From positions 3,521,168-3,585,167 of the forward strand of contig NZ_CP009528.1 of NCBI RefSeq assembly GCF_000970025.1: DNA of 64,000 nt. The letters are read 5' to 3'. A program made the translations under genes and the position numbers. Below, piece by piece: positions 1 to 64,000 of the stretch. A model generated the notes under the pieces. The model saw nothing but the letters and a program-made list of their open reading frames with translations. It was not told the origin of the DNA and did not search any database. The stretch comes from Methanosarcina barkeri MS. GTDB lineage: Archaea; Halobacteriota; Methanosarcinia; Methanosarcinales; Methanosarcinaceae. The first letter of the stretch is position 1, and each line of letters starts with the position of its first letter.

Positions 1-356
1 CAACACATTCACTTTTATTCAGTTTTCTCGCAGTCCTGTTCGGAACCGTTGCAGGATATGCTAAATACAGGGAGCCTGGCAGGGCAATGTATCTCGGACT
101 TTTTGCAGAGGCAGCATTTGCATCTCACCTGTTGCTCGATGACATCAGTGAAGGCGGCTGTGAATACCTTTATCCATTATACGAGAAAAAAATCAGTGTA
201 TTTTCAATGATGGACGTGGGTTTTCGGGGAACCGGAATCTTTGATTACTTGATGGCATCTTTTGTGTCGGTCTTTTTTGTTTGTTCCATAATAATGATGG
301 CACTCTTTGCCCTGAGTAAGTACGATTTTGAGCTAAACTACAAAGCAGAAAAATAA
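1..356 (+). CDS. Membrane-bound metal-dependent hydrolase, DUF457/YdjM type (5' truncated)
   Basis: The reading frame is open from base 3 at the window edge, so the N-terminus lies outside. Visible are a THSLLF stretch in the first residues, a hydrophobic segment, then SHLLLDD followed by GG and LYPL. This pairing of an HS motif with HLLLD...GG...P is typical of the DUF457/YdjM family of small membrane proteins with conserved His/Asp, annotated as metal-dependent hydrolases of unknown substrate. A last membrane segment (about FDYLMASFVSVFFVCSIIMM) and a short charged tail end the protein. It converges on the downstream minus-strand acyltransferase with only 19 bp between stops. Family assignment is by motif only; no substrate can be named. 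Confidence 0.65.
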   Translation, partial: THSLLFSFLAVLFGTVAGYAKYREPGRAMYLGLFAEAAFASHLLLDDISEGGCEYLYPLYEKKISVFSMMDVGFRGTGIFDYLMASFVSVFFVCSIIMMALFALSKYDFELNYKAEK

Positions 357-375
357 AATACCTAAGGTATTAAAA

Positions 376-924
376 TCAGGTTTTAAGTTCACCTACGCCT
401 TCAAGTTTTTTAACAACCCTTGCAGGATAGCCCAGAGCAAGACTATTTGGAGAGATATTGCGGTTAACTACGGATCCAACCCCTATTATTGAGTTATCCC
501 CGATTTCAACACCCTGCGTGATTATACATCCTGGATTCACAGAGACACCACGTCCGATTTTTATGGGAGCCATAGTTCTCGGATATGCCTGCCTTGTAGT
601 CAAACTTCCTCTTGTATGTGCAGATAATATGCACCTATCACCGATTTCAGAATAATCATCTATCGTAATTAATTCGGGGTGTATCCTATCAAAAATCACG
701 TCATAACCGACATATACATTCTCCCCGAGATTTACACCCCGCATCCTGTGTAATTTAGTTCTCCAAGAAGGAACGGGAGCGCTTGAGGCAAGCCGTTCTA
801 GAATCCAGTTTTTAAAATATTTAATGCCAAAAAGAAGTTTATTACTGTGGTAATGTTCCGCAATTTCGCAAAAGGTTACCTGGTCTCTATTAGACACTGC
901 AGTAGTCGTGCGAATACCCCCCAT
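376..924 (-). CDS. Hexapeptide-repeat acyltransferase (LbH/maltose acetyltransferase type)
   Basis: The 182-residue protein has a helical N-terminal half and a C-terminal left-handed beta-helix: degenerate hexapeptide turns run from about residue 67 (VNLGENVYVG) through IDDYSEIGDRC, IKIGRGVSVNPGCIITQ and VEIGDNSIIGVGSVV, ending in the LALGYPARVVKK closing motif common to CysE/MaaA/WbbJ-type O-acetyltransferases. It probably transfers an acetyl or other acyl group from a CoA or carrier-protein thioester to a sugar or small molecule. A TATA-like ATATAAAAT (minus strand, about 944-952) lies 20-28 bp upstream of the ATG, which suggests a nearly leaderless transcript. It stands 264 bp beyond the DUF362 gene in the same direction, so it may or may not belong to the carrier-protein cluster. 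Acceptor unknown. Confidence 0.8.
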   Translation of the reverse strand: MGGIRTTTAVSNRDQVTFCEIAEHYHSNKLLFGIKYFKNWILERLASSAPVPSWRTKLHRMRGVNLGENVYVGYDVIFDRIHPELITIDDYSEIGDRCILSAHTRGSLTTRQAYPRTMAPIKIGRGVSVNPGCIITQGVEIGDNSIIGVGSVVNRNISPNSLALGYPARVVKKLEGVGELKT

Positions 925-1187
925 TTCCCTATAAAATTATTTTATATTTTTTCTTATCTATGCTATTTTTTAATCAAATTTTTTTACCATTTATCTTTAA
1001 AATTGTTTGTAATTATTTTTATCAGATTATTTATATTTATCTTTCAATTGGTATTTTGATAGATGACTAAATTTCCATAATTATGCTTAATGAATTTTAA
1101 GAATGATAATCTGCTGAGTACATTAATTCCCAGCCTGCTTAATAAACAGACGTCCAGACGACTTTTCCGTTAACTGCAACTCTCCCA

Positions 1188-2327
1188 TTAACTTTTGTTT
1201 CTGCTTACAAGCTTCATAAGCAGTGATTTTTTTAATTCTACCGCATCGTTGGGGCAAAGTTCACGGCAGCAATAACAGTGAATGCATTTTTCCTCGTTAA
1301 TTTTGAGTGTTCGGTTTATTTCTTCGATGGCATGTGCCGAGCAGTTCGAAACGCAGGCTTTGCAAAGTGCACAGTTTGAAGTGTTAATAATGGGTCTTAC
1401 AGCCAACTGCTTTCTAAGGATTCTCATAAAGAAAGCTGGGATATAAGCAGTTATTCCACCTTCAGGGCTTTTGAACCTGACCTTTACTTTTTCCAGAGGT
1501 ACTCCTACAACTTCAGGATGCTCGGTCCCGAAACCTCTTTCGAGTGCAGCTTTATTTGTAGGGACCTTTAAGGGATCGATTCCTATAAGCCCAGAGGCCA
1601 CAATATCCAGGGCTACACAGTCATAACTAGCCATAATCACGCCTGCAAGGACAGGTGTACCATTGGATGGACCATTTCCTTCCATTCCGACTATCCCGTC
1701 CATAACTACAAGCTGGGGCTTAACAACAGAATATATATCAACAACTGCTTCTCCAAAACGGCGACGGTCTTCCAGGAAATGAACTTGTTTTCTGGTTTTT
1801 TGAGGTACGGCGCCGAAGAAATTTTTGACTGCCCCTGTATACAATGTGAGTTCATGGGTCTTGAGCTTTGGAAGCGAGATTACTATATCTGCCTCAAGTA
1901 CAGCTTTTGAGATGTACAGATGAGAAAACTGCCTTGCTCCCGGAACATCAACCTCAACAAAACCTGAAGTCTCAAAATTGATAAGCTCAACCCCATGATC
2001 GGAAGCAACGCCCTCAATGCCAGACACTTTAAGCGCCTGCGAAGTCGTAGTCGATCCGGGTTTTACAATACCGGACCCGTCTCCTATAACTGGGATGCCT
2101 CCAGCTTCTGAGACAAGTTCGCACATAGCGGACACTATCGCCGGATGGGTGGTAACGGCATCCTCTGGCGGACGTATAGAAAGCACATTGGGTTTGAGGA
2201 GCACGCGGCTGCCAGGAACTATAACCTTCTCAAGCCCACCTATAAGGTTCAGTGCTTCTTTTACCGCTTCTTTAGCATTCGAGTAGTCCTGGCATTCAAC
2301 AATTGAGACCCTTGTATCCATATTCAC
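1188..2327 (-). CDS. DUF362 protein with C-terminal 2x[4Fe-4S] ferredoxin domain
   Basis: This 379-residue protein has a DUF362 domain over about residues 1-290 (KPNVLSIRPPEDAVTTHP near the N-terminus, then PKLKTHELTLYTGAVKNFFG), followed by a bacterial-type ferredoxin domain near residues 312-365 with two cysteine clusters, CALCKACVSNC and CIHCYCCRELCP. The second reads CxxCxxCxxxCP, a classical [4Fe-4S] site. DUF362 proteins are common in anaerobes and their reactions are mostly unknown; a redox role is inferred from the clusters. Two starts are possible, GTG at 2327 or ATG at 2321, neither with a good ribosome site. It lies 196 bp downstream of the NadE-like gene in the same orientation and is the most likely redox partner of that cluster. 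Confidence 0.85.
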   Translation of the reverse strand: MNMDTRVSIVECQDYSNAKEAVKEALNLIGGLEKVIVPGSRVLLKPNVLSIRPPEDAVTTHPAIVSAMCELVSEAGGIPVIGDGSGIVKPGSTTTSQALKVSGIEGVASDHGVELINFETSGFVEVDVPGARQFSHLYISKAVLEADIVISLPKLKTHELTLYTGAVKNFFGAVPQKTRKQVHFLEDRRRFGEAVVDIYSVVKPQLVVMDGIVGMEGNGPSNGTPVLAGVIMASYDCVALDIVASGLIGIDPLKVPTNKAALERGFGTEHPEVVGVPLEKVKVRFKSPEGGITAYIPAFFMRILRKQLAVRPIINTSNCALCKACVSNCSAHAIEEINRTLKINEEKCIHCYCCRELCPNDAVELKKSLLMKLVSRNKS

Positions 2328-2523
2328 ACTTTTGGATTAGTGATTAAGTTTATTTTCTCACAATGATATTGTGTGAAAGCATCCTGCCAGAAAGGCTTCC
2401 AGTAGTTTACAGGCAGGTACTTGCTGCATACAAAGCCCTGCCTTGATTTTAAGCAAAGCCCTGAAGTCCTGATTTTAGCAGTATTTTAACCGGTATAACT
2501 TTTTTTACAGGTGCTTTTGCAAT

Positions 2524-3516
2524 TTACCTGTTAATGTAGCAAACAGGCGGTGCCGCTCGTATATATTCTGTGGTATCTTTTATTCTATTGATATGCCTCT
2601 GAGCTTTTTCTATCGTTTCTCTGGATAGCCCAGTGCTCTTTTCAATTACCTGCAGGGACAGCCGGTGCTCCTGTGCATACAACAGCTGGTCCATGATCTG
2701 AATCGGCATGCGCCAGTAAAATTCCTCGTCAGTTGTGTAATGGCTCCAGGTATCAGCACTTGGAGGCCGCTTTATGATCTCTTCGTTAACATTGAGCAGC
2801 TTCCCCAGAGCATAAACCTGAACTTTATAGCAGTCCGCCAGAGGTTCAAGATCTACGCCACCATCCCCATATTTCACAAACTGGCCAAGGACCGTCTCGG
2901 TCTTATTGGTCGTACCGCAAACTGCGTAATTCATCGTTTCAGCATACATATATTGAACAAGCATTCTGGATCTCTGTTTGACACCCTGTAATCCTATTAA
3001 TTCAAGATAATCAGTTGCTTTTAGCCGGTACTTTCCAACAGTTTCACCATTGTTTACTAGACAGATATAAGGAACATTTAGCAGGCCAGTGTTAAGGAAA
3101 TCAGGTAGTACCAGCGACGTTTTATGTATTCTGGCATCATATTCAGGGCAGATTCTCTTTAGAATCTTTTCTTTCTTATTATAGATATTAAGCGATCTCA
3201 AGATTGGAGAGATAGGCACTTCTTCATACGACACGCCAAGGCTTTCACAGATCTCCGCTCCCAGAACCTTACTGGAAGGGGCAGATTCTTCTTCAGGAAG
3301 GAGAAGTCCATATACGTTTTCTTTTCCGAGTTCCTGTACACATAGTGTAAGTATTACTGATGAGTCAATTCCTCCCGAAACCCCTATAACAACTCCTTTT
3401 TTCTTAAAACTCGCTACCTGATCTCTAATAAAACCCCTGAGCTTTAAGGCTATATTCCCAATATTTCCATTGAGTTCTTCTATTATATTCATGCTCATTT
3501 CTTCTGCGACTTGCAT
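2524..3516 (-). CDS. NadE-like NH3-dependent NAD synthetase paralogue
   Basis: The protein belongs to the N-type ATP pyrophosphatases. The PP-loop is GVSGGIDSSV, and the NadE signature region GTTNKTETVLG with KYGDGGVDLEPLADCYK is well kept. True NadE adenylates the carboxylate of deamido-NAD and displaces AMP with ammonia. The start is set at the ATG at 3516 because a GGGGGA site precedes it; the frame stays open 15 codons further upstream. With 330 residues it is longer than the roughly 250-residue archaeal NadE, mainly through a middle insert (about residues 95-165) and a C-terminal tail. It sits between the PP-loop ATPase and the DUF362 gene in a carrier-protein cluster. It may therefore amidate a pathway carboxylate rather than make NAD, although a housekeeping role cannot be excluded from sequence. 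Confidence 0.8.
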   Translation of the reverse strand: MQVAEEMSMNIIEELNGNIGNIALKLRGFIRDQVASFKKKGVVIGVSGGIDSSVILTLCVQELGKENVYGLLLPEEESAPSSKVLGAEICESLGVSYEEVPISPILRSLNIYNKKEKILKRICPEYDARIHKTSLVLPDFLNTGLLNVPYICLVNNGETVGKYRLKATDYLELIGLQGVKQRSRMLVQYMYAETMNYAVCGTTNKTETVLGQFVKYGDGGVDLEPLADCYKVQVYALGKLLNVNEEIIKRPPSADTWSHYTTDEEFYWRMPIQIMDQLLYAQEHRLSLQVIEKSTGLSRETIEKAQRHINRIKDTTEYIRAAPPVCYINR

Positions 3517-3546
3517 AACATTCCCCCTGAAATAATCATACTTTAG

Positions 3547-3608
3547 AATTACACTGTTCAAATTACACTGTTCAAATTACGCTGTTCAAATTACACTGTT
3601 TAAATTAC
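3547..3608. repeat. 14-bp tandem repeat, 4 copies plus a partial unit
   Basis: Unit aattacactgttca is repeated at 3547, 3561, 3575 (one change) and 3589 (one change), followed by aattac. It occupies the spacer between the PP-loop gene and the NadE-like gene, 30 to 90 bp upstream of the NadE-like start, so copy number changes would alter the spacing or leader of that gene. Confidence 0.9.
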
Positions 3609-3644
3609 CTATTTTACCTCAACTCGTTATCTTATAATCAAATT

Positions 3645-4712
3645 TTAACGAGTATTTTTTGTGATTTCTTTACTTTCAGTTTTAACGAGTATTTTTTGTG
3701 ATTTCTTTACTTTCAGTTTAAGCTTTCTTGCGGCCTCTTCTATCAATGGCTGTGACAATTCCTGATTAATTTTTTCAAGACCTTCTTCTCTTGACATTTC
3801 CCCGCTTCGGACAAGCCCTGCTACGTCGAAGGCATATGGATGAAACCCATATTTCTTCAGATGGTTATAACAGGCAAAGGAATTCAATGTACAGTTGGTT
3901 GAATTGCTGTCATTGATTCCCGGAAGTTCCCACCCGATTTTCAGCAGGGTCTCAAGCACTTTATCTTCACTGTAATCCCAAAGGCATAGAGGATGCAGAA
4001 TACTCGGAAAGTTTTCACCTATGCTCTCAAGAACTTCTTGTTTCAGGAGGAAAATTTCGTCCTTATCCTCGATACCTATTTTCTGAAGCTGTTTCTCAAA
4101 TAAGCTTCTGGACCACTGAATAAAATTGACTGATAGGTTGATTATGGGATTAGGAGACTGTCCAGCTGTAAAGGCAAATACGATAAAAGGCGCTTTTTGA
4201 AGAATGGCCTGCTCTATCAGCTTCTGTTTAATGATAGTGATGCAAATGTTGCATATGTCACTGGCTCGATATTTGGCGAATCTTGGAAATGCATCATATG
4301 ACTCTGCAGCTTTTCGGAATGTGTCATATAGAACTTTCTTTTCTATTGTCAACTGGAAATAATCACATTCTGTGATTTCACACATTTTTTTTGCATTCAT
4401 TATTGCGTTTTCCGAAATGAACCCGTTATCGAACTGCACAGCCAGTACCTTAAGGAAAGGATAGTCTTTTTTGAGCTTGTAGAGCGTATAAGACGAATCT
4501 TTCCCACCTGAAAGTGCATAAACTACATCGTAGTTCCCTTTTCCCCCATACTGCTCAAAAAGTTCTTCAATTCTGGCCAGATATTCATTTTTTTCCTGTG
4601 AACTAAGGGGAGTATATGTCGCACAGAAGTGGCAGAGGCCAGTTTCCTCATTAATTTGTATACCTGGAATCTCGGAATCCAGAACACATTTTTTACACAC
4701 TAGTTTTGACAT
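3645..4712 (-). CDS. PP-loop ATPase with N-terminal zinc-finger-like CxxC pairs (WbpG/N-acetyl sugar amidotransferase-like)
   Basis: The N-terminus carries two CxxC pairs (LVCKKCVLD and GLCHFCATY) followed by the PP-loop ALSGGKDSSYTLY near residue 67, the arrangement seen in WbpG-type sugar amidotransferases and related adenylating, AMP-releasing enzymes. Such enzymes activate a carbonyl or carboxylate with ATP for attack by ammonia or sulfur. A conserved-looking CNICI lies in the middle. The ATG at 4712 overlaps the end of the ligase gene (stop at 4693) by 20 bp, so translation is probably coupled. The C-terminus is odd: a 37-bp duplication is read in two frames and makes the last 25 or so residues. 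Substrate unknown; a role in the same pathway as the ACP and ligase is inferred. Confidence 0.8.
   Translation of the reverse strand: MSKLVCKKCVLDSEIPGIQINEETGLCHFCATYTPLSSQEKNEYLARIEELFEQYGGKGNYDVVYALSGGKDSSYTLYKLKKDYPFLKVLAVQFDNGFISENAIMNAKKMCEITECDYFQLTIEKKVLYDTFRKAAESYDAFPRFAKYRASDICNICITIIKQKLIEQAILQKAPFIVFAFTAGQSPNPIINLSVNFIQWSRSLFEKQLQKIGIEDKDEIFLLKQEVLESIGENFPSILHPLCLWDYSEDKVLETLLKIGWELPGINDSNSTNCTLNSFACYNHLKKYGFHPYAFDVAGLVRSGEMSREEGLEKINQELSQPLIEEAARKLKLKVKKSQKILVKTESKEITKNTR
3647..3720. repeat. 37-bp tandem duplication at the 3' end of the PP-loop gene
   Basis: Two adjacent 37-bp copies (3647-3683 and 3684-3720) differ at one base. Because 37 is not a multiple of three, the gene reads the first copy as LKVKKSQKILVK and the second as TESKEITKNTR followed by the stop. 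The duplication therefore created a new C-terminal tail. Confidence 0.95.
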
Positions 4713-6171
4713 GTTTGTACTCCTCTATGATGGATCGATTGGATATTTTCCCATTCTCGCTCAAGGGAAGGTGATCAATGAATAGTATTTCTCTTGGACA
4801 TAGATATCCTGGCAGGCTTTTTCGGCAGAATGCATACAACTTTCCAATTTCTGTCCCTTCTGCAGGTATGACCATGAGGCTAATTGCGGTCCCCATAAGT
4901 TCATGGTGCACAGGTACGACAAAAACCCTGGATACTTCGTTATTTTCCTCTATGTTTCTCTCAATTTCTCTAGGGTTAACGCGATGATCACCGATTTTTA
5001 GAAGGTCATCCTTGCGTCCCAGCAGTTTGATATATCCGTTGAGTAATTTCTGTGCGAGATCGCCGGTATGCAGCCACCCATTTATAATTTTCTGTTCAGT
5101 GGCAAGTTCATCATCCAGATAACCCAGCATAATGTTGTCTCCTGTAGCAACCAGTTCACCTGTGATGTTAAGTTTTGCTGGTCTGTACTCGGAATCAAAG
5201 ACATCCAGTATAACCCCTGGAATTGCTTTTCCTATAGTGTCAACGAACTCATCCACATCTTCTACTGGTAGGTAGGCAAGCCTTGCCGTAGCTTCAGTTT
5301 GCCCATACATTGGTAGAACCTCCAGATCTGGAGCTAATCCCCTTATGTCTTTTACAATATCCCTATCCATTCCTCCACCTGCTGATGCAGCAGTTCTAAC
5401 GCCTGCAAAAGCCTTTTTGAATCTATCCGGATATCGAAGGAGTATACGGTAGGTACTGGGTACCCCATAAAATATGGATACGTCTGATCTTATAAGGTTG
5501 AAAACAGAGTCTATAAAATTCATATTTCCAATCCTGACTGTGCTGCCAGATACCAGATGGGAGTTAATTATGGAATTTCCAAAAGCGTGATGTGGGGATA
5601 TCACCAGTGCTCCTTTATCTCTGGAAGTTATCCTGAGTACCTTTACTATTGACTCTGCGTTTGCTACCAGATTTCTGTCACTTAACATGACCCCTTTTGG
5701 GGTACCTGTCGTGCCTGAAGTGTAAAGGACGAGCTGCATTTGTGGATTATTCGTTTCTGTTTCAATCTTCTTGCACAAAAACTCTCCGAAAGTATTGCTG
5801 GAAATAACTATTACAGTTCCAAAACGCTCAAAAAAGTCTTCTCCAAATCTTGAGTACTGTGTATAAGTTGTAATGATATTGTTGACATGGGCAGCATCAA
5901 GAATTGTTTCAAGACTGAATTTAGGAAATTCTATAGGTAGAGGAATTGCGATATTGGCAGATCGATATACTGCCATGAGCACTTTTACATATAACATGCC
6001 TGATTCTGCCAGTATTGCAAACCGGCAGTGGTTAAAATCCATTAAAGGTGAAGCAATAGCATTTATATCATTGTCAAGGCAGCTATAGGAAATTGAACTT
6101 TTTCCCTCTTCCAGGGCAATGTTTTGAGGAGTCTTTCTGGCGTACTCAGTGATATACGCATCAATTCGCAT
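4693..6171 (-). CDS. AMP-forming acyl/amino-acid ligase (ANL superfamily adenylation enzyme)
   Basis: All core motifs of the ANL superfamily can be read in order: LVLYTSGTTGTPKG (A3, P-loop, about residue 150), YGQTEATARL (A5), GWLHTGDLA (A7), GRKDDLLKIGDHRVNPREIE (A8 hinge) and LPLSENGKIS with the catalytic lysine (A10). At 492 residues it is a full free-standing enzyme with both N- and C-terminal domains. It should adenylate a carboxylic acid and transfer it to a thiol. It begins 6 bp after the ACP stop, so the natural acceptor is probably the phosphopantetheine of that ACP rather than CoA. The acid cannot be read from the sequence. It overlaps the next gene by 20 bp. Confidence 0.9.
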   Translation of the reverse strand: MRIDAYITEYARKTPQNIALEEGKSSISYSCLDNDINAIASPLMDFNHCRFAILAESGMLYVKVLMAVYRSANIAIPLPIEFPKFSLETILDAAHVNNIITTYTQYSRFGEDFFERFGTVIVISSNTFGEFLCKKIETETNNPQMQLVLYTSGTTGTPKGVMLSDRNLVANAESIVKVLRITSRDKGALVISPHHAFGNSIINSHLVSGSTVRIGNMNFIDSVFNLIRSDVSIFYGVPSTYRILLRYPDRFKKAFAGVRTAASAGGGMDRDIVKDIRGLAPDLEVLPMYGQTEATARLAYLPVEDVDEFVDTIGKAIPGVILDVFDSEYRPAKLNITGELVATGDNIMLGYLDDELATEQKIINGWLHTGDLAQKLLNGYIKLLGRKDDLLKIGDHRVNPREIERNIEENNEVSRVFVVPVHHELMGTAISLMVIPAEGTEIGKLYAFCRKSLPGYLCPREILFIDHLPLSENGKISNRSIIEEYKHVKTSV

Positions 6172-6177
6172 ACCTTT

Positions 6178-6423
6178 TCACTTCGCCAGTTTGATTATCA
6201 TATTAGTAATTCCCTGCAGTGAATCAAAGTTTTCCGGTGTCAGCATATCTTCAGGAATTTCTATCGAATATTTTTCACAGATATAGTCCATAAGTTCAAG
6301 CAAGCCAATGGAATCTATAATACCGGTTTGAGTGAGAGAATCATTATCTTTCAAACTGCTGTTACTGTCCATAAAAGAATTAGCCTTTAAGTAATCGACT
6401 ATATCATTCTTTATTTGTTCCAT
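6178..6423 (-). CDS. Acyl/peptidyl carrier protein
   Basis: This 81-residue acidic protein is the size of a free-standing carrier protein. It holds the phosphopantetheine attachment motif GIIDSIGLLELMDYI with Ser38 directly after Asp37, and a C-terminal helix region IEIPEDMLTPENFDSL typical of the ACP fold. Archaea do not run a standard ACP-dependent fatty acid synthase, so a free carrier protein points to a specialised pathway. It is the first gene of a tight unit (6 bp to the ligase, which overlaps the PP-loop gene), and a phosphopantetheinyl transferase gene stands just upstream. A GGGGG ribosome site lies 9 nt before the ATG, and a TATA box lies about 100 bp upstream. Confidence 0.92.
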   Translation of the reverse strand: MEQIKNDIVDYLKANSFMDSNSSLKDNDSLTQTGIIDSIGLLELMDYICEKYSIEIPEDMLTPENFDSLQGITNMIIKLAK

Positions 6424-6771
6424 GTATTATTGCCCCCAAAGTGTTCGTTCAACGGACCAGTGGTCATAAATAACGCATTTCTGCCCATAATGACGTGAGT
6501 ACCAAATGATAATTACGTAATACAACTATATAAATAATTTGAGTTACTGTGTGGCCGACAAAAACACTGGTAAAGACAAAATGTGAGTAAAATCAATTGC
6601 CTGCATCCGTATGCATAGGATGATACAACTTAATTACTCAATAAAAATATAGATTTAGTCTACTATCCAGACAATCGGGCATTCACATGCGCACAGATAA
6701 ACCCAAAAAATAGAAAAAAGTGTACAGAACTTTAAAATCCTTCTTTAAACTTTAAATTTCATCGAAAATCT
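6424..6771. other. Intergenic promoter region of the ACP operon (348 bp)
   Basis: No gene is seen here. It holds the ACP operon TATA box at 6526-6535 and a small palindrome GACCAGTGGTC near 6458 within the probable leader. The rest is AT-rich; the end nearest the transferase gene may carry its terminator. Confidence 0.6.
6526..6535 (-). promoter_or_regulatory. TATA box of the ACP-ligase operon
   Basis: On the minus strand the sequence reads ATTTATATAG, a good archaeal TATA box. Initiation about 25 bp downstream would be near 6503 and would give the ACP a leader of roughly 80 nt. The sequence AATTACGTAAT, partly palindromic, lies just downstream of the box at about 6510. Confidence 0.55.
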
Positions 6772-7458
6772 TCAGTCCCAGTTACAGTCAATTTTTTGAA
6801 GATGATTTATATCAATAATATGCGACTCCGAACGGGTTACAATAGAGAATAAATATTTGTTGTCTAGAACATAAGTTAAATGATTAACGCTGTTGATGTC
6901 CAGTTCTTTGTTAAAAATAAGATACATGTTTTTGTTTGAAAACTTGGAATAGGCTTCTTTTAAAGTCCATGTTTTTAAAATATCGGTTTCACCTACCATT
7001 TCGTCCATGAGTGAAATTTTCTTATACAAGTTTTTAAAAGTGCTTTTAAGAACCAGCTTTCTCGCAAGTTCAATATCAATACCAACATCAACCTTTGAGA
7101 TTGCAAGAGCTGCAAGGCTCCCGGTATAAGATATACAAATGCATAGTTCATTGTGATTAAGAACGCAGACCTTCCCATTCTCATCTTTGTATGTGGAGAT
7201 TTCGGAAGCGGATCGCTCATTAGCAACCTTGCATATGATATGTTTTAAAACCGTTCGGGAGACAATATATCTTTTCTTAAAGTTATTTGTCTGCAGCTTC
7301 TCTAGATATTCCAGTTCTATCCTGCTGAGGTAACTTGCATTGAATATATTATAATTATCCAGGTCAACAAGAAAAACAAGAACATCATTCTGTTGCCACA
7401 GATAAGGAATATATTCAAGAGAAACGGAGAAAGGCAACATTAAATACTCATTGTACAT
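6772..7458 (-). CDS. Sfp-type 4'-phosphopantetheinyl transferase
   Basis: The two hallmark motifs are present: VGIDIELAR (Mg-binding Asp and Glu, about residue 100) and WTLKEAYSKF (WxxKEAxxK, about residue 145). The length of 228 residues fits the Sfp/AcpT two-lobe family, which moves phosphopantetheine from CoA to a carrier-protein serine. The partner is clearly the ACP encoded 350 bp downstream on the same strand. The frame opens at GTG 7467, but ATG 7458 is preferred: a TATA box at 7485-7494 puts initiation around 7460, so the message would be nearly leaderless. It has its own promoter, separate from the ACP operon. Base composition is as AT-rich as its neighbours. Confidence 0.9.
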   Translation of the reverse strand: MYNEYLMLPFSVSLEYIPYLWQQNDVLVFLVDLDNYNIFNASYLSRIELEYLEKLQTNNFKKRYIVSRTVLKHIICKVANERSASEISTYKDENGKVCVLNHNELCICISYTGSLAALAISKVDVGIDIELARKLVLKSTFKNLYKKISLMDEMVGETDILKTWTLKEAYSKFSNKNMYLIFNKELDINSVNHLTYVLDNKYLFSIVTRSESHIIDINHLQKIDCNWD

Positions 7459-7467
7459 GCAGTCCAC

Positions 7468-8004
7468 TTACATATGTTAATTTAGTATATAAATTCCATG
7501 TTCTTTATTAATTGGAAGTCTGCTGGATAAAGGTCCAAAGGCCGGATCGAGAAAAATTCCTGCCTTACCTCTATCTTGTCTAAAAATACCTCCAGAGCCG
7601 CAGGGACCTTGTCCATATGGGGTATTTCCACTTTTATGTAATGTATCTCTGTCGTTTATGCTTAGATTTATAGCTAAGTTTCGTATAAATTATTCCTAAT
7701 TCTTTAACATACTTTACAGTTCTCAAACTTTCTTAAACATTGAGATCTGAGAATTTTAATCCGCGAAAAACGTGGATTATTTACTGTCGCTGACAGTGCG
7801 CTGAAACTCATGTATTGGTATTAAATTTGTACTTTATATAAATAATTTAAAAAAGCAATCCTAAAATATATAAACGATAAGGATATAGGGTATTCGATTC
7901 TTAGCGCCTCTACTAAGAGGTCGCATACTTTTTAGAATTAAAAGAATAGTGAGCAATATAATGCTAAATCAATACAATTCAATCATTAACTGAGGTGTCC
8001 GAAA
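7468..8004. other. Intergenic region between divergent genes (537 bp)
   Basis: No gene is seen. Besides the transferase promoter it contains a stem-loop with arms AATCCGCG (7758-7765) and CGTGGATT (7771-7778), followed by a second small hairpin CTGTCGCTGACAG. Farther right are AT-rich tracts (TATATAAAC) that could be the promoter of the DUF2551 gene. Confidence 0.5.
7485..7494 (-). promoter_or_regulatory. TATA box of the phosphopantetheinyl transferase gene
   Basis: The minus strand reads ATTTATATAC 27 to 36 bp upstream of the ATG at 7458, which implies a leaderless or nearly leaderless transcript. Confidence 0.5.
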
Positions 8005-8307
8005 CTGCAAACTGCGGAAGAAAGGGTAAGAGCGAGATTGATTAAGTATCTCGGCCGGGATGAAAACGGGATACGCAAGGTTGTGCTCAATCTCTTCCTG
8101 ACAGGAGACAAGTTCACCACCGGTGAAGTTTACGATTACCTGGATAAAGGAAATTTTGAGGTAAGCTACCGGGGAGTCTCGGCTATGGTCGGGCTTATGA
8201 ATACAAGGCTCGGGATCTTAAGCATAAATGTCACCGGAGATCACAACGTCTATTCCCTAAAAGAAAGTTATAAAAACATTGTTGGCTCTGTGCTTGAAAA
8301 CTACTGA
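8005..8307 (+). CDS. DUF2551 small conserved archaeal protein; probable CTG start
   Basis: The body matches the small DUF2551 family of methanogens, whose function is unknown. The pattern of a helical N-terminus, the GVSAMVGLMNTRLGIL segment and a beta hairpin hints at a winged-helix fold, but this is inference. The first usual start in the frame is TTG at 8038 (89 residues), with a weak ribosome site. A strong site GAGGTG (7992-7997) lies 7 nt before CTG 8005, and the frame is open from there, adding QTAEERVRAR and giving 100 residues. No ATG or GTG exists in this frame after the upstream stop at 7987. CTG is the preferred start. Confidence 0.7.
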   Translation: MQTAEERVRARLIKYLGRDENGIRKVVLNLFLTGDKFTTGEVYDYLDKGNFEVSYRGVSAMVGLMNTRLGILSINVTGDHNVYSLKESYKNIVGSVLENY

Positions 8308-8558
8308 GCCACTCTTCTCGCTATCTGTTTTTAGGTAACAATTTTGAAATTGCTTACTGATTCTGTTAAAGCAGCGAAAAGAATGGAGTGACTACAGGCT
8401 TTGAATCTTGCTTCGAGATACTCTAATTTACTTAAAATTCCAATCTACTTAAGATATATAAAGTTGAAAGGCTGGAGGCTTCTAAAATTTAATTCAACAA
8501 AGAGAACTGTAGTGCATGAAATTTTTACGTCTGACATAGATTCTCAGTCCAACAACCG

Positions 8559-8675
8559 ATCCCAAAACTCAAAATTACTTTTCTGAATGCCATGTCCCGA
8601 ATAATCAATCAATTTTCTGATCACAAAAATGGTTTTGAAGTTTTACTAATTTGAGGGCAAAATTGGTTTTGGGAT
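8559..8675. repeat. MITE-like element, family B copy 1
   Basis: It is bounded by ATCCCAAAAC (8559-8568) and GTTTTGGGAT (8666-8675), a perfect 10-bp inverted repeat. The interior is clearly related (roughly three quarters of bases by eye) to 44511-44625, including TGATCAC, GGTTTTGAAG-like and TTTGAGG-CAAAAT segments in the same order. It codes for nothing evident and lies upstream of the cis-prenyltransferase gene. Confidence 0.7.
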
Positions 8676-8865
8676 GGACTTGATAAATAGAATTATTAAG
8701 CAAAAGAGATATTAATATCTTGGACAAGAGAAGGTATTAAACTTTATTAAGCGAGAAATCTACGCGGATAGTTTTCAGATCTGGATATTTTCAGGAGGAA
8801 AACGCATAAAAAAATTAAATTTTATACCTAAGAGAAGGGGAATCTTTCGTGCAGGACTTCGTCTT

Positions 8866-9744
8866 TTGAAAAACCGTATCTTCAGTATATTTTATCATGA
8901 GTATGAGCGAAGACTTCAGAGAAAGATTCTGAATTCAGAAATTCCGCATCATATAGCTGTGATTATGGATGGGAACCGCAGGTATGCAGGGCAAATGGGA
9001 AAGGATTCAAGTTTCGGGCATGTAATGGGGGGAGAAGCTACAGAAAGAGTAATTGAGTGGTGTTATGAGATCGGGGTAAAGCAGCTTACTCTCTACGCTT
9101 TTTCTACAGAAAATTTTAAGCGCTCCGAAGAAGAAGTCGACGAGATCTTCAATGTTATTAACGAAAATTTACTGAAACTCTACTCTGATCCAAGAACACA
9201 CGAAAAAGAGACACAGGTTCGCGTCATAGGAGATAGGTCAAAATTACCTGCTTTTCTGAATGAATCAATTGAAAAAATAGAAAAAGCAACGAAAAATTAC
9301 GGGAAGTTTTACCTGAACGTTGCCATTGCCTATGGAGGCAGGCAGGATATCATTCAGGCAGTCCGCGATATTGCAGGCTGTATTTCCAATGGGAAACTAT
9401 CTCTTGATGAAGTGAATGAAAGCCTAATTTCAAAACATCTTTATCCGGCCCCAGGGGCCTCGGTTCCAAATGTGGATCTTGTCATCCGCACTGGAGGCGA
9501 TGAAAGGGTTTCAAATTTCCTTCCCTGGCAGGCTAACGGAAGTGACTGTGCAGCTTACTTCTGTGCTCCTTTTTGGCCAGAATTCCGAAAAATCGACCTT
9601 CTTCGCTCGGTCAGAGTATATCAGGCCAGAGAAACCGAAAAAAAGCAGGAGCAATCATATAGAGTCTCAAAGGTTGTAAATTTCCTGGAAATGGGAACTC
9701 GTGAGGAAAAAAGCGAAGAGATTGGGCAACCTCAGTCCATTTAA
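8866..9744 (+). CDS. uppS: Cis-prenyltransferase (polyprenyl diphosphate synthase, UppS type)
   Basis: The enzyme adds isopentenyl units in cis to an allylic diphosphate to make the long polyprenyl chain that becomes the lipid carrier (dolichol type) for N-glycans and surface polysaccharides. Motifs in order: IMDGNRRYA (catalytic Asp, diphosphate binding), [13 protein letters not shown], and [19 protein letters not shown] near the C-terminus with the conserved Arg/Gly cluster. With the TTG start at 8866 it has 292 residues and an N-terminal lead of normal length. That start lacks a good ribosome site. A perfect AGGAGG (about 8793) lies 7 nt before ATA 8806, and the frame is open from there. 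The product would serve the AglB and glycosyltransferase genes further along the window. Confidence 0.92.
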
Positions 9745-10185
9745 AAGCAAGCAATCTCTTGAAATATCAAGTAGCTGCAGCTATATAGAAAAAGTAGCAT
9801 AAAATAGTGCCATGTCAGTTAATTAACTTTTTTTTAAACAAAAGTGCGGTAACTTTAAAATGAAATGAATTTACATATTTCGGAAGTTTCCTACCTACAT
9901 TGCTTTAAAAATAGCCTGACCTGACTTATTAATTTACTAGTAAATAAATTCTCTTAGAATACCGATATATTGATATTCAGGAGACAAGTATTTAAAGTGG
10001 GGAAATTTGGCTGTACCTAATTTTTCAGTTTAAAGGCTTACAAGAAGCTTGAGAAAAATTATCATTGTATTGAGGATATCATTGTATTGAGGATATCATT
10101 GTATTGAGGACAGATTAATCTGTTCCAGAGTTGGCCATATTTAGAATGAAATTTATGGAGATAGGTTTAGATCAGGGGAGTTAGA
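9745..10185. other. Intergenic region (441 bp)
   Basis: No convincing gene. T-rich tracts near 9828-9838 could end the uppS transcript. The only other structure is the 17-bp tandem repeat listed separately. Confidence 0.5.
10061..10110. repeat. 17-bp tandem repeat, 3 copies
   Basis: Unit atcattgtattgaggat is repeated three times head to tail (10061, 10078, 10095). It lies 75 bp upstream of the small gene at 10186. Confidence 0.95.
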
Positions 10186-10464
10186 ATGGATATTATTAAC
10201 AAGTTAAATTTGCGTTCCTACAGGACTTATTTTCAGAAAGCATGGAAATCGAAACATACCAGATATGTAAATTCGGGACAAAGTCATCGTCAGTATCGTT
10301 TAAAACTACTGGAAACTGAGAAAATCAGAGATAAAAAAACTGCTATGACGTCTCTTTCAGGTTTGCAGGCAATGATGAATTTCAGAATCTTGGTCAGGGA
10401 AAACGTAGGGGTGTCCAAAATCTTTAAAGACAGAATACTTGCCTGGCAAGGAATAAAAGCCTGA
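10186..10464 (+). CDS. Small basic protein of unknown function
   Basis: This frame encodes 92 residues rich in Lys and Arg with no recognised motif, signal or membrane segment. Support for it being real: a GGGGAG ribosome site 5 nt before the ATG, and a stop only 21 bp before the start of the YyaL-type gene, as in a two-gene operon. I do not recognise it; a small nucleic-acid-binding role would fit the charge but is not shown. Confidence 0.45.
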   Translation: MDIINKLNLRSYRTYFQKAWKSKHTRYVNSGQSHRQYRLKLLETEKIRDKKTAMTSLSGLQAMMNFRILVRENVGVSKIFKDRILAWQGIKA

Positions 10465-10485
10465 AGAAAAGCCGGAGGGATTTTA

Positions 10486-12579
10486 CTGGGAGAAAATTAC
10501 AGAAAACCTAACCGTCTGATAAATGAAAAGAGCCCATATCTCCTCCAGCACGCATATAATCCTGTGGACTGGTATCCCTGGAGGGAAGAAGCTTTTGAGA
10601 AAGCCAGAAAAGAAAATAAACCTATTTTTCTATCAATTGGGTATTCCACCTGCCACTGGTGTCACGTAATGGCACATGAGTCATTTGAAGATGAAGAGAT
10701 AGCAAGACTCATGAACAGGGCTTTTGTTTGCATAAAAGTAGACCGCGAAGAACGGCCGGACATTGACAACGTTTATATGACGGTCTGCCAGATTATTCTT
10801 GGAAGAGGGGGCTGGCCTCTTAACATCATCATGACACCAAACATGAAGCCTTTTTTTGCAGGAACCTATATCCCTAAAAATTCTCGCTTTAGTCAGACAG
10901 GAATGCTTGAACTTGTGCCTCGAATAGAGGAGATCTGGAACCGGCAGCACGAAGAGGTCCTTGAGTCGGCTGATAAAATCACATCTGCTATCCAGAATAT
11001 GATCTCAGAGTCAGCAGGAGAGGGCATAGGGGAGTCAATAATGGAGGAAGCTTACGAAGAGCTACTTACTTCCTTTGATAATGAATATGGTGGCTTCGAC
11101 GGAGCTCCCAAATTTCCTACCCCACACAAAATATTCTTTTTGCTCCGATACTGGAGACGCAGTGGGAACCCTGAAGCTCTTCATATGGTTGAATATACCC
11201 TGGAAAATATGTACAGGGGAGGAATCCATGACCATCTGGGCTCAGGTTTTCACCGTTACTCTACAGATAATATGTGGATTGTCCCCCACTTTGAAAAGAT
11301 GCTATACGACCAGGCTCTTATTGCAACCGCATACACAGAAATTTATCAGGTTACCGGAAAGAAACTGTATAAGGAAGCAGCAGAAGGAATTCTTGACTAT
11401 GTGTTAAGAGATCTGAGATCTCAGGAAAGTGGATTTTATTGTGGGGAAGATGCTGATGTAGAAGGAGAGGAAGGAAAGTACTATCTCTGGACTTTAGAAG
11501 AAGTCCGAAAGGTTCTTAGTCCCGAGGAGTCGAAACTGATTACAAAGGTGTTTAATCTCAGCGAAAGAGGTAACTTTGAAGAAGAAATAAGAGGTAAAAA
11601 AACCGGAACTAATATTTTTTATATGCCTCGTCCTCTCGAATCGATTGCTGCCGAACTGAAAATTCCCACTGACGAAGTTGAGAGTCGGGTGAAAATGGCT
11701 AAAGAAAAACTTCTGTTAACCCGAAATAAACGTAAAAGACCTGCAAAAGATGACAAGATTCTAACTGATTGGAATGGACTTATGATTGCAGCTCTTGCAA
11801 AAGGTTTCCAGGCTTTTGGCGAGGAAAGATACCTGAAAGCTGCCGAAAAAGCCGCGGATTTCATTCTCATGAGACTTTACAGTCCAGATGGACGATTGCT
11901 TCATAGATATCGAGACGGAAAATCAGGTATTTCCGGAACTGCCGACGACTACGCATTTCTGATCCACGGACTCCTGGAGCTTTACGAGGCAGAATTTAAA
12001 CTGGACTATCTTAAAGCAGCCCTTTGCCTCAACAGAGAATTTCTTAATCACTTCTGGGATCCCGCTCAGGGAGGATTCTTCTTTACTGCTGACGACAGCG
12101 AGTCACTTATTTTCAGGAAAAAAGAGTTTGCGGATGCAGCCATACCTTCAGGAAATTCTGTTGAGATGCTAAATCTTCTTAGACTTTCCAGAATAACTGC
12201 AGATTCCGAGCTGGAAGATAAAGCTCAAGGGTTGGAGCGTGCTTTTTCAAAACTCATCAGAAAAATACCTTCAGGATATACGCAGTTCTTATCAGCTCTT
12301 GATTTTGGTCTGGGTCCAGCTTATCAAGTGGTAATTGCCGGAAAGCATGAATCCCCGGACGCTGGACAGATGCTCGAAGAACTCTGGACGTACTTCATTC
12401 CTAATAAAGTGCTGATTTTCAGACCTGAAGGAAAGGATCCTGAAATTACAAAGCTGGCAAAATATACGGAAGAACAGGTTCCTATAGATGGAAAAGCTAC
12501 TGCGTACGTCTGCCAGAACTTTCAATGTCAACTTCCTACTACTGAGGTTAACGAGATGTTAAGAATGTTAAACGTATGA
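10486..12579 (+). CDS. YyaL/DUF255 thioredoxin-domain protein (SSP411 family); probable CTG start
   Basis: The family has an N-terminal thioredoxin-like domain and a C-terminal alpha/alpha-barrel domain; its role is unknown. Here the hallmark [19 protein letters not shown] is followed by [23 protein letters not shown] with its CHWCH redox-like motif, and later [12 protein letters not shown] and [10 protein letters not shown]. The first usual start, GTG 10564, falls inside the conserved N-terminal motif and would delete [13 protein letters not shown] 10486 is in frame, 6 nt after a strong GGAGGG site (10474-10479), and yields 697 residues, the normal family length. CTG is therefore the best start. 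Overlap in frame with the upstream small gene is none; spacing suggests one operon. Confidence 0.88.
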
Positions 12580-12641
12580 CTGCAATTGAAACTGAAGGCT
12601 TTAGTCAAATGAGTTATTAAATTAGAGTGGAGAGATGGAAA

Positions 12642-12872
12642 TTGAAAGAATACACACTTGAAGAACTTGCAGAGTATAACGGTAAAAATGGCAAGATTTA
12701 TGTTGCCTATCAGGGCCAGGTCTATGATGTTTCAGACAGCTATTTATGGGAAAGTGGCACACACCAGGGACTTCATGATGCAGGAAAAGACCTTACTGAA
12801 GAAATGGACGAGGCACCTCATGGGCCTGAAATGTTTAAGGACTTTCCTGTTATTGGGACTTTGAAAGAATAA
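12642..12872 (+). CDS. Cytochrome b5-like heme/steroid-binding domain protein
   Basis: The 76-residue protein is a single cytochrome-b5-fold domain: YTLEELAEYNGKNGKIYVAY, then GQVYDVSDSYLW and GTHQGLHDAGKDLTEEMDEA, ending PVIGTL. This matches the short prokaryotic family predicted to bind heme or steroid-like ligands; the usual first axial-ligand HPGG motif is replaced by GTHQGLHDAG, so heme binding is uncertain. TTG 12642 is chosen because GGAGAG lies 7 nt upstream; GTG 12627 would add five residues and overlap that site. It follows the YyaL-type gene by about 60 bp on the same strand. Confidence 0.8.
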   Translation: MKEYTLEELAEYNGKNGKIYVAYQGQVYDVSDSYLWESGTHQGLHDAGKDLTEEMDEAPHGPEMFKDFPVIGTLKE

Positions 12873-13070
12873 AATGGTTTGGGCTAACATCTCTGGATTG
12901 GAAATATGTTGTTGAGTCTTTTTCCCGAAAGGTATAAACTGACGTATCGGAAAGGTATAAAACTGGCGTATCATGAAGATTTAGACTGGTGTATTATGTA
13001 AAAAATGTTTTTTCAAATAATTTTTAAAGGTTGCATTAAGTATAATTGATATAAATCCATTCTGTTCTCC

Positions 13071-13619
13071 ATGTTAATAGGACTCACCGGTACGCCAGGG
13101 ACTGGAAAAACCTCGGCAAGTAAGTTTCTTGAAAGAAAAAGGCACTGGAAAGTAATCCATCTTAACGAAATGATCAAAGAAGAGCATCTTTACACTGAGA
13201 TCGATGAGAAGAGAGATGCGGTTATTGCGGATATGGAACTTGTCAGGCAGCGTCTTGAGAAGATTATTGGTGGAAAGGAAAACGAGGTAATAATTCTTGA
13301 GAGTCATCTTGCTCATTACATCGCAGACATCGTGATTATACTCAGGGTATACCCTCCTGAATTGGAAATGAGGCTGAAAGCACGCGGCTATTCGGAAGAG
13401 AAAATAAGAGAAAATATTGAGGCCGAAGCTCTCGATGTAATCCTGGTTGAAGCCTTTGAATGGTGTAAGAAAGTTTTTGAGATAAACACGACAGGAAAGA
13501 GCATTGAAGAGACAGAACAGCACATAGAAAAAATAATGGATCATATTTTAAGCGGCAGTGAAGAAGAGTTGTCGGAATATAAACCCGGATCAATTGATTG
13601 GATTGATCTTGTTCCATAA
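13071..13619 (+). CDS. AK6/Fap7-type adenylate kinase
   Basis: The protein starts with a Walker A loop GTPGTGKTSASKFL at residues 7-20, followed by a small NMP-binding region and the segment RVYPPELEMRLKARGYSEEKIREN, a typical lid for the AK6/hCINAP group. At 182 residues it matches archaeal AK6 homologues. These phosphorylate (d)AMP with ATP and, by analogy with Fap7, may act in 30S ribosome maturation with protein uS11. The ATG at 13071 is the only sensible start because the P-loop begins six residues later. It is followed by a stem-loop at 13661 that may be its terminator. Confidence 0.88.
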   Translation: MLIGLTGTPGTGKTSASKFLERKRHWKVIHLNEMIKEEHLYTEIDEKRDAVIADMELVRQRLEKIIGGKENEVIILESHLAHYIADIVIILRVYPPELEMRLKARGYSEEKIRENIEAEALDVILVEAFEWCKKVFEINTTGKSIEETEQHIEKIMDHILSGSEEELSEYKPGSIDWIDLVP

Positions 13620-13660
13620 CTATTGTGAATTAAAAAGGTAAGGAAATTGGTAAGGGATAT

Positions 13661-13675
13661 GGGGATTGAATCCCC
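13661..13675. terminator. Possible stem-loop terminator after the AK6 gene
   Basis: The sequence ggggattgaatcccc forms a perfect 6-bp stem with a 3-nt loop and is followed by aacttccttttccctt, which is pyrimidine rich. It lies between two convergent genes and could serve either. Confidence 0.4.
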
Positions 13676-13743
13676 GGAAAAAACTTCCTTTTCCCTTAAA
13701 TTACTGCATTACAACAGTCAGGAAAACTGCCTGAGGGCATTTT

Positions 13744-14151
13744 TTAGCAGGTAGCACATTTGAGTTTCAGTGTAACGGTTGCACAATCTTTTCTTCCATC
13801 CTTACCTTTTACACAGTAGTTGAAAGTGTCCGTGCAAGAACATTTTTTATAACAACATGTTGATGGTGCTTTGTAGCAGAATTTACCGTTACTATACATT
13901 GTCACTTTACCACCCAGTTTGGTAGTAATAGTCTTTGTAGTTATAACTTTAAGGTTACATCCTTTGTCGTTTTTCAGTACAGTGTTTAAGCAATAAGTAA
14001 CTTTGGGACATTTTTTGAGGTTAATACTATACGAATCATTTCTCGCATCTGTTTTTGTTTTACAACTGTTACTGCATGCTGCTCCTGTCATTGACATGAC
14101 AAAAAAGACTAATGTGAAAATACATATTGTCTTAAATACAATCTTTCGCAT
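13744..14151 (-). CDS. Secreted cysteine-rich protein with cadherin/Ig-like (VCBS-type) repeat
   Basis: The start ATG 14151 (MRKIVFKTIC) has GGAGG 7 nt upstream; the frame is open nine codons further. A signal peptide with a hydrophobic core (IFTLVFFVMSMTGAA) ends near residue 25. The remaining 110 or so residues hold 14 cysteines. The C-terminal half follows the consensus of bacterial cadherin-like/Ig repeats: GGKVTMYSNGKFCYKAPS, then DTFNYCVKGKDG and ATVTLKL. Such domains are usually cysteine-free and occur in arrays, so a single heavily cysteine-loaded copy is unusual. It is presumably a disulfide-rich or metal-binding surface protein; function is not known. Confidence 0.7.
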   Translation of the reverse strand: MRKIVFKTICIFTLVFFVMSMTGAACSNSCKTKTDARNDSYSINLKKCPKVTYCLNTVLKNDKGCNLKVITTKTITTKLGGKVTMYSNGKFCYKAPSTCCYKKCSCTDTFNYCVKGKDGRKDCATVTLKLKCATC

Positions 14152-14688
14152 TTTATACCCTCCATAGTATACACTCAATCATAAAAATTTCCAAAATTAT
14201 TGGTTTTTAAATCCGATTTTCATGGCAATGAAAATATACTCTTCCGGATTAAAACCCCCGATTTATCAGGGAGATATATTTTCATATGATTGAATGATCT
14301 TTCTACGTTATTTCTTAACAAACAGTTAAAAAATAAACTATTTGTTTTATGCTTTTATTTAACTCTTACTTCTTCGAAAATATAGATGCTCTTCAATGTG
14401 CTCAGTAATAGCATCAATTGCAGTAATTAACCTTATATGCCAAATTAAGGTTAAAAGTTGAGATGCAGTATTACAAAACACATCGAAAGCGATCCGATGT
14501 CAGTATGAAAAAGTATTAAGAGTTTACAATTAGAAATAGCTATTCCTTTTATTAAAAATTATCTCTTTAGTTTACATTTGATTGTTGACTGTGTGAACTT
14601 ATTAAAAAAATTAAAATTGTGGAAGAAAGTATTAATTAATACATAAATAGAGACAAACAATCGTGTGTAATCATACGAGTAACCATTC
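14152..14688. other. Intergenic region (537 bp)
   Basis: No gene is seen. It contains an 11-bp perfect inverted repeat, ATGAAAATATA at 14228-14238 and its complement at 14275-14285, about 80 to 135 bp upstream of the cysteine-rich gene. The rest is very AT-rich. Confidence 0.5.
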
Positions 14689-15237
<549 letters not shown>

Positions 15238-15266
15238 TTATTATTTATTCTTGATATATTCTAATT

Positions 15267-16307
15267 TCATACAGTTTCGTCGCGGATTCCCGTCTCAAAG
15301 CTGAACTCTTTGCAGACCTCTTTGAAATGTTCAGCATTATTTTTACGCTTCATATCAATAAGCTTTCTTACAAGCTCAAGGCCAGGCTTGGGATCTTCCA
15401 TAATCTCCATTTCTTCGTGGACCATATCGAAGTATTCTTCTCCGACATCTGTCCTTATAAAGACCGAGTTCCATCCATCCGGAGCACCAACCGAGCCCAC
15501 AGAAATGTCGGCAAAAACTGAAGTGTAATCACAGCAGTGATGGCAGGGGTTTCTGGAATATTTGGCTACGTCCTTGATAGGCACGGAGTGAACCTCACCT
15601 TCACTGGTGTAGACCCAGAATTTACCTTTAGTGAACTCCATCTTCCTGACGTCTTCGATCTTGACTTTCATAATCTCCGGGATTATTTTATCAAGCATTA
15701 CATCATGATAAAAACTTTCCATACATAGTAGTCCGATGATAAGCACAATTTTCTCGCTTACATTTTCCCTGATCAGGCGCGCAGAATGAGCCTGGCAGGG
15801 TACCCCGACAACTGCAATCCGATCATATTTTTCGAATGCCTCCCGGAGGGCTGCAACAACTGGGTCAGAAGTATACTTGGTTCCTCTTACCTTCTCAACA
15901 TCTTCAGCACTTGTCAATAAAACGACTTTTGGTTCCCATTTTTCGTTTTGAGTGATTCCTACTGCGCAGTCGATTTTGTCCTGCTTGAAAAGAGATTTAA
16001 GGATGCCACTGGTAACTCCTCCATCCTGGCTGCCAGCATTTTCCCTGGATCTTGCGGCAAAAAAATTGCGCACATTTGCAAGCTCGTTCTCAATAAAGCC
16101 GTCTACTACTGGACAGATTCTGCTGCAGGTTAAGCAACCTTCACAGACCAGATACCCAGCTCCTTTCTCATACAGGCTCAGATCGTTTGGATCACGGATT
16201 TCTGCCGCCTTCTTTACAGTTACAGCTCCTATAGGACATACGGCCTCGCATGCTCCACAGGCTGCGCATACGTCATGTTCAATGACTTCTGCAATCTTTG
16301 GTGGCAA
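15267..16307 (-). CDS. fpoF: F420H2 dehydrogenase subunit FpoF (FrhB/FdhB family)
   Basis: This is the F420H2-oxidising input subunit that passes electrons through FAD and two [4Fe-4S] clusters to the Fpo complex (or to ferredoxin when soluble). N-terminal clusters are CAACGACEAVCP and CEGCLTCSRICP. The FrhB-type core follows with KVRGTKYTSDPVV and GVPCQAHSARL. At 346 residues it matches FpoF of Methanosarcina. The gene directly follows mer, an arrangement I recall for fpoF in this genus, where it is separate from the main fpo operon. A general F420-reducing beta-subunit paralogue is the alternative, but the mer neighbour favours FpoF. Confidence 0.88.
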   Translation of the reverse strand: MPPKIAEVIEHDVCAACGACEAVCPIGAVTVKKAAEIRDPNDLSLYEKGAGYLVCEGCLTCSRICPVVDGFIENELANVRNFFAARSRENAGSQDGGVTSGILKSLFKQDKIDCAVGITQNEKWEPKVVLLTSAEDVEKVRGTKYTSDPVVAALREAFEKYDRIAVVGVPCQAHSARLIRENVSEKIVLIIGLLCMESFYHDVMLDKIIPEIMKVKIEDVRKMEFTKGKFWVYTSEGEVHSVPIKDVAKYSRNPCHHCCDYTSVFADISVGSVGAPDGWNSVFIRTDVGEEYFDMVHEEMEIMEDPKPGLELVRKLIDMKRKNNAEHFKEVCKEFSFETGIRDETV

Positions 16308-16423
16308 TTAGTTACCTCCAACACCTTGATATACTTGCCTTGCCGGCAAGACGTTTTTTAAAAACAAAATAAAAAAATTAAAAAATTAATAAAATTAAAA
16401 AATTTATGCAGAATGTAATAAAC

Positions 16424-18433
<2,010 letters not shown>

Positions 18434-19342
18434 TCAACAGTTCAACACACAGATACTGCCAGAATCAGACCACACTATAACATTGCCGGATATAGCTGGG
18501 GTTTGTGCAGTATTGTCAGATGTCAACTGTTTACTCTTTCCGGTATACGTATTGTATATGTATAAATCACCTGAATCTATATTTGCAAGGTTGTCATGCT
18601 TCAAGTACACAATCTTCTTGCCACTTATGCCAGTTGAACCTCCAGTATCATAACCAGTTTTGTCATCCCCTGTTGTGACTTCGGTTTGTTGTCCGGTAAT
18701 AATATCATACATGCGGATATTACCCAGTCGGTTATAGAAATCCGACCATATCACTTTGTCGCCATAAATATGTGAAAACATGTTATCACCATACTGACTG
18801 ACATCTATTGCTTTTTTAGTAGTAATGTCATATACATAAATTTGCGGCGTGTCCTCGGTAGAATAAGAGTCATAAGAGATCCTGTTAGCATAGATATCAG
18901 GATTGTTTCCAGCTGCGATTTTAATCTGCATGGATGTAGATATGTCACGCATGTAAACACAGGAATCTGCGCTCCATACTATCCTGCTGTCGCAAATAGC
19001 AGGAATACTACTGTTGTCTACATCTTTTGTGACGTGAGATCTCGACCTGGTTTTTATATCATATACAGTAAGTCTGGGGACTCCACTGCTCTCGTCATGC
19101 CAAACTAACTTATTGCCTGAAATCGCTGGATAAGATGCTGCGGAAGAGTTAACTGTAGTTTCTTTTTTGGTTTTCAGGTCATAAATGTAAATAACACCAT
19201 TACTTGTCCACACTACTTTACCATCATCGATAGCGGGCTCAGCCCCACTGCCAATTTTTGTATATTGTTCAGCTGAAGCCACTGTCGATATCAAAATAAA
19301 AAATACAAGAACTAATGATACTGAAAATAATTTCCTTTTCAC
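18434..19342 (-). CDS. Secreted TolB-like beta-propeller surface protein
   Basis: A signal peptide (MKRKLFSVSLVLVFFILIS, cleavage near SAEQ) is followed by about six repeats of the type PAISGNKLVWHD...VYDIKT, with the regular spacing of PAI/ADI, a G/DxxVVW strand and an IYIYDLKT strand. This fits a TolB/WD40-like beta-propeller of the kind abundant on Methanosarcina cell surfaces. All 302 residues are accounted for by signal and propeller; there is no membrane anchor or other domain. It probably acts in cell-surface protein or polysaccharide interactions; no ligand can be named. Confidence 0.82.
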   Translation of the reverse strand: MKRKLFSVSLVLVFFILISTVASAEQYTKIGSGAEPAIDDGKVVWTSNGVIYIYDLKTKKETTVNSSAASYPAISGNKLVWHDESSGVPRLTVYDIKTRSRSHVTKDVDNSSIPAICDSRIVWSADSCVYMRDISTSMQIKIAAGNNPDIYANRISYDSYSTEDTPQIYVYDITTKKAIDVSQYGDNMFSHIYGDKVIWSDFYNRLGNIRMYDIITGQQTEVTTGDDKTGYDTGGSTGISGKKIVYLKHDNLANIDSGDLYIYNTYTGKSKQLTSDNTAQTPAISGNVIVWSDSGSICVLNC

Positions 19343-20082
19343 TTTTACTCCACCGTATGCCGTTAGTAAAACCCCAAGCTATTCTAACTTTATTATAACA
19401 GCACAATCCATACGATTTTAATATATATTTGATAATTTGATATATGTTGACTTATAATATTAATTATTATATAAACAGAAGCATTCCGCAATATATAATT
19501 ATAGAAGTAAAATATATTCTAATTTAATTTACATATCAATGTTCATTGGATTTTACTACCTTTTTATTTTAGGAACAGAGGATAAGAAAATCTGGGACTT
19601 TTCTGACCAGGCTCTTACACATAGTGCCAGACGAGAAGGAATTAAACTTCTAGTATATTACACATTTTTGATGAATATGGTATAAAAACAAAGCAATAAA
19701 CCAGAGATATAAGACCAGAAACACTAAAAATATTGTAAAACACTTATAGGACTTATAAATTTATTTGATATAATACCAAAAATATTTTATAATAAGATCA
19801 CATAACCACGTGTGTCAGCTCAGAAATTCAATAATGATGAATCAGACCTTTTTAAAAAGGAGAGTTGATCTGGCTAAAGGCCGTATTAGATAAATAAATG
19901 ATATTGACCAGAAGACTACTATCCTGTGGTCAGTAGCAGTTTTGATTTGTAGAAGCAAAAACTTCTAGTTTCCGGCCACCTCCAGTGACTAATCCATATA
20001 CGTTATTGGAGAGTGGATACTCTGTGTGCAACGTGTCCGCCCCGCTAAATAGCAGAGAACCGAATTGGATAGGTTCAAAAAA

Positions 20083-20100
20083 TATTACGCAGACGTAATA
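20083..20100. promoter_or_regulatory. Palindromic site 1, TATTACG-N4-CGTAATA
   Basis: Arms TATTACG (20083-20089) and CGTAATA (20094-20100) are a perfect 7-bp dyad with a 4-bp spacer. The same arms and spacer length recur 112 bp downstream. It looks like an operator for a dimeric regulator of the beta-helix gene at 20307. Confidence 0.6.
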
Positions 20101-20194
20101 GGAATCTAAATACCCGTATAGATCCGACCTGATCAGAAAATTCCATTCAAGAAGTCAAAATCCCTAATTGATTAGATTAGTTCGGAAAAGTAAG

Positions 20195-20212
20195 TATTAC
20201 GAGTACGTAATA
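20195..20212. promoter_or_regulatory. Palindromic site 2, TATTACG-N4-CGTAATA
   Basis: Second perfect copy of the dyad (20195-20201 and 20206-20212) with a different 4-bp spacer, 95 bp before the start codon of the beta-helix gene. Conservation of the arms but not the spacer supports a protein-binding site. Confidence 0.6.
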
Positions 20213-20306
20213 TGAAATTTTGAGAATATTTGGGAAAGAAGTACCTTACTGTATGTTTTTTGATTTCACTTAAATCCCTATAAAAATCCAACCCAAAGGT
20301 GATACG

Positions 20307-21203
20307 ATGCAAAAAAGACAACTAGGAACCCTATTCCTGGTAACATGCCTTATTTTAACAACTATACCGGCTGCGTTAGGCGTTCAGAGTACAAAGGTAG
20401 TAACTGTTGCAGGAGACGGAAGTGGAGACTACAATTGTGATGGAAAAGCCGATGATGTCCAGATTAACCAGGCTCTTGAATTTGCTGCACAGAATCCGGG
20501 CACAACTGTCCACCTTAAAGGCCCGTTCACATATGATATAAGTGATTCTCTTCGGATCGGCAGCAACACAGTCCTTGAAGGAGATTCCGGTACAAAGATT
20601 AAGCTTGCCAAAGGACTACCTGTCTGGGGTGGGCGTGAGAGCAGTATTTCAGACAAGAAAGCCATGCTTATGGTTAGAGGCAGTTCTGCAAGCGGCGTTA
20701 CAATAAAAGGCATAACTGTTGATGGCAGTCAGTCCGACTATTATTCTGGTGTCAGGCTCGGAACCTCCTGTTATAACATGGCAACTATAGTAAACTGCAA
20801 CGGATTAACAATTCAGGATGTTACGTTCCAGAATGGATGTAATGATGCAATGCTCATTTCACAATCCAGCAACGTAGTGATAGCTTCCGTAACTGTAAAC
20901 AAATGTGGACACGATGGTGTATATGCCTATCATGTAAACGGCATCACAGTTAAGAATTGTAATTTTATCAACCGGACTAATTCGTCCGTTAGATTCGATT
21001 CCGTTATCAATGGTGTCATGAAAAACAATGAATGTACTACATCTGGCGGTGGATACGCAGGCCTGGAATTACAGGGAACTCTTAAAAACATAGAAGCTTC
21101 TGGCAACTATTTCCATGACTTATCTGCCCCTGCAGTAGTGCACTTAAATACAAAAGAAACTGGTGTAAATATCCACGATAACAGAATTGAAAACTGTGGA
21201 TAA
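20307..21203 (+). CDS. Secreted right-handed parallel beta-helix protein
   Basis: A signal peptide (MQKRQLGTLFLVTCLILTT, cleavage after AALG) is followed by VTVAGDGSGDYNCDGKADD, the usual entry motif of pectate-lyase-like folds with its INQAL helix. The rest is a series of beta-helix coils (VTIKGITVDG, LTIQDVTFQNG, VVIASVTVNKCG, ITVKNCNFIN, GVMKNNECTT). At 298 residues it is close to the N-terminal domain of Methanosarcina disaggregatase-type proteins but lacks any C-terminal anchor. It may bind or cleave the methanochondroitin matrix or another surface polysaccharide; this is inferred. GGTGAT lies just upstream of ATG 20307. Two palindromes upstream suggest dedicated regulation. Confidence 0.82.
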   Translation: MQKRQLGTLFLVTCLILTTIPAALGVQSTKVVTVAGDGSGDYNCDGKADDVQINQALEFAAQNPGTTVHLKGPFTYDISDSLRIGSNTVLEGDSGTKIKLAKGLPVWGGRESSISDKKAMLMVRGSSASGVTIKGITVDGSQSDYYSGVRLGTSCYNMATIVNCNGLTIQDVTFQNGCNDAMLISQSSNVVIASVTVNKCGHDGVYAYHVNGITVKNCNFINRTNSSVRFDSVINGVMKNNECTTSGGGYAGLELQGTLKNIEASGNYFHDLSAPAVVHLNTKETGVNIHDNRIENCG

Positions 21204-22008
21204 GATATTTTCTGATTGGAAAACTCTCAGTTAATCAACTGAGATTTACTCCAATTTATTTTCGAATGAGATCAGGATTAATATAAGATCAGTAGTTAAA
21301 AATTGGCTGTTTTCCTGTGAACTTCTAGATTTCTATAATCTTGTGCCAAAGATATCTACTTTTTTACCTAGATTAACAGCATATTCTTGTAATACTCCTC
21401 TTTGTTTGAAATCATCCATTTTGTTTGAAATCATCCATTTTGTTTGAAATTCATCCATTTTGTTTCCAAACCACCTGTCTTTTTTGAAATCATCTGTTTT
21501 GTTTGAAATCATCTGTTTTGTTTGAAATCATCTGTTTTGTTTGAAATCATCTGTTTTGTTTGAAATCATCTGTTTTGTTTGAAATCATCTGTTTTGTTTG
21601 AAATCACCTGTTTTGTTTCAATCACATAATACCTGTTTTTGTTTTCATGAGTGCGTCACGTCTCCGAACGAATACTTTATGACGCCTATACTTTACCAGT
21701 TTTTGAAACTTAATAGGTCGGCGTCTCAATAACATCTAGATAAACTTTTCGGTGAAGAAACTTTCAACATATCCTTGATTTGACATGACAATTTATCCTG
21801 AAAAAGTGATATACAATCCTCGGATACGGAACAATTTGCTTAGTCCACCATCCGATAGCGTTATACAGAAGATTTAAGCTGTAAAAGAAAAATTAAAAAA
21901 ATTCAAGCATATAATTACTCAGGCATAAAATTATTTACCCGAAAGATATACCAGCATATAGATATATTTGCTTATATACATAATTTGACTTGTAATTCGG
22001 AGGGGGAC
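21204..22008. other. Intergenic region with minisatellite (805 bp)
   Basis: The left third holds the 19-bp tandem array listed separately. The rest has no recognised gene. A TATA-like TATATATTTGCTTATATACA (about 21960) about 40 bp before the iron-sulfur flavoprotein start is the probable promoter of the oxygen-defence operon. Confidence 0.5.
21401..21619. repeat. 19-bp tandem repeat, about 11 copies
   Basis: Unit tttgaaatcatctgttttg is repeated head to tail. The central copies (about 21484-21603) are identical, while the left copies (atcatccattttg) and the last copy (atcacctg) have drifted, a pattern of ongoing expansion from the centre. Confidence 0.95.
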
Positions 22009-22692
22009 ATGCAAGAAACCGAAGCCAAACCTATACGAATTCTCGGAATATCCGGAAGTCCCAGAAATATGGCAACTGATTTTCTGATCCGGGAAGCGCT
22101 GAAGATTGCAGAGGAGAAATATGGTGCAGAAACCGATTACTTTTCTGCAAAAGGGAAAAAGCTGAACTTTTGCATCCACTGCGACTTCTGTCTAAAAACA
22201 AAGGAAGGCTGCATTCATAAGGATGATATTTCAGCCGAGCTATACGACAAAATGATCTGGGCAGACGCCTGGATTATCGGAACTCCTGTTTATCAGGGAA
22301 CGCTGAGCGCTCAGACTAAAACAATTATGGATAGATGCAGAGCCGTAGTTGCCAAAAACCCAAAGGTTTTTTTGAATAAAGTTGGAATGGGCATTGCAGA
22401 CGGAGGAGACAGGATGGGGGGACAGGAACCGGCTATCCAGACTATCCTGAACTTTTATGTGATCAATGAAATGATACCTGTGGGAGGAGGCTCTTTTGGA
22501 GCTAACCTGGGGGGGACATTCTGGTCTAAGGACAAAGGGGCAGAAGGAGTCTCAGAAGATTCCGAAGGCATGAGAAGCCTTAGAAGAACCCTTAAAAAAC
22601 TTGTCCAGACAACCCGGCTTGTAAAAAATGCTTCTTCAGGAACGGAATCCAAACCCCAGTCGTCTGAAACGAAAAAAGAAGAAAGCAAATGA
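22009..22692 (+). CDS. Iron-sulfur flavoprotein (Isf family)
   Basis: The protein is an NADPH-dependent-FMN-reductase-like flavodoxin fold with ILGISGSPRNMATDFL at the N-terminus (FMN phosphate loop) and the compact cysteine motif CIHCDFCLKTKEGC that binds one [4Fe-4S] cluster in Isf. TPVYQGTLSAQTKTIMDR is the second FMN-site segment. In Methanosarcina, Isf takes electrons from ferredoxin and reduces O2 and H2O2. The start is ATG 22009 after GGAGGGGG; a TTG eight codons upstream overlaps that site. At 227 residues it is slightly longer than usual because of a Ser/Lys-rich tail. It heads a four-gene operon with AfpA, a rubrerythrin-like protein and FprA. Confidence 0.9.
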   Translation: MQETEAKPIRILGISGSPRNMATDFLIREALKIAEEKYGAETDYFSAKGKKLNFCIHCDFCLKTKEGCIHKDDISAELYDKMIWADAWIIGTPVYQGTLSAQTKTIMDRCRAVVAKNPKVFLNKVGMGIADGGDRMGGQEPAIQTILNFYVINEMIPVGGGSFGANLGGTFWSKDKGAEGVSEDSEGMRSLRRTLKKLVQTTRLVKNASSGTESKPQSSETKKEESK

Positions 22693-22785
22693 TGTAAACT
22701 TTGGAAGATGGATTTTCAGGATTCAGGTTAATCAGGAAGAAAAATAATTCCATGATTTGTCAGAACCAGTTAAGGAGGAGTTATT

Positions 22786-23421
22786 TTGGTAGAATCATTA
22801 AATAAGAACATCAAGCGAATAGCATGGGGAATTACAGGTTCGGGAGACCAGATGATTGAGACCTACAGCATTCTGGTAGACATTAAGAACCGAACAAATG
22901 TTGAAGCAATGGTTTTTCTCTCTAAAGAGGGTGAGACCGTAATGAAATGGTATCATCTCTGGGATAAAATCCAGAAAGACTTTCCTAACTTTAAGGTGGA
23001 TGCAGGCCCTAACTCCCCGTTCATTGCAGGCCCACTGCAGATGGGATACTACGACTTCTTATTGATAGCCCCGGCAACCGCCAATACCGTGGCAAAAATT
23101 GTGTATGGGATTGCAGATACCCTTGTTACAAACGCCGTTTCTCAGACTGGAAAAGGACAAACACCTATTTTCATCCTGCCAGTAGACCAGAAAAGAGGGA
23201 GTGTAAAAACCTCTGCACCCAGTGGCAGAGCCTTTGAACTTAATATGCGTGAAGTAGATGTTCAAAACTCGGAAAAACTTGCACAGATGGAAAATATCAC
23301 GGTGCTTAAAAGCCCCTACGAAATTTATGACATATTCGGGCTTGAGCGACCTACTGAAGATATAATCCTGAAAGTGAAAGAACGAAAAAAGAAGAAAACT
23401 CAGGAAGAAACCAGGATATAA
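22786..23421 (+). CDS. afpA: Archaeoflavoprotein AfpA
   Basis: The protein belongs to the flavin-binding HFCD-like group: WGITGSGDQMIET at the N-terminus, PFIAGPLQMGYYDFLLIAPATANT in the middle and GIADTLVTNAVSQ. It closely fits the archaeoflavoprotein AfpA family, an FMN protein shown in Archaeoglobus to be reduced by ferredoxin and to interact with iron-sulfur flavoprotein. The start is TTG 22786, with AAGGAGGAG just upstream. The C-terminus ends in a run of Lys. Position between isf and the rubrerythrin gene supports a role in electron delivery for oxygen or peroxide reduction. Confidence 0.85.
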   Translation: MVESLNKNIKRIAWGITGSGDQMIETYSILVDIKNRTNVEAMVFLSKEGETVMKWYHLWDKIQKDFPNFKVDAGPNSPFIAGPLQMGYYDFLLIAPATANTVAKIVYGIADTLVTNAVSQTGKGQTPIFILPVDQKRGSVKTSAPSGRAFELNMREVDVQNSEKLAQMENITVLKSPYEIYDIFGLERPTEDIILKVKERKKKKTQEETRI

Positions 23422-23476
23422 AAACTTTAAAAATTAGGTAATCTGAATATATAAGTTATCATAGGGGGTAAGAAGT

Positions 23477-23983
23477 ATGAGAAGCACGTATCAAGATGTA
23501 GTAGAGGAAGTAAAAAATCTTAAAGGAATTGAAGAAGCCGTAGCTCTGGCAATTGAGAGGGAAACAGAGGCAAGAGACTTCTACTTGAGTAAAGCTGCTT
23601 TAATGGACAAACCGAAATTTAAGGAACTCTACGAGTACCTGGCAAATGAAGAGGCAAAACATCTTGGCTATCTTGAAAGATATCGGGATCAAAATGAGCT
23701 GCTCGTAACCAGTACGGAAATTCCGAGTGGCCAGTCTTTCACCCCTGAGTTTGATATGGGCCGCATAAAAGGTGGAGAGGTTACGCTTGGAGATGCGGGC
23801 ATCCTTGTTGCAGCCCTGAGGCACGAGAGAAAAAGTGAAGATTTTTATTTGGAAGTCGCAAAAAGGGTCGATGACGAAAGCCTGAAAACTTTCTTCGAGA
23901 TGCTAGCAGGTTACGAAAGAAGCCATTACGAGTTAATTGACCAGTTCCTGGAAGAGATTACCAGTTTCCGGATGCAGACCTGA
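23477..23983 (+). CDS. Rubrerythrin-like diiron protein (ferritin-like)
   Basis: The 168-residue protein is a four-helix ferritin-like domain. Two ExxH-type metal motifs are present: IERETEARDFYLSKA with LANEEAKHLGYLERY in the first half and LRHERKSEDFYLEVA with MLAGYERSHYELIDQF in the second. This is the diiron site of rubrerythrins. There is no C-terminal rubredoxin domain, so electrons must come from another protein, plausibly Isf/AfpA. It would reduce hydrogen peroxide in the cytoplasm. GGGGG lies just before the ATG. Only 21 bp separate it from FprA. Confidence 0.88.
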   Translation: MRSTYQDVVEEVKNLKGIEEAVALAIERETEARDFYLSKAALMDKPKFKELYEYLANEEAKHLGYLERYRDQNELLVTSTEIPSGQSFTPEFDMGRIKGGEVTLGDAGILVAALRHERKSEDFYLEVAKRVDDESLKTFFEMLAGYERSHYELIDQFLEEITSFRMQT

Positions 23984-24004
23984 AAAACCAGACGAGCTGC
24001 GAAT

Positions 24005-25213
24005 ATGGATACAGAAGAAACAGGTGGAGTCGTTGAACTCTCCAGTGGTGTATACTGGGTAGGAGCAATTGATTGGAACGGAAGAGATTTTCACGGATTT
24101 ACTACTCCCGGAGGAACAACCTACAACTCCTACCTGGTCATTGGGGAAAAGACCGCACTTATAGATACGGTAAAATCTCCCTTTGCAGGGGAGATGCTCA
24201 GACGCATTAGTCAAATTATAGACCCTTCAAAACTCGACTACATTGTAGTAAACCATATGGAACTTGACCATTCAGGTTCTCTGGCAGAGCTTAAAAAACA
24301 AACCGATGCTAAAATACTCATTACAAAAAAGGGCATAGATATCCTTAATGGTTACTTTAAAAGCTCAGGCAGTGAGAACTGGGACCTTGAGGTTGTGAAG
24401 ACAGGCGACCAGCTGGATCTTGGTGGCAAAACCCTTCTGTTCCTGGAAGCTACAATGCTGCACTGGCCTGACAGTATGGAGACTTTCCTGAAAGAAGACA
24501 GAATCCTCTTTTCAAACGATGGTTTCGGGCAGCATATAGCAACATCAAAAAGATATGATTTTGAAGTGGGAGATGTCCTTCCTGAAGCAGCCGAGTACTA
24601 CGCAAACATTCTCATGCCTTTCCATATGCCGCTTCTTCGTTATCTTGGGTTATTAACCAGGTTGGGAATAGAACCCTTGCAGATAGCTCCTTCTCACGGA
24701 ATTATATGGAAACGGGATCTGCCGAAGATCCTTGAGGCTTACAGATCGTGGGCTGGTGGAGAGGTAAAAGAAAAAGTGCTTGTGATATATGACACCATGT
24801 GGGGTAGCACAGAAATAATGGCAAACGAAATTGCCGAAACTGTCCGAGCCGCAGGTGTGGAGGTAAAACTGCTGAATCTTCGAAAAAGCTCAAGGAGTAA
24901 TATCATGAAAGAGATGCTTGATGCAGCCGCTTTTGCAGTAGGTTCACCGACCCTTAATAATGGGCTCTTTCCAACGGTCGGTGACTTCCTGGTATATCTC
25001 AAAGGCCTACGCCCCCAGAAGAAAAAAGCTGTGGCATTCGGATCCTATGGCTGGGGAGGAGGAGCAGTAAAAATCATAGAACAGGAACTAAAAAGCGCAG
25101 GAATTGAAGTGATTGGTCCCGGGTTGCAGGTAAAGTACAGACCATATGAAAAAGAACTGTTGAGATGCAAAAAGCTTGGAGAGCAGCTTGTAGCCATCGC
25201 AAAAAAGAATTAA
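24005..25213 (+). CDS. fprA: F420H2 oxidase / flavodiiron protein FprA
   Basis: The enzyme reduces O2 to water, in methanogens with F420H2 as donor. An N-terminal metallo-beta-lactamase domain carries the diiron ligands: HMELDHSGS (HxExDH), the His in TMLHWPDS, the Asp in SNDGFGQH, and SHGIIW. A C-terminal flavodoxin domain starts near residue 258 (VLVIYDTMWGSTEIMA, FMN loop) with SPTLNNGLFPTV and SYGWGGGAV. At 402 residues it is complete. It is the last gene of the oxygen-defence operon. Flavodiiron proteins may also reduce NO; the F420 assignment comes from the organism, not from a motif. Confidence 0.9.
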   Translation: MDTEETGGVVELSSGVYWVGAIDWNGRDFHGFTTPGGTTYNSYLVIGEKTALIDTVKSPFAGEMLRRISQIIDPSKLDYIVVNHMELDHSGSLAELKKQTDAKILITKKGIDILNGYFKSSGSENWDLEVVKTGDQLDLGGKTLLFLEATMLHWPDSMETFLKEDRILFSNDGFGQHIATSKRYDFEVGDVLPEAAEYYANILMPFHMPLLRYLGLLTRLGIEPLQIAPSHGIIWKRDLPKILEAYRSWAGGEVKEKVLVIYDTMWGSTEIMANEIAETVRAAGVEVKLLNLRKSSRSNIMKEMLDAAAFAVGSPTLNNGLFPTVGDFLVYLKGLRPQKKKAVAFGSYGWGGGAVKIIEQELKSAGIEVIGPGLQVKYRPYEKELLRCKKLGEQLVAIAKKN

Positions 25214-25424
25214 TTATTTTATTCCGACTCTCCGTTTAACATTTTTTTGACTCCATTTTTTGACTCCATTTTTTTGAAAGCCTTCCAGAAAGGTTTTCAG
25301 CCTTTCAGCCTCAATAGCCGTAGAGCCTGGAATTTTTGTTGGACGTCCTGCAAGAAATACTTTCACTCTGCTAGGCTGAGATTAATAAGTACTGAAGTAG
25401 TTTTTAGAAATAGAGGTGAATACA

Positions 25425-25838
25425 ATGGAGGAAATATTCAAAGGATTGATCGAGCGTGCTCTGTATTATGAGCAGTTTGAAAGTTACAGAAACATAAATC
25501 CCTCAGTACAGTTTGAAGATATGTCTATACTTAAACAAAAGGCACCAGTAATGAGTATATAAAACCGGATTATTGACGATAGCCTGGAAGCACTTGAGTC
25601 ATATAATAAAAAACTACGAATTGAAAAGCTGCAAATTAAAAACTGCGAATCAAAATGAAGTAAAACCTCTAAAGAATTGGAACGTTGAGAAGTAAGTTTT
25701 CAACATAAATCAATTGAAGTGGATCTCAAGAACAGACCAACTGAGATGCAAAAACTTCAAGAAAAGTCAGAAAAAACCGGAAACATGAAGAAATTCCGAC
25801 GAAAATTAAAGGCGGAGAGAAACTTACTTTTCAACTGA
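25425..25838 (+). pseudogene. Decayed coiled-coil gene with three in-frame stops
   Basis: A GAGGTGA site precedes ATG 25425, and a single frame of 137 codons runs to TGA 25836. It is interrupted by TAA at 25560, TGA at 25656 and TGA at 25686. The pieces read as 45 residues (MEEIFKGLIERALYYEQF...), 31 residues (IIDDSLEALESYNKKLRIEK...), nine residues, and 49 residues rich in Lys/Glu, all of helical, coiled-coil character. No stop is TAG, so pyrrolysine cannot explain it. The first 45 codons may still be translated. I do not recognise the parent family. Confidence 0.5.
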
Positions 25839-26054
25839 TTCCATTTAAACCTGTAATTTCTATCCCAATTACACAGGATAAAGTTTGAAGTCAATTTTTT
25901 ATAACTGTTTTTGAAAACATTTGCTGTAATTATTATATTATTCGGTCTTTCCTATGTAGAATCAACCACAAAATGTCGCATAAAATCAATTTCAATTATT
26001 CGGAATCATTGAATCCTTGATGACTGACTCGACACTAGTTTTTATTATGAAATG

Positions 26055-26690
26055 TTAGTATTTAACAAGTATCACTCTCGCCGGAGCTCCGTCCGTATCT
26101 ATACGGAGAGGCAGACCTATGAATGTATATTCCCCCTCAGGAACACCGGCAAGGTTGAGTCCTAAAAACAAAGTCGTATTATTAATAAGCAGTTCACGGA
26201 CATCATCGTCCCCGTCAGGTTTTTTGATGCTCAGGTAATCAAATCCCAGGGTTTTGATTCCGGCATTGACGAGGTATTCAGCTGCATCCATTTTAAGGTG
26301 TACATAATTTTCAAGGAATTGCACGTACCCAAGAGCCGAGTTTCTGGTCTTGAGAAGTACTATTTCTTCAGGTCCGATTTCAAACTCTTCAAGGTCCTGC
26401 ATATGAATTTCACTTTCTACCAGAGCGAGGTCAAAAACCCTGCACTTTCCATAAAAATGATCAAGAGGCAAGTCAGCAACTCCTTCTCTACCTTCCTGAA
26501 GATGCAGCCTGGACTCTACGTGAGTACCTGTATGGCTTCCAAGAGTCAGGATAGACTCGTTTACCTTATCCCTCGGAACAGAGGCATACCTCTTAATAGA
26601 AGGTCCCGGCTTTCCCGGATATACAACCATTTCTTCCGTAATCGGCAGTGAGATATCGAAAAATTGACGCAGAATGAAACCCCCATTCAT
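26055..26690 (-). CDS. Cyclase-family protein (kynurenine formamidase-like metal hydrolase)
   Basis: The protein starts FFDISLPITEEMVVYPGKPG and carries SHTGTHVESRLHL, matching the HxGTHxDxPxH metal-binding signature of the cyclase/formamidase family with Glu for Asp and Arg for Pro. Further on, FDYLSIKKPDGDDDVRELLI and LNLAGVPEGEYTFIGLPL are standard. The family hydrolyses amide or ester bonds in small molecules; the substrate here is unknown. The frame starts at ATG 26690, but a GGGGGT site lies after that ATG and 6 nt before CTG 26672 (LRQFFDIS), so CTG may be the true start (205 residues). It stands alone between repeats. Confidence 0.85.
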   Translation of the reverse strand: MNGGFILRQFFDISLPITEEMVVYPGKPGPSIKRYASVPRDKVNESILTLGSHTGTHVESRLHLQEGREGVADLPLDHFYGKCRVFDLALVESEIHMQDLEEFEIGPEEIVLLKTRNSALGYVQFLENYVHLKMDAAEYLVNAGIKTLGFDYLSIKKPDGDDDVRELLINNTTLFLGLNLAGVPEGEYTFIGLPLRIDTDGAPARVILVKY

Positions 26691-26820
26691 TCGTTAGCGA
26701 GAAGTCAGAATTTAAGTGCGTAGTCATCTTTGATTAAAATGTAACTGCGCCTTATTATAAAAAAGGACTTAAAACATTAAAAACTCTCCTCTGGCAGGAG
26801 GCGATCCAACCCTCCAAGTT

Positions 26821-26943
26821 AAACTATGTTATCAAGTTGAACTATGCTACGGGTCAAACTATGTTACCAGTTCAAACTACGTTACCAGTTCAAACTACGT
26901 TACCAGTTCAAACTACGTTACCAGTTCAAACTACGTTACCAGG
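26821..26943. repeat. 18-bp tandem repeat, about 4 exact plus degenerate copies
   Basis: Unit ttaccagttcaaactacg is repeated exactly from about 26865 to 26942; degenerate copies (ttatcaagttgaactatg, ctacgggtcaaactatg) extend it to the left. It lies downstream of the dehydrogenase gene. Its 18-bp period makes a spurious plus-strand frame with repeated residues. Confidence 0.9.
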
Positions 26944-26973
26944 GTGAGCTGCGCCGATCCTGTATATTGTTCC

Positions 26974-27966
26974 TCACATATTACTCACCACATATTCCGC
27001 AACTGCGTTTCCGACTTCCATTGTGCTAGCCGTCCCTCCGAGGTCAAGAGTTATGATTTTCTTTTGAAGCACATAGGCTATTGCCTCATCGATAATTTGC
27101 GACCGAGGTTCTCCCATCCATTCGAGCAGCATTTTTACACAGAGAATCGCAGCAAGCGGATTTGCAATACCCTTTCCGGCAATGTCAGGTGCGCTCCCGT
27201 GCACAGGTTCGAAGAAGGCATATTTCTCCCCTATATTGGCACTTGGGACAAGGCCGAGACTTCCTACAAGGGCTGCGCACATATCACTCAAAATGTCTCC
27301 GAAGAGGTTCGTTGTAACCACAATGTCGTACCTTTCAGGATGCATAATAAGGTTGTAAGCCATCGAGTCAACCAGCATATCCTCATATTCCACGCCGTTA
27401 GCACTGGCGGTTTGCCTGCAAACATCGAGGAAAAGCTTGTCGGATTTCAGGACATTGGATTTATGAACAATGGTCAGCTTGTTCTTTCTTTTCTTTGCAA
27501 GCTTACAGGCAGATTCTGCAATCCGCTTGGAACCTTTCCGGGTGACGACTCTTTTCGTCCAGGAGATTTCAGGCCCTATTTCTTCAATTCCAGAATACAG
27601 CCCTTCAGTGTTTTCCCTGACAATAATAAAATCGAAATCGTTTCTCCCTGTAACTCCTGTTATGCCGGGCAGAGGTTTTACAGGCCTGACATTAGCATAT
27701 AGGTCCAGTTCCTTTCGTATTGTCAGGAGCACACTTTTGTAATTCGGATCCGGTACAGTAGTAATTGCCCCAAAAAGGACAGCATCGCACCCCTTTATAG
27801 TTTCCAGATCATCATTTGATATTGCAGTTCCTGTCCTTTCCCACCGAGTATAGCCAAGCTCCAGGGAAACTTTTTCAAACTCAAGCCCGAAGGCATCAAG
27901 GACTTTAACAGCTGCAGGGATTACTTCCCTACCTATACCATCACCTTCGATTACAGCTAGTCTCAT
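26974..27966 (-). CDS. Isopropylmalate/homoisocitrate-type dehydrogenase (LeuB/AksF)
   Basis: The enzyme is a member of the beta-decarboxylating dehydrogenases. It shows the N-terminal [13 protein letters not shown], the substrate loop [18 protein letters not shown] (RxxLxxxxNxRP), [12 protein letters not shown], the metal-binding DSMAYNLI with [11 protein letters not shown], and the NAD-site [17 protein letters not shown], which favours NAD. At 330 residues it is complete. It could act in leucine synthesis (LeuB) or as AksF, the homoisocitrate dehydrogenase of coenzyme B synthesis. The LeuD-like gene 3.7 kb upstream on the same strand carries a homoaconitase-type loop, which tilts this one towards AksF. 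The family cannot be split by eye. Confidence 0.88.
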
Positions 27967-28030
27967 ACTAACTGCATCTTAGTTAGTGGTATATGAATCT
28001 GGCGTAACTTTTTGAGACATCCAGGATTTG

Positions 28031-28591
28031 TCAGATCCAGAGTAGATGTTCAGCAAGGATTTTTCCACCAATCCCGATAAGGATAAGCCCTCCAATAATC
28101 TCGACTTCGTGCTCAAAAAAATGACCTATTCTGTACCCCAGGACTGCTCCGCAGAAAGACATGAAAAAGGTCACACAGCCTATTATAATCACAGGTTCAA
28201 GAATAGGAGTATTGAGAAAAGCAAAGCTAATTCCCACGGCAAGGGCATCTATACTTGTAGCGATTGCGAGCATCAGAAGCACCGGATAATTGAGGGAATT
28301 TATCTTCCCATCCGGATCTCCATAAAGAGCCTCATAAATCATTTTGCCTCCGATAAAGGCCAGAAGCCCAAAAGCAATCCAGGGAGCATAGTTTGATACA
28401 AAGCCACTTACTGCGCTCCCTCCAAGCCAGCCCAACACAGGCATAAAAGCCTGAAATCCTCCAAAAAAGAAAGCAAGCTTCAGTGCATCCTTTAGATGAA
28501 AAGGCCGTATAGTAGTACTGCTGGACATGGAAACTGCAAATGCATCCATTGAAAGCCCAAGTCCTAAAAGGAAATTAGTCAGGAAAGACAT
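28031..28591 (-). CDS. mntP: Manganese efflux pump MntP
   Basis: The 186-residue protein has six hydrophobic helices arranged as two related halves, each with an acidic motif: GLSMDAFAVSMS in helix 1 and TSIDALAVGIS in helix 4. This is the MntP (DUF204/YebN) signature of proton-coupled Mn2+ exporters. It would remove excess Mn from the cytoplasm. There is no manganese riboswitch-like leader visible; the upstream region is taken by the 30-bp tandem array at 28651. It lies 64 bp upstream of the LeuB/AksF start on the same strand. Confidence 0.93.
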   Translation of the reverse strand: MSFLTNFLLGLGLSMDAFAVSMSSSTTIRPFHLKDALKLAFFFGGFQAFMPVLGWLGGSAVSGFVSNYAPWIAFGLLAFIGGKMIYEALYGDPDGKINSLNYPVLLMLAIATSIDALAVGISFAFLNTPILEPVIIIGCVTFFMSFCGAVLGYRIGHFFEHEVEIIGGLILIGIGGKILAEHLLWI

Positions 28592-28650
28592 TAGGTTAAC
28601 TCCAGTTTCGTTTTATGAATGAGATTTTTCGGGATCGTTAAATCATTAGT

Positions 28651-29010
28651 ACATGATTTAGGGATAGTTAGAGTTTTAAAACATGATTAGGAGATATTTA
28701 AAGATTCAACACGCGATGTAGGGATATTTAAAGGTTTAACACGTGATATAGAGATAATTAGGTAGTTAACACGTGATATAGAGATAATTAGGTAGTTAAC
28801 ACGTGATATAGAGATAATTAGGTAGTTAACACGTGATATAGAGATAATTAGGTAGTTAACACGTGATATAGAGATAATTAGGTAGTTAACACGTGATATA
28901 GAGATAATTAGGTAGTTAACACGTGATATAGAGATAATTAGGTAGTTAACACGTGATATAGAGATAATTAGATAGTTAACACGTGATATAGGTATAATTA
29001 GAGCTTCAGT
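28651..29010. repeat. 30-bp tandem repeat, 12 units, homogenised in the centre
   Basis: Units align every 30 bp. Seven copies from 28741 to 28950 are identical (each with gttaacacgtgatatag across the junction), the eighth has one change, and the outer units on both sides are progressively degenerate. There are no spacers, so it is not CRISPR. The period is a multiple of three and creates a spurious minus-strand frame repeating SRVNYLIISI. It sits just upstream of mntP. Confidence 0.97.
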
Positions 29011-29287
29011 ACATGAGAATATCTGAGAGTTAAAATCCTCAAAATACCTATATGCCTGGTTATTACCCTTTTGATGATCCAATAAATATACAATCAGATT
29101 TAAAACTATGTATTCTGTACAGGCAACTGATGAAAAATACTTTTTGAGAGGAGAAGGATAATAAATAGATCTCGTCAAACTCCAGGCAGGCTAAGCCCAA
29201 AAGATCTGCATAACATGATTAGAAGAAACAGTGTTTAAATTAAATTGCTGTGCGGATACTTTCACTTTGTTCATACATTAGTTCTAC

Positions 29288-29689
29288 TCATACCTTAATT
29301 TCAGACTTTTCCTCAACCACTGTTTTTGTTTTACTACCCGATATTTCTGCCCTTACTTTTCTATAGACGGTGTATTTACCGTTGCCTTCATAAGAAACAA
29401 CATATTTATACTGACCCCCATTAAAAAACTTAAAGCCTTTTCTATAAAACGCAGGGTATTTTACAACACGCAGTGGATCAAGCGAATAACGCTGGTAGAT
29501 GTTGCTGTCCACGAGAGTTTTAACCAAATCAGGTATCACATTCACCTGTTGATACTTCCCCTGAATATTACGTTCAATGATTGCGTTATAAGCAAGTGAA
29601 GCCTGTACCGCAACCGTTACAAACAAAAACTTCAGCAAAAAAACCCCCACAATGAATCCAACAATCCATGCAATCATGAGTAAAAGCAT
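29288..29689 (-). CDS. Small membrane-anchored protein of unknown function
   Basis: From ATG 29689 (GGGGGG site 7 nt upstream) the frame gives 133 residues. One strong N-terminal membrane helix (MIAWIVGFIVGVFLLKFLFV) is followed by a soluble domain with many Tyr and Val (YKYVVSYEGNGKYTVYRKVR) that is probably beta-rich, and a charged tail ending in EEKSEIKV. The frame stays open 45 codons further upstream, but that part has no ribosome site. The protein is predicted to be anchored with the C-terminal domain on one face of the membrane. I do not recognise the family. Confidence 0.6.
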   Translation of the reverse strand: MLLLMIAWIVGFIVGVFLLKFLFVTVAVQASLAYNAIIERNIQGKYQQVNVIPDLVKTLVDSNIYQRYSLDPLRVVKYPAFYRKGFKFFNGGQYKYVVSYEGNGKYTVYRKVRAEISGSKTKTVVEEKSEIKV

Positions 29690-30422
29690 AGCATTACCCC
29701 CCAGACTTAATTTTGTTATGTAATCGGCTACCCACTTCCGATTACAGGAATTATTTAAATATTTGACACTCCCCTCAATTATGAGCATTGCCGGTAAATG
29801 ATCCTTTAAATGGATAATCTTCATAGATTATAACTTTTTCTAAATATTGTCAGGTATTGCATTTAATATGAGAGTTGTATATATATAATAAAAAACCTTA
29901 TGATTAAAACATAAGAATATAATTAATAAAAGTTGACCAGACTCTTACACAGAAGATTGCTATTGACAAAAAGATAACACGAATACTTACTCTTTCACCT
30001 GAAGCGATAATTCACAAGTCTGTGTTACTTATATCGTCTTGCAAGATCAGTTTTGGTTCACCTTAAAAAAAGATATAACTTAGTAAAAAGTATGAGAAAC
30101 CTAAAAGAATAATCAAAGAATAAATTTTAGAATTTATGAACATCTTCAGTGAGTACTTTCGGTTAGCATTAAAACGAACATTCAATAGCAAAAAACCTAG
30201 CCAATCATTATAACTTGTCATTAGAAGTGACTTTAACCTATGTGTTTATCATCAACAGCTAATGAAAATGGGAAGATAGAAACAGGCAGTATAAATATTA
30301 AAAGAAAGGTACAAAATAAGTAAATTGAATTTCGCACACGGCAGTTTTATCAATTACCAATTTCCAGTGTAAGTTTCCTTCAAGTAAAATTAGCAGGCCT
30401 GCAGTTTAATTTGTGAACACTC
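29690..30422. other. Intergenic region (733 bp)
   Basis: No convincing gene on either strand. It contains TGACCAGACTCTTACACA (29934-29951), nearly the same as 19604-19621, and otherwise only AT-rich sequence with many stops in all frames. Confidence 0.5.
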
Positions 30423-31352
30423 TTATACCTGGCTATTTAGATCCTCTGAACTCTGCCTGAGGCTGTTTACAAGTTTTCGGATAGCTTCAGCAACCTGGTA
30501 CTCCGATGCTCCCCAGTGAACTACAGCTCCATCAAAACCCGAAATCTTTACAAGCCCTGAATTTTCAGACCTGCAGCAGCGAGTAATAAAGGATTTTGAG
30601 GGTACAACTATTTCGGACTTGAAAGGACAGATGTTTATAAAAGAATACTCTAGTTCAGGAAAACGCATCTCAAAAAGATTCTTCGAAATCTCGCATCCTA
30701 CAAGTAAATGTCCATTTTCTGTGAGCACATCCGAATCCAGGCACTTGCCTTCGAGGCCAGACGAGCTGCATGGAAAAACCGTATTTTTTCCTTCAAAACG
30801 CCTGAGGTCAATTACCTTTTCAGTAAACCTGACCTGGAGGTCCCCGAAAATTCCACTGGCGTCAAGCCTTTTCACAACAAGAGAAAGCCAGGACGGATAA
30901 GGAGGAGCAACGTCAAGTATTTCTAGCTCAAGAATACTTGAAAGGTCAGGGGCATGAACAAAAGTAACATGCCTATCCATACCTGTAAAAATTACTGTGT
31001 TCACTTTGCCGGTACAGAGCTTTTCTGCAGTCTCGATCAGGAGTGTGCGGTCTTTTATGTTTAATTCCCTGTCATACTTTACCACCTCTTCTCCTGAGGC
31101 TATTGTTTCGAGAGCTTCAACTTTCCTGAGCAATCCCTCTCCGCTTTTTTTTACGTGATAAACTGCATATTCGTAGTCGCCTGTCTGAGGATTTCCCTTT
31201 TCTGTAATCAGATAGTCAGTCAGAAAATAGATAGGCTCCTCAGTGCCCGGGCAGAAGGATTTTGTTACGCCCACATACTTATACTCATCAGGAAAAATCA
31301 TAGATATCGGTTGTTTTGGATGATTTTTTTGGGTTATCGATTCTATAGTCAC
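30423..31352 (-). CDS. Conserved-looking soluble protein of unknown function
   Basis: The frame encodes 309 residues with ordinary composition, no signal peptide and no membrane helix. Notable features are a set of cysteines (CPGTEEPIYF, a CSSSGLEGKCL segment, CCRSENSG) and a C-terminal GFDGAVVHWGASEYQVAEAIR. I do not recognise it with confidence. The start may be GTG 31352 or the internal ATG at 31301 (MIFPDEYKYVG), since neither has a clear ribosome site. A TATA-like AATAAAAATT lies near 31400, next to a 13-bp tandem array. Codon use is like that of housekeeping neighbours, so it is very likely a real gene. Confidence 0.75.
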   Translation of the reverse strand: MTIESITQKNHPKQPISMIFPDEYKYVGVTKSFCPGTEEPIYFLTDYLITEKGNPQTGDYEYAVYHVKKSGEGLLRKVEALETIASGEEVVKYDRELNIKDRTLLIETAEKLCTGKVNTVIFTGMDRHVTFVHAPDLSSILELEILDVAPPYPSWLSLVVKRLDASGIFGDLQVRFTEKVIDLRRFEGKNTVFPCSSSGLEGKCLDSDVLTENGHLLVGCEISKNLFEMRFPELEYSFINICPFKSEIVVPSKSFITRCCRSENSGLVKISGFDGAVVHWGASEYQVAEAIRKLVNSLRQSSEDLNSQV

Positions 31353-31425
31353 GAGGCTAAATAATGCAACTACTCAACTGAGATGCAATGAAATTTTTAT
31401 TGCAACAATTACAGGCGTGACTATA

Positions 31426-31516
31426 GGTTACTGTTCTGGGTTACTGTTCTGGGTTACTGTTCTGGGTTACTGTTCTGGGTTACTGTTCTGGGTTACTGTT
31501 CTAGGTTACTGTTCTG
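31426..31516. repeat. 13-bp tandem repeat, 7 copies
   Basis: Unit ggttactgttctg is repeated seven times with one change in the last junction. It lies between the promoter of the unknown gene at 31352 and the 3' end of the LeuD-like gene. Confidence 0.95.
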
Positions 31517-31620
31517 GATTACTATTATTTTAGTAATTGTCAAATTTAATTCATTTCTGGTATGTTTCCGTTGTACATTTGGGTGTACTTTTCGGTATAT
31601 TTTGATATATACTGGACTAA

Positions 31621-32118
31621 TTATTCTTTTTGCTCGCTCTGGATTATTTTTCTATGAGCTACAAGCCCGCCGTCAGCAAGTATCTGAAGAAGGAAATCCG
31701 GCAATTTATTTCCCCTGAATGTGCCTTTACCTGAAACCGTAACCTCGCCTTTTAGCAGATAAACCCTGATCTCATCTCCTTCCTGACACTCGATATCGGC
31801 TTCAATAAGAGGTAGCCCTACATTGATTGCATTTCGGAAAAAGATCCTTGCGAAAGATTTTGCTACAACACAGGCTATACCTGCATGTTTTAAAGCAAGG
31901 GGAGCCTGTTCTCTTGAGGAGCCGCAGCCGAAATTGCTGCCTGCTACAATAATATCCCCTGGTTTTACTTTTTTTGCAAACTCGGGGTCAATGCCTTCCA
32001 TTGCATGAGCTGCAAAAACCTGCATATCTTTGGTCCGCAGGTATTTACCAGGAATAATTACATCTGTATCGATATCGTTTCCGAATTTCCAGACTCGGCC
32101 TATGATAGGGGTTTTCAT
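31621..32118 (-). CDS. Aconitase-type dehydratase small subunit, probably homoaconitase (AksE)
   Basis: The 165-residue swivel-domain protein shows [17 protein letters not shown] at residues 13-29, then [17 protein letters not shown] and [18 protein letters not shown], the marks of a LeuD-type small subunit. It pairs with a separate large [4Fe-4S] subunit encoded elsewhere. The loop residues R28-T29 in YLRT are those I recall as typical of methanogen homoaconitase (AksD/AksE, coenzyme B synthesis), where isopropylmalate isomerases carry a different pair after YL. The enzyme would dehydrate and rehydrate homocitrate and its longer homologues. The leucine role remains the alternative. Confidence 0.85.
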
Positions 32119-32295
32119 CGCATTTCACCTGCGAAGTAGGTTTTTTTAATGGTATATCTAGATAGCGGGAAAGTGAAGTAAAAAACTGCAGACCTGACTT
32201 AAAATAAAGTTGAAAATAGAATCCAAAAATAAAGACAAAGGAAAAAGAAAGAGAAATAAAGGTGAAGCAGAGTGAGTAATAGTACACTCCGTAGC

Positions 32296-34818
32296 TTATG
32301 CCTTTATTTCTTCTCCATTTAATACGGCTTCTTCACTTACTTTCACTTCTTTTGTCGTATCTCCATAACTCACTACATAAGGTCCCGAAGGTGCAGTATC
32401 AAACTGCGTTTCGCCTGTAATCGGGCCATCTGTTGAATAAGGCACTGTAAACTCGTACCTTCCCTGAGAGTCTGCGGTTGTTGACTGCGAGTATCCAAAG
32501 GTTCTTCCCTGGTCCGTAAGAATTGTCGTGTTTATATTAACGGTCTCATTGGGGGAAGCTGTGCCTGTTATATTTGCACCTTTGACGTACTCGAAGATTT
32601 TTACATATCCGGTGTCTACTTCAGGGAGTTTGCCTCCGTAGAAGTAATTATAGACCTGTTTATATCCGACCTCGTCAGTTTGGTAGGCCTCAGTCTCGTG
32701 AACCATACGGTATTGTTTCAAGCCATTTCCGTCAAAAATATGCAGTTTTGCTTCCATGGAATTAAAATATCGGGTAGAAGGTATGCTCTGATATTTGCTA
32801 CCTGTCCAGTAAGCCTGATAATATCCGTCAGTATCAAGAGTCCAGGCAGGCATTGCCCCAAATATCTCTGTAGCCATTCTGGCATCAGACATTATGTAAC
32901 GTGAACCCATTTTGTCAGGCCTTGGATCTATGGCTTTGAGTACGGCAGTTGCTTCTTCTTCGGATGGAGCGGTAAAGAAGGTTGCAGCTCCCGGCTGGTT
33001 TGTCTCGTTAATACTTACCCTGCGGCCTCCTATTCCTGCCTGGAACGGATTCGCATTTGGCATCCTGTGCCCTATTGTCTCTATGTAGTGCCCGTAGTCC
33101 CACCAAGACATAACACCGTATGCAGTGTCTGGATACTGGAACATCTCTCCGTTTGTTGGGGCTTCATAAATGGTATTGTAGTTCATACCAGGGTCCGGGG
33201 TGTTTGAGTGGAGCCAATTACAGGCTTCCGTCCAGGGCTCATTAGGCTCGTCTGAGCCAACTGCATATAGCATTGCATATGCACATACCGGATAGATCAG
33301 AAATACCACTATAAGCAGGACTGCTAAAACCTGCTGTACTTTGACGAATTTCAATGCTTTCGGGACATCTGCAAGCGATTTTACATCACTTTTGAACTTC
33401 TGGTCAAGTTCACTCCATTTTACTTTTTCAAGTAACAATCCACCCAGATATGCACTCAGGATTGAAACGTTTATTGAATAGTAATATGCAAAACGGTTCT
33501 GACCGTAAATTGCAAGGAGGATAAAGAAACTCCAGACAAGAACCAGAAATTCCTGAGGCTTTGGCCTTCTAAACAGGTTTGCAGCCAGAATAAGCATTCC
33601 TAGAATAGAAGCGAGAAATCCCGTAGTAGTAAAATTTGAAAAAACTTTAGATAGAGTGAAGACGCCATCATTGTAAAATATAGAAGTAGCTTCACCAATT
33701 GTGGAAGGTCCTCCCTGTTGAATCCCAAAAACAGTGTTTGGTGCACTTATGATAAGAGAATACAGAGATGGAGATGCGATTTTAATAACAATAAACCCTA
33801 GAATGCCAGCTCCGAGAATGATAAGAGGGTAGTAATAAGCCGTCATTTGCTTTCTTTTGAATTCCCTTTCAATAAGACTCAAAGCCGCAAAACCTGCCAT
33901 TGTCCCAAGAGATGTGATAACATGGAACCAGGAGTAATAATACAGAGAAAAACCCATGTCAGGATGGACAAATGGAAGGATAAGGATTGTACTTACCAGA
34001 CAGGTGACTATGCCTGTAAACCCAAGGTAGTCACTGGATTCATTCCGGAAATTGTCCAAGATATACTGGAATATAGCATAAACGAGAACGATTAATAAAA
34101 ATAGTGAGCCTCCGGGCCAGCAAAGCTGGTAAGCTGAGTACATGACTCCAGCCAGAACTGAGTATAGAAAAGGTTCTTTCAGGACAGTGAATTTCTTATT
34201 GAACACGTCTTCAAAACGCAGATTTTTTTCCTTTGCCGAAATCAAAGCCAGCATGAAAAACATCATGAATAAAGTACTGAATAGTGACTCTGCAACATGA
34301 TGATCAGTGAACCCGACCAGTGAACGGGTCAGAAACTGCCCCGGAGCAAGTGCAATAAGGATCGCAGCCAGAACTCCTGTTTTATGCCCACCAAGGTATT
34401 TTCCTATGTAATAAACAGGAATTACAGTCAGAGCTCCGAGAACTGCAGGAAAATAAGCTCCAACAGTATCAACAAGATGAGAGCTGGGATGACCCATTCC
34501 AAGAATCAGGGAAGTAATAGCCATCATTTGATCAAACAATGGACCAAAATGTATGTAACTCCCATTAGGATAGTTGGTCATGGGATTGAAAAACATCCTG
34601 TGAGGGTAGTTTTCAAGCAGAACTCTTAAGGTACGCATATGGTACCACGCATCGTTGGTCGCAAACTTTACGGACCCATCGGACAAGAACACCGTAGCTG
34701 AAGGAAGTGTCCTGACCCATAGAGATATAAAACCGATTATCGCAACTGCCAGAGCATAAGGCCAGCTGGACTTGATTTTGTTTTGAAATGATGATACAGG
34801 ATGATCCTGAGAACTCAT
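32296..34818 (-). CDS. aglB: AglB oligosaccharyltransferase (STT3 family), copy 1
   Basis: AglB moves a lipid-linked glycan to Asn in N-X-S/T sites of proteins outside the membrane. The N-terminal two thirds hold 11 to 13 membrane helices, with NDAWYHMRT in the first external loop (catalytic Asp) and FTDHHVAES in a later loop. The external C-terminal domain starts near residue 520 with the signature SWWDYGHYIE, followed by IGGRRVSINETNQPGA. ATG 34818 is preceded by AAGGGGATT; 840 residues. A TATA-like tract is at about 34850-34860. It is the last of three tandem paralogues. Parts are identical to copy 2 and others to copy 3. Confidence 0.95.
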   Translation of the reverse strand: MSSQDHPVSSFQNKIKSSWPYALAVAIIGFISLWVRTLPSATVFLSDGSVKFATNDAWYHMRTLRVLLENYPHRMFFNPMTNYPNGSYIHFGPLFDQMMAITSLILGMGHPSSHLVDTVGAYFPAVLGALTVIPVYYIGKYLGGHKTGVLAAILIALAPGQFLTRSLVGFTDHHVAESLFSTLFMMFFMLALISAKEKNLRFEDVFNKKFTVLKEPFLYSVLAGVMYSAYQLCWPGGSLFLLIVLVYAIFQYILDNFRNESSDYLGFTGIVTCLVSTILILPFVHPDMGFSLYYYSWFHVITSLGTMAGFAALSLIEREFKRKQMTAYYYPLIILGAGILGFIVIKIASPSLYSLIISAPNTVFGIQQGGPSTIGEATSIFYNDGVFTLSKVFSNFTTTGFLASILGMLILAANLFRRPKPQEFLVLVWSFFILLAIYGQNRFAYYYSINVSILSAYLGGLLLEKVKWSELDQKFKSDVKSLADVPKALKFVKVQQVLAVLLIVVFLIYPVCAYAMLYAVGSDEPNEPWTEACNWLHSNTPDPGMNYNTIYEAPTNGEMFQYPDTAYGVMSWWDYGHYIETIGHRMPNANPFQAGIGGRRVSINETNQPGAATFFTAPSEEEATAVLKAIDPRPDKMGSRYIMSDARMATEIFGAMPAWTLDTDGYYQAYWTGSKYQSIPSTRYFNSMEAKLHIFDGNGLKQYRMVHETEAYQTDEVGYKQVYNYFYGGKLPEVDTGYVKIFEYVKGANITGTASPNETVNINTTILTDQGRTFGYSQSTTADSQGRYEFTVPYSTDGPITGETQFDTAPSGPYVVSYGDTTKEVKVSEEAVLNGEEIKA

Positions 34819-35379
34819 AATAATCCCCTTTAAGAGGTAAGTTTTTTCAATCAAATATATAATTTGTGGAAGAAGAAAATCAAATAGATAATATTATCCT
34901 ATGCAGGCAAATCAGCCTGATTATTTATAGTCCTGATAGTTTATGTTCAGAAACTTCATGCAGCTTTCATACTGAGCCTATCAGGATAGGCTTCATCGAT
35001 TCGATATTACTGAAATTTTTGCTCATCTTTCCTGAAGCAGGTTTTCTCAAGCTGTCTACTTTTGAAACAGTAATAAGTCTTCTAAAAGACGTGGCAACTC
35101 TTCTGATTCCACCTTGAGAATCCATCTTAGACGTGAAACGAAGTTGTTAACAGTATATAAAAGTATATGTGATTGAAGGATATATAAATGAAAGTATATG
35201 CAACTGGCAGATATAAAAGTATATGTAACTGGTGGATATATAAAATAATTGTTCTAAAAAAATGGCAGTCTTTTTTTAAAATTTTAGAAGTGTTTTTTAG
35301 AAGAATAAAAATAAGAATAAAAAAGAAGAAGAAAGGAGAAATAAAGGTACATTATAGTAAACAATAGCACATTCTACTT
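34819..35379. other. Spacer upstream of aglB copy 1 (561 bp)
   Basis: No gene. The sequence is related to the spacer upstream of aglB copy 2 (39050-39590): both hold a TATA-like tract next to the start, a TTTATGTTCA...CATACTG..CC segment, and GAAACAGTA.T..TCTTCTAAA. This shows that the duplicated unit included the upstream region. Short direct repeats of AGTATATG type occur at 35150-35225. Confidence 0.6.
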
Positions 35380-35577
35380 TTAGGCCTTTACTTCTTCTCC
35401 TTTTAATACGGCTTCTTCACTTACTTTCACTTCTTTTGTCGTATCGCCATAGCTCAACACGTAGGGTCCTGAAGGTGCAGTATCAAACTGCGTTTCGCCT
35501 GCAACCGGACCACCGTCTGTTGAATAAGGCACTGTAAACTCGTACCTTCCATGAGAGTCTGCAGTTGTTGATTGAGT
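35380..35577 (-). pseudogene. Severed C-terminal end of aglB copy 2
   Basis: Reading leftwards, the frame gives the last 65 or so residues of an AglB (STTADSHGRYEFTVPYSTDG ... SYGDTTKEVKVSEEAVLKGE) and ends with TAA at 35380-35382. It is cut off from the rest of the gene by the insertion sequence and has no start of its own. Confidence 0.92.
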
Positions 35578-36716
35578 TAGGAGTTACGCAGTTGGCTCCT
35601 AGCATATTGTTTTTTCCAAACTTTCAAATATTTGAATTAATTTAACGTGTATTGGGGATTCCTTAAGTATTCTGTCACTGCCACTCTTCTAATTTTCATA
35701 GCACTTTCAAACCAGGATATTCCACTTTTGATTCTTTGTAATTCCAGTCTAAGAAAAGCTCTTAATGAGAACATTATATGTGCTCTTTGTGATTCTTCCT
35801 TTCTTGCCTGACATTTTTCGACACCACAGAACTGTTTTATTCCCCTATGATATTCCTCAATTTTCCATGACTTCTTTGCCAAATCTTCACGTTTTGCTTC
35901 ATCCATCTCTTGCACATCTGTAACCCAGTGTTGCGTGTCTCCATTTTTTGAAACTATCCTAAACACCTTTACAAATCCATATGCTTTGAGGTGAACCACA
36001 CGTCCTTTTGGAGGAATATCTACTGTTTCAAGTGGCACATTTCCCTTGTTGTCAGGATTTACCAAACGATTATTTTTCAATCTTGTAAGGAAATGCCACT
36101 CTTTCTGTCTAATGGCTTTAAGGTTTTTCACACTTGCATACCATGTATCAAATAAAACGAATTTGGGATTAAAACCACGTTCTTCGGCCTTGTCAAGCAT
36201 ATCACGGAAATGGTCATTCTTTGTTTTGTCGTCTACATCGATGTTATAAATTCGAAAATCGATAGGTATAACGGTTGTACCGTCAGTCCAAACTAAGGTA
36301 ACCAGGCCTATTCCCTTTACAGTACGATGATGTTTTCCACTCCACATACGACGAACAAAAGCAATTTCTTCTGCGTATGGTTTATCTAATGTTGAATCAT
36401 CAACAATTAGGTATCCTCCCTTAAGCTTGACATAACTTTTTACTTCCTCCCATAGTGCTTCCGTGTCTGGAGGTTGCCTTTGAAGGCAACGAGTAAAAGC
36501 ATCATGAGAAGGAGCATTAGCTATGTCTGGATAACATCTAGCAGCTTCAGTACAGCTAAAAACGTTAGAAGCCGCAATGAGAAAATTAATGTAGTCAATG
36601 TCGGTACACTTAGGTGGATTTATGTCCATAACTCCGTACGTTTTTAGAGAAACACTAAGCCATAAGTATATTTATAAAGATATCAAGTTTTCGGCATTTT
36701 AACTGCGTAAGTCCTA
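35578..36716 (-). mobile_element. Insertion sequence, 1139 bp, in the 3' end of aglB copy 2
   Basis: The ends TAGGAGTTACGCAGTT (35578-35593) and AACTGCGTAAGTCCTA (36701-36716) are inverted repeats with one mismatch. TGAGT is duplicated on both sides (35573-35577 and 36717-36721). Removing the element and one TGAGT restores an uninterrupted AglB frame (RTFEYTQSTTAD), so the insertion is clean and recent. It carries one transposase gene. The family is probably IS701/IS4-like by transposase motifs. Its ends are shared with the MITE at 17670. Confidence 0.95.
35637..36629 (-). CDS. IS701/IS4-like DDE transposase
   Basis: The 330-residue protein has the first catalytic Asp in LIVDDSTLDKPYAEEI, followed by MWSGKHHRTVKGIGLVTLVW, a second Asp in FVLFDTWYAS, and WKIEEYHRGIKQFCGVEKCQ, where the Glu and the YxxxxK-like spacing resemble the YREK box of IS4-superfamily enzymes. 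Proteins of this pattern are usually filed as IS701 family in Methanosarcina and cyanobacteria. The gene has no frameshift and appears intact, so it can in principle move both this element and the MITE with matching ends. It ends 59 bp inside the left end and starts 87 bp inside the right end. Confidence 0.92.
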   Translation of the reverse strand: MDINPPKCTDIDYINFLIAASNVFSCTEAARCYPDIANAPSHDAFTRCLQRQPPDTEALWEEVKSYVKLKGGYLIVDDSTLDKPYAEEIAFVRRMWSGKHHRTVKGIGLVTLVWTDGTTVIPIDFRIYNIDVDDKTKNDHFRDMLDKAEERGFNPKFVLFDTWYASVKNLKAIRQKEWHFLTRLKNNRLVNPDNKGNVPLETVDIPPKGRVVHLKAYGFVKVFRIVSKNGDTQHWVTDVQEMDEAKREDLAKKSWKIEEYHRGIKQFCGVEKCQARKEESQRAHIMFSLRAFLRLELQRIKSGISWFESAMKIRRVAVTEYLRNPQYTLN

Positions 36717-39049
36717 TGAGTATATTCAAAGGTCCGTCCCTTATCCGTAAGGATTGTAGTGCTTATTTTAACAGTTTCATTCGGAGAAGCCGTGCCTGTT
36801 ATATTCGCACCTTTGACGTACTCGAAGATTTTTACATAGCCGGTGTCTGTCTCAGAGAGCTTACCTCCGTAGAAATAATTGTAGACCTGTTTATACCCGA
36901 CCTCGTTGCTTTGGTGGGTATCAGTCTCGTAAACCATACGGTAATGTTTCAAGCTATTTCCGTCAAAAATATACAGCTTTGCTTCCATGGAATTAAAATA
37001 TCGGGTAGAAGGTATGCTCTGATATTGACTACCTGTCCAGTAAGCCTGATAGTACCCATCAGTATCAAGAGTCCAGGCAGGCATTGCCTCGAACATCACT
37101 GTAGCCATGTAGGCATCAGCTATTACGTAACGTGCACCCATTTTGTCAGGCCTTGGATCTATGGCTTTGAGTACGGCAGTTGCTTCTTCTTCGGATGGAG
37201 CTGTGAAAAAGGTTGCAGCTCCCGGCTGATTTGTCTCGTTAATGCTTACCCTGCGGCCTCCGATTCCTGCCTGGAACGGGTTCGCATTTGGCATCCTGTG
37301 ACCTATTGTCTCTATATAGTGTCCGAAGTCCCACCAAGACATAACACCGTATGCAGTGTCTGGATACTGGAACATCTCTCCGTTTTTCGGGGCTTCATAA
37401 ATGGCATTATAGTCCATTCCCGGATCAGGAGTATTTGAACGGAGCCAGTCACAAGCTTCCACCCACGGACTAGGGGTACCGTTTGAAATTTTTGTATATG
37501 CCATCGCAGATCCGTATACCGGATAAATCAAAAATATTACTATAAGAAGGACTGCAAAAACCTGTTCTACTTTGACGAATTTCAACGCCCTCGGGATATC
37601 TGCAGGCGACTTTACATTACTTTTGAACTTCTGGTCAAGTTCACTCCACTTTACTTTTTCAAGTAACAAGCCTCCAAGATAGGCACTCAGGATTGAAACG
37701 TTTATGGAATAGTAATATGCAAAACGGTTCTGGCCATAAATTGCAAAAAGAATTAAAAGACTCCAGATAAGAAGTAACACTTCCTGAGTCTTTGGTTTTC
37801 TGAACAGGTTTGCAGCCAGAATAAACATCCCGAGCAGAGATGCGAAAAATCCCGTGGGAGTGAAATATTCATAAGCTTTGGACATGGTAAAGACGCCGTC
37901 GTCGTAAAATGTAGAAGAAGCTTCACCAATTGTCGAAGGTCCTCCATGTTGAATTCCAAAAACAGTGCTCGGTGCGTTTATAATCAGGGAATAAAATGAA
38001 GGAGATAAAATTTTGATAAATATAAGCCCAAGAATACCAGCTCCGAGGATAATCAGCGGGTAATAATAAGTCTTCATTTTCTTTCTTTTGAATTCCCTTT
38101 CAATGAGACTCAAAACCGCAAAGCCTACCATTGTTCCAAGAGCAGTAACGACATGGAACCAGGAGTAATAATAAAGTGAAAAGCCCATGTCAGGATGAAC
38201 AAATGGAAGGATAAGGATTGTACTTACTAAGCAGGTGACTACACCTGTAAACCCAAGGTAATCGCTTGACTCATTCCGGAAGTTGTCAAAGATATACTGG
38301 AACACGGCATAAACAAGAACAATTAATAAGAAAAGAGAACCTCCTGGCCATGAAAGCTGGTAAGCTGAGTACATAACACCAGCCAGAACCGAGTATAGAA
38401 AAGGTTCTTTCAGGACAGTGAATTTCTTATTGAACACGTCTTCAAAACGCAGATTTTTTTCCTTTGCCGAAATCAAAGCCAGCATGAAAAACATCATGAA
38501 TAAAGTACTGAATAGTGACTCTGCAACATGATGGTCAGTGAACCCAACCAGTGAACGGGTCAGAAACTGCCCCGGAGCAAGTGCAATAAGGATCGCAGCC
38601 AGAACTCCTGTTTTATGCCCACCAAGGTATTTTCCTATGTAATAAACAGGAATTACAGTCAGAGCTCCGAGAACTGCAGGAAAATAAGCTCCAACAGTAT
38701 CAACAAGATGAGAGCTGGGATGACCCATTCCAAGAATCAGGGAAGTAATAGCCATCATTTGATCAAACAATGGACCAAAATGGATGTAGCTCCCATTAGG
38801 ATAGTTGGTCATTGGGTCGAAAAACATTCTGTGGGGGTAGTTTTCAAGCAGAACCCTTAAGGTACGCATATGAAACCAGGCATCATTAGCCGTAAACCTT
38901 ACAGACCCATCGGATAAGAACACCGTAGCTGAAGGACATGTTCTTATCCATAGAGATATGAAACCGATTATCGCAACTGCCAGAGCATAAGGCCAGCTGG
39001 ACTTGATTATATCTTTGAACGATGATACAGGATGATCCTGAGAACTCAT
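36683..39049 (-). pseudogene. aglB: AglB oligosaccharyltransferase copy 2, C-terminus cut off by an IS
   Basis: From ATG 39049 (AAGGGATT site upstream) the frame runs 788 residues and ends 14 residues inside the insertion sequence (THRTYAVKMPKT). About 65 residues of the external C-terminal domain are lost. The membrane part, NDAWFHMRT, FTDHHVAES and the signature SWWDFGHYIE (Phe for the Tyr of copy 1) are intact. The missing part is a peripheral beta-rich region, so the truncated enzyme may still fold; whether it works is unknown. A 1.2-kb stretch near the 5' end is nearly identical to copy 1, and another block to copy 3. Confidence 0.9.
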
Positions 39050-39590
39050 AACAATCCCTTTAGAGATAAGTTTTTTCAATTAAGTATATAACTTATAGAA
39101 GAAGAAAATAAAATAGGTAATATTATACAGATATGTAATAATATACAGGCAATTAGGTCTTATTATTCACTAGTTATAATTATAGTTGTTCAGAGCTACT
39201 TTATTTATGTTCATGAATCTCATGCATATTTCATACTGGGCCGGTCAGAAAAGTCTTCAAGAGATTCAGTATTCCCGGTTTTGCTTTTCTTCCCTGGCTC
39301 GCAGGCTCTCTAAGACTGCCTACCTCGAAACAGTAGTGTCTTCTAAAGATGTGTCAATATTCTAGTTCCACATTAAGAAGCTCTTTGGTATGTAAAAAAC
39401 TTTATTAATAGTATATAAAAGTATATGTAATCTGTCAATTTATAAAAAACAAGCATTCTGGAAAGAGGGGGGAGCTACTATAAAATATCAAAAATAAGCC
39501 GTTCAGGAAGATAAAATAAAAATAAAGATAAGAAAAGAAGGAAAAAGAAATAAAGGTGTGAAATTAACTTAACCACACATTTCGAGTTGT
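39050..39590. other. Spacer between aglB copies 3 and 2 (541 bp)
   Basis: No gene. A TATA-like AAGTATATAAC lies about 35 bp before the copy 2 start. The middle is related to the spacer upstream of copy 1. A purine-rich tract (39500-39555) near the copy 3 stop has a counterpart at the end of the other two copies. Confidence 0.6.
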
Positions 39591-42116
39591 TCAGACCTTT
39601 ATTTGTTCTCCTTTTAATACGGCTTCTTCACTGACTTTCACTTCTTTTGTCGTATCGCCATAGCTCAACACATAAGAGCCTGAAGGTGCAGTATCAAACT
39701 GAGTCTGACCTGCAATCGGCCCATCCGTCGAATAAGGTACTGTGAATTCATACCTACCCTGAGAATCCGCCGTTGTTGACTGTGAATAGTCAAAGGTCCT
39801 TCCCTGATTCGTAAGAATTGTAGTGTTTATTTTAACAGTCTCATTGGAGGAAACTGTTCCTGTTATCTTTGCACCTTTAACGTACTCGAAAACCTTGACA
39901 TAACCGGTATACACTTGCGGGATATTACCCCCCAGAATAAAATTGTAGGCATATTTATACAATAGCTCATCAGTTTGGTAGGCCTCGGTCTCGTGAACCA
40001 TGCGGTATTGCTTCAATCCGTTTCCGTCTAAAATATGCAGTCTTGCCTCCATGGTATTAAAATATCGAGTGGTAGGCAGGCTTATATACTGTTTATCTAT
40101 CCAGTAAGCCTGGTAATACCCTTCTATATCAAGAGTCCATTTAGTAATTGATTGGAACATACTTGTAGCCATTTTGGCATCAGACATTATATATCTTGCA
40201 CCTGCTTTGTCAGACCTAGGGTCTATGGCTTCAAGCACTGCACTTGCTTCCTCTTCAGATGGAGCTGTAAGAAAGGTTGTAGCACCTGGTCGGTTTGTCT
40301 CATTAATGCTTTTCGAGCGTCCACCTATTCCTGCCTGGAACGGGTTCGCATTTGGTATTCTGTGACCTATTGTCTCTATATAGTGTCCGAAGTCCCACCA
40401 TGACATAACACCGTATGCAGTGTCTGGATACTGGAACATCTCTCCGTTTGTCGGGGCTTCATAAATGGCATTGTAGTCCATACCAGGATCTGGAGTGTTT
40501 GAGCGAAGCCAGGTACAAGCTTCATCCCAAGGTTGACTGGGCTGACCGTATACCATTTTTGTATATGGCATTGCAGATCCGTATACCGGATAAATCAAAA
40601 ATATTACTATAAGAAGGACTGCAAAAACCTGTTCTACTTTGACGAATTTCAACGCCCTCGGGATATCTGCAGGCGACTTTACATTACTTTTGAACTTCTG
40701 GTCAAGTTCACTCCACTTTACTTTTTCAAGTAACAAGCCTCCCAGATATGCACTCAAAACTGAAACGTTTATTGAATAATAATATGCAAAACGGTTCTGA
40801 CCGTAAATTGCAAGGAAAATAAGGAAACTCCAGACAAGAAGTAACACTTCCTGAGGCTTTGATTTTCTGAACAGGTTTGCAGCCAGAATAAACATCCCGA
40901 GCAGAGACGCGAAAAATCCCGTAGGAGTGAAATTTGAATAAACTTTAGACATCGTAAAAGCGCCATAATCGTAAAATATTGAAGAAGCCTCATCGATTGT
41001 GGAAGGTCCTCCCTGTTGAATCCTAAAAACAGTGTTTGGTGCATGTATAATCAGGGAATAAAGTGATGGAGATAAAATTTTGATACATATAAGTCCGAGA
41101 ATTCCAACTCCGAGGATAAGAAGAGGGTAATAATAAGATTTCATTTTCTTTCTTTTGAACTCTCTTTCGATGAAACTCAAAGCTACAAAACCTGCCATTG
41201 TCCCAAGAGATGTGATAACATGGAACCAGGAGTAATAGTATAGAGAAAAACCCATGTCAGGATGGACAAATGGAAGGATAAGGATTGTACTTACCAGACA
41301 GGTGACTATGCCCGTAAATCCAAGGTAATCACTTGACTCATTCCGGAAATTGTCCAAGATATACTGGAATATAGCATAAACGAGAACGATTAATAAAAAT
41401 AGTGAGCCTCCGGGCCAGCAAAGCTGGTAAGCTGAGTACATGACTCCAGCCAGAATAGAGTACAAAAGAGGCTCTTTCAGGACAGTAAATTTCTTATTGA
41501 ACACGTCTTCAAAACGCAGATTTTTCTCCTTTGCTGAAATCAAAGCCAGCATGAAAAACATCATGAATAAAGTACTGAATAGTGACTCGGCAACATGATG
41601 GTCTGTGAAGCCAATCATTGAACGGGACAGAAACTGCCCTGGAGCAAATGCAATCAGGATTGCAGCCAGAATCCCAGTTTTATGCCCTCCAAGATATTTT
41701 CCTATGTAGTAAACCGGAATAACAGTTAAGGCCCCGAGCACGGCAGGGAAATAGGCCCCTATAGTGTTAATCAGTTGAGAACTGGGATTTCCCATTCCAA
41801 GAATCAGTGAAGTAACAGCCATCATTTGATCAAACAATGGCCCAAAATGTATGTAACTCCCGTTAGGATAGTTGGTCATGGGATTGAAAAACATCCTGTG
41901 GGGGTAATTTTCAAGCAGGACGAATAAGGTACGCATATGATACCATGCATCATTGGTCGTGAACTTCACAATCCCGCCAGGCAAAAGTACTCTATCTGAA
42001 GGAAGTATTCTGACCCATAGAGACACGAAACCAATTATCGCAACTGTCAGAATATAAGGCCAGCTGGATTTGATTTTATCTTTGAATGACGATACAGGAC
42101 GATCCTGAGAACTCAT
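39591..42116 (-). CDS. aglB: AglB oligosaccharyltransferase (STT3 family), copy 3
   Basis: The 841-residue protein has the same layout as copy 1: multi-helix membrane part with NDAWYHMRT and FTDHHVAES, then the external domain with SWWDFGHYIE and a C-terminal beta-rich region. It differs most from the others in the N-terminal loops (GGIVKFTTNDAW, GNPSSQLINTIG) and in the external domain (DIEGYYQAYWIDKQYISLPT), suggesting a different glycan or acceptor preference. The start ATG 42116 follows AAAGGGGATA. It lies 57 bp downstream of a GT4 gene on the same strand, so it could be cotranscribed with it. Complete and apparently functional. Confidence 0.95.
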   Translation of the reverse strand: MSSQDRPVSSFKDKIKSSWPYILTVAIIGFVSLWVRILPSDRVLLPGGIVKFTTNDAWYHMRTLFVLLENYPHRMFFNPMTNYPNGSYIHFGPLFDQMMAVTSLILGMGNPSSQLINTIGAYFPAVLGALTVIPVYYIGKYLGGHKTGILAAILIAFAPGQFLSRSMIGFTDHHVAESLFSTLFMMFFMLALISAKEKNLRFEDVFNKKFTVLKEPLLYSILAGVMYSAYQLCWPGGSLFLLIVLVYAIFQYILDNFRNESSDYLGFTGIVTCLVSTILILPFVHPDMGFSLYYYSWFHVITSLGTMAGFVALSFIEREFKRKKMKSYYYPLLILGVGILGLICIKILSPSLYSLIIHAPNTVFRIQQGGPSTIDEASSIFYDYGAFTMSKVYSNFTPTGFFASLLGMFILAANLFRKSKPQEVLLLVWSFLIFLAIYGQNRFAYYYSINVSVLSAYLGGLLLEKVKWSELDQKFKSNVKSPADIPRALKFVKVEQVFAVLLIVIFLIYPVYGSAMPYTKMVYGQPSQPWDEACTWLRSNTPDPGMDYNAIYEAPTNGEMFQYPDTAYGVMSWWDFGHYIETIGHRIPNANPFQAGIGGRSKSINETNRPGATTFLTAPSEEEASAVLEAIDPRSDKAGARYIMSDAKMATSMFQSITKWTLDIEGYYQAYWIDKQYISLPTTRYFNTMEARLHILDGNGLKQYRMVHETEAYQTDELLYKYAYNFILGGNIPQVYTGYVKVFEYVKGAKITGTVSSNETVKINTTILTNQGRTFDYSQSTTADSQGRYEFTVPYSTDGPIAGQTQFDTAPSGSYVLSYGDTTKEVKVSEEAVLKGEQIKV

Positions 42117-42173
42117 AGTATCCCCTTTATGAATTGGACATTATAAATTAAGATAGAATTATGAAAAAGAAAA

Positions 42174-43328
42174 TTAAATAGATTGTATTAATTCTATGTA
42201 ACAGTTTATAATTCTATCCCACTTCTGATCAGGAGCTTCGTAATGCTTTCTCTCTCCAAATTGGCTGAGAATAGCTTCCCTGATAGAATCGATATCAGCA
42301 GGAGGTACAAAAACGGTGCCTTCATAGTTAGCCATTGATTCTTTTAAGCCACCTACTTCTGAAACAACGACAGGTTTTCCAAAAGACATTGCGATATGCG
42401 CAATTCCACTCTGAGAGGCTCTCAGGTAAGGCAGGACTACCACATCGGCAGCACTGAAATACAGGTTTACTTTCTCGTCAGGAACATATTCGTCTATAAG
42501 TGTAATCTTATCATGAAAAGGAGAAGCTTTAATCTGGTCAAGTAATTCCTTACGGTCTTCCCAGATTTCCCCGACAATCAATAACCGGCTTTTTTCGAGA
42601 ATTTTGGGAGGAAGCTGTTCAAAGGCCCTGATAAGGTAGGGAGTTCCCTTATACTTTCGAATTAAGCCGAAAGAGAGTATAACGAAATCTTCCTTTATCG
42701 AGAGATTTCTTCTCGCTTCTTTTGTGTCAAGCAATTCTCCGTACTGGTCATAAAGCCCATGCGGGATCACATGAATTTTTTCAGGGGAAATAGAATACCT
42801 TTTTGCAACAAGCTCTTTATCGGACTCGGAATGAGTAATATATGCATCAAGGTTTTTACGCAGCAGTTTTCCTGTTATTTTTGAGTATAACCTAATTGGA
42901 AGTATTGATTCTTCAAAAGGATCTACAACTTCATGAAATTCGATAATTATTTTAGGTTTATTCAGCAAACCTGCAAATATCTTTAGCAGAAGCTGCATAT
43001 GCGCAACCGAGGAAGTCCACCACTGCAAAACTATAATATCCGGTTTTTGTGCTTTAAGAAAGCGGTATGCTTTAATCCAGGACAGTGGATTGTTATAGTC
43101 CATGCCGTTAAAGACAGGTATCCTGGGTGAAAAATTCAGGTCAGAAATATTCTTTCCAACATGGGATTTTCCGGGAAACAGAAAAGTTGGAAGCAACTGC
43201 CGAAAGCAAACTACTGAGACTTCTTTTTCCACAGACATGGCATTTGCCAGACGGATAGTATAATAACTGATACCGCTCAAAAAACGTTTCGAAGGTCCGA
43301 CTATGCAAACGCTTTTATTAGATGTCAT
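42174..43328 (-). CDS. Glycosyltransferase family 4
   Basis: The 384-residue protein has the GT-B two-domain layout. The N-terminal domain starts SVCIVGPSKRFLSGISYYT (glycine-rich acceptor loop). The C-terminal domain includes VILSFGLIRKYKGTPYLIRA, LIVGEIWEDRK and the donor site PYLRASQSGIAHIAMSFGKP, a variant in which the usual first Glu of EX7E is replaced by Ser-rich sequence. It should transfer a sugar from a nucleotide donor in a glycan pathway feeding AglB, whose copy 3 follows 57 bp downstream. Donor and linkage unknown. It is divergent from the next GT4 gene with an 79-bp promoter region between. Confidence 0.9.
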   Translation of the reverse strand: MTSNKSVCIVGPSKRFLSGISYYTIRLANAMSVEKEVSVVCFRQLLPTFLFPGKSHVGKNISDLNFSPRIPVFNGMDYNNPLSWIKAYRFLKAQKPDIIVLQWWTSSVAHMQLLLKIFAGLLNKPKIIIEFHEVVDPFEESILPIRLYSKITGKLLRKNLDAYITHSESDKELVAKRYSISPEKIHVIPHGLYDQYGELLDTKEARRNLSIKEDFVILSFGLIRKYKGTPYLIRAFEQLPPKILEKSRLLIVGEIWEDRKELLDQIKASPFHDKITLIDEYVPDEKVNLYFSAADVVVLPYLRASQSGIAHIAMSFGKPVVVSEVGGLKESMANYEGTVFVPPADIDSIREAILSQFGERKHYEAPDQKWDRIINCYIELIQSI

Positions 43329-43407
43329 TTGCCTAAACTATCACATTATCTTTATATTAAACTAATGCATTACTCCACATAGATTCCAGTATAAAAGAGG
43401 TTCAGCC

Positions 43408-44496
43408 TTGAAAATAGCCCAGATCTGTCCCCGTTATTCTCCTGACATAGGTGGAGTGGAAACTCATGTTAAAGAAATTAGTGAAAGGCTGGTTAAAGCA
43501 GGGCACGATGTGGAGGTTATAACAACCGATCCCACAGGAAAATTGAGAAAGCAAGAGATAATAAACGGAGTAAGGGTTATAAGGTTTAGATCTTTTGCTC
43601 CGGGAAATGCATACTACTTCGCTCCTCAGATCTATACTTATCTCAAAAAACACGACTATGACATAGTTCATGCACATAGTTATCATGCTTTTCCTGCATT
43701 CTTCGCATCCTTAAGCAGGCACGGCACAAAATTTGTGTTTACTCCGCATTATCATCGGCACGGCCATACCGCATTCCGCGATTTACTGCACAAGCCATAC
43801 AGACTTTTCGGGAAGATAATCTTCTCCAGGGCAGATTCCGTAATATGTGTCTCAGAGTATGAAAAGAAACTTATAGAGTCAGATTTTAAGGTTGCCGCAA
43901 AAACTGTAAAAATCCCTAACGGAATAAACCTTAAAGAGTTTGAAGATTTGAGGAAGCCGGAAAAAAGCTTAAACAGGAACGCCGGAAGAGAACAGATTCT
44001 TCTTTATGTAGGCCGCCTGGAAGAATATAAAGGGGTACAGTACATTATTCAGAGTTTACCTGAACTTCAGGGTTTCCGGTTGAGAATCATCGGAAAGGGA
44101 CCTTACGAAGCTGAGCTTCGAAATATGGCGAAAAGTTTAGGTGTGGAAGCAAGGGTTGAATGGTTAAAAGACCTGTCAAGAAAAGAACTTCTTGAACGCT
44201 ATGCAGATGCGGATATATTTTTAATGCTTTCTTCTCGTGAGGCATATGGGATAACGGTTGCTGAGGCGCTGGCTGCAGAAATTCCGTGTATAGTGGCAAA
44301 GGGCAGTGCACTTGAGGAGTTTGTGGACGGAAGGAACTGTATTGGGATTGAAAGTCCGGTTTCAAAGGAAAAAGTGACAGCAGCACTGAAGGAAATTAAG
44401 AAAAAGGAAAGAATAAAAAAATCCGGGATAGATAAAAACATAATGGATTGGAATGAAGTTTCAGCCAGAATTGAGAAACAATATCTCAAGCAGTAA
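43408..44496 (+). CDS. Glycosyltransferase family 4
   Basis: The 362-residue GT-B enzyme begins MKIAQICPRYSPDIGGVETH, a typical acceptor-site loop, followed by HAHSYHAFPA, FTPHYHRHGH and in the second domain ILLYVGRLEEYKGVQYIIQS and SSREAYGITVAEALAAEIP, which contains the EX7E donor motif. It starts at TTG 43408 with AAGAGGTT upstream. It probably adds a hexose to a lipid-linked intermediate. It is transcribed away from the AglB block. A MITE-like element follows immediately after the stop. Confidence 0.92.
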   Translation: MKIAQICPRYSPDIGGVETHVKEISERLVKAGHDVEVITTDPTGKLRKQEIINGVRVIRFRSFAPGNAYYFAPQIYTYLKKHDYDIVHAHSYHAFPAFFASLSRHGTKFVFTPHYHRHGHTAFRDLLHKPYRLFGKIIFSRADSVICVSEYEKKLIESDFKVAAKTVKIPNGINLKEFEDLRKPEKSLNRNAGREQILLYVGRLEEYKGVQYIIQSLPELQGFRLRIIGKGPYEAELRNMAKSLGVEARVEWLKDLSRKELLERYADADIFLMLSSREAYGITVAEALAAEIPCIVAKGSALEEFVDGRNCIGIESPVSKEKVTAALKEIKKKERIKKSGIDKNIMDWNEVSARIEKQYLKQ

Positions 44497-44504
44497 TATT
44501 AGAA

Positions 44505-44631
44505 GAGCTCATTCCAAAACTTAACATCACTTCCCAGAATTCAGATCCCAAATAATCAAACGATCCCCTGATCACGAAAATAGTTTTAAAACTTTAGTAT
44601 TTGAGGACAAAATCGGTTTTGGGAAGAGTTC
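44505..44631. repeat. MITE-like element, family B copy 2
   Basis: Ends GAGCTCATTCCAAAAC (44505-44520) and GTTTTGGGAAGAGTTC (44616-44631) are inverted repeats with three mismatches. The interior matches the element at 8559-8675 along its length. No target duplication is obvious. It separates two plus-strand GT4 genes. Confidence 0.7.
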
Positions 44632-44697
44632 GAAGATAATAGATAGACTAATTGGACCATACAAATATTTATTTTTGGATCTTTGGGGAACTGGAAT

Positions 44698-45756
44698 ATG
44701 GAAATTGATTATATAAATGGAGCAAAAACAGACGAAATATTCGGCATGTCAAAGTATCAAAAAGAGATACATGAAAGAATAAAAAATATAAAACTAAACC
44801 CAATTGAATACCCACTGATCTCAAAGAAGAGACAAATTAATAGTGCTGTAAAATATCTGGCATATCCATTAATTGTTAAAAGCCATGTAAAAAAAGAAAA
44901 CGTAAAGCATATAACGAGCCAGGATCTGGCTTACCTTCTGGAACTGATGAAATTAGAAAAGACAATTGTCACCTGCCATGACCTTATCCCCTGGGTATAT
45001 GATAACAACCGGCTGCCAACATGGAAACTGAACATGAGGGGCTTGAGAAAAGCAGATAGAATTATCACAGTTTCAGAGTACTCAAAAAGTGAAATTATCA
45101 AGCATGTAGGGTACCCAGAGGATCAAATAACTGTTATTCCAAACGCAGTAGACCATAACAATTACTGTGTGAAAAGGGACCGAGAAGTTATTAAAAAATT
45201 GGAAATACCAGATACCCAAAAAGTCATTCTATATGTAGGATCTGAACAACCAAGAAAAAATGTTCCCTTTTTACTGAAAGCTATCGGTGAGCTGAAAAAG
45301 AAACTTCCTGATATAGTACTTCTTAAAATCGGCACTCCACAGGTCCCTGGAGCTCGTGAAAAACTTATTGAATTAATAGAGATGCTTGGGATAGAGAAAG
45401 AAGTAGTATTTGTAGGATATGTTTCCGAAAACGACCTGACCAAGTACTATAACGCTGCAGATCTGTTTGTTTTTCCTTCTTTATACGAGGGCTTCGGATT
45501 ACCTCCGTTAGAGGCTATGGCGTGCGGAACACCTGTAATAACTTCTAACCTTACTTCTTTACCTGAAGTTGTAGGAGATTCAGCTATTACCATAGATCCT
45601 TATGATGTTAATGCATTTGCAGAGGCAATGTATAACCTGTTGACAGATGAAAAACTTAGGGAACAAATGATAAACAAAGGACTCAAAAGGGCTCAGTTAT
45701 TCAACTGGGAAAAATCCGCTGAAAAAACGCTTAAAGTATATCAGCAGTTAAGCTGA
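44698..45756 (+). CDS. Glycosyltransferase family 4 (mannosyltransferase-like)
   Basis: From ATG 44698 the protein has 352 residues; TTG 44683 would add five. Motifs are [16 protein letters not shown] in the acceptor domain, [16 protein letters not shown] and [13 protein letters not shown] at the hinge, and [18 protein letters not shown] with the classical [19 protein letters not shown] (EX7E) in the donor domain. This pattern is closest to the WbaZ/MtfB-type group that often uses GDP-mannose, which agrees with the manC genes in this locus, but the donor is inferred. The gene begins 67 bp after a MITE-like element and ends before a minisatellite. Confidence 0.92.
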
Positions 45757-45816
45757 AACTCAATCTAAAAAATCTGACCTATAAAAAAGGCATCTTATAT
45801 GTTTATACACTGAGAT

Positions 45817-46020
45817 CTTATATTGGGTCTTATCTTATATTGGATCTTATCTTATATTGGATCTTATCTTATATTGGATCTTATCTTATATTGGGTCTTA
45901 TCTTATATTGGATCTTATCTTATATTGGGTCTTATCTTATATTGGGTCTTATATTATATTGGGTCTTATATTATATTGGGTCTTATATTATATTGGGTCT
46001 TATATTATATTGGGTCTTAT
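45817..46020. repeat. 17-bp tandem repeat, 12 copies
   Basis: Unit cttatattgg(g/a)tcttat is repeated 12 times between two convergent glycosyltransferase genes. Two subtypes (ggatc and gggtc) alternate on the left; in the right half the unit is atattatattgggtctt-like throughout. The period of 17 opens all three plus frames and produces spurious Ile/Leu/Tyr-rich frames. Confidence 0.97.
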
Positions 46021-46065
46021 ATTAGTAAACTTGAAACCATAGACTTTTACTTTTTTCACTAATTT

Positions 46066-47088
46066 TTAGCCATGGGCCAGAATCCCATCCTTAACACCTT
46101 TGATGAAAGAAACAAGTAAAGGCTTATTTTTATGCAGTAAAGCCCAGCCCACGAACGAAAAAAACTTGAACCCGAGGAAGTAAACTAGAAATATTAAATA
46201 CTGTTTATCCGAAGCATGCTGTTTCATGAACCAGAATCGATTTCTTGTATGGTGGTATACAGCAAAACCCGTGATCTTACTGCTCGTCGCTCCTCCTTTA
46301 TGCCAGATTATTCCCTGGGGGACATATACAATTTTATACATTGCCTTTCGCGCACGCACGCACCACTCGATTTCTTCAAAGTAGGCAAAATAATTATTAT
46401 TTAAGCCGCCAATTTTCTTGAAAACTTCACTTTTTGCTAGCAGTGCGCAGCCCGTTACAGCATCAACTTCCTTAGGAATCCCGGCTTTTACATCTGCTTC
46501 ATATGTAAGGTTTATAGCATCTCCATGGTTCCAGAGTATCTTTGAGCCCGTAGACTGGAGGCCGCGAGGGGGGTTATAGTCGTAGATAGTCGGACCCAAA
46601 ACTCCTATATTCAAATCGGTTTCGGCAGTCTGGACCAGTTCATCCAGAAAATCGGGGTCTACAATGGTATCGTTATTCAGTAAAAGGATGTGATCAGGCT
46701 TCAAAAACGTCATTGCATATTTTATTGCGATATTATTTCCTTCGGCAAATCCATAGTTCTTAATATTTTTAATTAAAATTAATTTTCTTTCAAGCGGAGC
46801 CTTCTCAAGGTCTTTCTGTACTCTGTCGTTAAATTTGAGTTCTTCCTGAGAGTGCTCTATTAAACACAGGGGCTTATTATCCGGATTATACCTGACAAAG
46901 CTTGATTCTACCTGGATTCTTCCAACCGCATATTCTTTTATTTTTTCAATTGAATTATCTTTTGAGCCATTATCTATAACAACAATATCATAATTTGGAT
47001 ATTCGATCTGATAAACCGACTCCAAGCATTCTATTGTATCTTCCCAACCGTTCCAGTTGAGAATTATGATTGCAACTTTAGAATACAT
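46066..47088 (-). CDS. Glycosyltransferase family 2 (rhamnosyltransferase-like)
   Basis: The 340-residue GT-A enzyme begins KVAIIILNWNGWEDTIECLES, has VVIDNGSKDNS, ENTNYGFAEG-like NYGFAEGNNIA, and the metal-binding HILLLNNDTIVDPDFLDEL (DxD type). The block AYFEEIEWCVRARKAMYK and IWHKGGATSSK is typical of the WbbL-like rhamnosyltransferase group. A C-terminal hydrophobic stretch (YLIFLVYFLGFKFFSFVGWALL) suggests membrane association. Complete rhamnose precursor genes 8 to 11 kb away make dTDP-rhamnose a reasonable donor; this is inference. It ends next to the 17-bp minisatellite. Confidence 0.9.
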   Translation of the reverse strand: MYSKVAIIILNWNGWEDTIECLESVYQIEYPNYDIVVIDNGSKDNSIEKIKEYAVGRIQVESSFVRYNPDNKPLCLIEHSQEELKFNDRVQKDLEKAPLERKLILIKNIKNYGFAEGNNIAIKYAMTFLKPDHILLLNNDTIVDPDFLDELVQTAETDLNIGVLGPTIYDYNPPRGLQSTGSKILWNHGDAINLTYEADVKAGIPKEVDAVTGCALLAKSEVFKKIGGLNNNYFAYFEEIEWCVRARKAMYKIVYVPQGIIWHKGGATSSKITGFAVYHHTRNRFWFMKQHASDKQYLIFLVYFLGFKFFSFVGWALLHKNKPLLVSFIKGVKDGILAHG

Positions 47089-47109
47089 GTTCTCAAATCT
47101 AGAAATGAT

Positions 47110-47358
47110 TTTATAATTACATTTATTTCAGACTTCATAATACTTGCTAATTATTTAATTACTGCCTGGGTCATAAACCTTGCCAAGCAAACTTTTAAGA
47201 AAAGATTTAAAAAGCTCCATTGGTCATCAGTTAAGGAATTGTCTTACCTGAAAGCTATCGATTTTGCATTAGAAGCCGGCCTTAAACTTTGGCCTCTTTA
47301 CATGAAATTGATACCCTGTTCCAGCTCACAACTCATTGAAATATATTACAAACGTTGA
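47110..47358 (+). pseudogene. Possible remnant of a plus-strand gene
   Basis: A frame without a start codon runs to TGA at 47356 and reads NYLITAWVINLAKQTFKKRF, then LHWSSVKELSYLKAIDF and EAGLKLWPLYMKLIP. Composition looks protein-like, more so than the neighbouring spacers, but I cannot name a family. It may be the tail of a glycosyltransferase or flippase gene lost from the locus. Confidence 0.25.
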
Positions 47359-47360
47359 GA

Positions 47361-47407
47361 CATTGCTGCAATTTGTCATGATTCCTCACTTAACCGAAGA
47401 CGCATGA
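47361..47407. repeat. 47-bp direct repeat, left copy flanking a GT2 gene
   Basis: About 80 percent identical by eye to 48385-48431, in the same orientation, with shared blocks gcaattt, tcatgat, taaccgaagac. The two copies bracket the GT2 gene at 47386-48327, overlapping its 3' end slightly. Confidence 0.7.
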
Positions 47408-48327
47408 AAAAGCCTCCAATAAATAGTATTATAAATATTTATTATTTTTTCATATATATTTTGACCAGCGAGAGAAATAATTAAAAGAACTATAGACTTT
47501 ATAGCAATAGGGTTTGCTTTAATGGCTTTTATCAAATAATGTCTTCCAGATCTCAAATTGCCGATTGACATCATAGAGTATCCAATATCATAGTACTGCC
47601 TTGCTAGAAATTTTTTATTTCCCTTTAAGCAGTTAAAATATTTATTGAGTAAATAAATTCTTGCAGTATAACCTGCAATAATATTAGTAGAAATACCTTC
47701 ATTTTCATAATATTTAACCAAAGGTTCTCGTATATGATAAAACTTGAAATATTTAGATAACCTTAAGAATAAATCGAGATCTATTAATCGGGGTAATTTA
47801 TCATCAAAATATCCAACATATTCTATACATTCCTTTTGAATCACCGCAGATTGGATTCCAATTCCTAACACTTGATAGTCTAGAGTTTGTTCATTAACCA
47901 AAATACCACTATAGACAGTAGGAGAATTCCAATAATCGATTCCTTGATCTTCAAATATCCTTAGCATATCAGTGTACACCACTCCCACTTCCGGAGATTT
48001 ATCAAAAACATCCATCTGTTTCTCAAGCTTTTCCGGAAACCATTCGTCATCACTGTCATGAAATGCTATATATTCACCTCTTGCAACATTGAGACCAGTA
48101 TTTCTTGCTACTGCTGCACCCATATTTTTTTTGAGTCTGAGATATATGAGAGTAGGATACTCTTTTTTGATAAGTTCCTCAGTATTGTCAGTTGAAGCAT
48201 CATCTACAATAATAACTTCAAAATCTTTGTAAGTTTGATTTAGTACACTATCAATAGATCTTGAAATTAAATGTTCCCGGTTGTAAGTAGGGATGATTAC
48301 GCTTACTTTAGGTTTATTGTTAAACAT
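47386..48327 (-). CDS. Glycosyltransferase family 2
   Basis: The 313-residue GT-A enzyme has KVSVIIPTYNREHLISRSID, FEVIIVDDASTDNTEELI, the NMGAAVARNTGLNVARGEYI segment and IAFHDSDDEWFPEKLEKQMD (DxD metal site). The C-terminal third (about residues 200-313) is helical with positively charged stretches and no clear membrane helix. It is closely similar in layout to the GT2 gene at 50559, and the two are probably paralogues with different donor or acceptor. It is bracketed by a 47-bp direct repeat. Codon use is more AT-rich than in the rfb genes, a sign of separate origin. Confidence 0.92.
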   Translation of the reverse strand: MFNNKPKVSVIIPTYNREHLISRSIDSVLNQTYKDFEVIIVDDASTDNTEELIKKEYPTLIYLRLKKNMGAAVARNTGLNVARGEYIAFHDSDDEWFPEKLEKQMDVFDKSPEVGVVYTDMLRIFEDQGIDYWNSPTVYSGILVNEQTLDYQVLGIGIQSAVIQKECIEYVGYFDDKLPRLIDLDLFLRLSKYFKFYHIREPLVKYYENEGISTNIIAGYTARIYLLNKYFNCLKGNKKFLARQYYDIGYSMMSIGNLRSGRHYLIKAIKANPIAIKSIVLLIISLAGQNIYEKIINIYNTIYWRLFHASSVK

Positions 48328-48384
48328 GCAATTTCTCTTTACACAACTTCATAATTTATTAAAATATTTGATAAATGTGGAGGA

Positions 48385-48431
48385 AATTGACGCAATTTAT
48401 CATGATCTCTCACATAACCGAAGACACATGG
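48385..48431. repeat. 47-bp direct repeat, right copy flanking a GT2 gene
   Basis: Partner of 47361-47407. The plus-strand translation of both gives an AI(C/Y)HD..S.NRR.M pattern, so they may be two copies of a gene fragment. Confidence 0.7.
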
Positions 48432-48848
48432 ATTGTTATCTTCTTATTAGAAAGATAACCGTTTTACTGCGTTTTATTTTAGATATTATCTTTTAGACTC
48501 TATAATCGAAAAAGTCTTCAATTTTCACTATAATGAGTATAACTAAACGTACATGATATTCTTCGAATAAATGCACAAAGAAATGAAAGTATTCTACTTC
48601 GCCCTTTTTTTGACTATCTATCTCGTCATTACCTTGGATAGTAATGTTGTCCTAATTTTGATTTTTCAAACCATCACTAAATTAATCAGTGAATTGCCAT
48701 AGAAGGCTTAAATTTGATAAGGCGCAGAAAAATCAAAAGAAGCATTGGGAAACAGTTTTGTTTCGTACTTTCATACTAAATCAGTTCAATATATCTAATA
48801 TTTTGTATTAAACTTTTTGGAATTGATTGCCACATAATTAATTTTTTA

Positions 48849-48949
48849 GGCTCTTCGTTGTTTTGTGTGGATATTCTCCAATGTCCCCATAAAAACCAAT
48901 GCGGTCTTGAATTGAAAATCATCTTATCCATAGAGAATGACGAAGAGCC
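48849..48949. repeat. MITE-like element (family C)
   Basis: Ends GGCTCTTCGT (48849-48858) and ACGAAGAGCC (48940-48949) are a perfect 10-bp inverted repeat; a further TGGATA match lies at the same distance inside each end. It is 101 bp, with no gene and no obvious target duplication. Confidence 0.55.
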
Positions 48950-49214
48950 ACTTCGTATTAGACCCTACAAAAAAAGTGTCTATTGATATGGTTTTATGTA
49001 TAAAAGTATAAACTCCGGTATAACAAAATTTATAGCGGGGGCGTGAACATACCCCATTGCTTGCAGCAGGGTGCGCCAGCGCAACTTTGATTATTCAACT
49101 ATTCTTAATTGCTTCGAATATAGGGTTTGGAGAAGAAAGGTTGAGTTTTAATATAACTCTATTATATGAAATGTGAAAAACAGTTTATCTTAAATTGAAA
49201 ATCTTTACAAAATT

Positions 49215-49281
49215 AACTTAAGCCTGAATCATAACTTAAGCCTGAATCATAACTTAAGCCTGAATCATAACTTAAGCCTGA
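49215..49281. repeat. 18-bp tandem repeat, 3 copies plus a partial
   Basis: Unit aacttaagcctgaatcat is repeated at 49215, 49233 and 49251, with a partial fourth unit. It abuts the 3' end of the StrF-like gene. Confidence 0.95.
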
Positions 49282-49302
49282 TACTAGTTTTAAGATAGGC
49301 TG

Positions 49303-50100
<798 letters not shown>

Positions 50101-50558
50101 TATCTCAACAACCAAGATACACAAAGATTTTTAATATAGCCGATTTTCAATAATATGTGATGCAGATTTATACTATATATAATAATACTGCCAACTTTAT
50201 AAAATTGTAAAAATTTGGAACTTAATGATAGTCAATGGGCTCATATTCACTCATGTCTTCTTCTGCAACCACAAGTTGAAGTGAGAAAGGTAAATCAAAT
50301 TGTGGACGGCCACCCAACCCTAAACAGGCTATCCGACAATTATTGGTTGTAATAAAAACGTGCTAAAAAAAGCAAATAAGGCCTTTAAATCAAAAAAGAA
50401 GGAATTCTTCATTACCGAAAGTAATTGTCGGACAGCTTATAAAGGAAGGGATATTCATGACCCTCTGCGGTCTTAGTAATAGATTATGTCATCTAGTTAT
50501 TCTCATTTTAAATTTAGGAAACATCGATTGATGCTGTTTTTTATACGCTGAATTGATA
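50101..50558. other. Spacer between StrF-like and GT2 genes (458 bp)
   Basis: No intact gene. It holds a MITE-like inverted repeat at 50328-50436. Just left of it a short plus-strand frame (EVRKVNQIVDGHPTLNRLSD) ends at the element and may be a fragment of a lost gene. Confidence 0.5.
50328..50436. repeat. MITE-like element (family D)
   Basis: Ends GCTATCCGACAATTATT (50328-50344) and AGTAATTGTCGGACAGC (50420-50436) are 17-bp inverted repeats with two mismatches. The 109-bp interior has no gene. Confidence 0.6.
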
Positions 50559-51434
50559 TTAATTATGATCAAAAAATGACCTGAATATATCTACTAAAAG
50601 TCTGATGTTATACGGATTTACTTTAATTGCATCAAGATAATACGTATTCCAGCCTTTCTTTTTTCCATTAAGATATAACTGCTGACCCATAACAAAATAA
50701 TAGTGAGCAAGGACGTTTTTATCTTTACTGAAATCTTGGAAATGTTTCTTTAAAATTAATTTATATGCAGTATTCAAAGCAACCGGGTTACTAGAGATAC
50801 TATCCTCTTGATAAAATGATTTTACCAATGGCTCATCAATACAGCTAAAGTTATAGTATTTTGAAATTCTAAGCCATAATTCCCAATCCTGTAATCTAGG
50901 AAGGCTCTCGTCAAACATTCCTACTTTTTTAAAACATTCTGCGTTTACCACAGCAACTTGAGTTGTCACAAAATTTCCATATAGAAGAATATCGTGAATG
51001 TTTCCCTCTTTTTTGGTTATATCGTCGGAAGGAACATAGTAAGTAATACCATCTTTAATTCTATGAAATCCTGTATAAACGACACCAACCTCATCTGAAG
51101 CTTTCTTGAAAGCTTTCATTTGTTTTTCCAATTTATCTGGCAACCATTCATCATCGCTATCTTGAAAAGCAATATATTTACCTTTAGCAAGTTTTATTCC
51201 GGTATTACGGGCTGCACTTCCACCTTTATTTTTCTGATGCTTAACGTATCTAATTCTTGTATCAGTAAAGCCATTTATTATCTCTTCTGTATTATCTCCT
51301 GATCCATCATCCACAACTATAATTTCAAAGTCTTGATACATTTGATCCAGCACACTCTGGATTGCCCTACCAACTAAGTGTGCTCTATTATAAGTTGGGA
51401 GAATTACACTGACTGTCGGTTTTTCGTTAAGCAT
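50559..51434 (-). CDS. Glycosyltransferase family 2
   Basis: The 291-residue enzyme has TVSVILPTYNRAHLVGRAIQ, FEIIVVDDGSGDNTEEII, NKGGSAARNTGIKLAKGKYI and the metal-binding IAFQDSDDEWLPDKLEKQMK. It lines up along its length with the GT2 gene at 47386-48327, including the helical C-terminal third. Its ATG overlaps the stop codon of a leftover GT4 C-terminus (51427-51603), so this gene was once the second gene of a GT4-GT2 pair with coupled translation. Donor and acceptor unknown. Confidence 0.92.
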   Translation of the reverse strand: MLNEKPTVSVILPTYNRAHLVGRAIQSVLDQMYQDFEIIVVDDGSGDNTEEIINGFTDTRIRYVKHQKNKGGSAARNTGIKLAKGKYIAFQDSDDEWLPDKLEKQMKAFKKASDEVGVVYTGFHRIKDGITYYVPSDDITKKEGNIHDILLYGNFVTTQVAVVNAECFKKVGMFDESLPRLQDWELWLRISKYYNFSCIDEPLVKSFYQEDSISSNPVALNTAYKLILKKHFQDFSKDKNVLAHYYFVMGQQLYLNGKKKGWNTYYLDAIKVNPYNIRLLVDIFRSFFDHN

Positions 51435-51603
51435 GTAGTTTCACATCACTAAATTCATTGTATATATTCTCCAACTTCTCAACCTGCACTACCAAATCGT
51501 ATTCCTGTTCCACATGTTCCCTTCCAGCTTGTCCCATCAAAACCCAAACTTCCGGATGCTCAACCAAACACTCAATAGAATTGTTTAGAATAAATTTACT
51601 CAT
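51427..51603 (-). pseudogene. C-terminal fragment of a GT4 glycosyltransferase
   Basis: The frame from ATG 51603 encodes 58 residues that read as the last part of a GT4 enzyme: NNSIECLVEHPEVWVLMGQA, then GREHVEQEYDLVVQVEKLEN and IYNEF. This is the usual end after the donor-binding motif, which is missing along with everything upstream. The stop overlaps the start of the next gene. The rest of the gene is not found in the 240 bp upstream. Confidence 0.85.
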
Positions 51604-51846
51604 CCAGATACGGAGCAGTGTAACTTTCTTATCAGCATTACCTCATAAATATACTATGACAAGAAAATATCATTAGCCATAATATAAACTGAACCTTAAC
51701 TGTCACCATCGAAGCAACGCTTAGGGACTTTATATTAAAGTAATTAAATTTGTAACATATTCATTAAGAGGTAATAGTTGGAATTAATTTTATATATTAT
51801 ATAAGTAATTGGTGAAAGGTTCTTTATAACCATTACTGGAGAAACA

Positions 51847-53283
51847 ATGTCACTAGCAAAAAAAACCGCCTCCGCTGTGGCGTGGGTAACTCTAATTACT
51901 ATATTCACCAGAATACTTAGTTTTGTAACTCAATTAGTCTTAGCCAGAATCCTTTCGCCAGCAGATTTCGGCTTACTTGCCATAGGTTTACTAGCCATCA
52001 ATAGCATGGGAATATTCCGTGATCTTGGTTTCGGTGCAACACTTATCTACAAAAAAGATGATACAGATCACACTGCGGCAAACACTGCTTTTATCTTGCT
52101 ACCTATTTTTGCCCTGGCGCTCTTTTTGATAGCATACTTTTCAGCATCTTATATTGCCACGTTCTTTAACAATGCGGCTGTTGGACCAATAGTTCAGGTC
52201 CTTGCACTGACCTTTGTTATCTCTTCATTTGGAACAGTCCCATCCATGTTGCTTGAAAAAGAACTTGAGTTTAAGAAAAAGGTATTGCCAGAGACTGTTC
52301 CGGTTATAGGTTATGCCCTTGTTGCCATATTATTGGCAATGGAAGGGCATGGGGTATGGAGCTTAGTGTATGGACAGATCGTATCTGCAATTCTAACAGC
52401 CGGATTAATATGGTTGATTTCGGACTGGAGGCCTACATTCAAGTTCGATCTAAAGATTGCAAAGGTTTTATTTGATTATGGAAAGCATTTAATGGGTGCA
52501 AGCATCATTATTTTTCTTGTTACGAACGTCGATGATGCAATTGTAGGAAGAGTACTTGGAATGGAAGCTCTCGGATTTTATACGCTTGCATATACAATAT
52601 CTAATCTTCCAGCTACACAGATCACAAACCTTGTTAGCAGAGTTATGTTCCCTTTGTATTCAAAATTACAGGACGATCGAGATGCTTTAAGAAGTGCTTA
52701 TCTTAAGACGCTTCAGTATGTGTCAATGCTCTCAATTCCTGCAGCACTTGGAATATTTGTTATAGCGCCAAATTTTGTTAGCGTTATGCTTGGAGACAAG
52801 TGGCTGCCTGCCGTACCAGCAATGCGAGTATTATGCATATACGGACTGTTTAGGTCTCTAAACGGGACAATCGGACCAATGTTTCAGGCAACTGGAAATC
52901 CAAAGGTTTTGGAGAATACTGCGCTTTTAAATCTAATTCTATTTTGTATACTTCTGCTTCCTTTGATACAAAAAAGTGATATTATTGTTGTGAGTATCGC
53001 TGGGACATTACCACAAATAATTATTTTCTATATACTGACCAAATTAATACCCAAAATAATAGACCTGGATATTTGGGATATGTGTAGAACTATCAGGATC
53101 TTTGCTTTTTCTGGAGTTGTAGCTACGATATTTACGCTGCTTTTAGGACTCTATTTTACAAGTCCTTCAATAATTTCATTGGTTATTTCTATCATAATGT
53201 TTGCACTGATATACATAACAATAATAATTATTTTTGACAGAAATATATTTTCAGATTTTAAAAGTTTAGGTCTTCTTACATAA
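51847..53283 (+). CDS. Wzx-type flippase (MOP superfamily), copy 1
   Basis: The 478-residue protein has about 12 to 14 hydrophobic helices over its whole length and starts SLAKKTASAVAWVTLITIFT. LVLARILSPADFGLLAIGLL in helix 2 and DLGFGATLIYKKDD are typical of the WzxC-like group of polysaccharide exporters. It should flip lipid-linked oligosaccharide across the membrane to the side where AglB or a polymerase acts. ATG 51847 follows ACTGGAGAAAC with a GGAG site. It is on the plus strand, opposite to most neighbours, with its own promoter (AT-rich 51780-51810). Confidence 0.92.
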   Translation: MSLAKKTASAVAWVTLITIFTRILSFVTQLVLARILSPADFGLLAIGLLAINSMGIFRDLGFGATLIYKKDDTDHTAANTAFILLPIFALALFLIAYFSASYIATFFNNAAVGPIVQVLALTFVISSFGTVPSMLLEKELEFKKKVLPETVPVIGYALVAILLAMEGHGVWSLVYGQIVSAILTAGLIWLISDWRPTFKFDLKIAKVLFDYGKHLMGASIIIFLVTNVDDAIVGRVLGMEALGFYTLAYTISNLPATQITNLVSRVMFPLYSKLQDDRDALRSAYLKTLQYVSMLSIPAALGIFVIAPNFVSVMLGDKWLPAVPAMRVLCIYGLFRSLNGTIGPMFQATGNPKVLENTALLNLILFCILLLPLIQKSDIIVVSIAGTLPQIIIFYILTKLIPKIIDLDIWDMCRTIRIFAFSGVVATIFTLLLGLYFTSPSIISLVISIIMFALIYITIIIIFDRNIFSDFKSLGLLT

Positions 53284-53309
53284 GATTACTTTTTCTGAGA
53301 TACAATTGC

Positions 53310-53375
53310 GCATTGAAATGTAAAAAAAGCCACGAAAAATGAGCATTGAAATGTAAAAAAAGTCACGAAAAATCC
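53310..53375. repeat. 33-bp tandem duplication
   Basis: Two copies (53310-53342 and 53343-53375) of a unit beginning gcattgaaatgtaaaaaaag and differing at about three bases, in the spacer between two convergent genes. Confidence 0.9.
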
Positions 53376-53543
53376 AACATGACAGCACTTTTGCAAAGCT
53401 TGTAAAGATATTCGATCCTTTGTGAACCTGCACTTAGGAGTACGATCAAATCACAATAACTATTAAAAACATTTTTAATTAAATATAGTCACTTTTTGCT
53501 CTTAATTTCTTAGTTCAACATAAATTTATTTTATATAAAGTTT

Positions 53544-54662
53544 TCATTGATATTTATCAAAAATACCGCTCAAAGCTTTTTCCATTGCGTTCCAACTGTA
53601 TTCTTTAATGCATTTTTCCCTTGCTTTATTTCCGAGCATCTGAGCCTCATTTTCATTATCCAAAATCCAACGGATATTATCAGACAAAGCTCCTATATTT
53701 CCAGGTTCAACAATTAACCCACAGCCGTCTAATATTTTAGATAAATCTGAAACATTAGTTGCTACAATCGGTTTTGCCATAGCCATGGCATCAAAAACTT
53801 TAGCAGGTACCTGTCCCACTGCACTTGGTGTTGAATGTTGAGGCAACACCACCATATCTGCCATCGAAAGAAATTCAGGGATTTTGGAAAAGGGCTGCAT
53901 TCCAAAAATCTGGATATTATTCGTCTCTAATCGTTTTAATTTTCTTGAGTATTCGTCATCATTTGCACCAACGATAACTACCTTCAAATCCCTTCGTTCG
54001 ATCTTTTTTACAGCTTCAATAATATCTTCTACTCCTTTATGTGGGCGAGGAGTACCAAAGAACATAATCAGTTTTTCGTTAGTAAATCCATATTTTTTTC
54101 TAAAAAGCTGTCCATTGAACTTTTGAGGATCAAAAGCCTCAGTATCACGTCCATGAGGCACAATGATCCCACCAAATTTGTTTTGCAGAAATGTTGAGGA
54201 TACGGTAATATCATTAGCTAAAAAGGCTAATTTTTCCATTAAGTAAGTATATGCAAGCCCATTTGGAGACCTCATCGACGAACAAAATTCTATAAAGAAT
54301 TGAGATTTTGATTGTAGATGAAAACCAACTTCCCAATCGTCTACATCCAACACGAGAGGTAACTTAGAAGATAATTTTTTAAGTAATCCAATTCCATAGC
54401 TTGTAGGTCGGGGTTTAACTGCATATATCACATCACCATCAATGAGCTCAAGCATTTTCCTGGCTGATGAGGCAAAACGTGGGTACATACCACCCGGAAC
54501 AGACACATAGTTGAAATCACCAGCAACAGGTTCCCAGATACCGTCTCCAAAAATAGGACCTATTATTTCTACATCATATAAACGTTGCAACGCTTTTGCA
54601 AGTACATGAGCCCTTCCAAGACAATTATGCGATAAATCATAGGAAAGTATAGAAATTTTCAT
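53544..54662 (-). CDS. Glycosyltransferase family 4
   Basis: The 372-residue GT-B enzyme starts MKISILSYDLSHNCLGRAHV. The donor domain has IMFFGTPRPHKGVEDIIEAV, MVVLPQHSTPSAVGQVPAKV and DAMAMAKPIVATNVSDL, a variant of the EX7E region in which the first Glu is replaced. ATG 54662 overlaps the stop of rfbA by 4 bp (ATGA type), so it is the last gene of the manC-rfbCBDA operon. This position suggests that it uses dTDP-rhamnose or GDP-mannose; the choice is open. Confidence 0.9.
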   Translation of the reverse strand: MKISILSYDLSHNCLGRAHVLAKALQRLYDVEIIGPIFGDGIWEPVAGDFNYVSVPGGMYPRFASSARKMLELIDGDVIYAVKPRPTSYGIGLLKKLSSKLPLVLDVDDWEVGFHLQSKSQFFIEFCSSMRSPNGLAYTYLMEKLAFLANDITVSSTFLQNKFGGIIVPHGRDTEAFDPQKFNGQLFRKKYGFTNEKLIMFFGTPRPHKGVEDIIEAVKKIERRDLKVVIVGANDDEYSRKLKRLETNNIQIFGMQPFSKIPEFLSMADMVVLPQHSTPSAVGQVPAKVFDAMAMAKPIVATNVSDLSKILDGCGLIVEPGNIGALSDNIRWILDNENEAQMLGNKAREKCIKEYSWNAMEKALSGIFDKYQ

Positions 54663-55372
54663 ACTATTCCTTTCGAGTTTTTAACCATTATACTCGCTCT
54701 CAACAAACTCTCAAAAGTCCCGGCATCGCTCCAGAAGCCTTCAAGGACTCCATATTTCATTACTCCTTTGTTTATATAATAATTGTTTACATCAGTGATT
54801 TCCAGTTCTCCTCTTCCAGAAGGCTTGAGAGTTTTAATTGCACTAAAGACCTTTGAATCATAAATATAAAGTCCTGTAACTGCAAAATTAGATTTTGGCT
54901 CTTTTGGTTTTTCCTCGATTCCTATTACTTTATCGCCTTTCAGCTCTGCTACTCCAAATCTATGAGCATCAGGCACTTCTTTTAAGAAAATCCTGGCGCC
55001 GTCATTAAAGCTTGCAACGTCCTCTTTGATATCGTCCTGGAAGATATTATCTCCGAGAATGACAGTTACACTGTCCCCATCAACAAAATCTTCAGCTAAA
55101 CTAAGTGCCTGAGCAATACCTCCGGCCTGTTCCTGAATTTCATAGGTAAAGTGCACTCCATGATCTGCACCTGACCCAAGAAGTTCAAGAAAATGCCCGG
55201 CATGACCTCGACCTGATACGATCATTATTTCTTTAATGCCTGCGTTAATGAGAGTCTGGATAGGATAAAATATCATTGGCTTATCATAGACAGGCAACAG
55301 GTGCTTGTTTGTAACTTTAGTCAGGGGATAAAGCCTGCTGCCGGTACCGCCTGCGAGTATTACGCCTTTCAT
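54659..55372 (-). CDS. rfbA: Glucose-1-phosphate thymidylyltransferase
   Basis: The enzyme makes dTDP-glucose, the first step to dTDP-L-rhamnose. Motifs are LAGGTGSRLYPLTKVTNKHL (nucleotide loop), LPVYDKPMIFYPIQTL, the ILGDNIFQDD metal-site segment, KEVPDAHRFGVAEL and the EEKPKEPKSNFAVTGLYIYD block. At 237 residues it is shorter than the roughly 290-residue bacterial RmlA and lacks the C-terminal extension, as in many archaeal forms. It overlaps rfbD by 4 bp and the following GT4 by 4 bp. Confidence 0.94.
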   Translation of the reverse strand: MKGVILAGGTGSRLYPLTKVTNKHLLPVYDKPMIFYPIQTLINAGIKEIMIVSGRGHAGHFLELLGSGADHGVHFTYEIQEQAGGIAQALSLAEDFVDGDSVTVILGDNIFQDDIKEDVASFNDGARIFLKEVPDAHRFGVAELKGDKVIGIEEKPKEPKSNFAVTGLYIYDSKVFSAIKTLKPSGRGELEITDVNNYYINKGVMKYGVLEGFWSDAGTFESLLRASIMVKNSKGIV

Positions 55373-56181
55373 ACATTTCTCTCCTTCATATAATCCTTAA
55401 GTGCCTCTTTCCAGTGCCTCATAGATTTGGTTTTAGTATTTACAAGAACCGAATACTTTGGACGCCTGGCTTTCATTGGAAATTCCTCACTTGTACAGGG
55501 AACAGTATTACTTATGACTGCCGATGCAAACTCGTACCAGGAACATATACCCTCGTTTGTCACATGGTATATCCCGGCTTTAAGTTCAACAATCTCCATG
55601 ATCTTATTAGCGAGATCTACGGTATAGGTGGGTTTCCCAAACTGGTCATTAACAACTTTGACCTGCTCCATCTCACCGGATAGTCTCAGCATTGTTTCTA
55701 CAAAGTTCTTTCCATGCATACCAAAAAGCCAGGAAATCCGGATAATTCTATAATCATTCAAGTTTTCTGCAATTTTTTGTTCACCAAGAAGTTTTGAACG
55801 ACCGTATACATTAATAGGATCAACAGGAGTATCGAATTCTAGATACTCTTTTTTTGATCCATTGAATACATAGTCTGTGCTGAAGTGTATAAGGGTTGCA
55901 CCTACTTCACTGCAGGCTTCAGCGATATATCCAGGCCCATACCCATTAACCATAAATGCAAGTTCCTGACGGTCTTCACAACCTTCAACATCAGTATAGG
56001 CTGCTGCATTAATCACCAGATTCGGGTTTATTTTTCGTATAGATTCGAGTACCTGCTCTCTGTCTGTGATGTCAATGTCTTTATGCGTCAGTTTCACAGC
56101 GTCCGGAAACACTTTGCAAAGGTCGAATCCGAGCATCCCGTCGGCACCAATGATCAGCGTTTTAATGGTTCCCACCACCAT
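55369..56181 (-). CDS. rfbD: dTDP-4-dehydrorhamnose reductase
   Basis: The enzyme reduces dTDP-4-keto-L-rhamnose with NAD(P)H in the last step of dTDP-rhamnose synthesis. It has the short-chain fold with LIIGADGMLG near the N-terminus, NAAAYTDVEGCE, HFSTDYVFNG and the catalytic YGRSK. The ATG at 56181 lies inside rfbB (28-bp overlap); an internal start nearer to KTLIIG is possible because the first six residues have no counterpart in the family. At 270 residues it is slightly short but complete. Overlap with rfbA by 4 bp shows tight coupling. Confidence 0.93.
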   Translation of the reverse strand: MVVGTIKTLIIGADGMLGFDLCKVFPDAVKLTHKDIDITDREQVLESIRKINPNLVINAAAYTDVEGCEDRQELAFMVNGYGPGYIAEACSEVGATLIHFSTDYVFNGSKKEYLEFDTPVDPINVYGRSKLLGEQKIAENLNDYRIIRISWLFGMHGKNFVETMLRLSGEMEQVKVVNDQFGKPTYTVDLANKIMEIVELKAGIYHVTNEGICSWYEFASAVISNTVPCTSEEFPMKARRPKYSVLVNTKTKSMRHWKEALKDYMKERNV

Positions 56182-57110
56182 CGATTTTCAACATACCACT
56201 TGACCGTTTGCTCAAGGGCACTATCAAAATCATATTTTGGCTTCCAGCCCATTTTCTCCAGTTTACTGCCGTCAAGGGAGTAACGAAAATCGTGGCCTTT
56301 TCGGTCTTCAACGTATTCGATTGAAGATTCATCTTTGCCAAGCATTTTAAGAAGACGATGAGTGATTTCAAGGTTTGTAAGCTCGTTTCCACCATCTATA
56401 TTGTAGATTTCTCCACTGCTTCCGTTGTGAAGAACAAAATCAACTGCAGAACAATGGTCTTCAACATAAATCCAGTCCCGGATATTCAGGCCGGTGCCAT
56501 AGACGGGAACCTTTTTCCCTTCCATCAATCTGCTAATGAAGAATGGGATTAGTTTTTCAGGATACTGATAAGGTCCGAAGTTATTTGTGCATCGAGTTAT
56601 GCAAACGGGCAGGCCGTAGGTTGTGTAGTAGGACTTTGCAAGAAGATCGGAACCTGCTTTGCTTGAAGAATAAGGACTTGAAGGGTTAAGGTTGTCCTTT
56701 TCAGTAAAAGAACCTTCCATGGTACTTCCGTATACTTCATCAGTTGACACATGAATAAATTTTTTAATATTGTGTGCAAGTGCGCTTTGCAAAAGGGTAT
56801 TTGTTCCGAGCACATTTGTTCTGACAAAAACCGAACCATCCTCAATTGAACGGTCAACATGACTTTCAGCTGCAAAATGCACAACACAATTGACTTTTTT
56901 CATTACTTCATTGACAGCTTGAAGATCACAGATATCCCCTTGCATAAAAGAGTAATTGGGGTTATTTTCAATATCCTTAAGATTGGCTGGATTTCCAGCA
57001 TAGGTTAGCTTGTCAATGTTTACAATTTGGTAGTTGGGATACTTTTTGAGCATGTAATGAATAAAGTTGCTGCCTATGAATCCGCAGCCCCCTGTAACCA
57101 GAAGTCTCAT
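56154..57110 (-). CDS. rfbB: dTDP-glucose 4,6-dehydratase
   Basis: The enzyme converts dTDP-glucose to dTDP-4-keto-6-deoxyglucose with bound NAD. Motifs are VTGGCGFIGSNFIHYMLKK (dinucleotide loop), HFAAESHVDRSIED, STDEVYGSTMEGSFTE (active-site TDE) and the YSSSKAGSDLLAKSY catalytic Tyr/Lys, followed by TRCTNNFGPYQYPEKLIP. At 318 residues it is of normal archaeal length. It lies 92 bp after rfbC and overlaps rfbD. Confidence 0.95.
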   Translation of the reverse strand: MRLLVTGGCGFIGSNFIHYMLKKYPNYQIVNIDKLTYAGNPANLKDIENNPNYSFMQGDICDLQAVNEVMKKVNCVVHFAAESHVDRSIEDGSVFVRTNVLGTNTLLQSALAHNIKKFIHVSTDEVYGSTMEGSFTEKDNLNPSSPYSSSKAGSDLLAKSYYTTYGLPVCITRCTNNFGPYQYPEKLIPFFISRLMEGKKVPVYGTGLNIRDWIYVEDHCSAVDFVLHNGSSGEIYNIDGGNELTNLEITHRLLKMLGKDESSIEYVEDRKGHDFRYSLDGSKLEKMGWKPKYDFDSALEQTVKWYVENRWWWEPLKR

Positions 57111-57202
57111 TCAGGCCACCTCTGTGTGTTAATAAATATTTGGAACTTTAATAGAATATATACCAATAAATTACTATTGATGGAGAAAAATTTATCCAGG
57201 TT

Positions 57203-57754
57203 TTAAAAATTCATTTTTGCTCCTTCTAATTTTGGGAGTAACAGATCCTTCGGAGAGGTCTTTATATCCTCAGCTTTTATCTTCCAATCAATATTCAATG
57301 ACGAGTCATTATAGATAACCCCTGCTTCAGCTTCAGGATGATAGTATTCATCACATTTATATTGAAAGATGGCAGTTTCGCTCAGTACGGAAAAACCATG
57401 AGCAAAGCCTTTAGGAATTAAAAACTGCCTTTTGTTTTCAGCGGAGAGTTCAACCCCAACCCAATCCAGAAAAGTAGGGGAATTTTTCCTTAGATCTACT
57501 GCAACGTCGTAGACTTTACCTTGCACAACCCTTATAAGTTTCGCCTGACTAAAAGGACCCAGCTGGTAGTGTAGACCGCGAATTACTCCATAAGACGACT
57601 TTGACTCATTATCCTGGACAAAAGTGTATTCTTTTTCTAAAAGACTATCCAGAGTTTTCTTATTATAACTTTCAAAAAAATAGCCCCGGTCATCATCAAA
57701 TACTTTAGGCTCGAATATAAAGAGATCTCTTATTTTTGTGTTTATTACCTTCAC
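57203..57754 (-). CDS. rfbC: dTDP-4-dehydrorhamnose 3,5-epimerase
   Basis: The cupin enzyme epimerises C3 and C5 of dTDP-4-keto-6-deoxyglucose. It shows FEPKVFDDDRGYFFESYNK, the active-site RGLHYQLGPFSQAKLIRVVQ (catalytic His) and KGFAHGFSVLSETAIFQYKC. At 183 residues it is complete. It starts with GTG 57754, only 5 bp after the manC stop, so it is cotranscribed with manC copy 1. A 92-bp gap then leads to rfbB. Confidence 0.94.
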   Translation of the reverse strand: MKVINTKIRDLFIFEPKVFDDDRGYFFESYNKKTLDSLLEKEYTFVQDNESKSSYGVIRGLHYQLGPFSQAKLIRVVQGKVYDVAVDLRKNSPTFLDWVGVELSAENKRQFLIPKGFAHGFSVLSETAIFQYKCDEYYHPEAEAGVIYNDSSLNIDWKIKAEDIKTSPKDLLLPKLEGAKMNF

Positions 57755-57758
57755 CGTT

Positions 57759-59164
57759 CTCAGCTCCTCCCATAAACATCATCAAACCTGACAATGTCCG
57801 CTTCGTCTACAAGCTCCCCTAACTGCACTTCAATAATCTCAAGCGGAATTTTTCCCGGATTGGACAATCTGTGTTTTTCACCTGCGCTGATAAAAGTACT
57901 CTCGCCAGGTCTCAGGAAAAACTGCTGTCCGCTTACTTCCACACAGGCCATACCTTTAACAACCACCCAGTGCTCACTACGATGGTAGTGCAGCTGGAGG
58001 CTTAACTTATGGTCAGGAAGTACGGTTATATTTTTAATCTTATGCTCCGGAGAAACTTCAAGTAGGGTATACGTGCCCCAGGGCCTGTAAACAGTTTGAC
58101 CTATGTATGCCCTTTCATCATTCCGGTCTTTAAGAGTTGAGACAATATCCTTAACCTTCTGGCTACTGGATTTAGGGCAGACTAAGAGAGCATCACTAGT
58201 ATCAACAATAACCATGTCTTTAACATCAATGAGCGAAACAAGCTTACCGCAACTTGAATATACGAGATTTCCATCGGAGTTCAGCATCAGAGGATCACAT
58301 TCATGGACTACATTTCCTACAGGGTCCTTTTCAAACTCGTCATAAATTGCTGCAAAATTTCCCAGATCGCTCCATTTCTGCTCAAGTTTTACAACTGCGA
58401 CTCTGTAGGATTTTTCCATTATCCCATAGTCAACGGAAATCTTATCCACACACGAATAAATCTCATTAATATCATTTCCGTTTTCAAAACAGGTGAAAAC
58501 AGAAGGTGCATATTTTTTAACTTCGTCAAAGAAAAGTTCGGTATCAAAAAGGAACATACCACTGTTCCAGAGGCAGCCTTCCTGAATATATTTTTCTGCA
58601 GTTTCCCGGTTCGGTTTTTCTCGGAATTCAGAAACCCTGTAACCTGGCCCACAGGCTTCTGAGGGTTTAATATAACCATATCCAGTGTGAGGAAAAACAG
58701 GAACAACACCGAAAGTAACCAGATAATCAGAAGCAAGATATTCAGCCGAAGCAATTGTTTGCATTGCAGCTCTATCAAGGACATGGTCCGAAGAAAAAAT
58801 CCCTACTACAGAACGCCCATATTTGTTTTCAATTATTCTCATTCCAAAGAAGATCGCAGGGAGAGTATTCTTGCCTTCAGGCTCGATTAAGACATTTTCT
58901 GGAGGGATTGAGTATCCTATTTCCTCAATCTGTCCGATTACGAAAAATTTTTGAGCTTCATTCGTTACAACGAAAATTTCGGAAATATCAGAAATATCAA
59001 GACACCGAAGGACGGTTTCCTGAAAAAGAGACGCATTTCCAAACTTTAAAAACTGCTTGGGATACATTTCCCGGCTGAGAGGCCAGAGGCGTGTTCCTGA
59101 ACCGCCTGCAAGAATTATGGATTTTATAACTGTCATCTCCTGTAGATATTGGTTAAAATGGATG
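57759..59164. repeat. 1406-bp direct repeat containing manC, left copy
   Basis: This block matches 61284-62689 base for base at a constant offset of 3525, apart from two single-base differences near 57799 and 57882. The match begins right at the manC stop and ends about 28 bp upstream of its ATG, so the repeat is essentially the gene with its leader. Confidence 0.95.
57760..59136 (-). CDS. manC: Mannose-1-phosphate guanylyltransferase / mannose-6-phosphate isomerase, copy 1
   Basis: The 458-residue bifunctional type enzyme makes GDP-mannose and may isomerise fructose-6-phosphate. The nucleotidyltransferase domain has LAGGSGTRLWPLSREMYPKQ at the start, FSSDHVLDRA and FREKPNRETAEKYI; the C-terminal type II isomerase cupin has VLPDHKLSLQLHYHRSEHW. 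The encoded protein is identical to that of copy 2 at 61285, and the DNA differs at two bases that I can find. It heads the rfbCBDA-GT4 operon. The ATG follows AGGAGATGACAGTT-type sequence with GGAG. Confidence 0.95.
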   Translation of the reverse strand: MTVIKSIILAGGSGTRLWPLSREMYPKQFLKFGNASLFQETVLRCLDISDISEIFVVTNEAQKFFVIGQIEEIGYSIPPENVLIEPEGKNTLPAIFFGMRIIENKYGRSVVGIFSSDHVLDRAAMQTIASAEYLASDYLVTFGVVPVFPHTGYGYIKPSEACGPGYRVSEFREKPNRETAEKYIQEGCLWNSGMFLFDTELFFDEVKKYAPSVFTCFENGNDINEIYSCVDKISVDYGIMEKSYRVAVVKLEQKWSDLGNFAAIYDEFEKDPVGNVVHECDPLMLNSDGNLVYSSCGKLVSLIDVKDMVIVDTSDALLVCPKSSSQKVKDIVSTLKDRNDERAYIGQTVYRPWGTYTLLEVSPEHKIKNITVLPDHKLSLQLHYHRSEHWVVVKGMACVEVSGQQFFLRPGESTFISAGEKHRLSNPGKIPLEIIEVQLGELVDEADIVRFDDVYGRS

Positions 59165-59256
59165 AAATTTAGAATTATACAGTTTGCTCTATCTATTTAT
59201 TTCTTCATATATTTTATAAAACAAACTCGGAACACCTACTATAATACTTTACATGT

Positions 59257-59532
59257 TTTTCAATATGCTTTCCACGCTCACAAAAACTACCCACTCTCCT
59301 CTACGTGCTTTAATTCCTCTATTGCAAGAAATTGATGCAAGTCCATCACGCTCTCCCTCTATCCATCGCATACGCGGATCGTTGATCAAGTTAAAAATTT
59401 ATTGGTCCGGTGAATCATAACACCACATACAACGATTTCAAAAGGAGGGAAAGTTTGGTAGGCACTTGAGATAGCTTTACCCAGCGTTTCTGCTCTATTC
59501 CAAGTTGGAATGATGACGCTAATTTGAGTCAT
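59257..59532 (-). pseudogene. Broken GT2 glycosyltransferase
   Basis: From ATG 59532 the frame reads MTQISVIIPTWNRAETLGKA then PFEIVVC, the usual N-terminus of a GT2 enzyme, and breaks where the DDGSTD motif should follow. After a frameshift the next stretch reads LINDPRMRWIEGERDGLASI then NRGIKARRGEWVVFV, the next block of the same family, and then the similarity ends without the DxD site. The gene is thus a 5' remnant with at least one frameshift. Confidence 0.8.
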
Positions 59533-59648
59533 CTTTCTCACATTTTTATCATCTTCAAGACATATAAAGAACTTGTAAAACTTGTGAAATGTGATTTTAA
59601 ACATAAATTTTAAAATTCATATTATAGTTATCGAATATAAATACTAAT

Positions 59649-61133
59649 TCACAACCAGCCTGGCCAAACAAACCCTATTCCGACCTTCTCTATGATATCT
59701 TTCATTTCAGTGTACACTTTTTTATCAAATTTTAATATTAAAAAACCGTATGTCATTCCGCCGATAGCAACAGCCAGTATCGTAATCCATACATTGGAAA
59801 GTGGCACAAACAACCGATATACACCAACAATCACCCCCATTACAATCGAAGATATCATAATGTTAGACAGACTTTGACGCTCCAGTCTTATTGTCATATA
59901 CCTAGATAAAGCATGCCAGGCGAGTAAGGCATTCAAAGTCATTGTTACCAGCGTCGCTATTGCTACTCCGTTTATACCTATGAGCGGGATAAGTATTATG
60001 TTCAATGCAATGTTTGCTCCAACACCAACTGCCGTGACCTTAAATGATTCTTGAGGATGATTCAGAGCATCCAGATACATCGTGAAAAAGTACTGGAATA
60101 CATTGACAACCTGTACAGCAAGTAATATTATCAATACATAATAACCCTGGGCAAAGTCTGCACCGTAAAATGAATATAGAAGACGATCCCCCAGCAATAT
60201 ACCACCCAAGAGTACGGGAATTGCCAGTACCAATGAGTAGCTGATCGCACGAGGCAGTGACTCTTCAACAAAATAGAGCTCTTTGGTTTTACCCCATTGG
60301 CTGACTCTGGGCCAGAGCGTCATTCTCAGAGCATTTGAGCTAAATGCGGCAATTCCTGTGAACTGGAGTATTACTCTGTAAATTCCTACATTTTCAGTGT
60401 TCATAAAGTAACCTATGAAGATAGTATCTGCCTGTGAAAATACAAGTACTCCACTAGACGTTAAAAATAGCCAGAACGAAAATACAAATAAACTCTTTAT
60501 ATGCTTCCATTTGAAGCGTACTAAATACAAGTCAAAAAAACGGAATTCAATTATTGCTGCTAAGATCACACCAGCTACCATTCCCCCGACCAGACCTACG
60601 GTTTCATATCCAAGATATATTGCCGGGATCTGAATCATTACGCGTGAAATGTTGCTTATTCCCTCACAGGTGTTGCGTATTCCCATCTTGCCTTTGCCGG
60701 CAACCCCACTTGAGATTGGTCCTGCAATCGCTGAGACGAATAATAATAACAACATCCAGGCAAATATGCGTGAGTTATTAAGATCCACAAAGTAGTCTTT
60801 AAACACTAGCAAAATCAGTATTCCAGTTATCGTGAATATTAGTCGGAGTATAAAATATGCGCTAAAATACGCATTCGGATCTTCACCTTCGCTAATACGC
60901 TTAACTACGGCTCCACCAAACCCCCCATCAGTAACCATGTTAAAAATTCCATAGTATGCTAAAAACAGGAAGTATGAACCGAGAATTGAAGCACCTGCCG
61001 TATGTGCGAAGTACATGGTGCTCAAAAAGCCTATGGCTGTGAATGAGATCTGCCAGAACAATGAAATTATGCTCTGGCGTTGAATAGGATCGATTTTTAG
61101 GATATTCGAGAAAATAGCAGTTATCTTGAGCAC
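59649..61133 (-). CDS. Wzx-type flippase (MOP superfamily), copy 2
   Basis: The 494-residue protein has about 14 hydrophobic helices and begins near LFWQISFTAIGFLSTMYFAH. Typical positions include GASILGSYFLFLAYYGIFNM, DGGFGGAVVKRISEGEDP and FSQADTIFIGYFMNTENVGI. This is the RfbX-like group of O-antigen or polysaccharide flippases, quite different in sequence from copy 1, so the locus exports at least two glycans or has replaced one by another. The start is GTG 61133, without a good ribosome site; a shorter start is possible. It lies between the two manC copies. Confidence 0.92.
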   Translation of the reverse strand: MLKITAIFSNILKIDPIQRQSIISLFWQISFTAIGFLSTMYFAHTAGASILGSYFLFLAYYGIFNMVTDGGFGGAVVKRISEGEDPNAYFSAYFILRLIFTITGILILLVFKDYFVDLNNSRIFAWMLLLLFVSAIAGPISSGVAGKGKMGIRNTCEGISNISRVMIQIPAIYLGYETVGLVGGMVAGVILAAIIEFRFFDLYLVRFKWKHIKSLFVFSFWLFLTSSGVLVFSQADTIFIGYFMNTENVGIYRVILQFTGIAAFSSNALRMTLWPRVSQWGKTKELYFVEESLPRAISYSLVLAIPVLLGGILLGDRLLYSFYGADFAQGYYVLIILLAVQVVNVFQYFFTMYLDALNHPQESFKVTAVGVGANIALNIILIPLIGINGVAIATLVTMTLNALLAWHALSRYMTIRLERQSLSNIMISSIVMGVIVGVYRLFVPLSNVWITILAVAIGGMTYGFLILKFDKKVYTEMKDIIEKVGIGFVWPGWL

Positions 61134-61283
61134 GGTCTAAAACATCATTCATGTTTTAATTATAGTCCTGGAACCTTTAAACATTTCTTTTTACTGTTGT
61201 TAATACATATATGATTTTTCCCAATGTGCCCGTACTCACAGATTTGGGATTATATAATACCTTCTTATCCAACTGAGAATTTC

Positions 61284-62689
61284 CTCAGCTCCTCCCATAA
61301 ACATCATCAAACCTGACAATATCCGCTTCGTCTACAAGCTCCCCTAACTGCACTTCAATAATCTCAAGCGGAATTTTTCCCGGATTGGACAATCTGTGTT
61401 TTTCACCTGCACTGATAAAAGTACTCTCGCCAGGTCTCAGGAAAAACTGCTGTCCGCTTACTTCCACACAGGCCATACCTTTAACAACCACCCAGTGCTC
61501 ACTACGATGGTAGTGCAGCTGGAGGCTTAACTTATGGTCAGGAAGTACGGTTATATTTTTAATCTTATGCTCCGGAGAAACTTCAAGTAGGGTATACGTG
61601 CCCCAGGGCCTGTAAACAGTTTGACCTATGTATGCCCTTTCATCATTCCGGTCTTTAAGAGTTGAGACAATATCCTTAACCTTCTGGCTACTGGATTTAG
61701 GGCAGACTAAGAGAGCATCACTAGTATCAACAATAACCATGTCTTTAACATCAATGAGCGAAACAAGCTTACCGCAACTTGAATATACGAGATTTCCATC
61801 GGAGTTCAGCATCAGAGGATCACATTCATGGACTACATTTCCTACAGGGTCCTTTTCAAACTCGTCATAAATTGCTGCAAAATTTCCCAGATCGCTCCAT
61901 TTCTGCTCAAGTTTTACAACTGCGACTCTGTAGGATTTTTCCATTATCCCATAGTCAACGGAAATCTTATCCACACACGAATAAATCTCATTAATATCAT
62001 TTCCGTTTTCAAAACAGGTGAAAACAGAAGGTGCATATTTTTTAACTTCGTCAAAGAAAAGTTCGGTATCAAAAAGGAACATACCACTGTTCCAGAGGCA
62101 GCCTTCCTGAATATATTTTTCTGCAGTTTCCCGGTTCGGTTTTTCTCGGAATTCAGAAACCCTGTAACCTGGCCCACAGGCTTCTGAGGGTTTAATATAA
62201 CCATATCCAGTGTGAGGAAAAACAGGAACAACACCGAAAGTAACCAGATAATCAGAAGCAAGATATTCAGCCGAAGCAATTGTTTGCATTGCAGCTCTAT
62301 CAAGGACATGGTCCGAAGAAAAAATCCCTACTACAGAACGCCCATATTTGTTTTCAATTATTCTCATTCCAAAGAAGATCGCAGGGAGAGTATTCTTGCC
62401 TTCAGGCTCGATTAAGACATTTTCTGGAGGGATTGAGTATCCTATTTCCTCAATCTGTCCGATTACGAAAAATTTTTGAGCTTCATTCGTTACAACGAAA
62501 ATTTCGGAAATATCAGAAATATCAAGACACCGAAGGACGGTTTCCTGAAAAAGAGACGCATTTCCAAACTTTAAAAACTGCTTGGGATACATTTCCCGGC
62601 TGAGAGGCCAGAGGCGTGTTCCTGAACCGCCTGCAAGAATTATGGATTTTATAACTGTCATCTCCTGTAGATATTGGTTAAAATGGATG
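61284..62689. repeat. 1406-bp direct repeat containing manC, right copy
   Basis: Partner of 57759-59164. Sequences outside both ends are unrelated. Recombination between the two copies would delete the flippase and the broken GT2 gene and leave one manC. Confidence 0.95.
61285..62661 (-). CDS. manC: Mannose-1-phosphate guanylyltransferase / mannose-6-phosphate isomerase, copy 2
   Basis: The protein is identical in all 458 residues to copy 1 at 57760-59136, with the same nucleotidyltransferase and cupin domains. It precedes the flippase gene by 151 bp on the same strand. Duplicate genes with no protein change and two silent DNA differences point to very recent duplication or continuing gene conversion. 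It may serve as the promoter-proximal gene of a second glycan operon. Confidence 0.95.
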   Translation of the reverse strand: MTVIKSIILAGGSGTRLWPLSREMYPKQFLKFGNASLFQETVLRCLDISDISEIFVVTNEAQKFFVIGQIEEIGYSIPPENVLIEPEGKNTLPAIFFGMRIIENKYGRSVVGIFSSDHVLDRAAMQTIASAEYLASDYLVTFGVVPVFPHTGYGYIKPSEACGPGYRVSEFREKPNRETAEKYIQEGCLWNSGMFLFDTELFFDEVKKYAPSVFTCFENGNDINEIYSCVDKISVDYGIMEKSYRVAVVKLEQKWSDLGNFAAIYDEFEKDPVGNVVHECDPLMLNSDGNLVYSSCGKLVSLIDVKDMVIVDTSDALLVCPKSSSQKVKDIVSTLKDRNDERAYIGQTVYRPWGTYTLLEVSPEHKIKNITVLPDHKLSLQLHYHRSEHWVVVKGMACVEVSGQQFFLRPGESTFISAGEKHRLSNPGKIPLEIIEVQLGELVDEADIVRFDDVYGRS

Positions 62690-63066
62690 CTATCTTAATA
62701 ATCTAACTGAAGGTATATAGCTTAGATTTTATAATAGCTTAGATTTTTAATAGCTTAGGTTCTATAATGACTTAGATTCTATAGCTGGTCTACATTAGAC
62801 TCCAGATAAAAAGATATAGATACGCTGAAAACACGAGATCAGAGCAATATATAATTTCAGAACCCTGTTTCTTCTCCATAAAGAATCTGTCGTTCTCCTT
62901 CATCGTACTTATCACAGATTACGAGGGTTTTTCCTTTCTCTTGACCTCTTTTTCCATCGAGCCCGGAGCTTTAGTATTCGTCTTCTGTACCATAAGAGTT
63001 TCCTCTGATATTTCTTCAATCTTCCAGTGTCTTAATCGTCCGGCAAAAAAGTAAAAATAAGTGAGA
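62690..63066. other. Spacer upstream of manC copy 2 (377 bp)
   Basis: No certain gene. 62717-62785 is a degenerate tandem repeat of a tagcttagattttataa-like unit. A minus-strand frame at 62919-63134 overlaps the small gene and ends in a Lys/Glu-rich tail (GSMEKEVKRKEKPS); it has no start signal and is not called. Confidence 0.5.
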
Positions 63067-63207
63067 TTATTTGCAGGTGTCAAGGAGCGATCTCTTTTTG
63101 CCACCCCTGACTTCGGTAGGATGGATAGGATCAACGTCAGCTACTTCTTCCCCGTCCTTTTTCTCTAACTTTTCTCCCTTTGTACCCTCTCTTCTTTCTT
63201 CAGGCAT
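63067..63207 (-). CDS. Small charged protein of unknown function
   Basis: The frame encodes 46 residues beginning MPEERREGTKGEKLEKK and ending with a TEVRGGKKRSLL segment, hydrophilic and probably disordered. Its ATG at 63207 has GGGGGTT 6 to 7 nt upstream, which also contains an earlier in-frame ATG (63222). The good ribosome site and ordinary codon use support a real small gene. I do not recognise it. Confidence 0.4.
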   Translation of the reverse strand: MPEERREGTKGEKLEKKDGEEVADVDPIHPTEVRGGKKRSLLDTCK

Positions 63208-63222
63208 TTGTTTAACCCCCAT

Positions 63223-63800
63223 ATATCTATAAGTTCATCTAAGTTATGTTTTCCTTTACGCCTGTCAGAGTGAAATCACTCAGCTTTTTATAGCCATTCA
63301 ACTTTTTATAGCAATAGAGTGAATGAATTTCTCCAGCGAATAAATTTCTCTTTCAGGCAAAGGTTTTAAATTTTCAAGCTCAAATACGGCCGTAAAATTC
63401 GGTTATCTATCCGGATATAGTTTGTACTGAGTTTGCTTTATCCCTCCTCTCCGCCGATTGACTACCTGATATAGTCTGTTCGGGGATTACCCCTTAATTT
63501 ATTATACCCATTAGATTTATTAAATTATTGCAACAACGGTCAAAAAGTTGAAGAATATCCAGACTCTTTTAAAAGGAAATATTGACAGAAAGATCGCTTA
63601 TAATTCAACAAAAAATAATCCAGACAGAAAAAATAATTAAAATTATTTGGGAGAATATATATCCCATTAATCAGTATAAGGAGAACGTCCAGGCGGAAAA
63701 GCTCGGGAATAGAAAAAATCCGTGAGGAGATCCGCGATATCAGAATTTACCTATTTATTTGCTCTAAAAAAATTGCTTTTACTCAGGAAAATGTGATCTC
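63223..63800. other. Intergenic region between divergent genes (578 bp)
   Basis: No gene is seen. Short direct repeats of ctttttatagc occur near 63281 and 63302. GAATATATATCCC at about 63652 is a candidate TATA box for the NfnA-type gene and would give a leader of about 110 nt. Confidence 0.5.
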
Positions 63801-64000
63801 ATGGCATATAAAGTATTGAAAAAGGAAGAAATCGCTCCGTCGGTGCACAGGGTGGTAATAGAAGCCCCTGACGTAGCAAAGGCTGCAAAAGCCGGACAGT
63901 TCATAATTCTCAGAATTAATGAAAAGGGAGAAAGGATACCCCTTACTATTGCCGACTTTGACAAAGAGAAAGGCACAGTAGCCATAATATTTCAAGAGAT
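63801..64000 (+). CDS. NfnA/SudB-type FAD/NAD(P)-binding subunit (3' truncated)
   Basis: The first 66 residues are visible and run off the window. MAYKVLKKEEIAPSVHRVVI followed by KAAKAGQFIILRINEKGERI and PLTIADFDKEKGTVAIIFQE is the typical start of the ferredoxin-NADP reductase subunit alpha / sulfide dehydrogenase subunit family (NfnA, SudB), where the GQFI...RIPLTI block binds FAD. The partner NfnB/SudA-type gene would be expected just downstream. The enzyme would move electrons between ferredoxin and NAD(P)H; whether it is bifurcating cannot be judged. Confidence 0.88.
   Translation, partial: MAYKVLKKEEIAPSVHRVVIEAPDVAKAAKAGQFIILRINEKGERIPLTIADFDKEKGTVAIIFQE

Follow-up and report, generated by a model that had tools for sequence, protein, structure and literature searches.

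A conserved carrier-protein gene cluster in Methanosarcina barkeri MS suggests a thiotemplated route to amides and possibly thioamides

Acyl carrier proteins (ACPs) are absent from most archaea, and fatty acid synthesis in archaea is held to proceed without them (PMC3533463). What, then, is the role of a free-standing ACP that Methanosarcina barkeri MS encodes beside a phosphopantetheinyl transferase (PPTase) and an acid ligase? We analyzed the 64,000-nucleotide stretch of contig NZ_CP009528.1 that carries these genes (the window). Our tentative answer, to which we assign a probability of roughly 0.4, is that five core genes (PPT, ACP, LIG, PPL and NADE) encode an NRPS-independent thiotemplated pathway in which an ACP-bound acid is amidated and probably also thiolated, and perhaps passed on to a glycan.

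Gene content and packing

The features of the cluster, in window coordinates, are as follows.

6772..7467, minus strand: PPT, Sfp-type 4'-phosphopantetheinyl transferase (GTG start; in-frame ATG at 7458)
6178..6423, minus strand: ACP, free-standing acyl carrier protein (PF00550, 23.0 bits)
6310..6312, minus strand: ACP Ser38 codon, predicted phosphopantetheine attachment site (DSI invariant in 40 relatives)
4693..6171, minus strand: LIG, AMP-forming carboxylic acid ligase (PF00501, 163.7 bits, plus PF13193)
3645..4712, minus strand: PPL, PP-loop enzyme, predicted [4Fe-4S] sulfur-inserting enzyme, CtaC/TtuA-like (TIGR03573 and cysteine motifs)
4242..4253, minus strand: PPL C154-N-I-C157 codons, predicted Fe-S ligands (invariant; spacing of CtaC C154/C157)
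3891..3893, minus strand: PPL C274 codon, predicted third Fe-S ligand (invariant; CtaC equivalent C284)
2524..3561, minus strand: NADE, divergent NadE-like ammonia ligase (NCBIfam PRK00876, 472 bits)
1188..2327, minus strand: DUF362 protein with two 4Fe-4S motifs, accessory and not core (PF04015, 207.7 bits, plus Fer4)
376..924, minus strand: LbH (hexapeptide, left-handed beta-helix) acyltransferase, accessory, candidate off-loading enzyme (PF00132, 41 bits, WcaF-like)

The PPTase, ACP, LIG, PPL, NADE and DUF362-ferredoxin genes all lie on the minus strand between 1188 and 7467, as the first-pass annotation had described, and the tight packing of the ACP, ligase and PP-loop genes was confirmed: ACP and LIG are separated by 6 bp, and LIG and PPL overlap by 20 bp. 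The listed start of NADE is a TTG, and alignment makes the ATG at 3516 the likelier one. For the PPTase, the in-frame ATG at 7458 accounts for the boundary that the first-pass annotation had used. The LbH acyltransferase gene at 376-924, overlooked at first, is part of the Methanosarcina version of the cluster. Neither the open reading frame list nor the family profiles revealed a condensation, ketosynthase or thioesterase gene in the cluster region, in agreement with the earlier statement that this is not a normal NRPS or PKS.

Distribution and co-inheritance

Among 112 Methanosarcinaceae genomes, PPL and NADE occur in an identical set of 51 (51/51), spread over 5 of 14 genera; ACP was found in 48 of these, and the three genomes without it are 60-81% complete. 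The order of the five genes is kept in five genera, and the dN/dS values of the cluster genes (0.04-0.31) indicate purifying selection. This conserved order, the co-occurrence of PPL and NADE and the low dN/dS values together argue that the cluster is not a chance assembly. ACP and LIG adjoin PPL in nearly all loci with enough flanking sequence, 39 of 46 other loci have a LIG-PPL overlap of precisely 20 nt, and 37 of 40 show an ACP-LIG spacing of -4, 4 or 6. The neighbors are thus conserved together in related genomes, and the scattering that the first-pass annotation had named as grounds for discarding its proposal was not found. A scan of genome contigs gave no hits but Methanosarcina loci and a single, distant NRPS-like ligase of bacterial origin, and literature searches yielded no earlier description of the archaeal cluster. 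One extra copy (L060, in genome G103) shows no NADE. Genes resembling iorAB neighbor four extra copies (L058, L060, L062 and L063).

The accessory genes vary by genus. The LbH acyltransferase gene adjoins the cluster in most loci of Methanosarcina and of genus g12, and the DUF362-ferredoxin gene lies beside the core only in these two genera. Reduction with ferredoxin-type electrons, initially proposed as a core step, is therefore set aside as such, since three of the five genera have no DUF362 gene next to the cluster. Outside Methanosarcina and g12, a FabG-like reductase (SDR) follows NADE, and what looks like the ancestral cluster also held this gene; the FabG-like SDR of the cluster was not found in the M. 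barkeri MS genome (best match 38%). A reduction step in the cluster chemistry is weakly supported.

The carrier protein, its transferase and the ligase

The PPTase scores below the Pfam ACPS cut-off (19.2 versus 25 bits) and matches NCBIfam AusB/HetI in part; the motifs G-x-D-x-E and W-T-x-K-E-x-x-x-K are conserved across 31 relatives. The ACP passes the PF00550 cut-off of 20.8 bits, its nearest NCBIfam models are AmcB, OlsHI-ACP and AsbD, and DSIGL is invariant among 40 relatives. Each is the sole match of its kind (PPTase-like or PP-binding) detected in the genome. The suggestion that a methanogen possesses a dedicated PPTase/ACP/ligase system was thereby borne out, no other carrier protein having been detected in the genome. 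LIG has the A10 Lys and lacks Asp at PheA position 235. This absence, the only substrate clue that the adenylation-code positions gave, makes an alpha-amino acid an unlikely substrate as judged from the sequence.

The NadE-like enzyme and a bacterial cassette

NADE belongs to the PRK00876 subfamily (cut-off 313 bits) and matches PF02540 with 178.6 bits. It resembles the NH3-dependent NAD synthetase NadE in fold family, PP-loop and KYGDGGVD motif, but carries about 55 extra residues and has the loop PSADTWSxxTxDxxFxWRMP in place of the canonical PSAGLWxGQTDE; both the extra segment and the altered substrate loop are common to carrier-associated bacterial NadEs. Single-domain NadE enzymes use NH3, as shown for M. 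jannaschii (PMC3376133).

Family models annotate NADE as NAD(+) synthase, and a gene for a prenyl diphosphate synthase is close by, at 8866-9744. Both would suit a role in primary metabolism or in supplying a cofactor, for example through NAD salvage or the synthesis of methanophenazine. We consider such a role highly improbable. Elsewhere the M. barkeri MS genome encodes a canonical NadE that has the usual PSAGLWAGQTDE loop; on this ground, and on that of the different substrate loop of NADE, we rejected NAD salvage. The cluster also does not occur in the complete genomes G087, G017, G029 and G032, which come from the same genus and family, and lineages without it include some expected to need methanophenazine; in view of this patchy distribution we set aside methanophenazine or another essential cofactor. 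The cofactor that the first-pass annotation had allowed for is accordingly unlikely to be an essential one, because, within the genera that carry the gene set, some complete genomes are without it.

In Rhizobium, Mesorhizobium, Shinella, Nitratireductor and Roseateles, genes for AsnB, an ACP, a ligase and a NadE are adjacent; we found no publication on this cassette. Its ACP belongs to the same small-ACP group as the archaeal one, its ligase is AMP-forming, and its NadE has the PRK00876 assignment, extra segment and loop signature of the archaeal enzyme. Cluster and cassette each include a second enzyme of the ATP-pyrophosphatase fold, but in the alphaproteobacterial cassette this is AsnB and not PPL; the cassette also has no PPTase inside and, in some cases, a GNAT-like neighbor. 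AsnB in the place of PPL agrees equally well with a further amidation and with a thiolation.

The PP-loop enzyme

The best-scoring model for PPL is TIGR03573 (WbuX, N-acetyl sugar amidotransferase), at 118 bits and below the cut-off of 203; QueC is matched weakly. Three motifs are invariant in 44 sequences: SGGKDS with the catalytic Asp-Ser pair (D72/S73), an N-terminal tetracysteine (C6, C9, C27 and C30; CxxC...[GN]xCxxC) and a CxxC...C triad (C154/C157/C274). AlphaFold models of PPL and NADE (nine close homologues) had mean pLDDT values of 36.9 and 57.8 and were set aside.

These motifs relate PPL to three known groups. By residue spacing, the only property compared, D72/S73 and the triad line up with D77/S78 and C154/C157/C284 of the thioamide synthetase CtaC, which likewise combines a PP-loop SGGxDS with CxxC...C at nearly equal residue numbers. 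CtaC acts solely on carrier-bound substrate, requires a [4Fe-4S] cluster and used sulfide (PMC6772006). The tRNA thiolases TtuA, TtcA and NcsA (PMC10067955) share with PPL the PP-loop, an N-terminal zinc motif and a three-cysteine [4Fe-4S] pattern, but differ in third-cysteine spacing (88 versus 117 residues), in their tRNA substrates and in having no carrier protein. WbuX/WbpG (LpNASAT, PDB 8WEX, PMC10607449) has the PP-loop, the tetracysteine zinc motif and the same family model, which PPL matches below cut-off; PPL differs in its extra triad, its carrier-protein context and its want of HisH/HisF partners, none of which were present in 12 cluster loci checked. The triad is absent in two NASATs that have HisH/HisF partners (L128 and L129). 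By sequence, PPL is not a typical N-acetyl sugar amidotransferase, and a plain WbuX-type assignment is set back by the missing partners and the cysteine triad. Because triad-bearing PPL paralogues occur in methanogens outside carrier contexts, possession of the triad is not enough to predict a carrier-bound substrate; as a control, these paralogues were checked for HisH/HisF, with a negative result.

Domain fusions place PPL relatives in carrier-protein settings. A Roseovarius NRPS unites in a single chain an A domain (aa 461-781), a PPL-like domain, an AMP-binding C-terminal part (1186-1241) and a PCP (1271-1333), and in Streptomyces a PPL-like domain is fused to a partial condensation domain, with NRPS and AsnB genes as neighbors. 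The earlier idea that an acid is amidated or thiolated while tethered gains from the position of the Roseovarius domain, within the adenylation unit and before the PCP, as well as from the bacterial cassette and the CtaC-like triad.

Sulfur need not be involved if NADE and PPL both add nitrogen on the ACP, giving a diamide, an amidine or, by QueC-like conversion of amide to nitrile, a nitrile. The cassette does pair the same NadE with the nitrogen-adding AsnB, the best model for PPL is that of an amidotransferase, and in Roseovarius the relative of PPL scores above the QueC cut-off (25.7 versus 22). PPL, however, is not an orthologue of AsnB, has no glutaminase partner and bears the triad that the two HisH/HisF-dependent amidotransferases lack; we regard this double nitrogen chemistry as doubtful.

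Glycan genes around the cluster

Genes for glycan synthesis surround the clusters unevenly from locus to locus. One locus (L046) lies next to genes for a UDP-GlcNAc 3-dehydrogenase and a nucleotide-sugar dehydrogenase, another (L052) beside WecB/WecC and glycosyltransferases, three more (L058, L060 and L122) beside glycosyltransferases and a flippase, and bacterial cassettes are near glycosyltransferase or polysaccharide genes. Such surroundings would suit a pathway in which PPL amidates a nucleotide- or lipid-linked sugar that ACP, LIG and the LbH or GNAT acyltransferase N-acylate, the operon being shared only by way of one glycan; LbH acyltransferases are typical of such pathways. Set against it are the recurrent 20-nt LIG-PPL overlap, the lack of the HisH/HisF partners seen in acetamidino pathways and the PPL-like domains built into NRPS proteins, and we judge separate action on a sugar to be quite unlikely.

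Proposed pathway

For the amidating and probably thiolating pathway, we infer from the genes the reactions, their order, and the substrate, acceptor and product. PPT would convert ACP to its holo form at Ser38, and LIG would adenylate a small carboxylic acid, probably one that has a second carboxylate and no alpha-amino group, and load it onto ACP. NADE would then adenylate the free carboxylate of the bound substrate, and attack by ammonia would give a carboxamide. PPL, as a putative [4Fe-4S] adenine nucleotide alpha hydrolase of the CtaC/TtuA sort, would adenylate the amide oxygen and exchange it for sulfide, giving a thioamide. An acyltransferase (LbH here, perhaps a GNAT-like enzyme elsewhere) may finally move the acyl group onto an amine or hydroxyl, perhaps of a surface glycan.

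The nearest described system is the closthioamide (Cta) pathway of the anaerobe Ruminiclostridium cellulolyticum (PMC6772006), which is also NRPS-independent and uses a carrier protein and an acyl-activating ligase. The archaeal cluster differs in having one ACP (Cta has two) and a NadE-like enzyme, and in showing no ATP-grasp, transglutaminase or beta-alanine oligomer genes. The complete course, from a NADE-made primary carboxamide on the ACP-bound acid through the Fe-S enzyme PPL to a primary thioamide passed to a surface glycan or small acceptor, would be a thioamide logic for which we found no description, and the first thiotemplated archaeal system with its own ACP and PPTase; taken as a whole, it is rather unlikely to hold in every part.

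Significance

We found no description of carrier-bound, assembly-line amide or thioamide chemistry in archaea. The conserved operon encodes the only ACP and PPTase detected in a methanogen of a genetically tractable genus, which makes archaeal carrier-protein use directly testable. If the amide/thioamide reading is true, the cluster would provide strict anaerobes with a compact five-gene route to amides and thioamides, the present labels of NAD synthase and N-acetyl sugar amidotransferase for such genes would have to be revised, and the archaeal genes would be linked to the bacterial AsnB-ACP-ligase-NadE cassette.

Gene content of the cluster

The six genes named in the first-pass annotation, encoding an Sfp-type phosphopantetheinyl transferase (PPT), a carrier protein (ACP), an AMP-forming ligase (LIG), a PP-loop enzyme (PPL), a NadE-like enzyme (NADE) and a DUF362 protein, are all present as described. 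Pfam and NCBIfam searches confirmed ACP as a phosphopantetheine carrier, LIG as AMP-binding, NADE as a member of the NAD-synthase family, and the family of the DUF362 protein, which carries two ferredoxin motifs. PPT scores under its Pfam cut-off, and the best match of PPL, also under cut-off, is to WbuX-type N-acetyl sugar amidotransferases. An acyltransferase gene missing from the earlier list accompanies the cluster in Methanosarcina.

376-924, left-handed beta-helix acyltransferase (HEX)
1188-7467, minus strand, the six genes named above
about 3560-3615, short tandem repeats (aatttgaacagtgt) directly upstream of NADE

The repeats lie within the PPL-NADE gap, which differs among genomes from 10 to 330 bp.

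Conservation and distribution

One set of 51 genomes among the 112 of the Methanosarcinaceae, spread over five of 14 genera, holds the relatives of both PPL (E below 1e-77) and NADE (E below 1e-40); the PPL search counts two extra genomes, each with a distant paralogue only. ACP was detected in 48 of these 51; the three without it are assemblies of 60-81% completeness. The order PPT-ACP-LIG-PPL-NADE is kept in nearly all loci with enough sequence (40 loci with flanks and nine from named Methanosarcina contigs), and LIG and PPL overlap by exactly 20 nt in 39/46 loci. Pairwise dN/dS is 0.04-0.20 for ACP, LIG, PPL, NADE, DUF362 and HEX, and 0.20-0.31 for PPT. The gene set is missing from complete genomes of the same genus or family, and the cluster is thus dispensable. 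One genome outside the Methanosarcinaceae (G274) has LIG-like, PPL and NADE genes, with a GNAT-like protein and glycan genes as neighbours. The 3.1-Mb genome G103 has three cluster copies (L058, L059, L060), two of which have as neighbours indolepyruvate oxidoreductase-like genes and a block of glycosyltransferase and flippase genes present in two almost identical versions.

The neighbours PPT, ACP, LIG, PPL and NADE stay together in related genomes, as the reading in the first-pass annotation requires; DUF362, with HEX, is adjacent only in Methanosarcina and genus g12. A FabG-like short-chain reductase (best relative in the M. barkeri MS genome only 38% identical) follows NADE in genera g5, g7, g11 and g12 and in one Methanosarcina (KYL-1). 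The core therefore numbers five genes, accompanied by a variable redox partner.

The carrier system appears dedicated: at the sensitivity of the models, PF00550 and PF01648 each have one match in the genome, both inside the cluster. According to published work, ACP is missing in most archaea, and the few having it acquired it from bacteria (PMC3533463). The genome's second NadE (about G000:C2:1329302-1330096) is canonical, with the usual substrate loop.

Relation of PPL to sulfur and nitrogen enzymes

Alignment of 44 PPL sequences demonstrated conservation of an N-terminal tetracysteine, SGGKDS, C154-x-x-C157, C243, C274 and C281. Two bona fide amidotransferases of the acetamidino type, from Limimaricola and Sphingomonas, which do have HisH/HisF neighbours, lack the triad C154, C157 and C274; in structure 8WEX an acidic residue lies close to the C274 site. 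No HisH/HisF was found near 12 cluster loci or in six regions of triad-bearing methanogen paralogues. The latter are solo Methanosarcinaceae WbuX-family proteins with a CxxC...C triad (L131, L132, L133, L134, L135, L136), for which N-acetyl sugar amidotransferase may be a misnomer.

The closthioamide enzyme CtaC relies on D77/S78 and C154, C157 and C284, requires a [4Fe-4S] cluster, used sulfide in vitro and is active only on carrier-bound substrate (PMC6772006); the NcsA cysteines are C142, C145 and C233 (PMC10067955). PPL residues 72/73, 154, 157 and 274 fall near the CtaC numbers, a match of spacing.

Carrier-protein links in other genomes

Residues 461-1333 of a Roseovarius plasmid NRPS comprise an adenylation core, a PPL-like domain, the adenylation C-terminal part and a PCP, so that counterparts of LIG, PPL and ACP form one chain. 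A Streptomyces protein joins a PPL-like domain to part of a condensation domain, and its gene adjoins NRPS and AsnB genes. AsnB, ACP, ligase and NadE genes are adjacent in Rhizobium, Mesorhizobium, Shinella, Nitratireductor and Roseateles; there the second ATP-dependent enzyme is AsnB, whereas the archaeal cluster has PPL. Both cassette NadEs scanned fall in the NCBIfam subfamily of NADE, and all four aligned carry the extra segment (~55 residues) together with a changed loop, RPPTTDT[WFY]S...P. This ammonia-ligase type is thus linked with carrier proteins in Archaea as well as Bacteria. The cassette is conserved and plasmid-borne in Rhizobiales and relatives (L084, L088, L089, L090, L093, L094), and we found no description of it. 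Two Methanosarcinaceae assemblies (G098:C89, G014:C28) encode large NRPS-like carrier-protein enzymes, in reading frames 3008 and 2466 residues long that include 2-3 PP-binding domains; these are either genuine or contaminant.

Substrate and glycan surroundings

LIG keeps the A10 lysine and has Ala at the position of Asp235 of alpha-amino-acid adenylation domains; judged against few reference sequences, its substrate is therefore more likely an acid without an alpha-amino group. Single-domain NadE enzymes, including that of M. jannaschii, use ammonia (PMC3376133), which suits NADE, an enzyme without a glutaminase partner.

Glycan genes lie near the cluster at several loci: UDP-GlcNAc 3-dehydrogenase and nucleotide-sugar dehydrogenase genes in G016 (L046), WecB/WecC and glycosyltransferases at L052 (g11), glycosyltransferases and a flippase at the extra copies L058 and L060, and also near some bacterial cassettes. 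Because LbH or GNAT-like acyltransferases are neighbours as well, it is a reasonable conjecture, short of a finding, that the finished acyl group is passed to a sugar.

Elsewhere in the window, a 458-aa mannose-1-phosphate guanylyltransferase-like protein is encoded twice (57760-59136 and 61285-62661); the copies, 3.5 kb apart and identical in translation, mark a recent duplication within the glycan region. Three AglB-like oligosaccharyltransferase paralogues stand in tandem (32296-34854, 36683-39079 and 39591-42116), the first two separated by a transposase-like ORF (35637-36629). An ORF of many ISRVNYLIIS repeats (28687-29178, minus strand) is probably a tandem DNA repeat and not a gene.

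Proposed pathway

Tentatively, and at slightly less than even odds, NADE would form an amide on the ACP-bound acid, PPL would then convert the amide to a thioamide, and an acyltransferase would off-load the finished acyl group. The cluster would work like the closthioamide system, with membership of that system only a possibility. The broader reading, that the ACP-bound acid gains nitrogen and/or sulfur from the two PP-loop enzymes, has a probability of about 0.7. Searches of openly accessible papers gave no earlier description of the archaeal cluster. We conclude that the cluster is real and inherited as a unit, and that it encodes a pathway built on a carrier protein.
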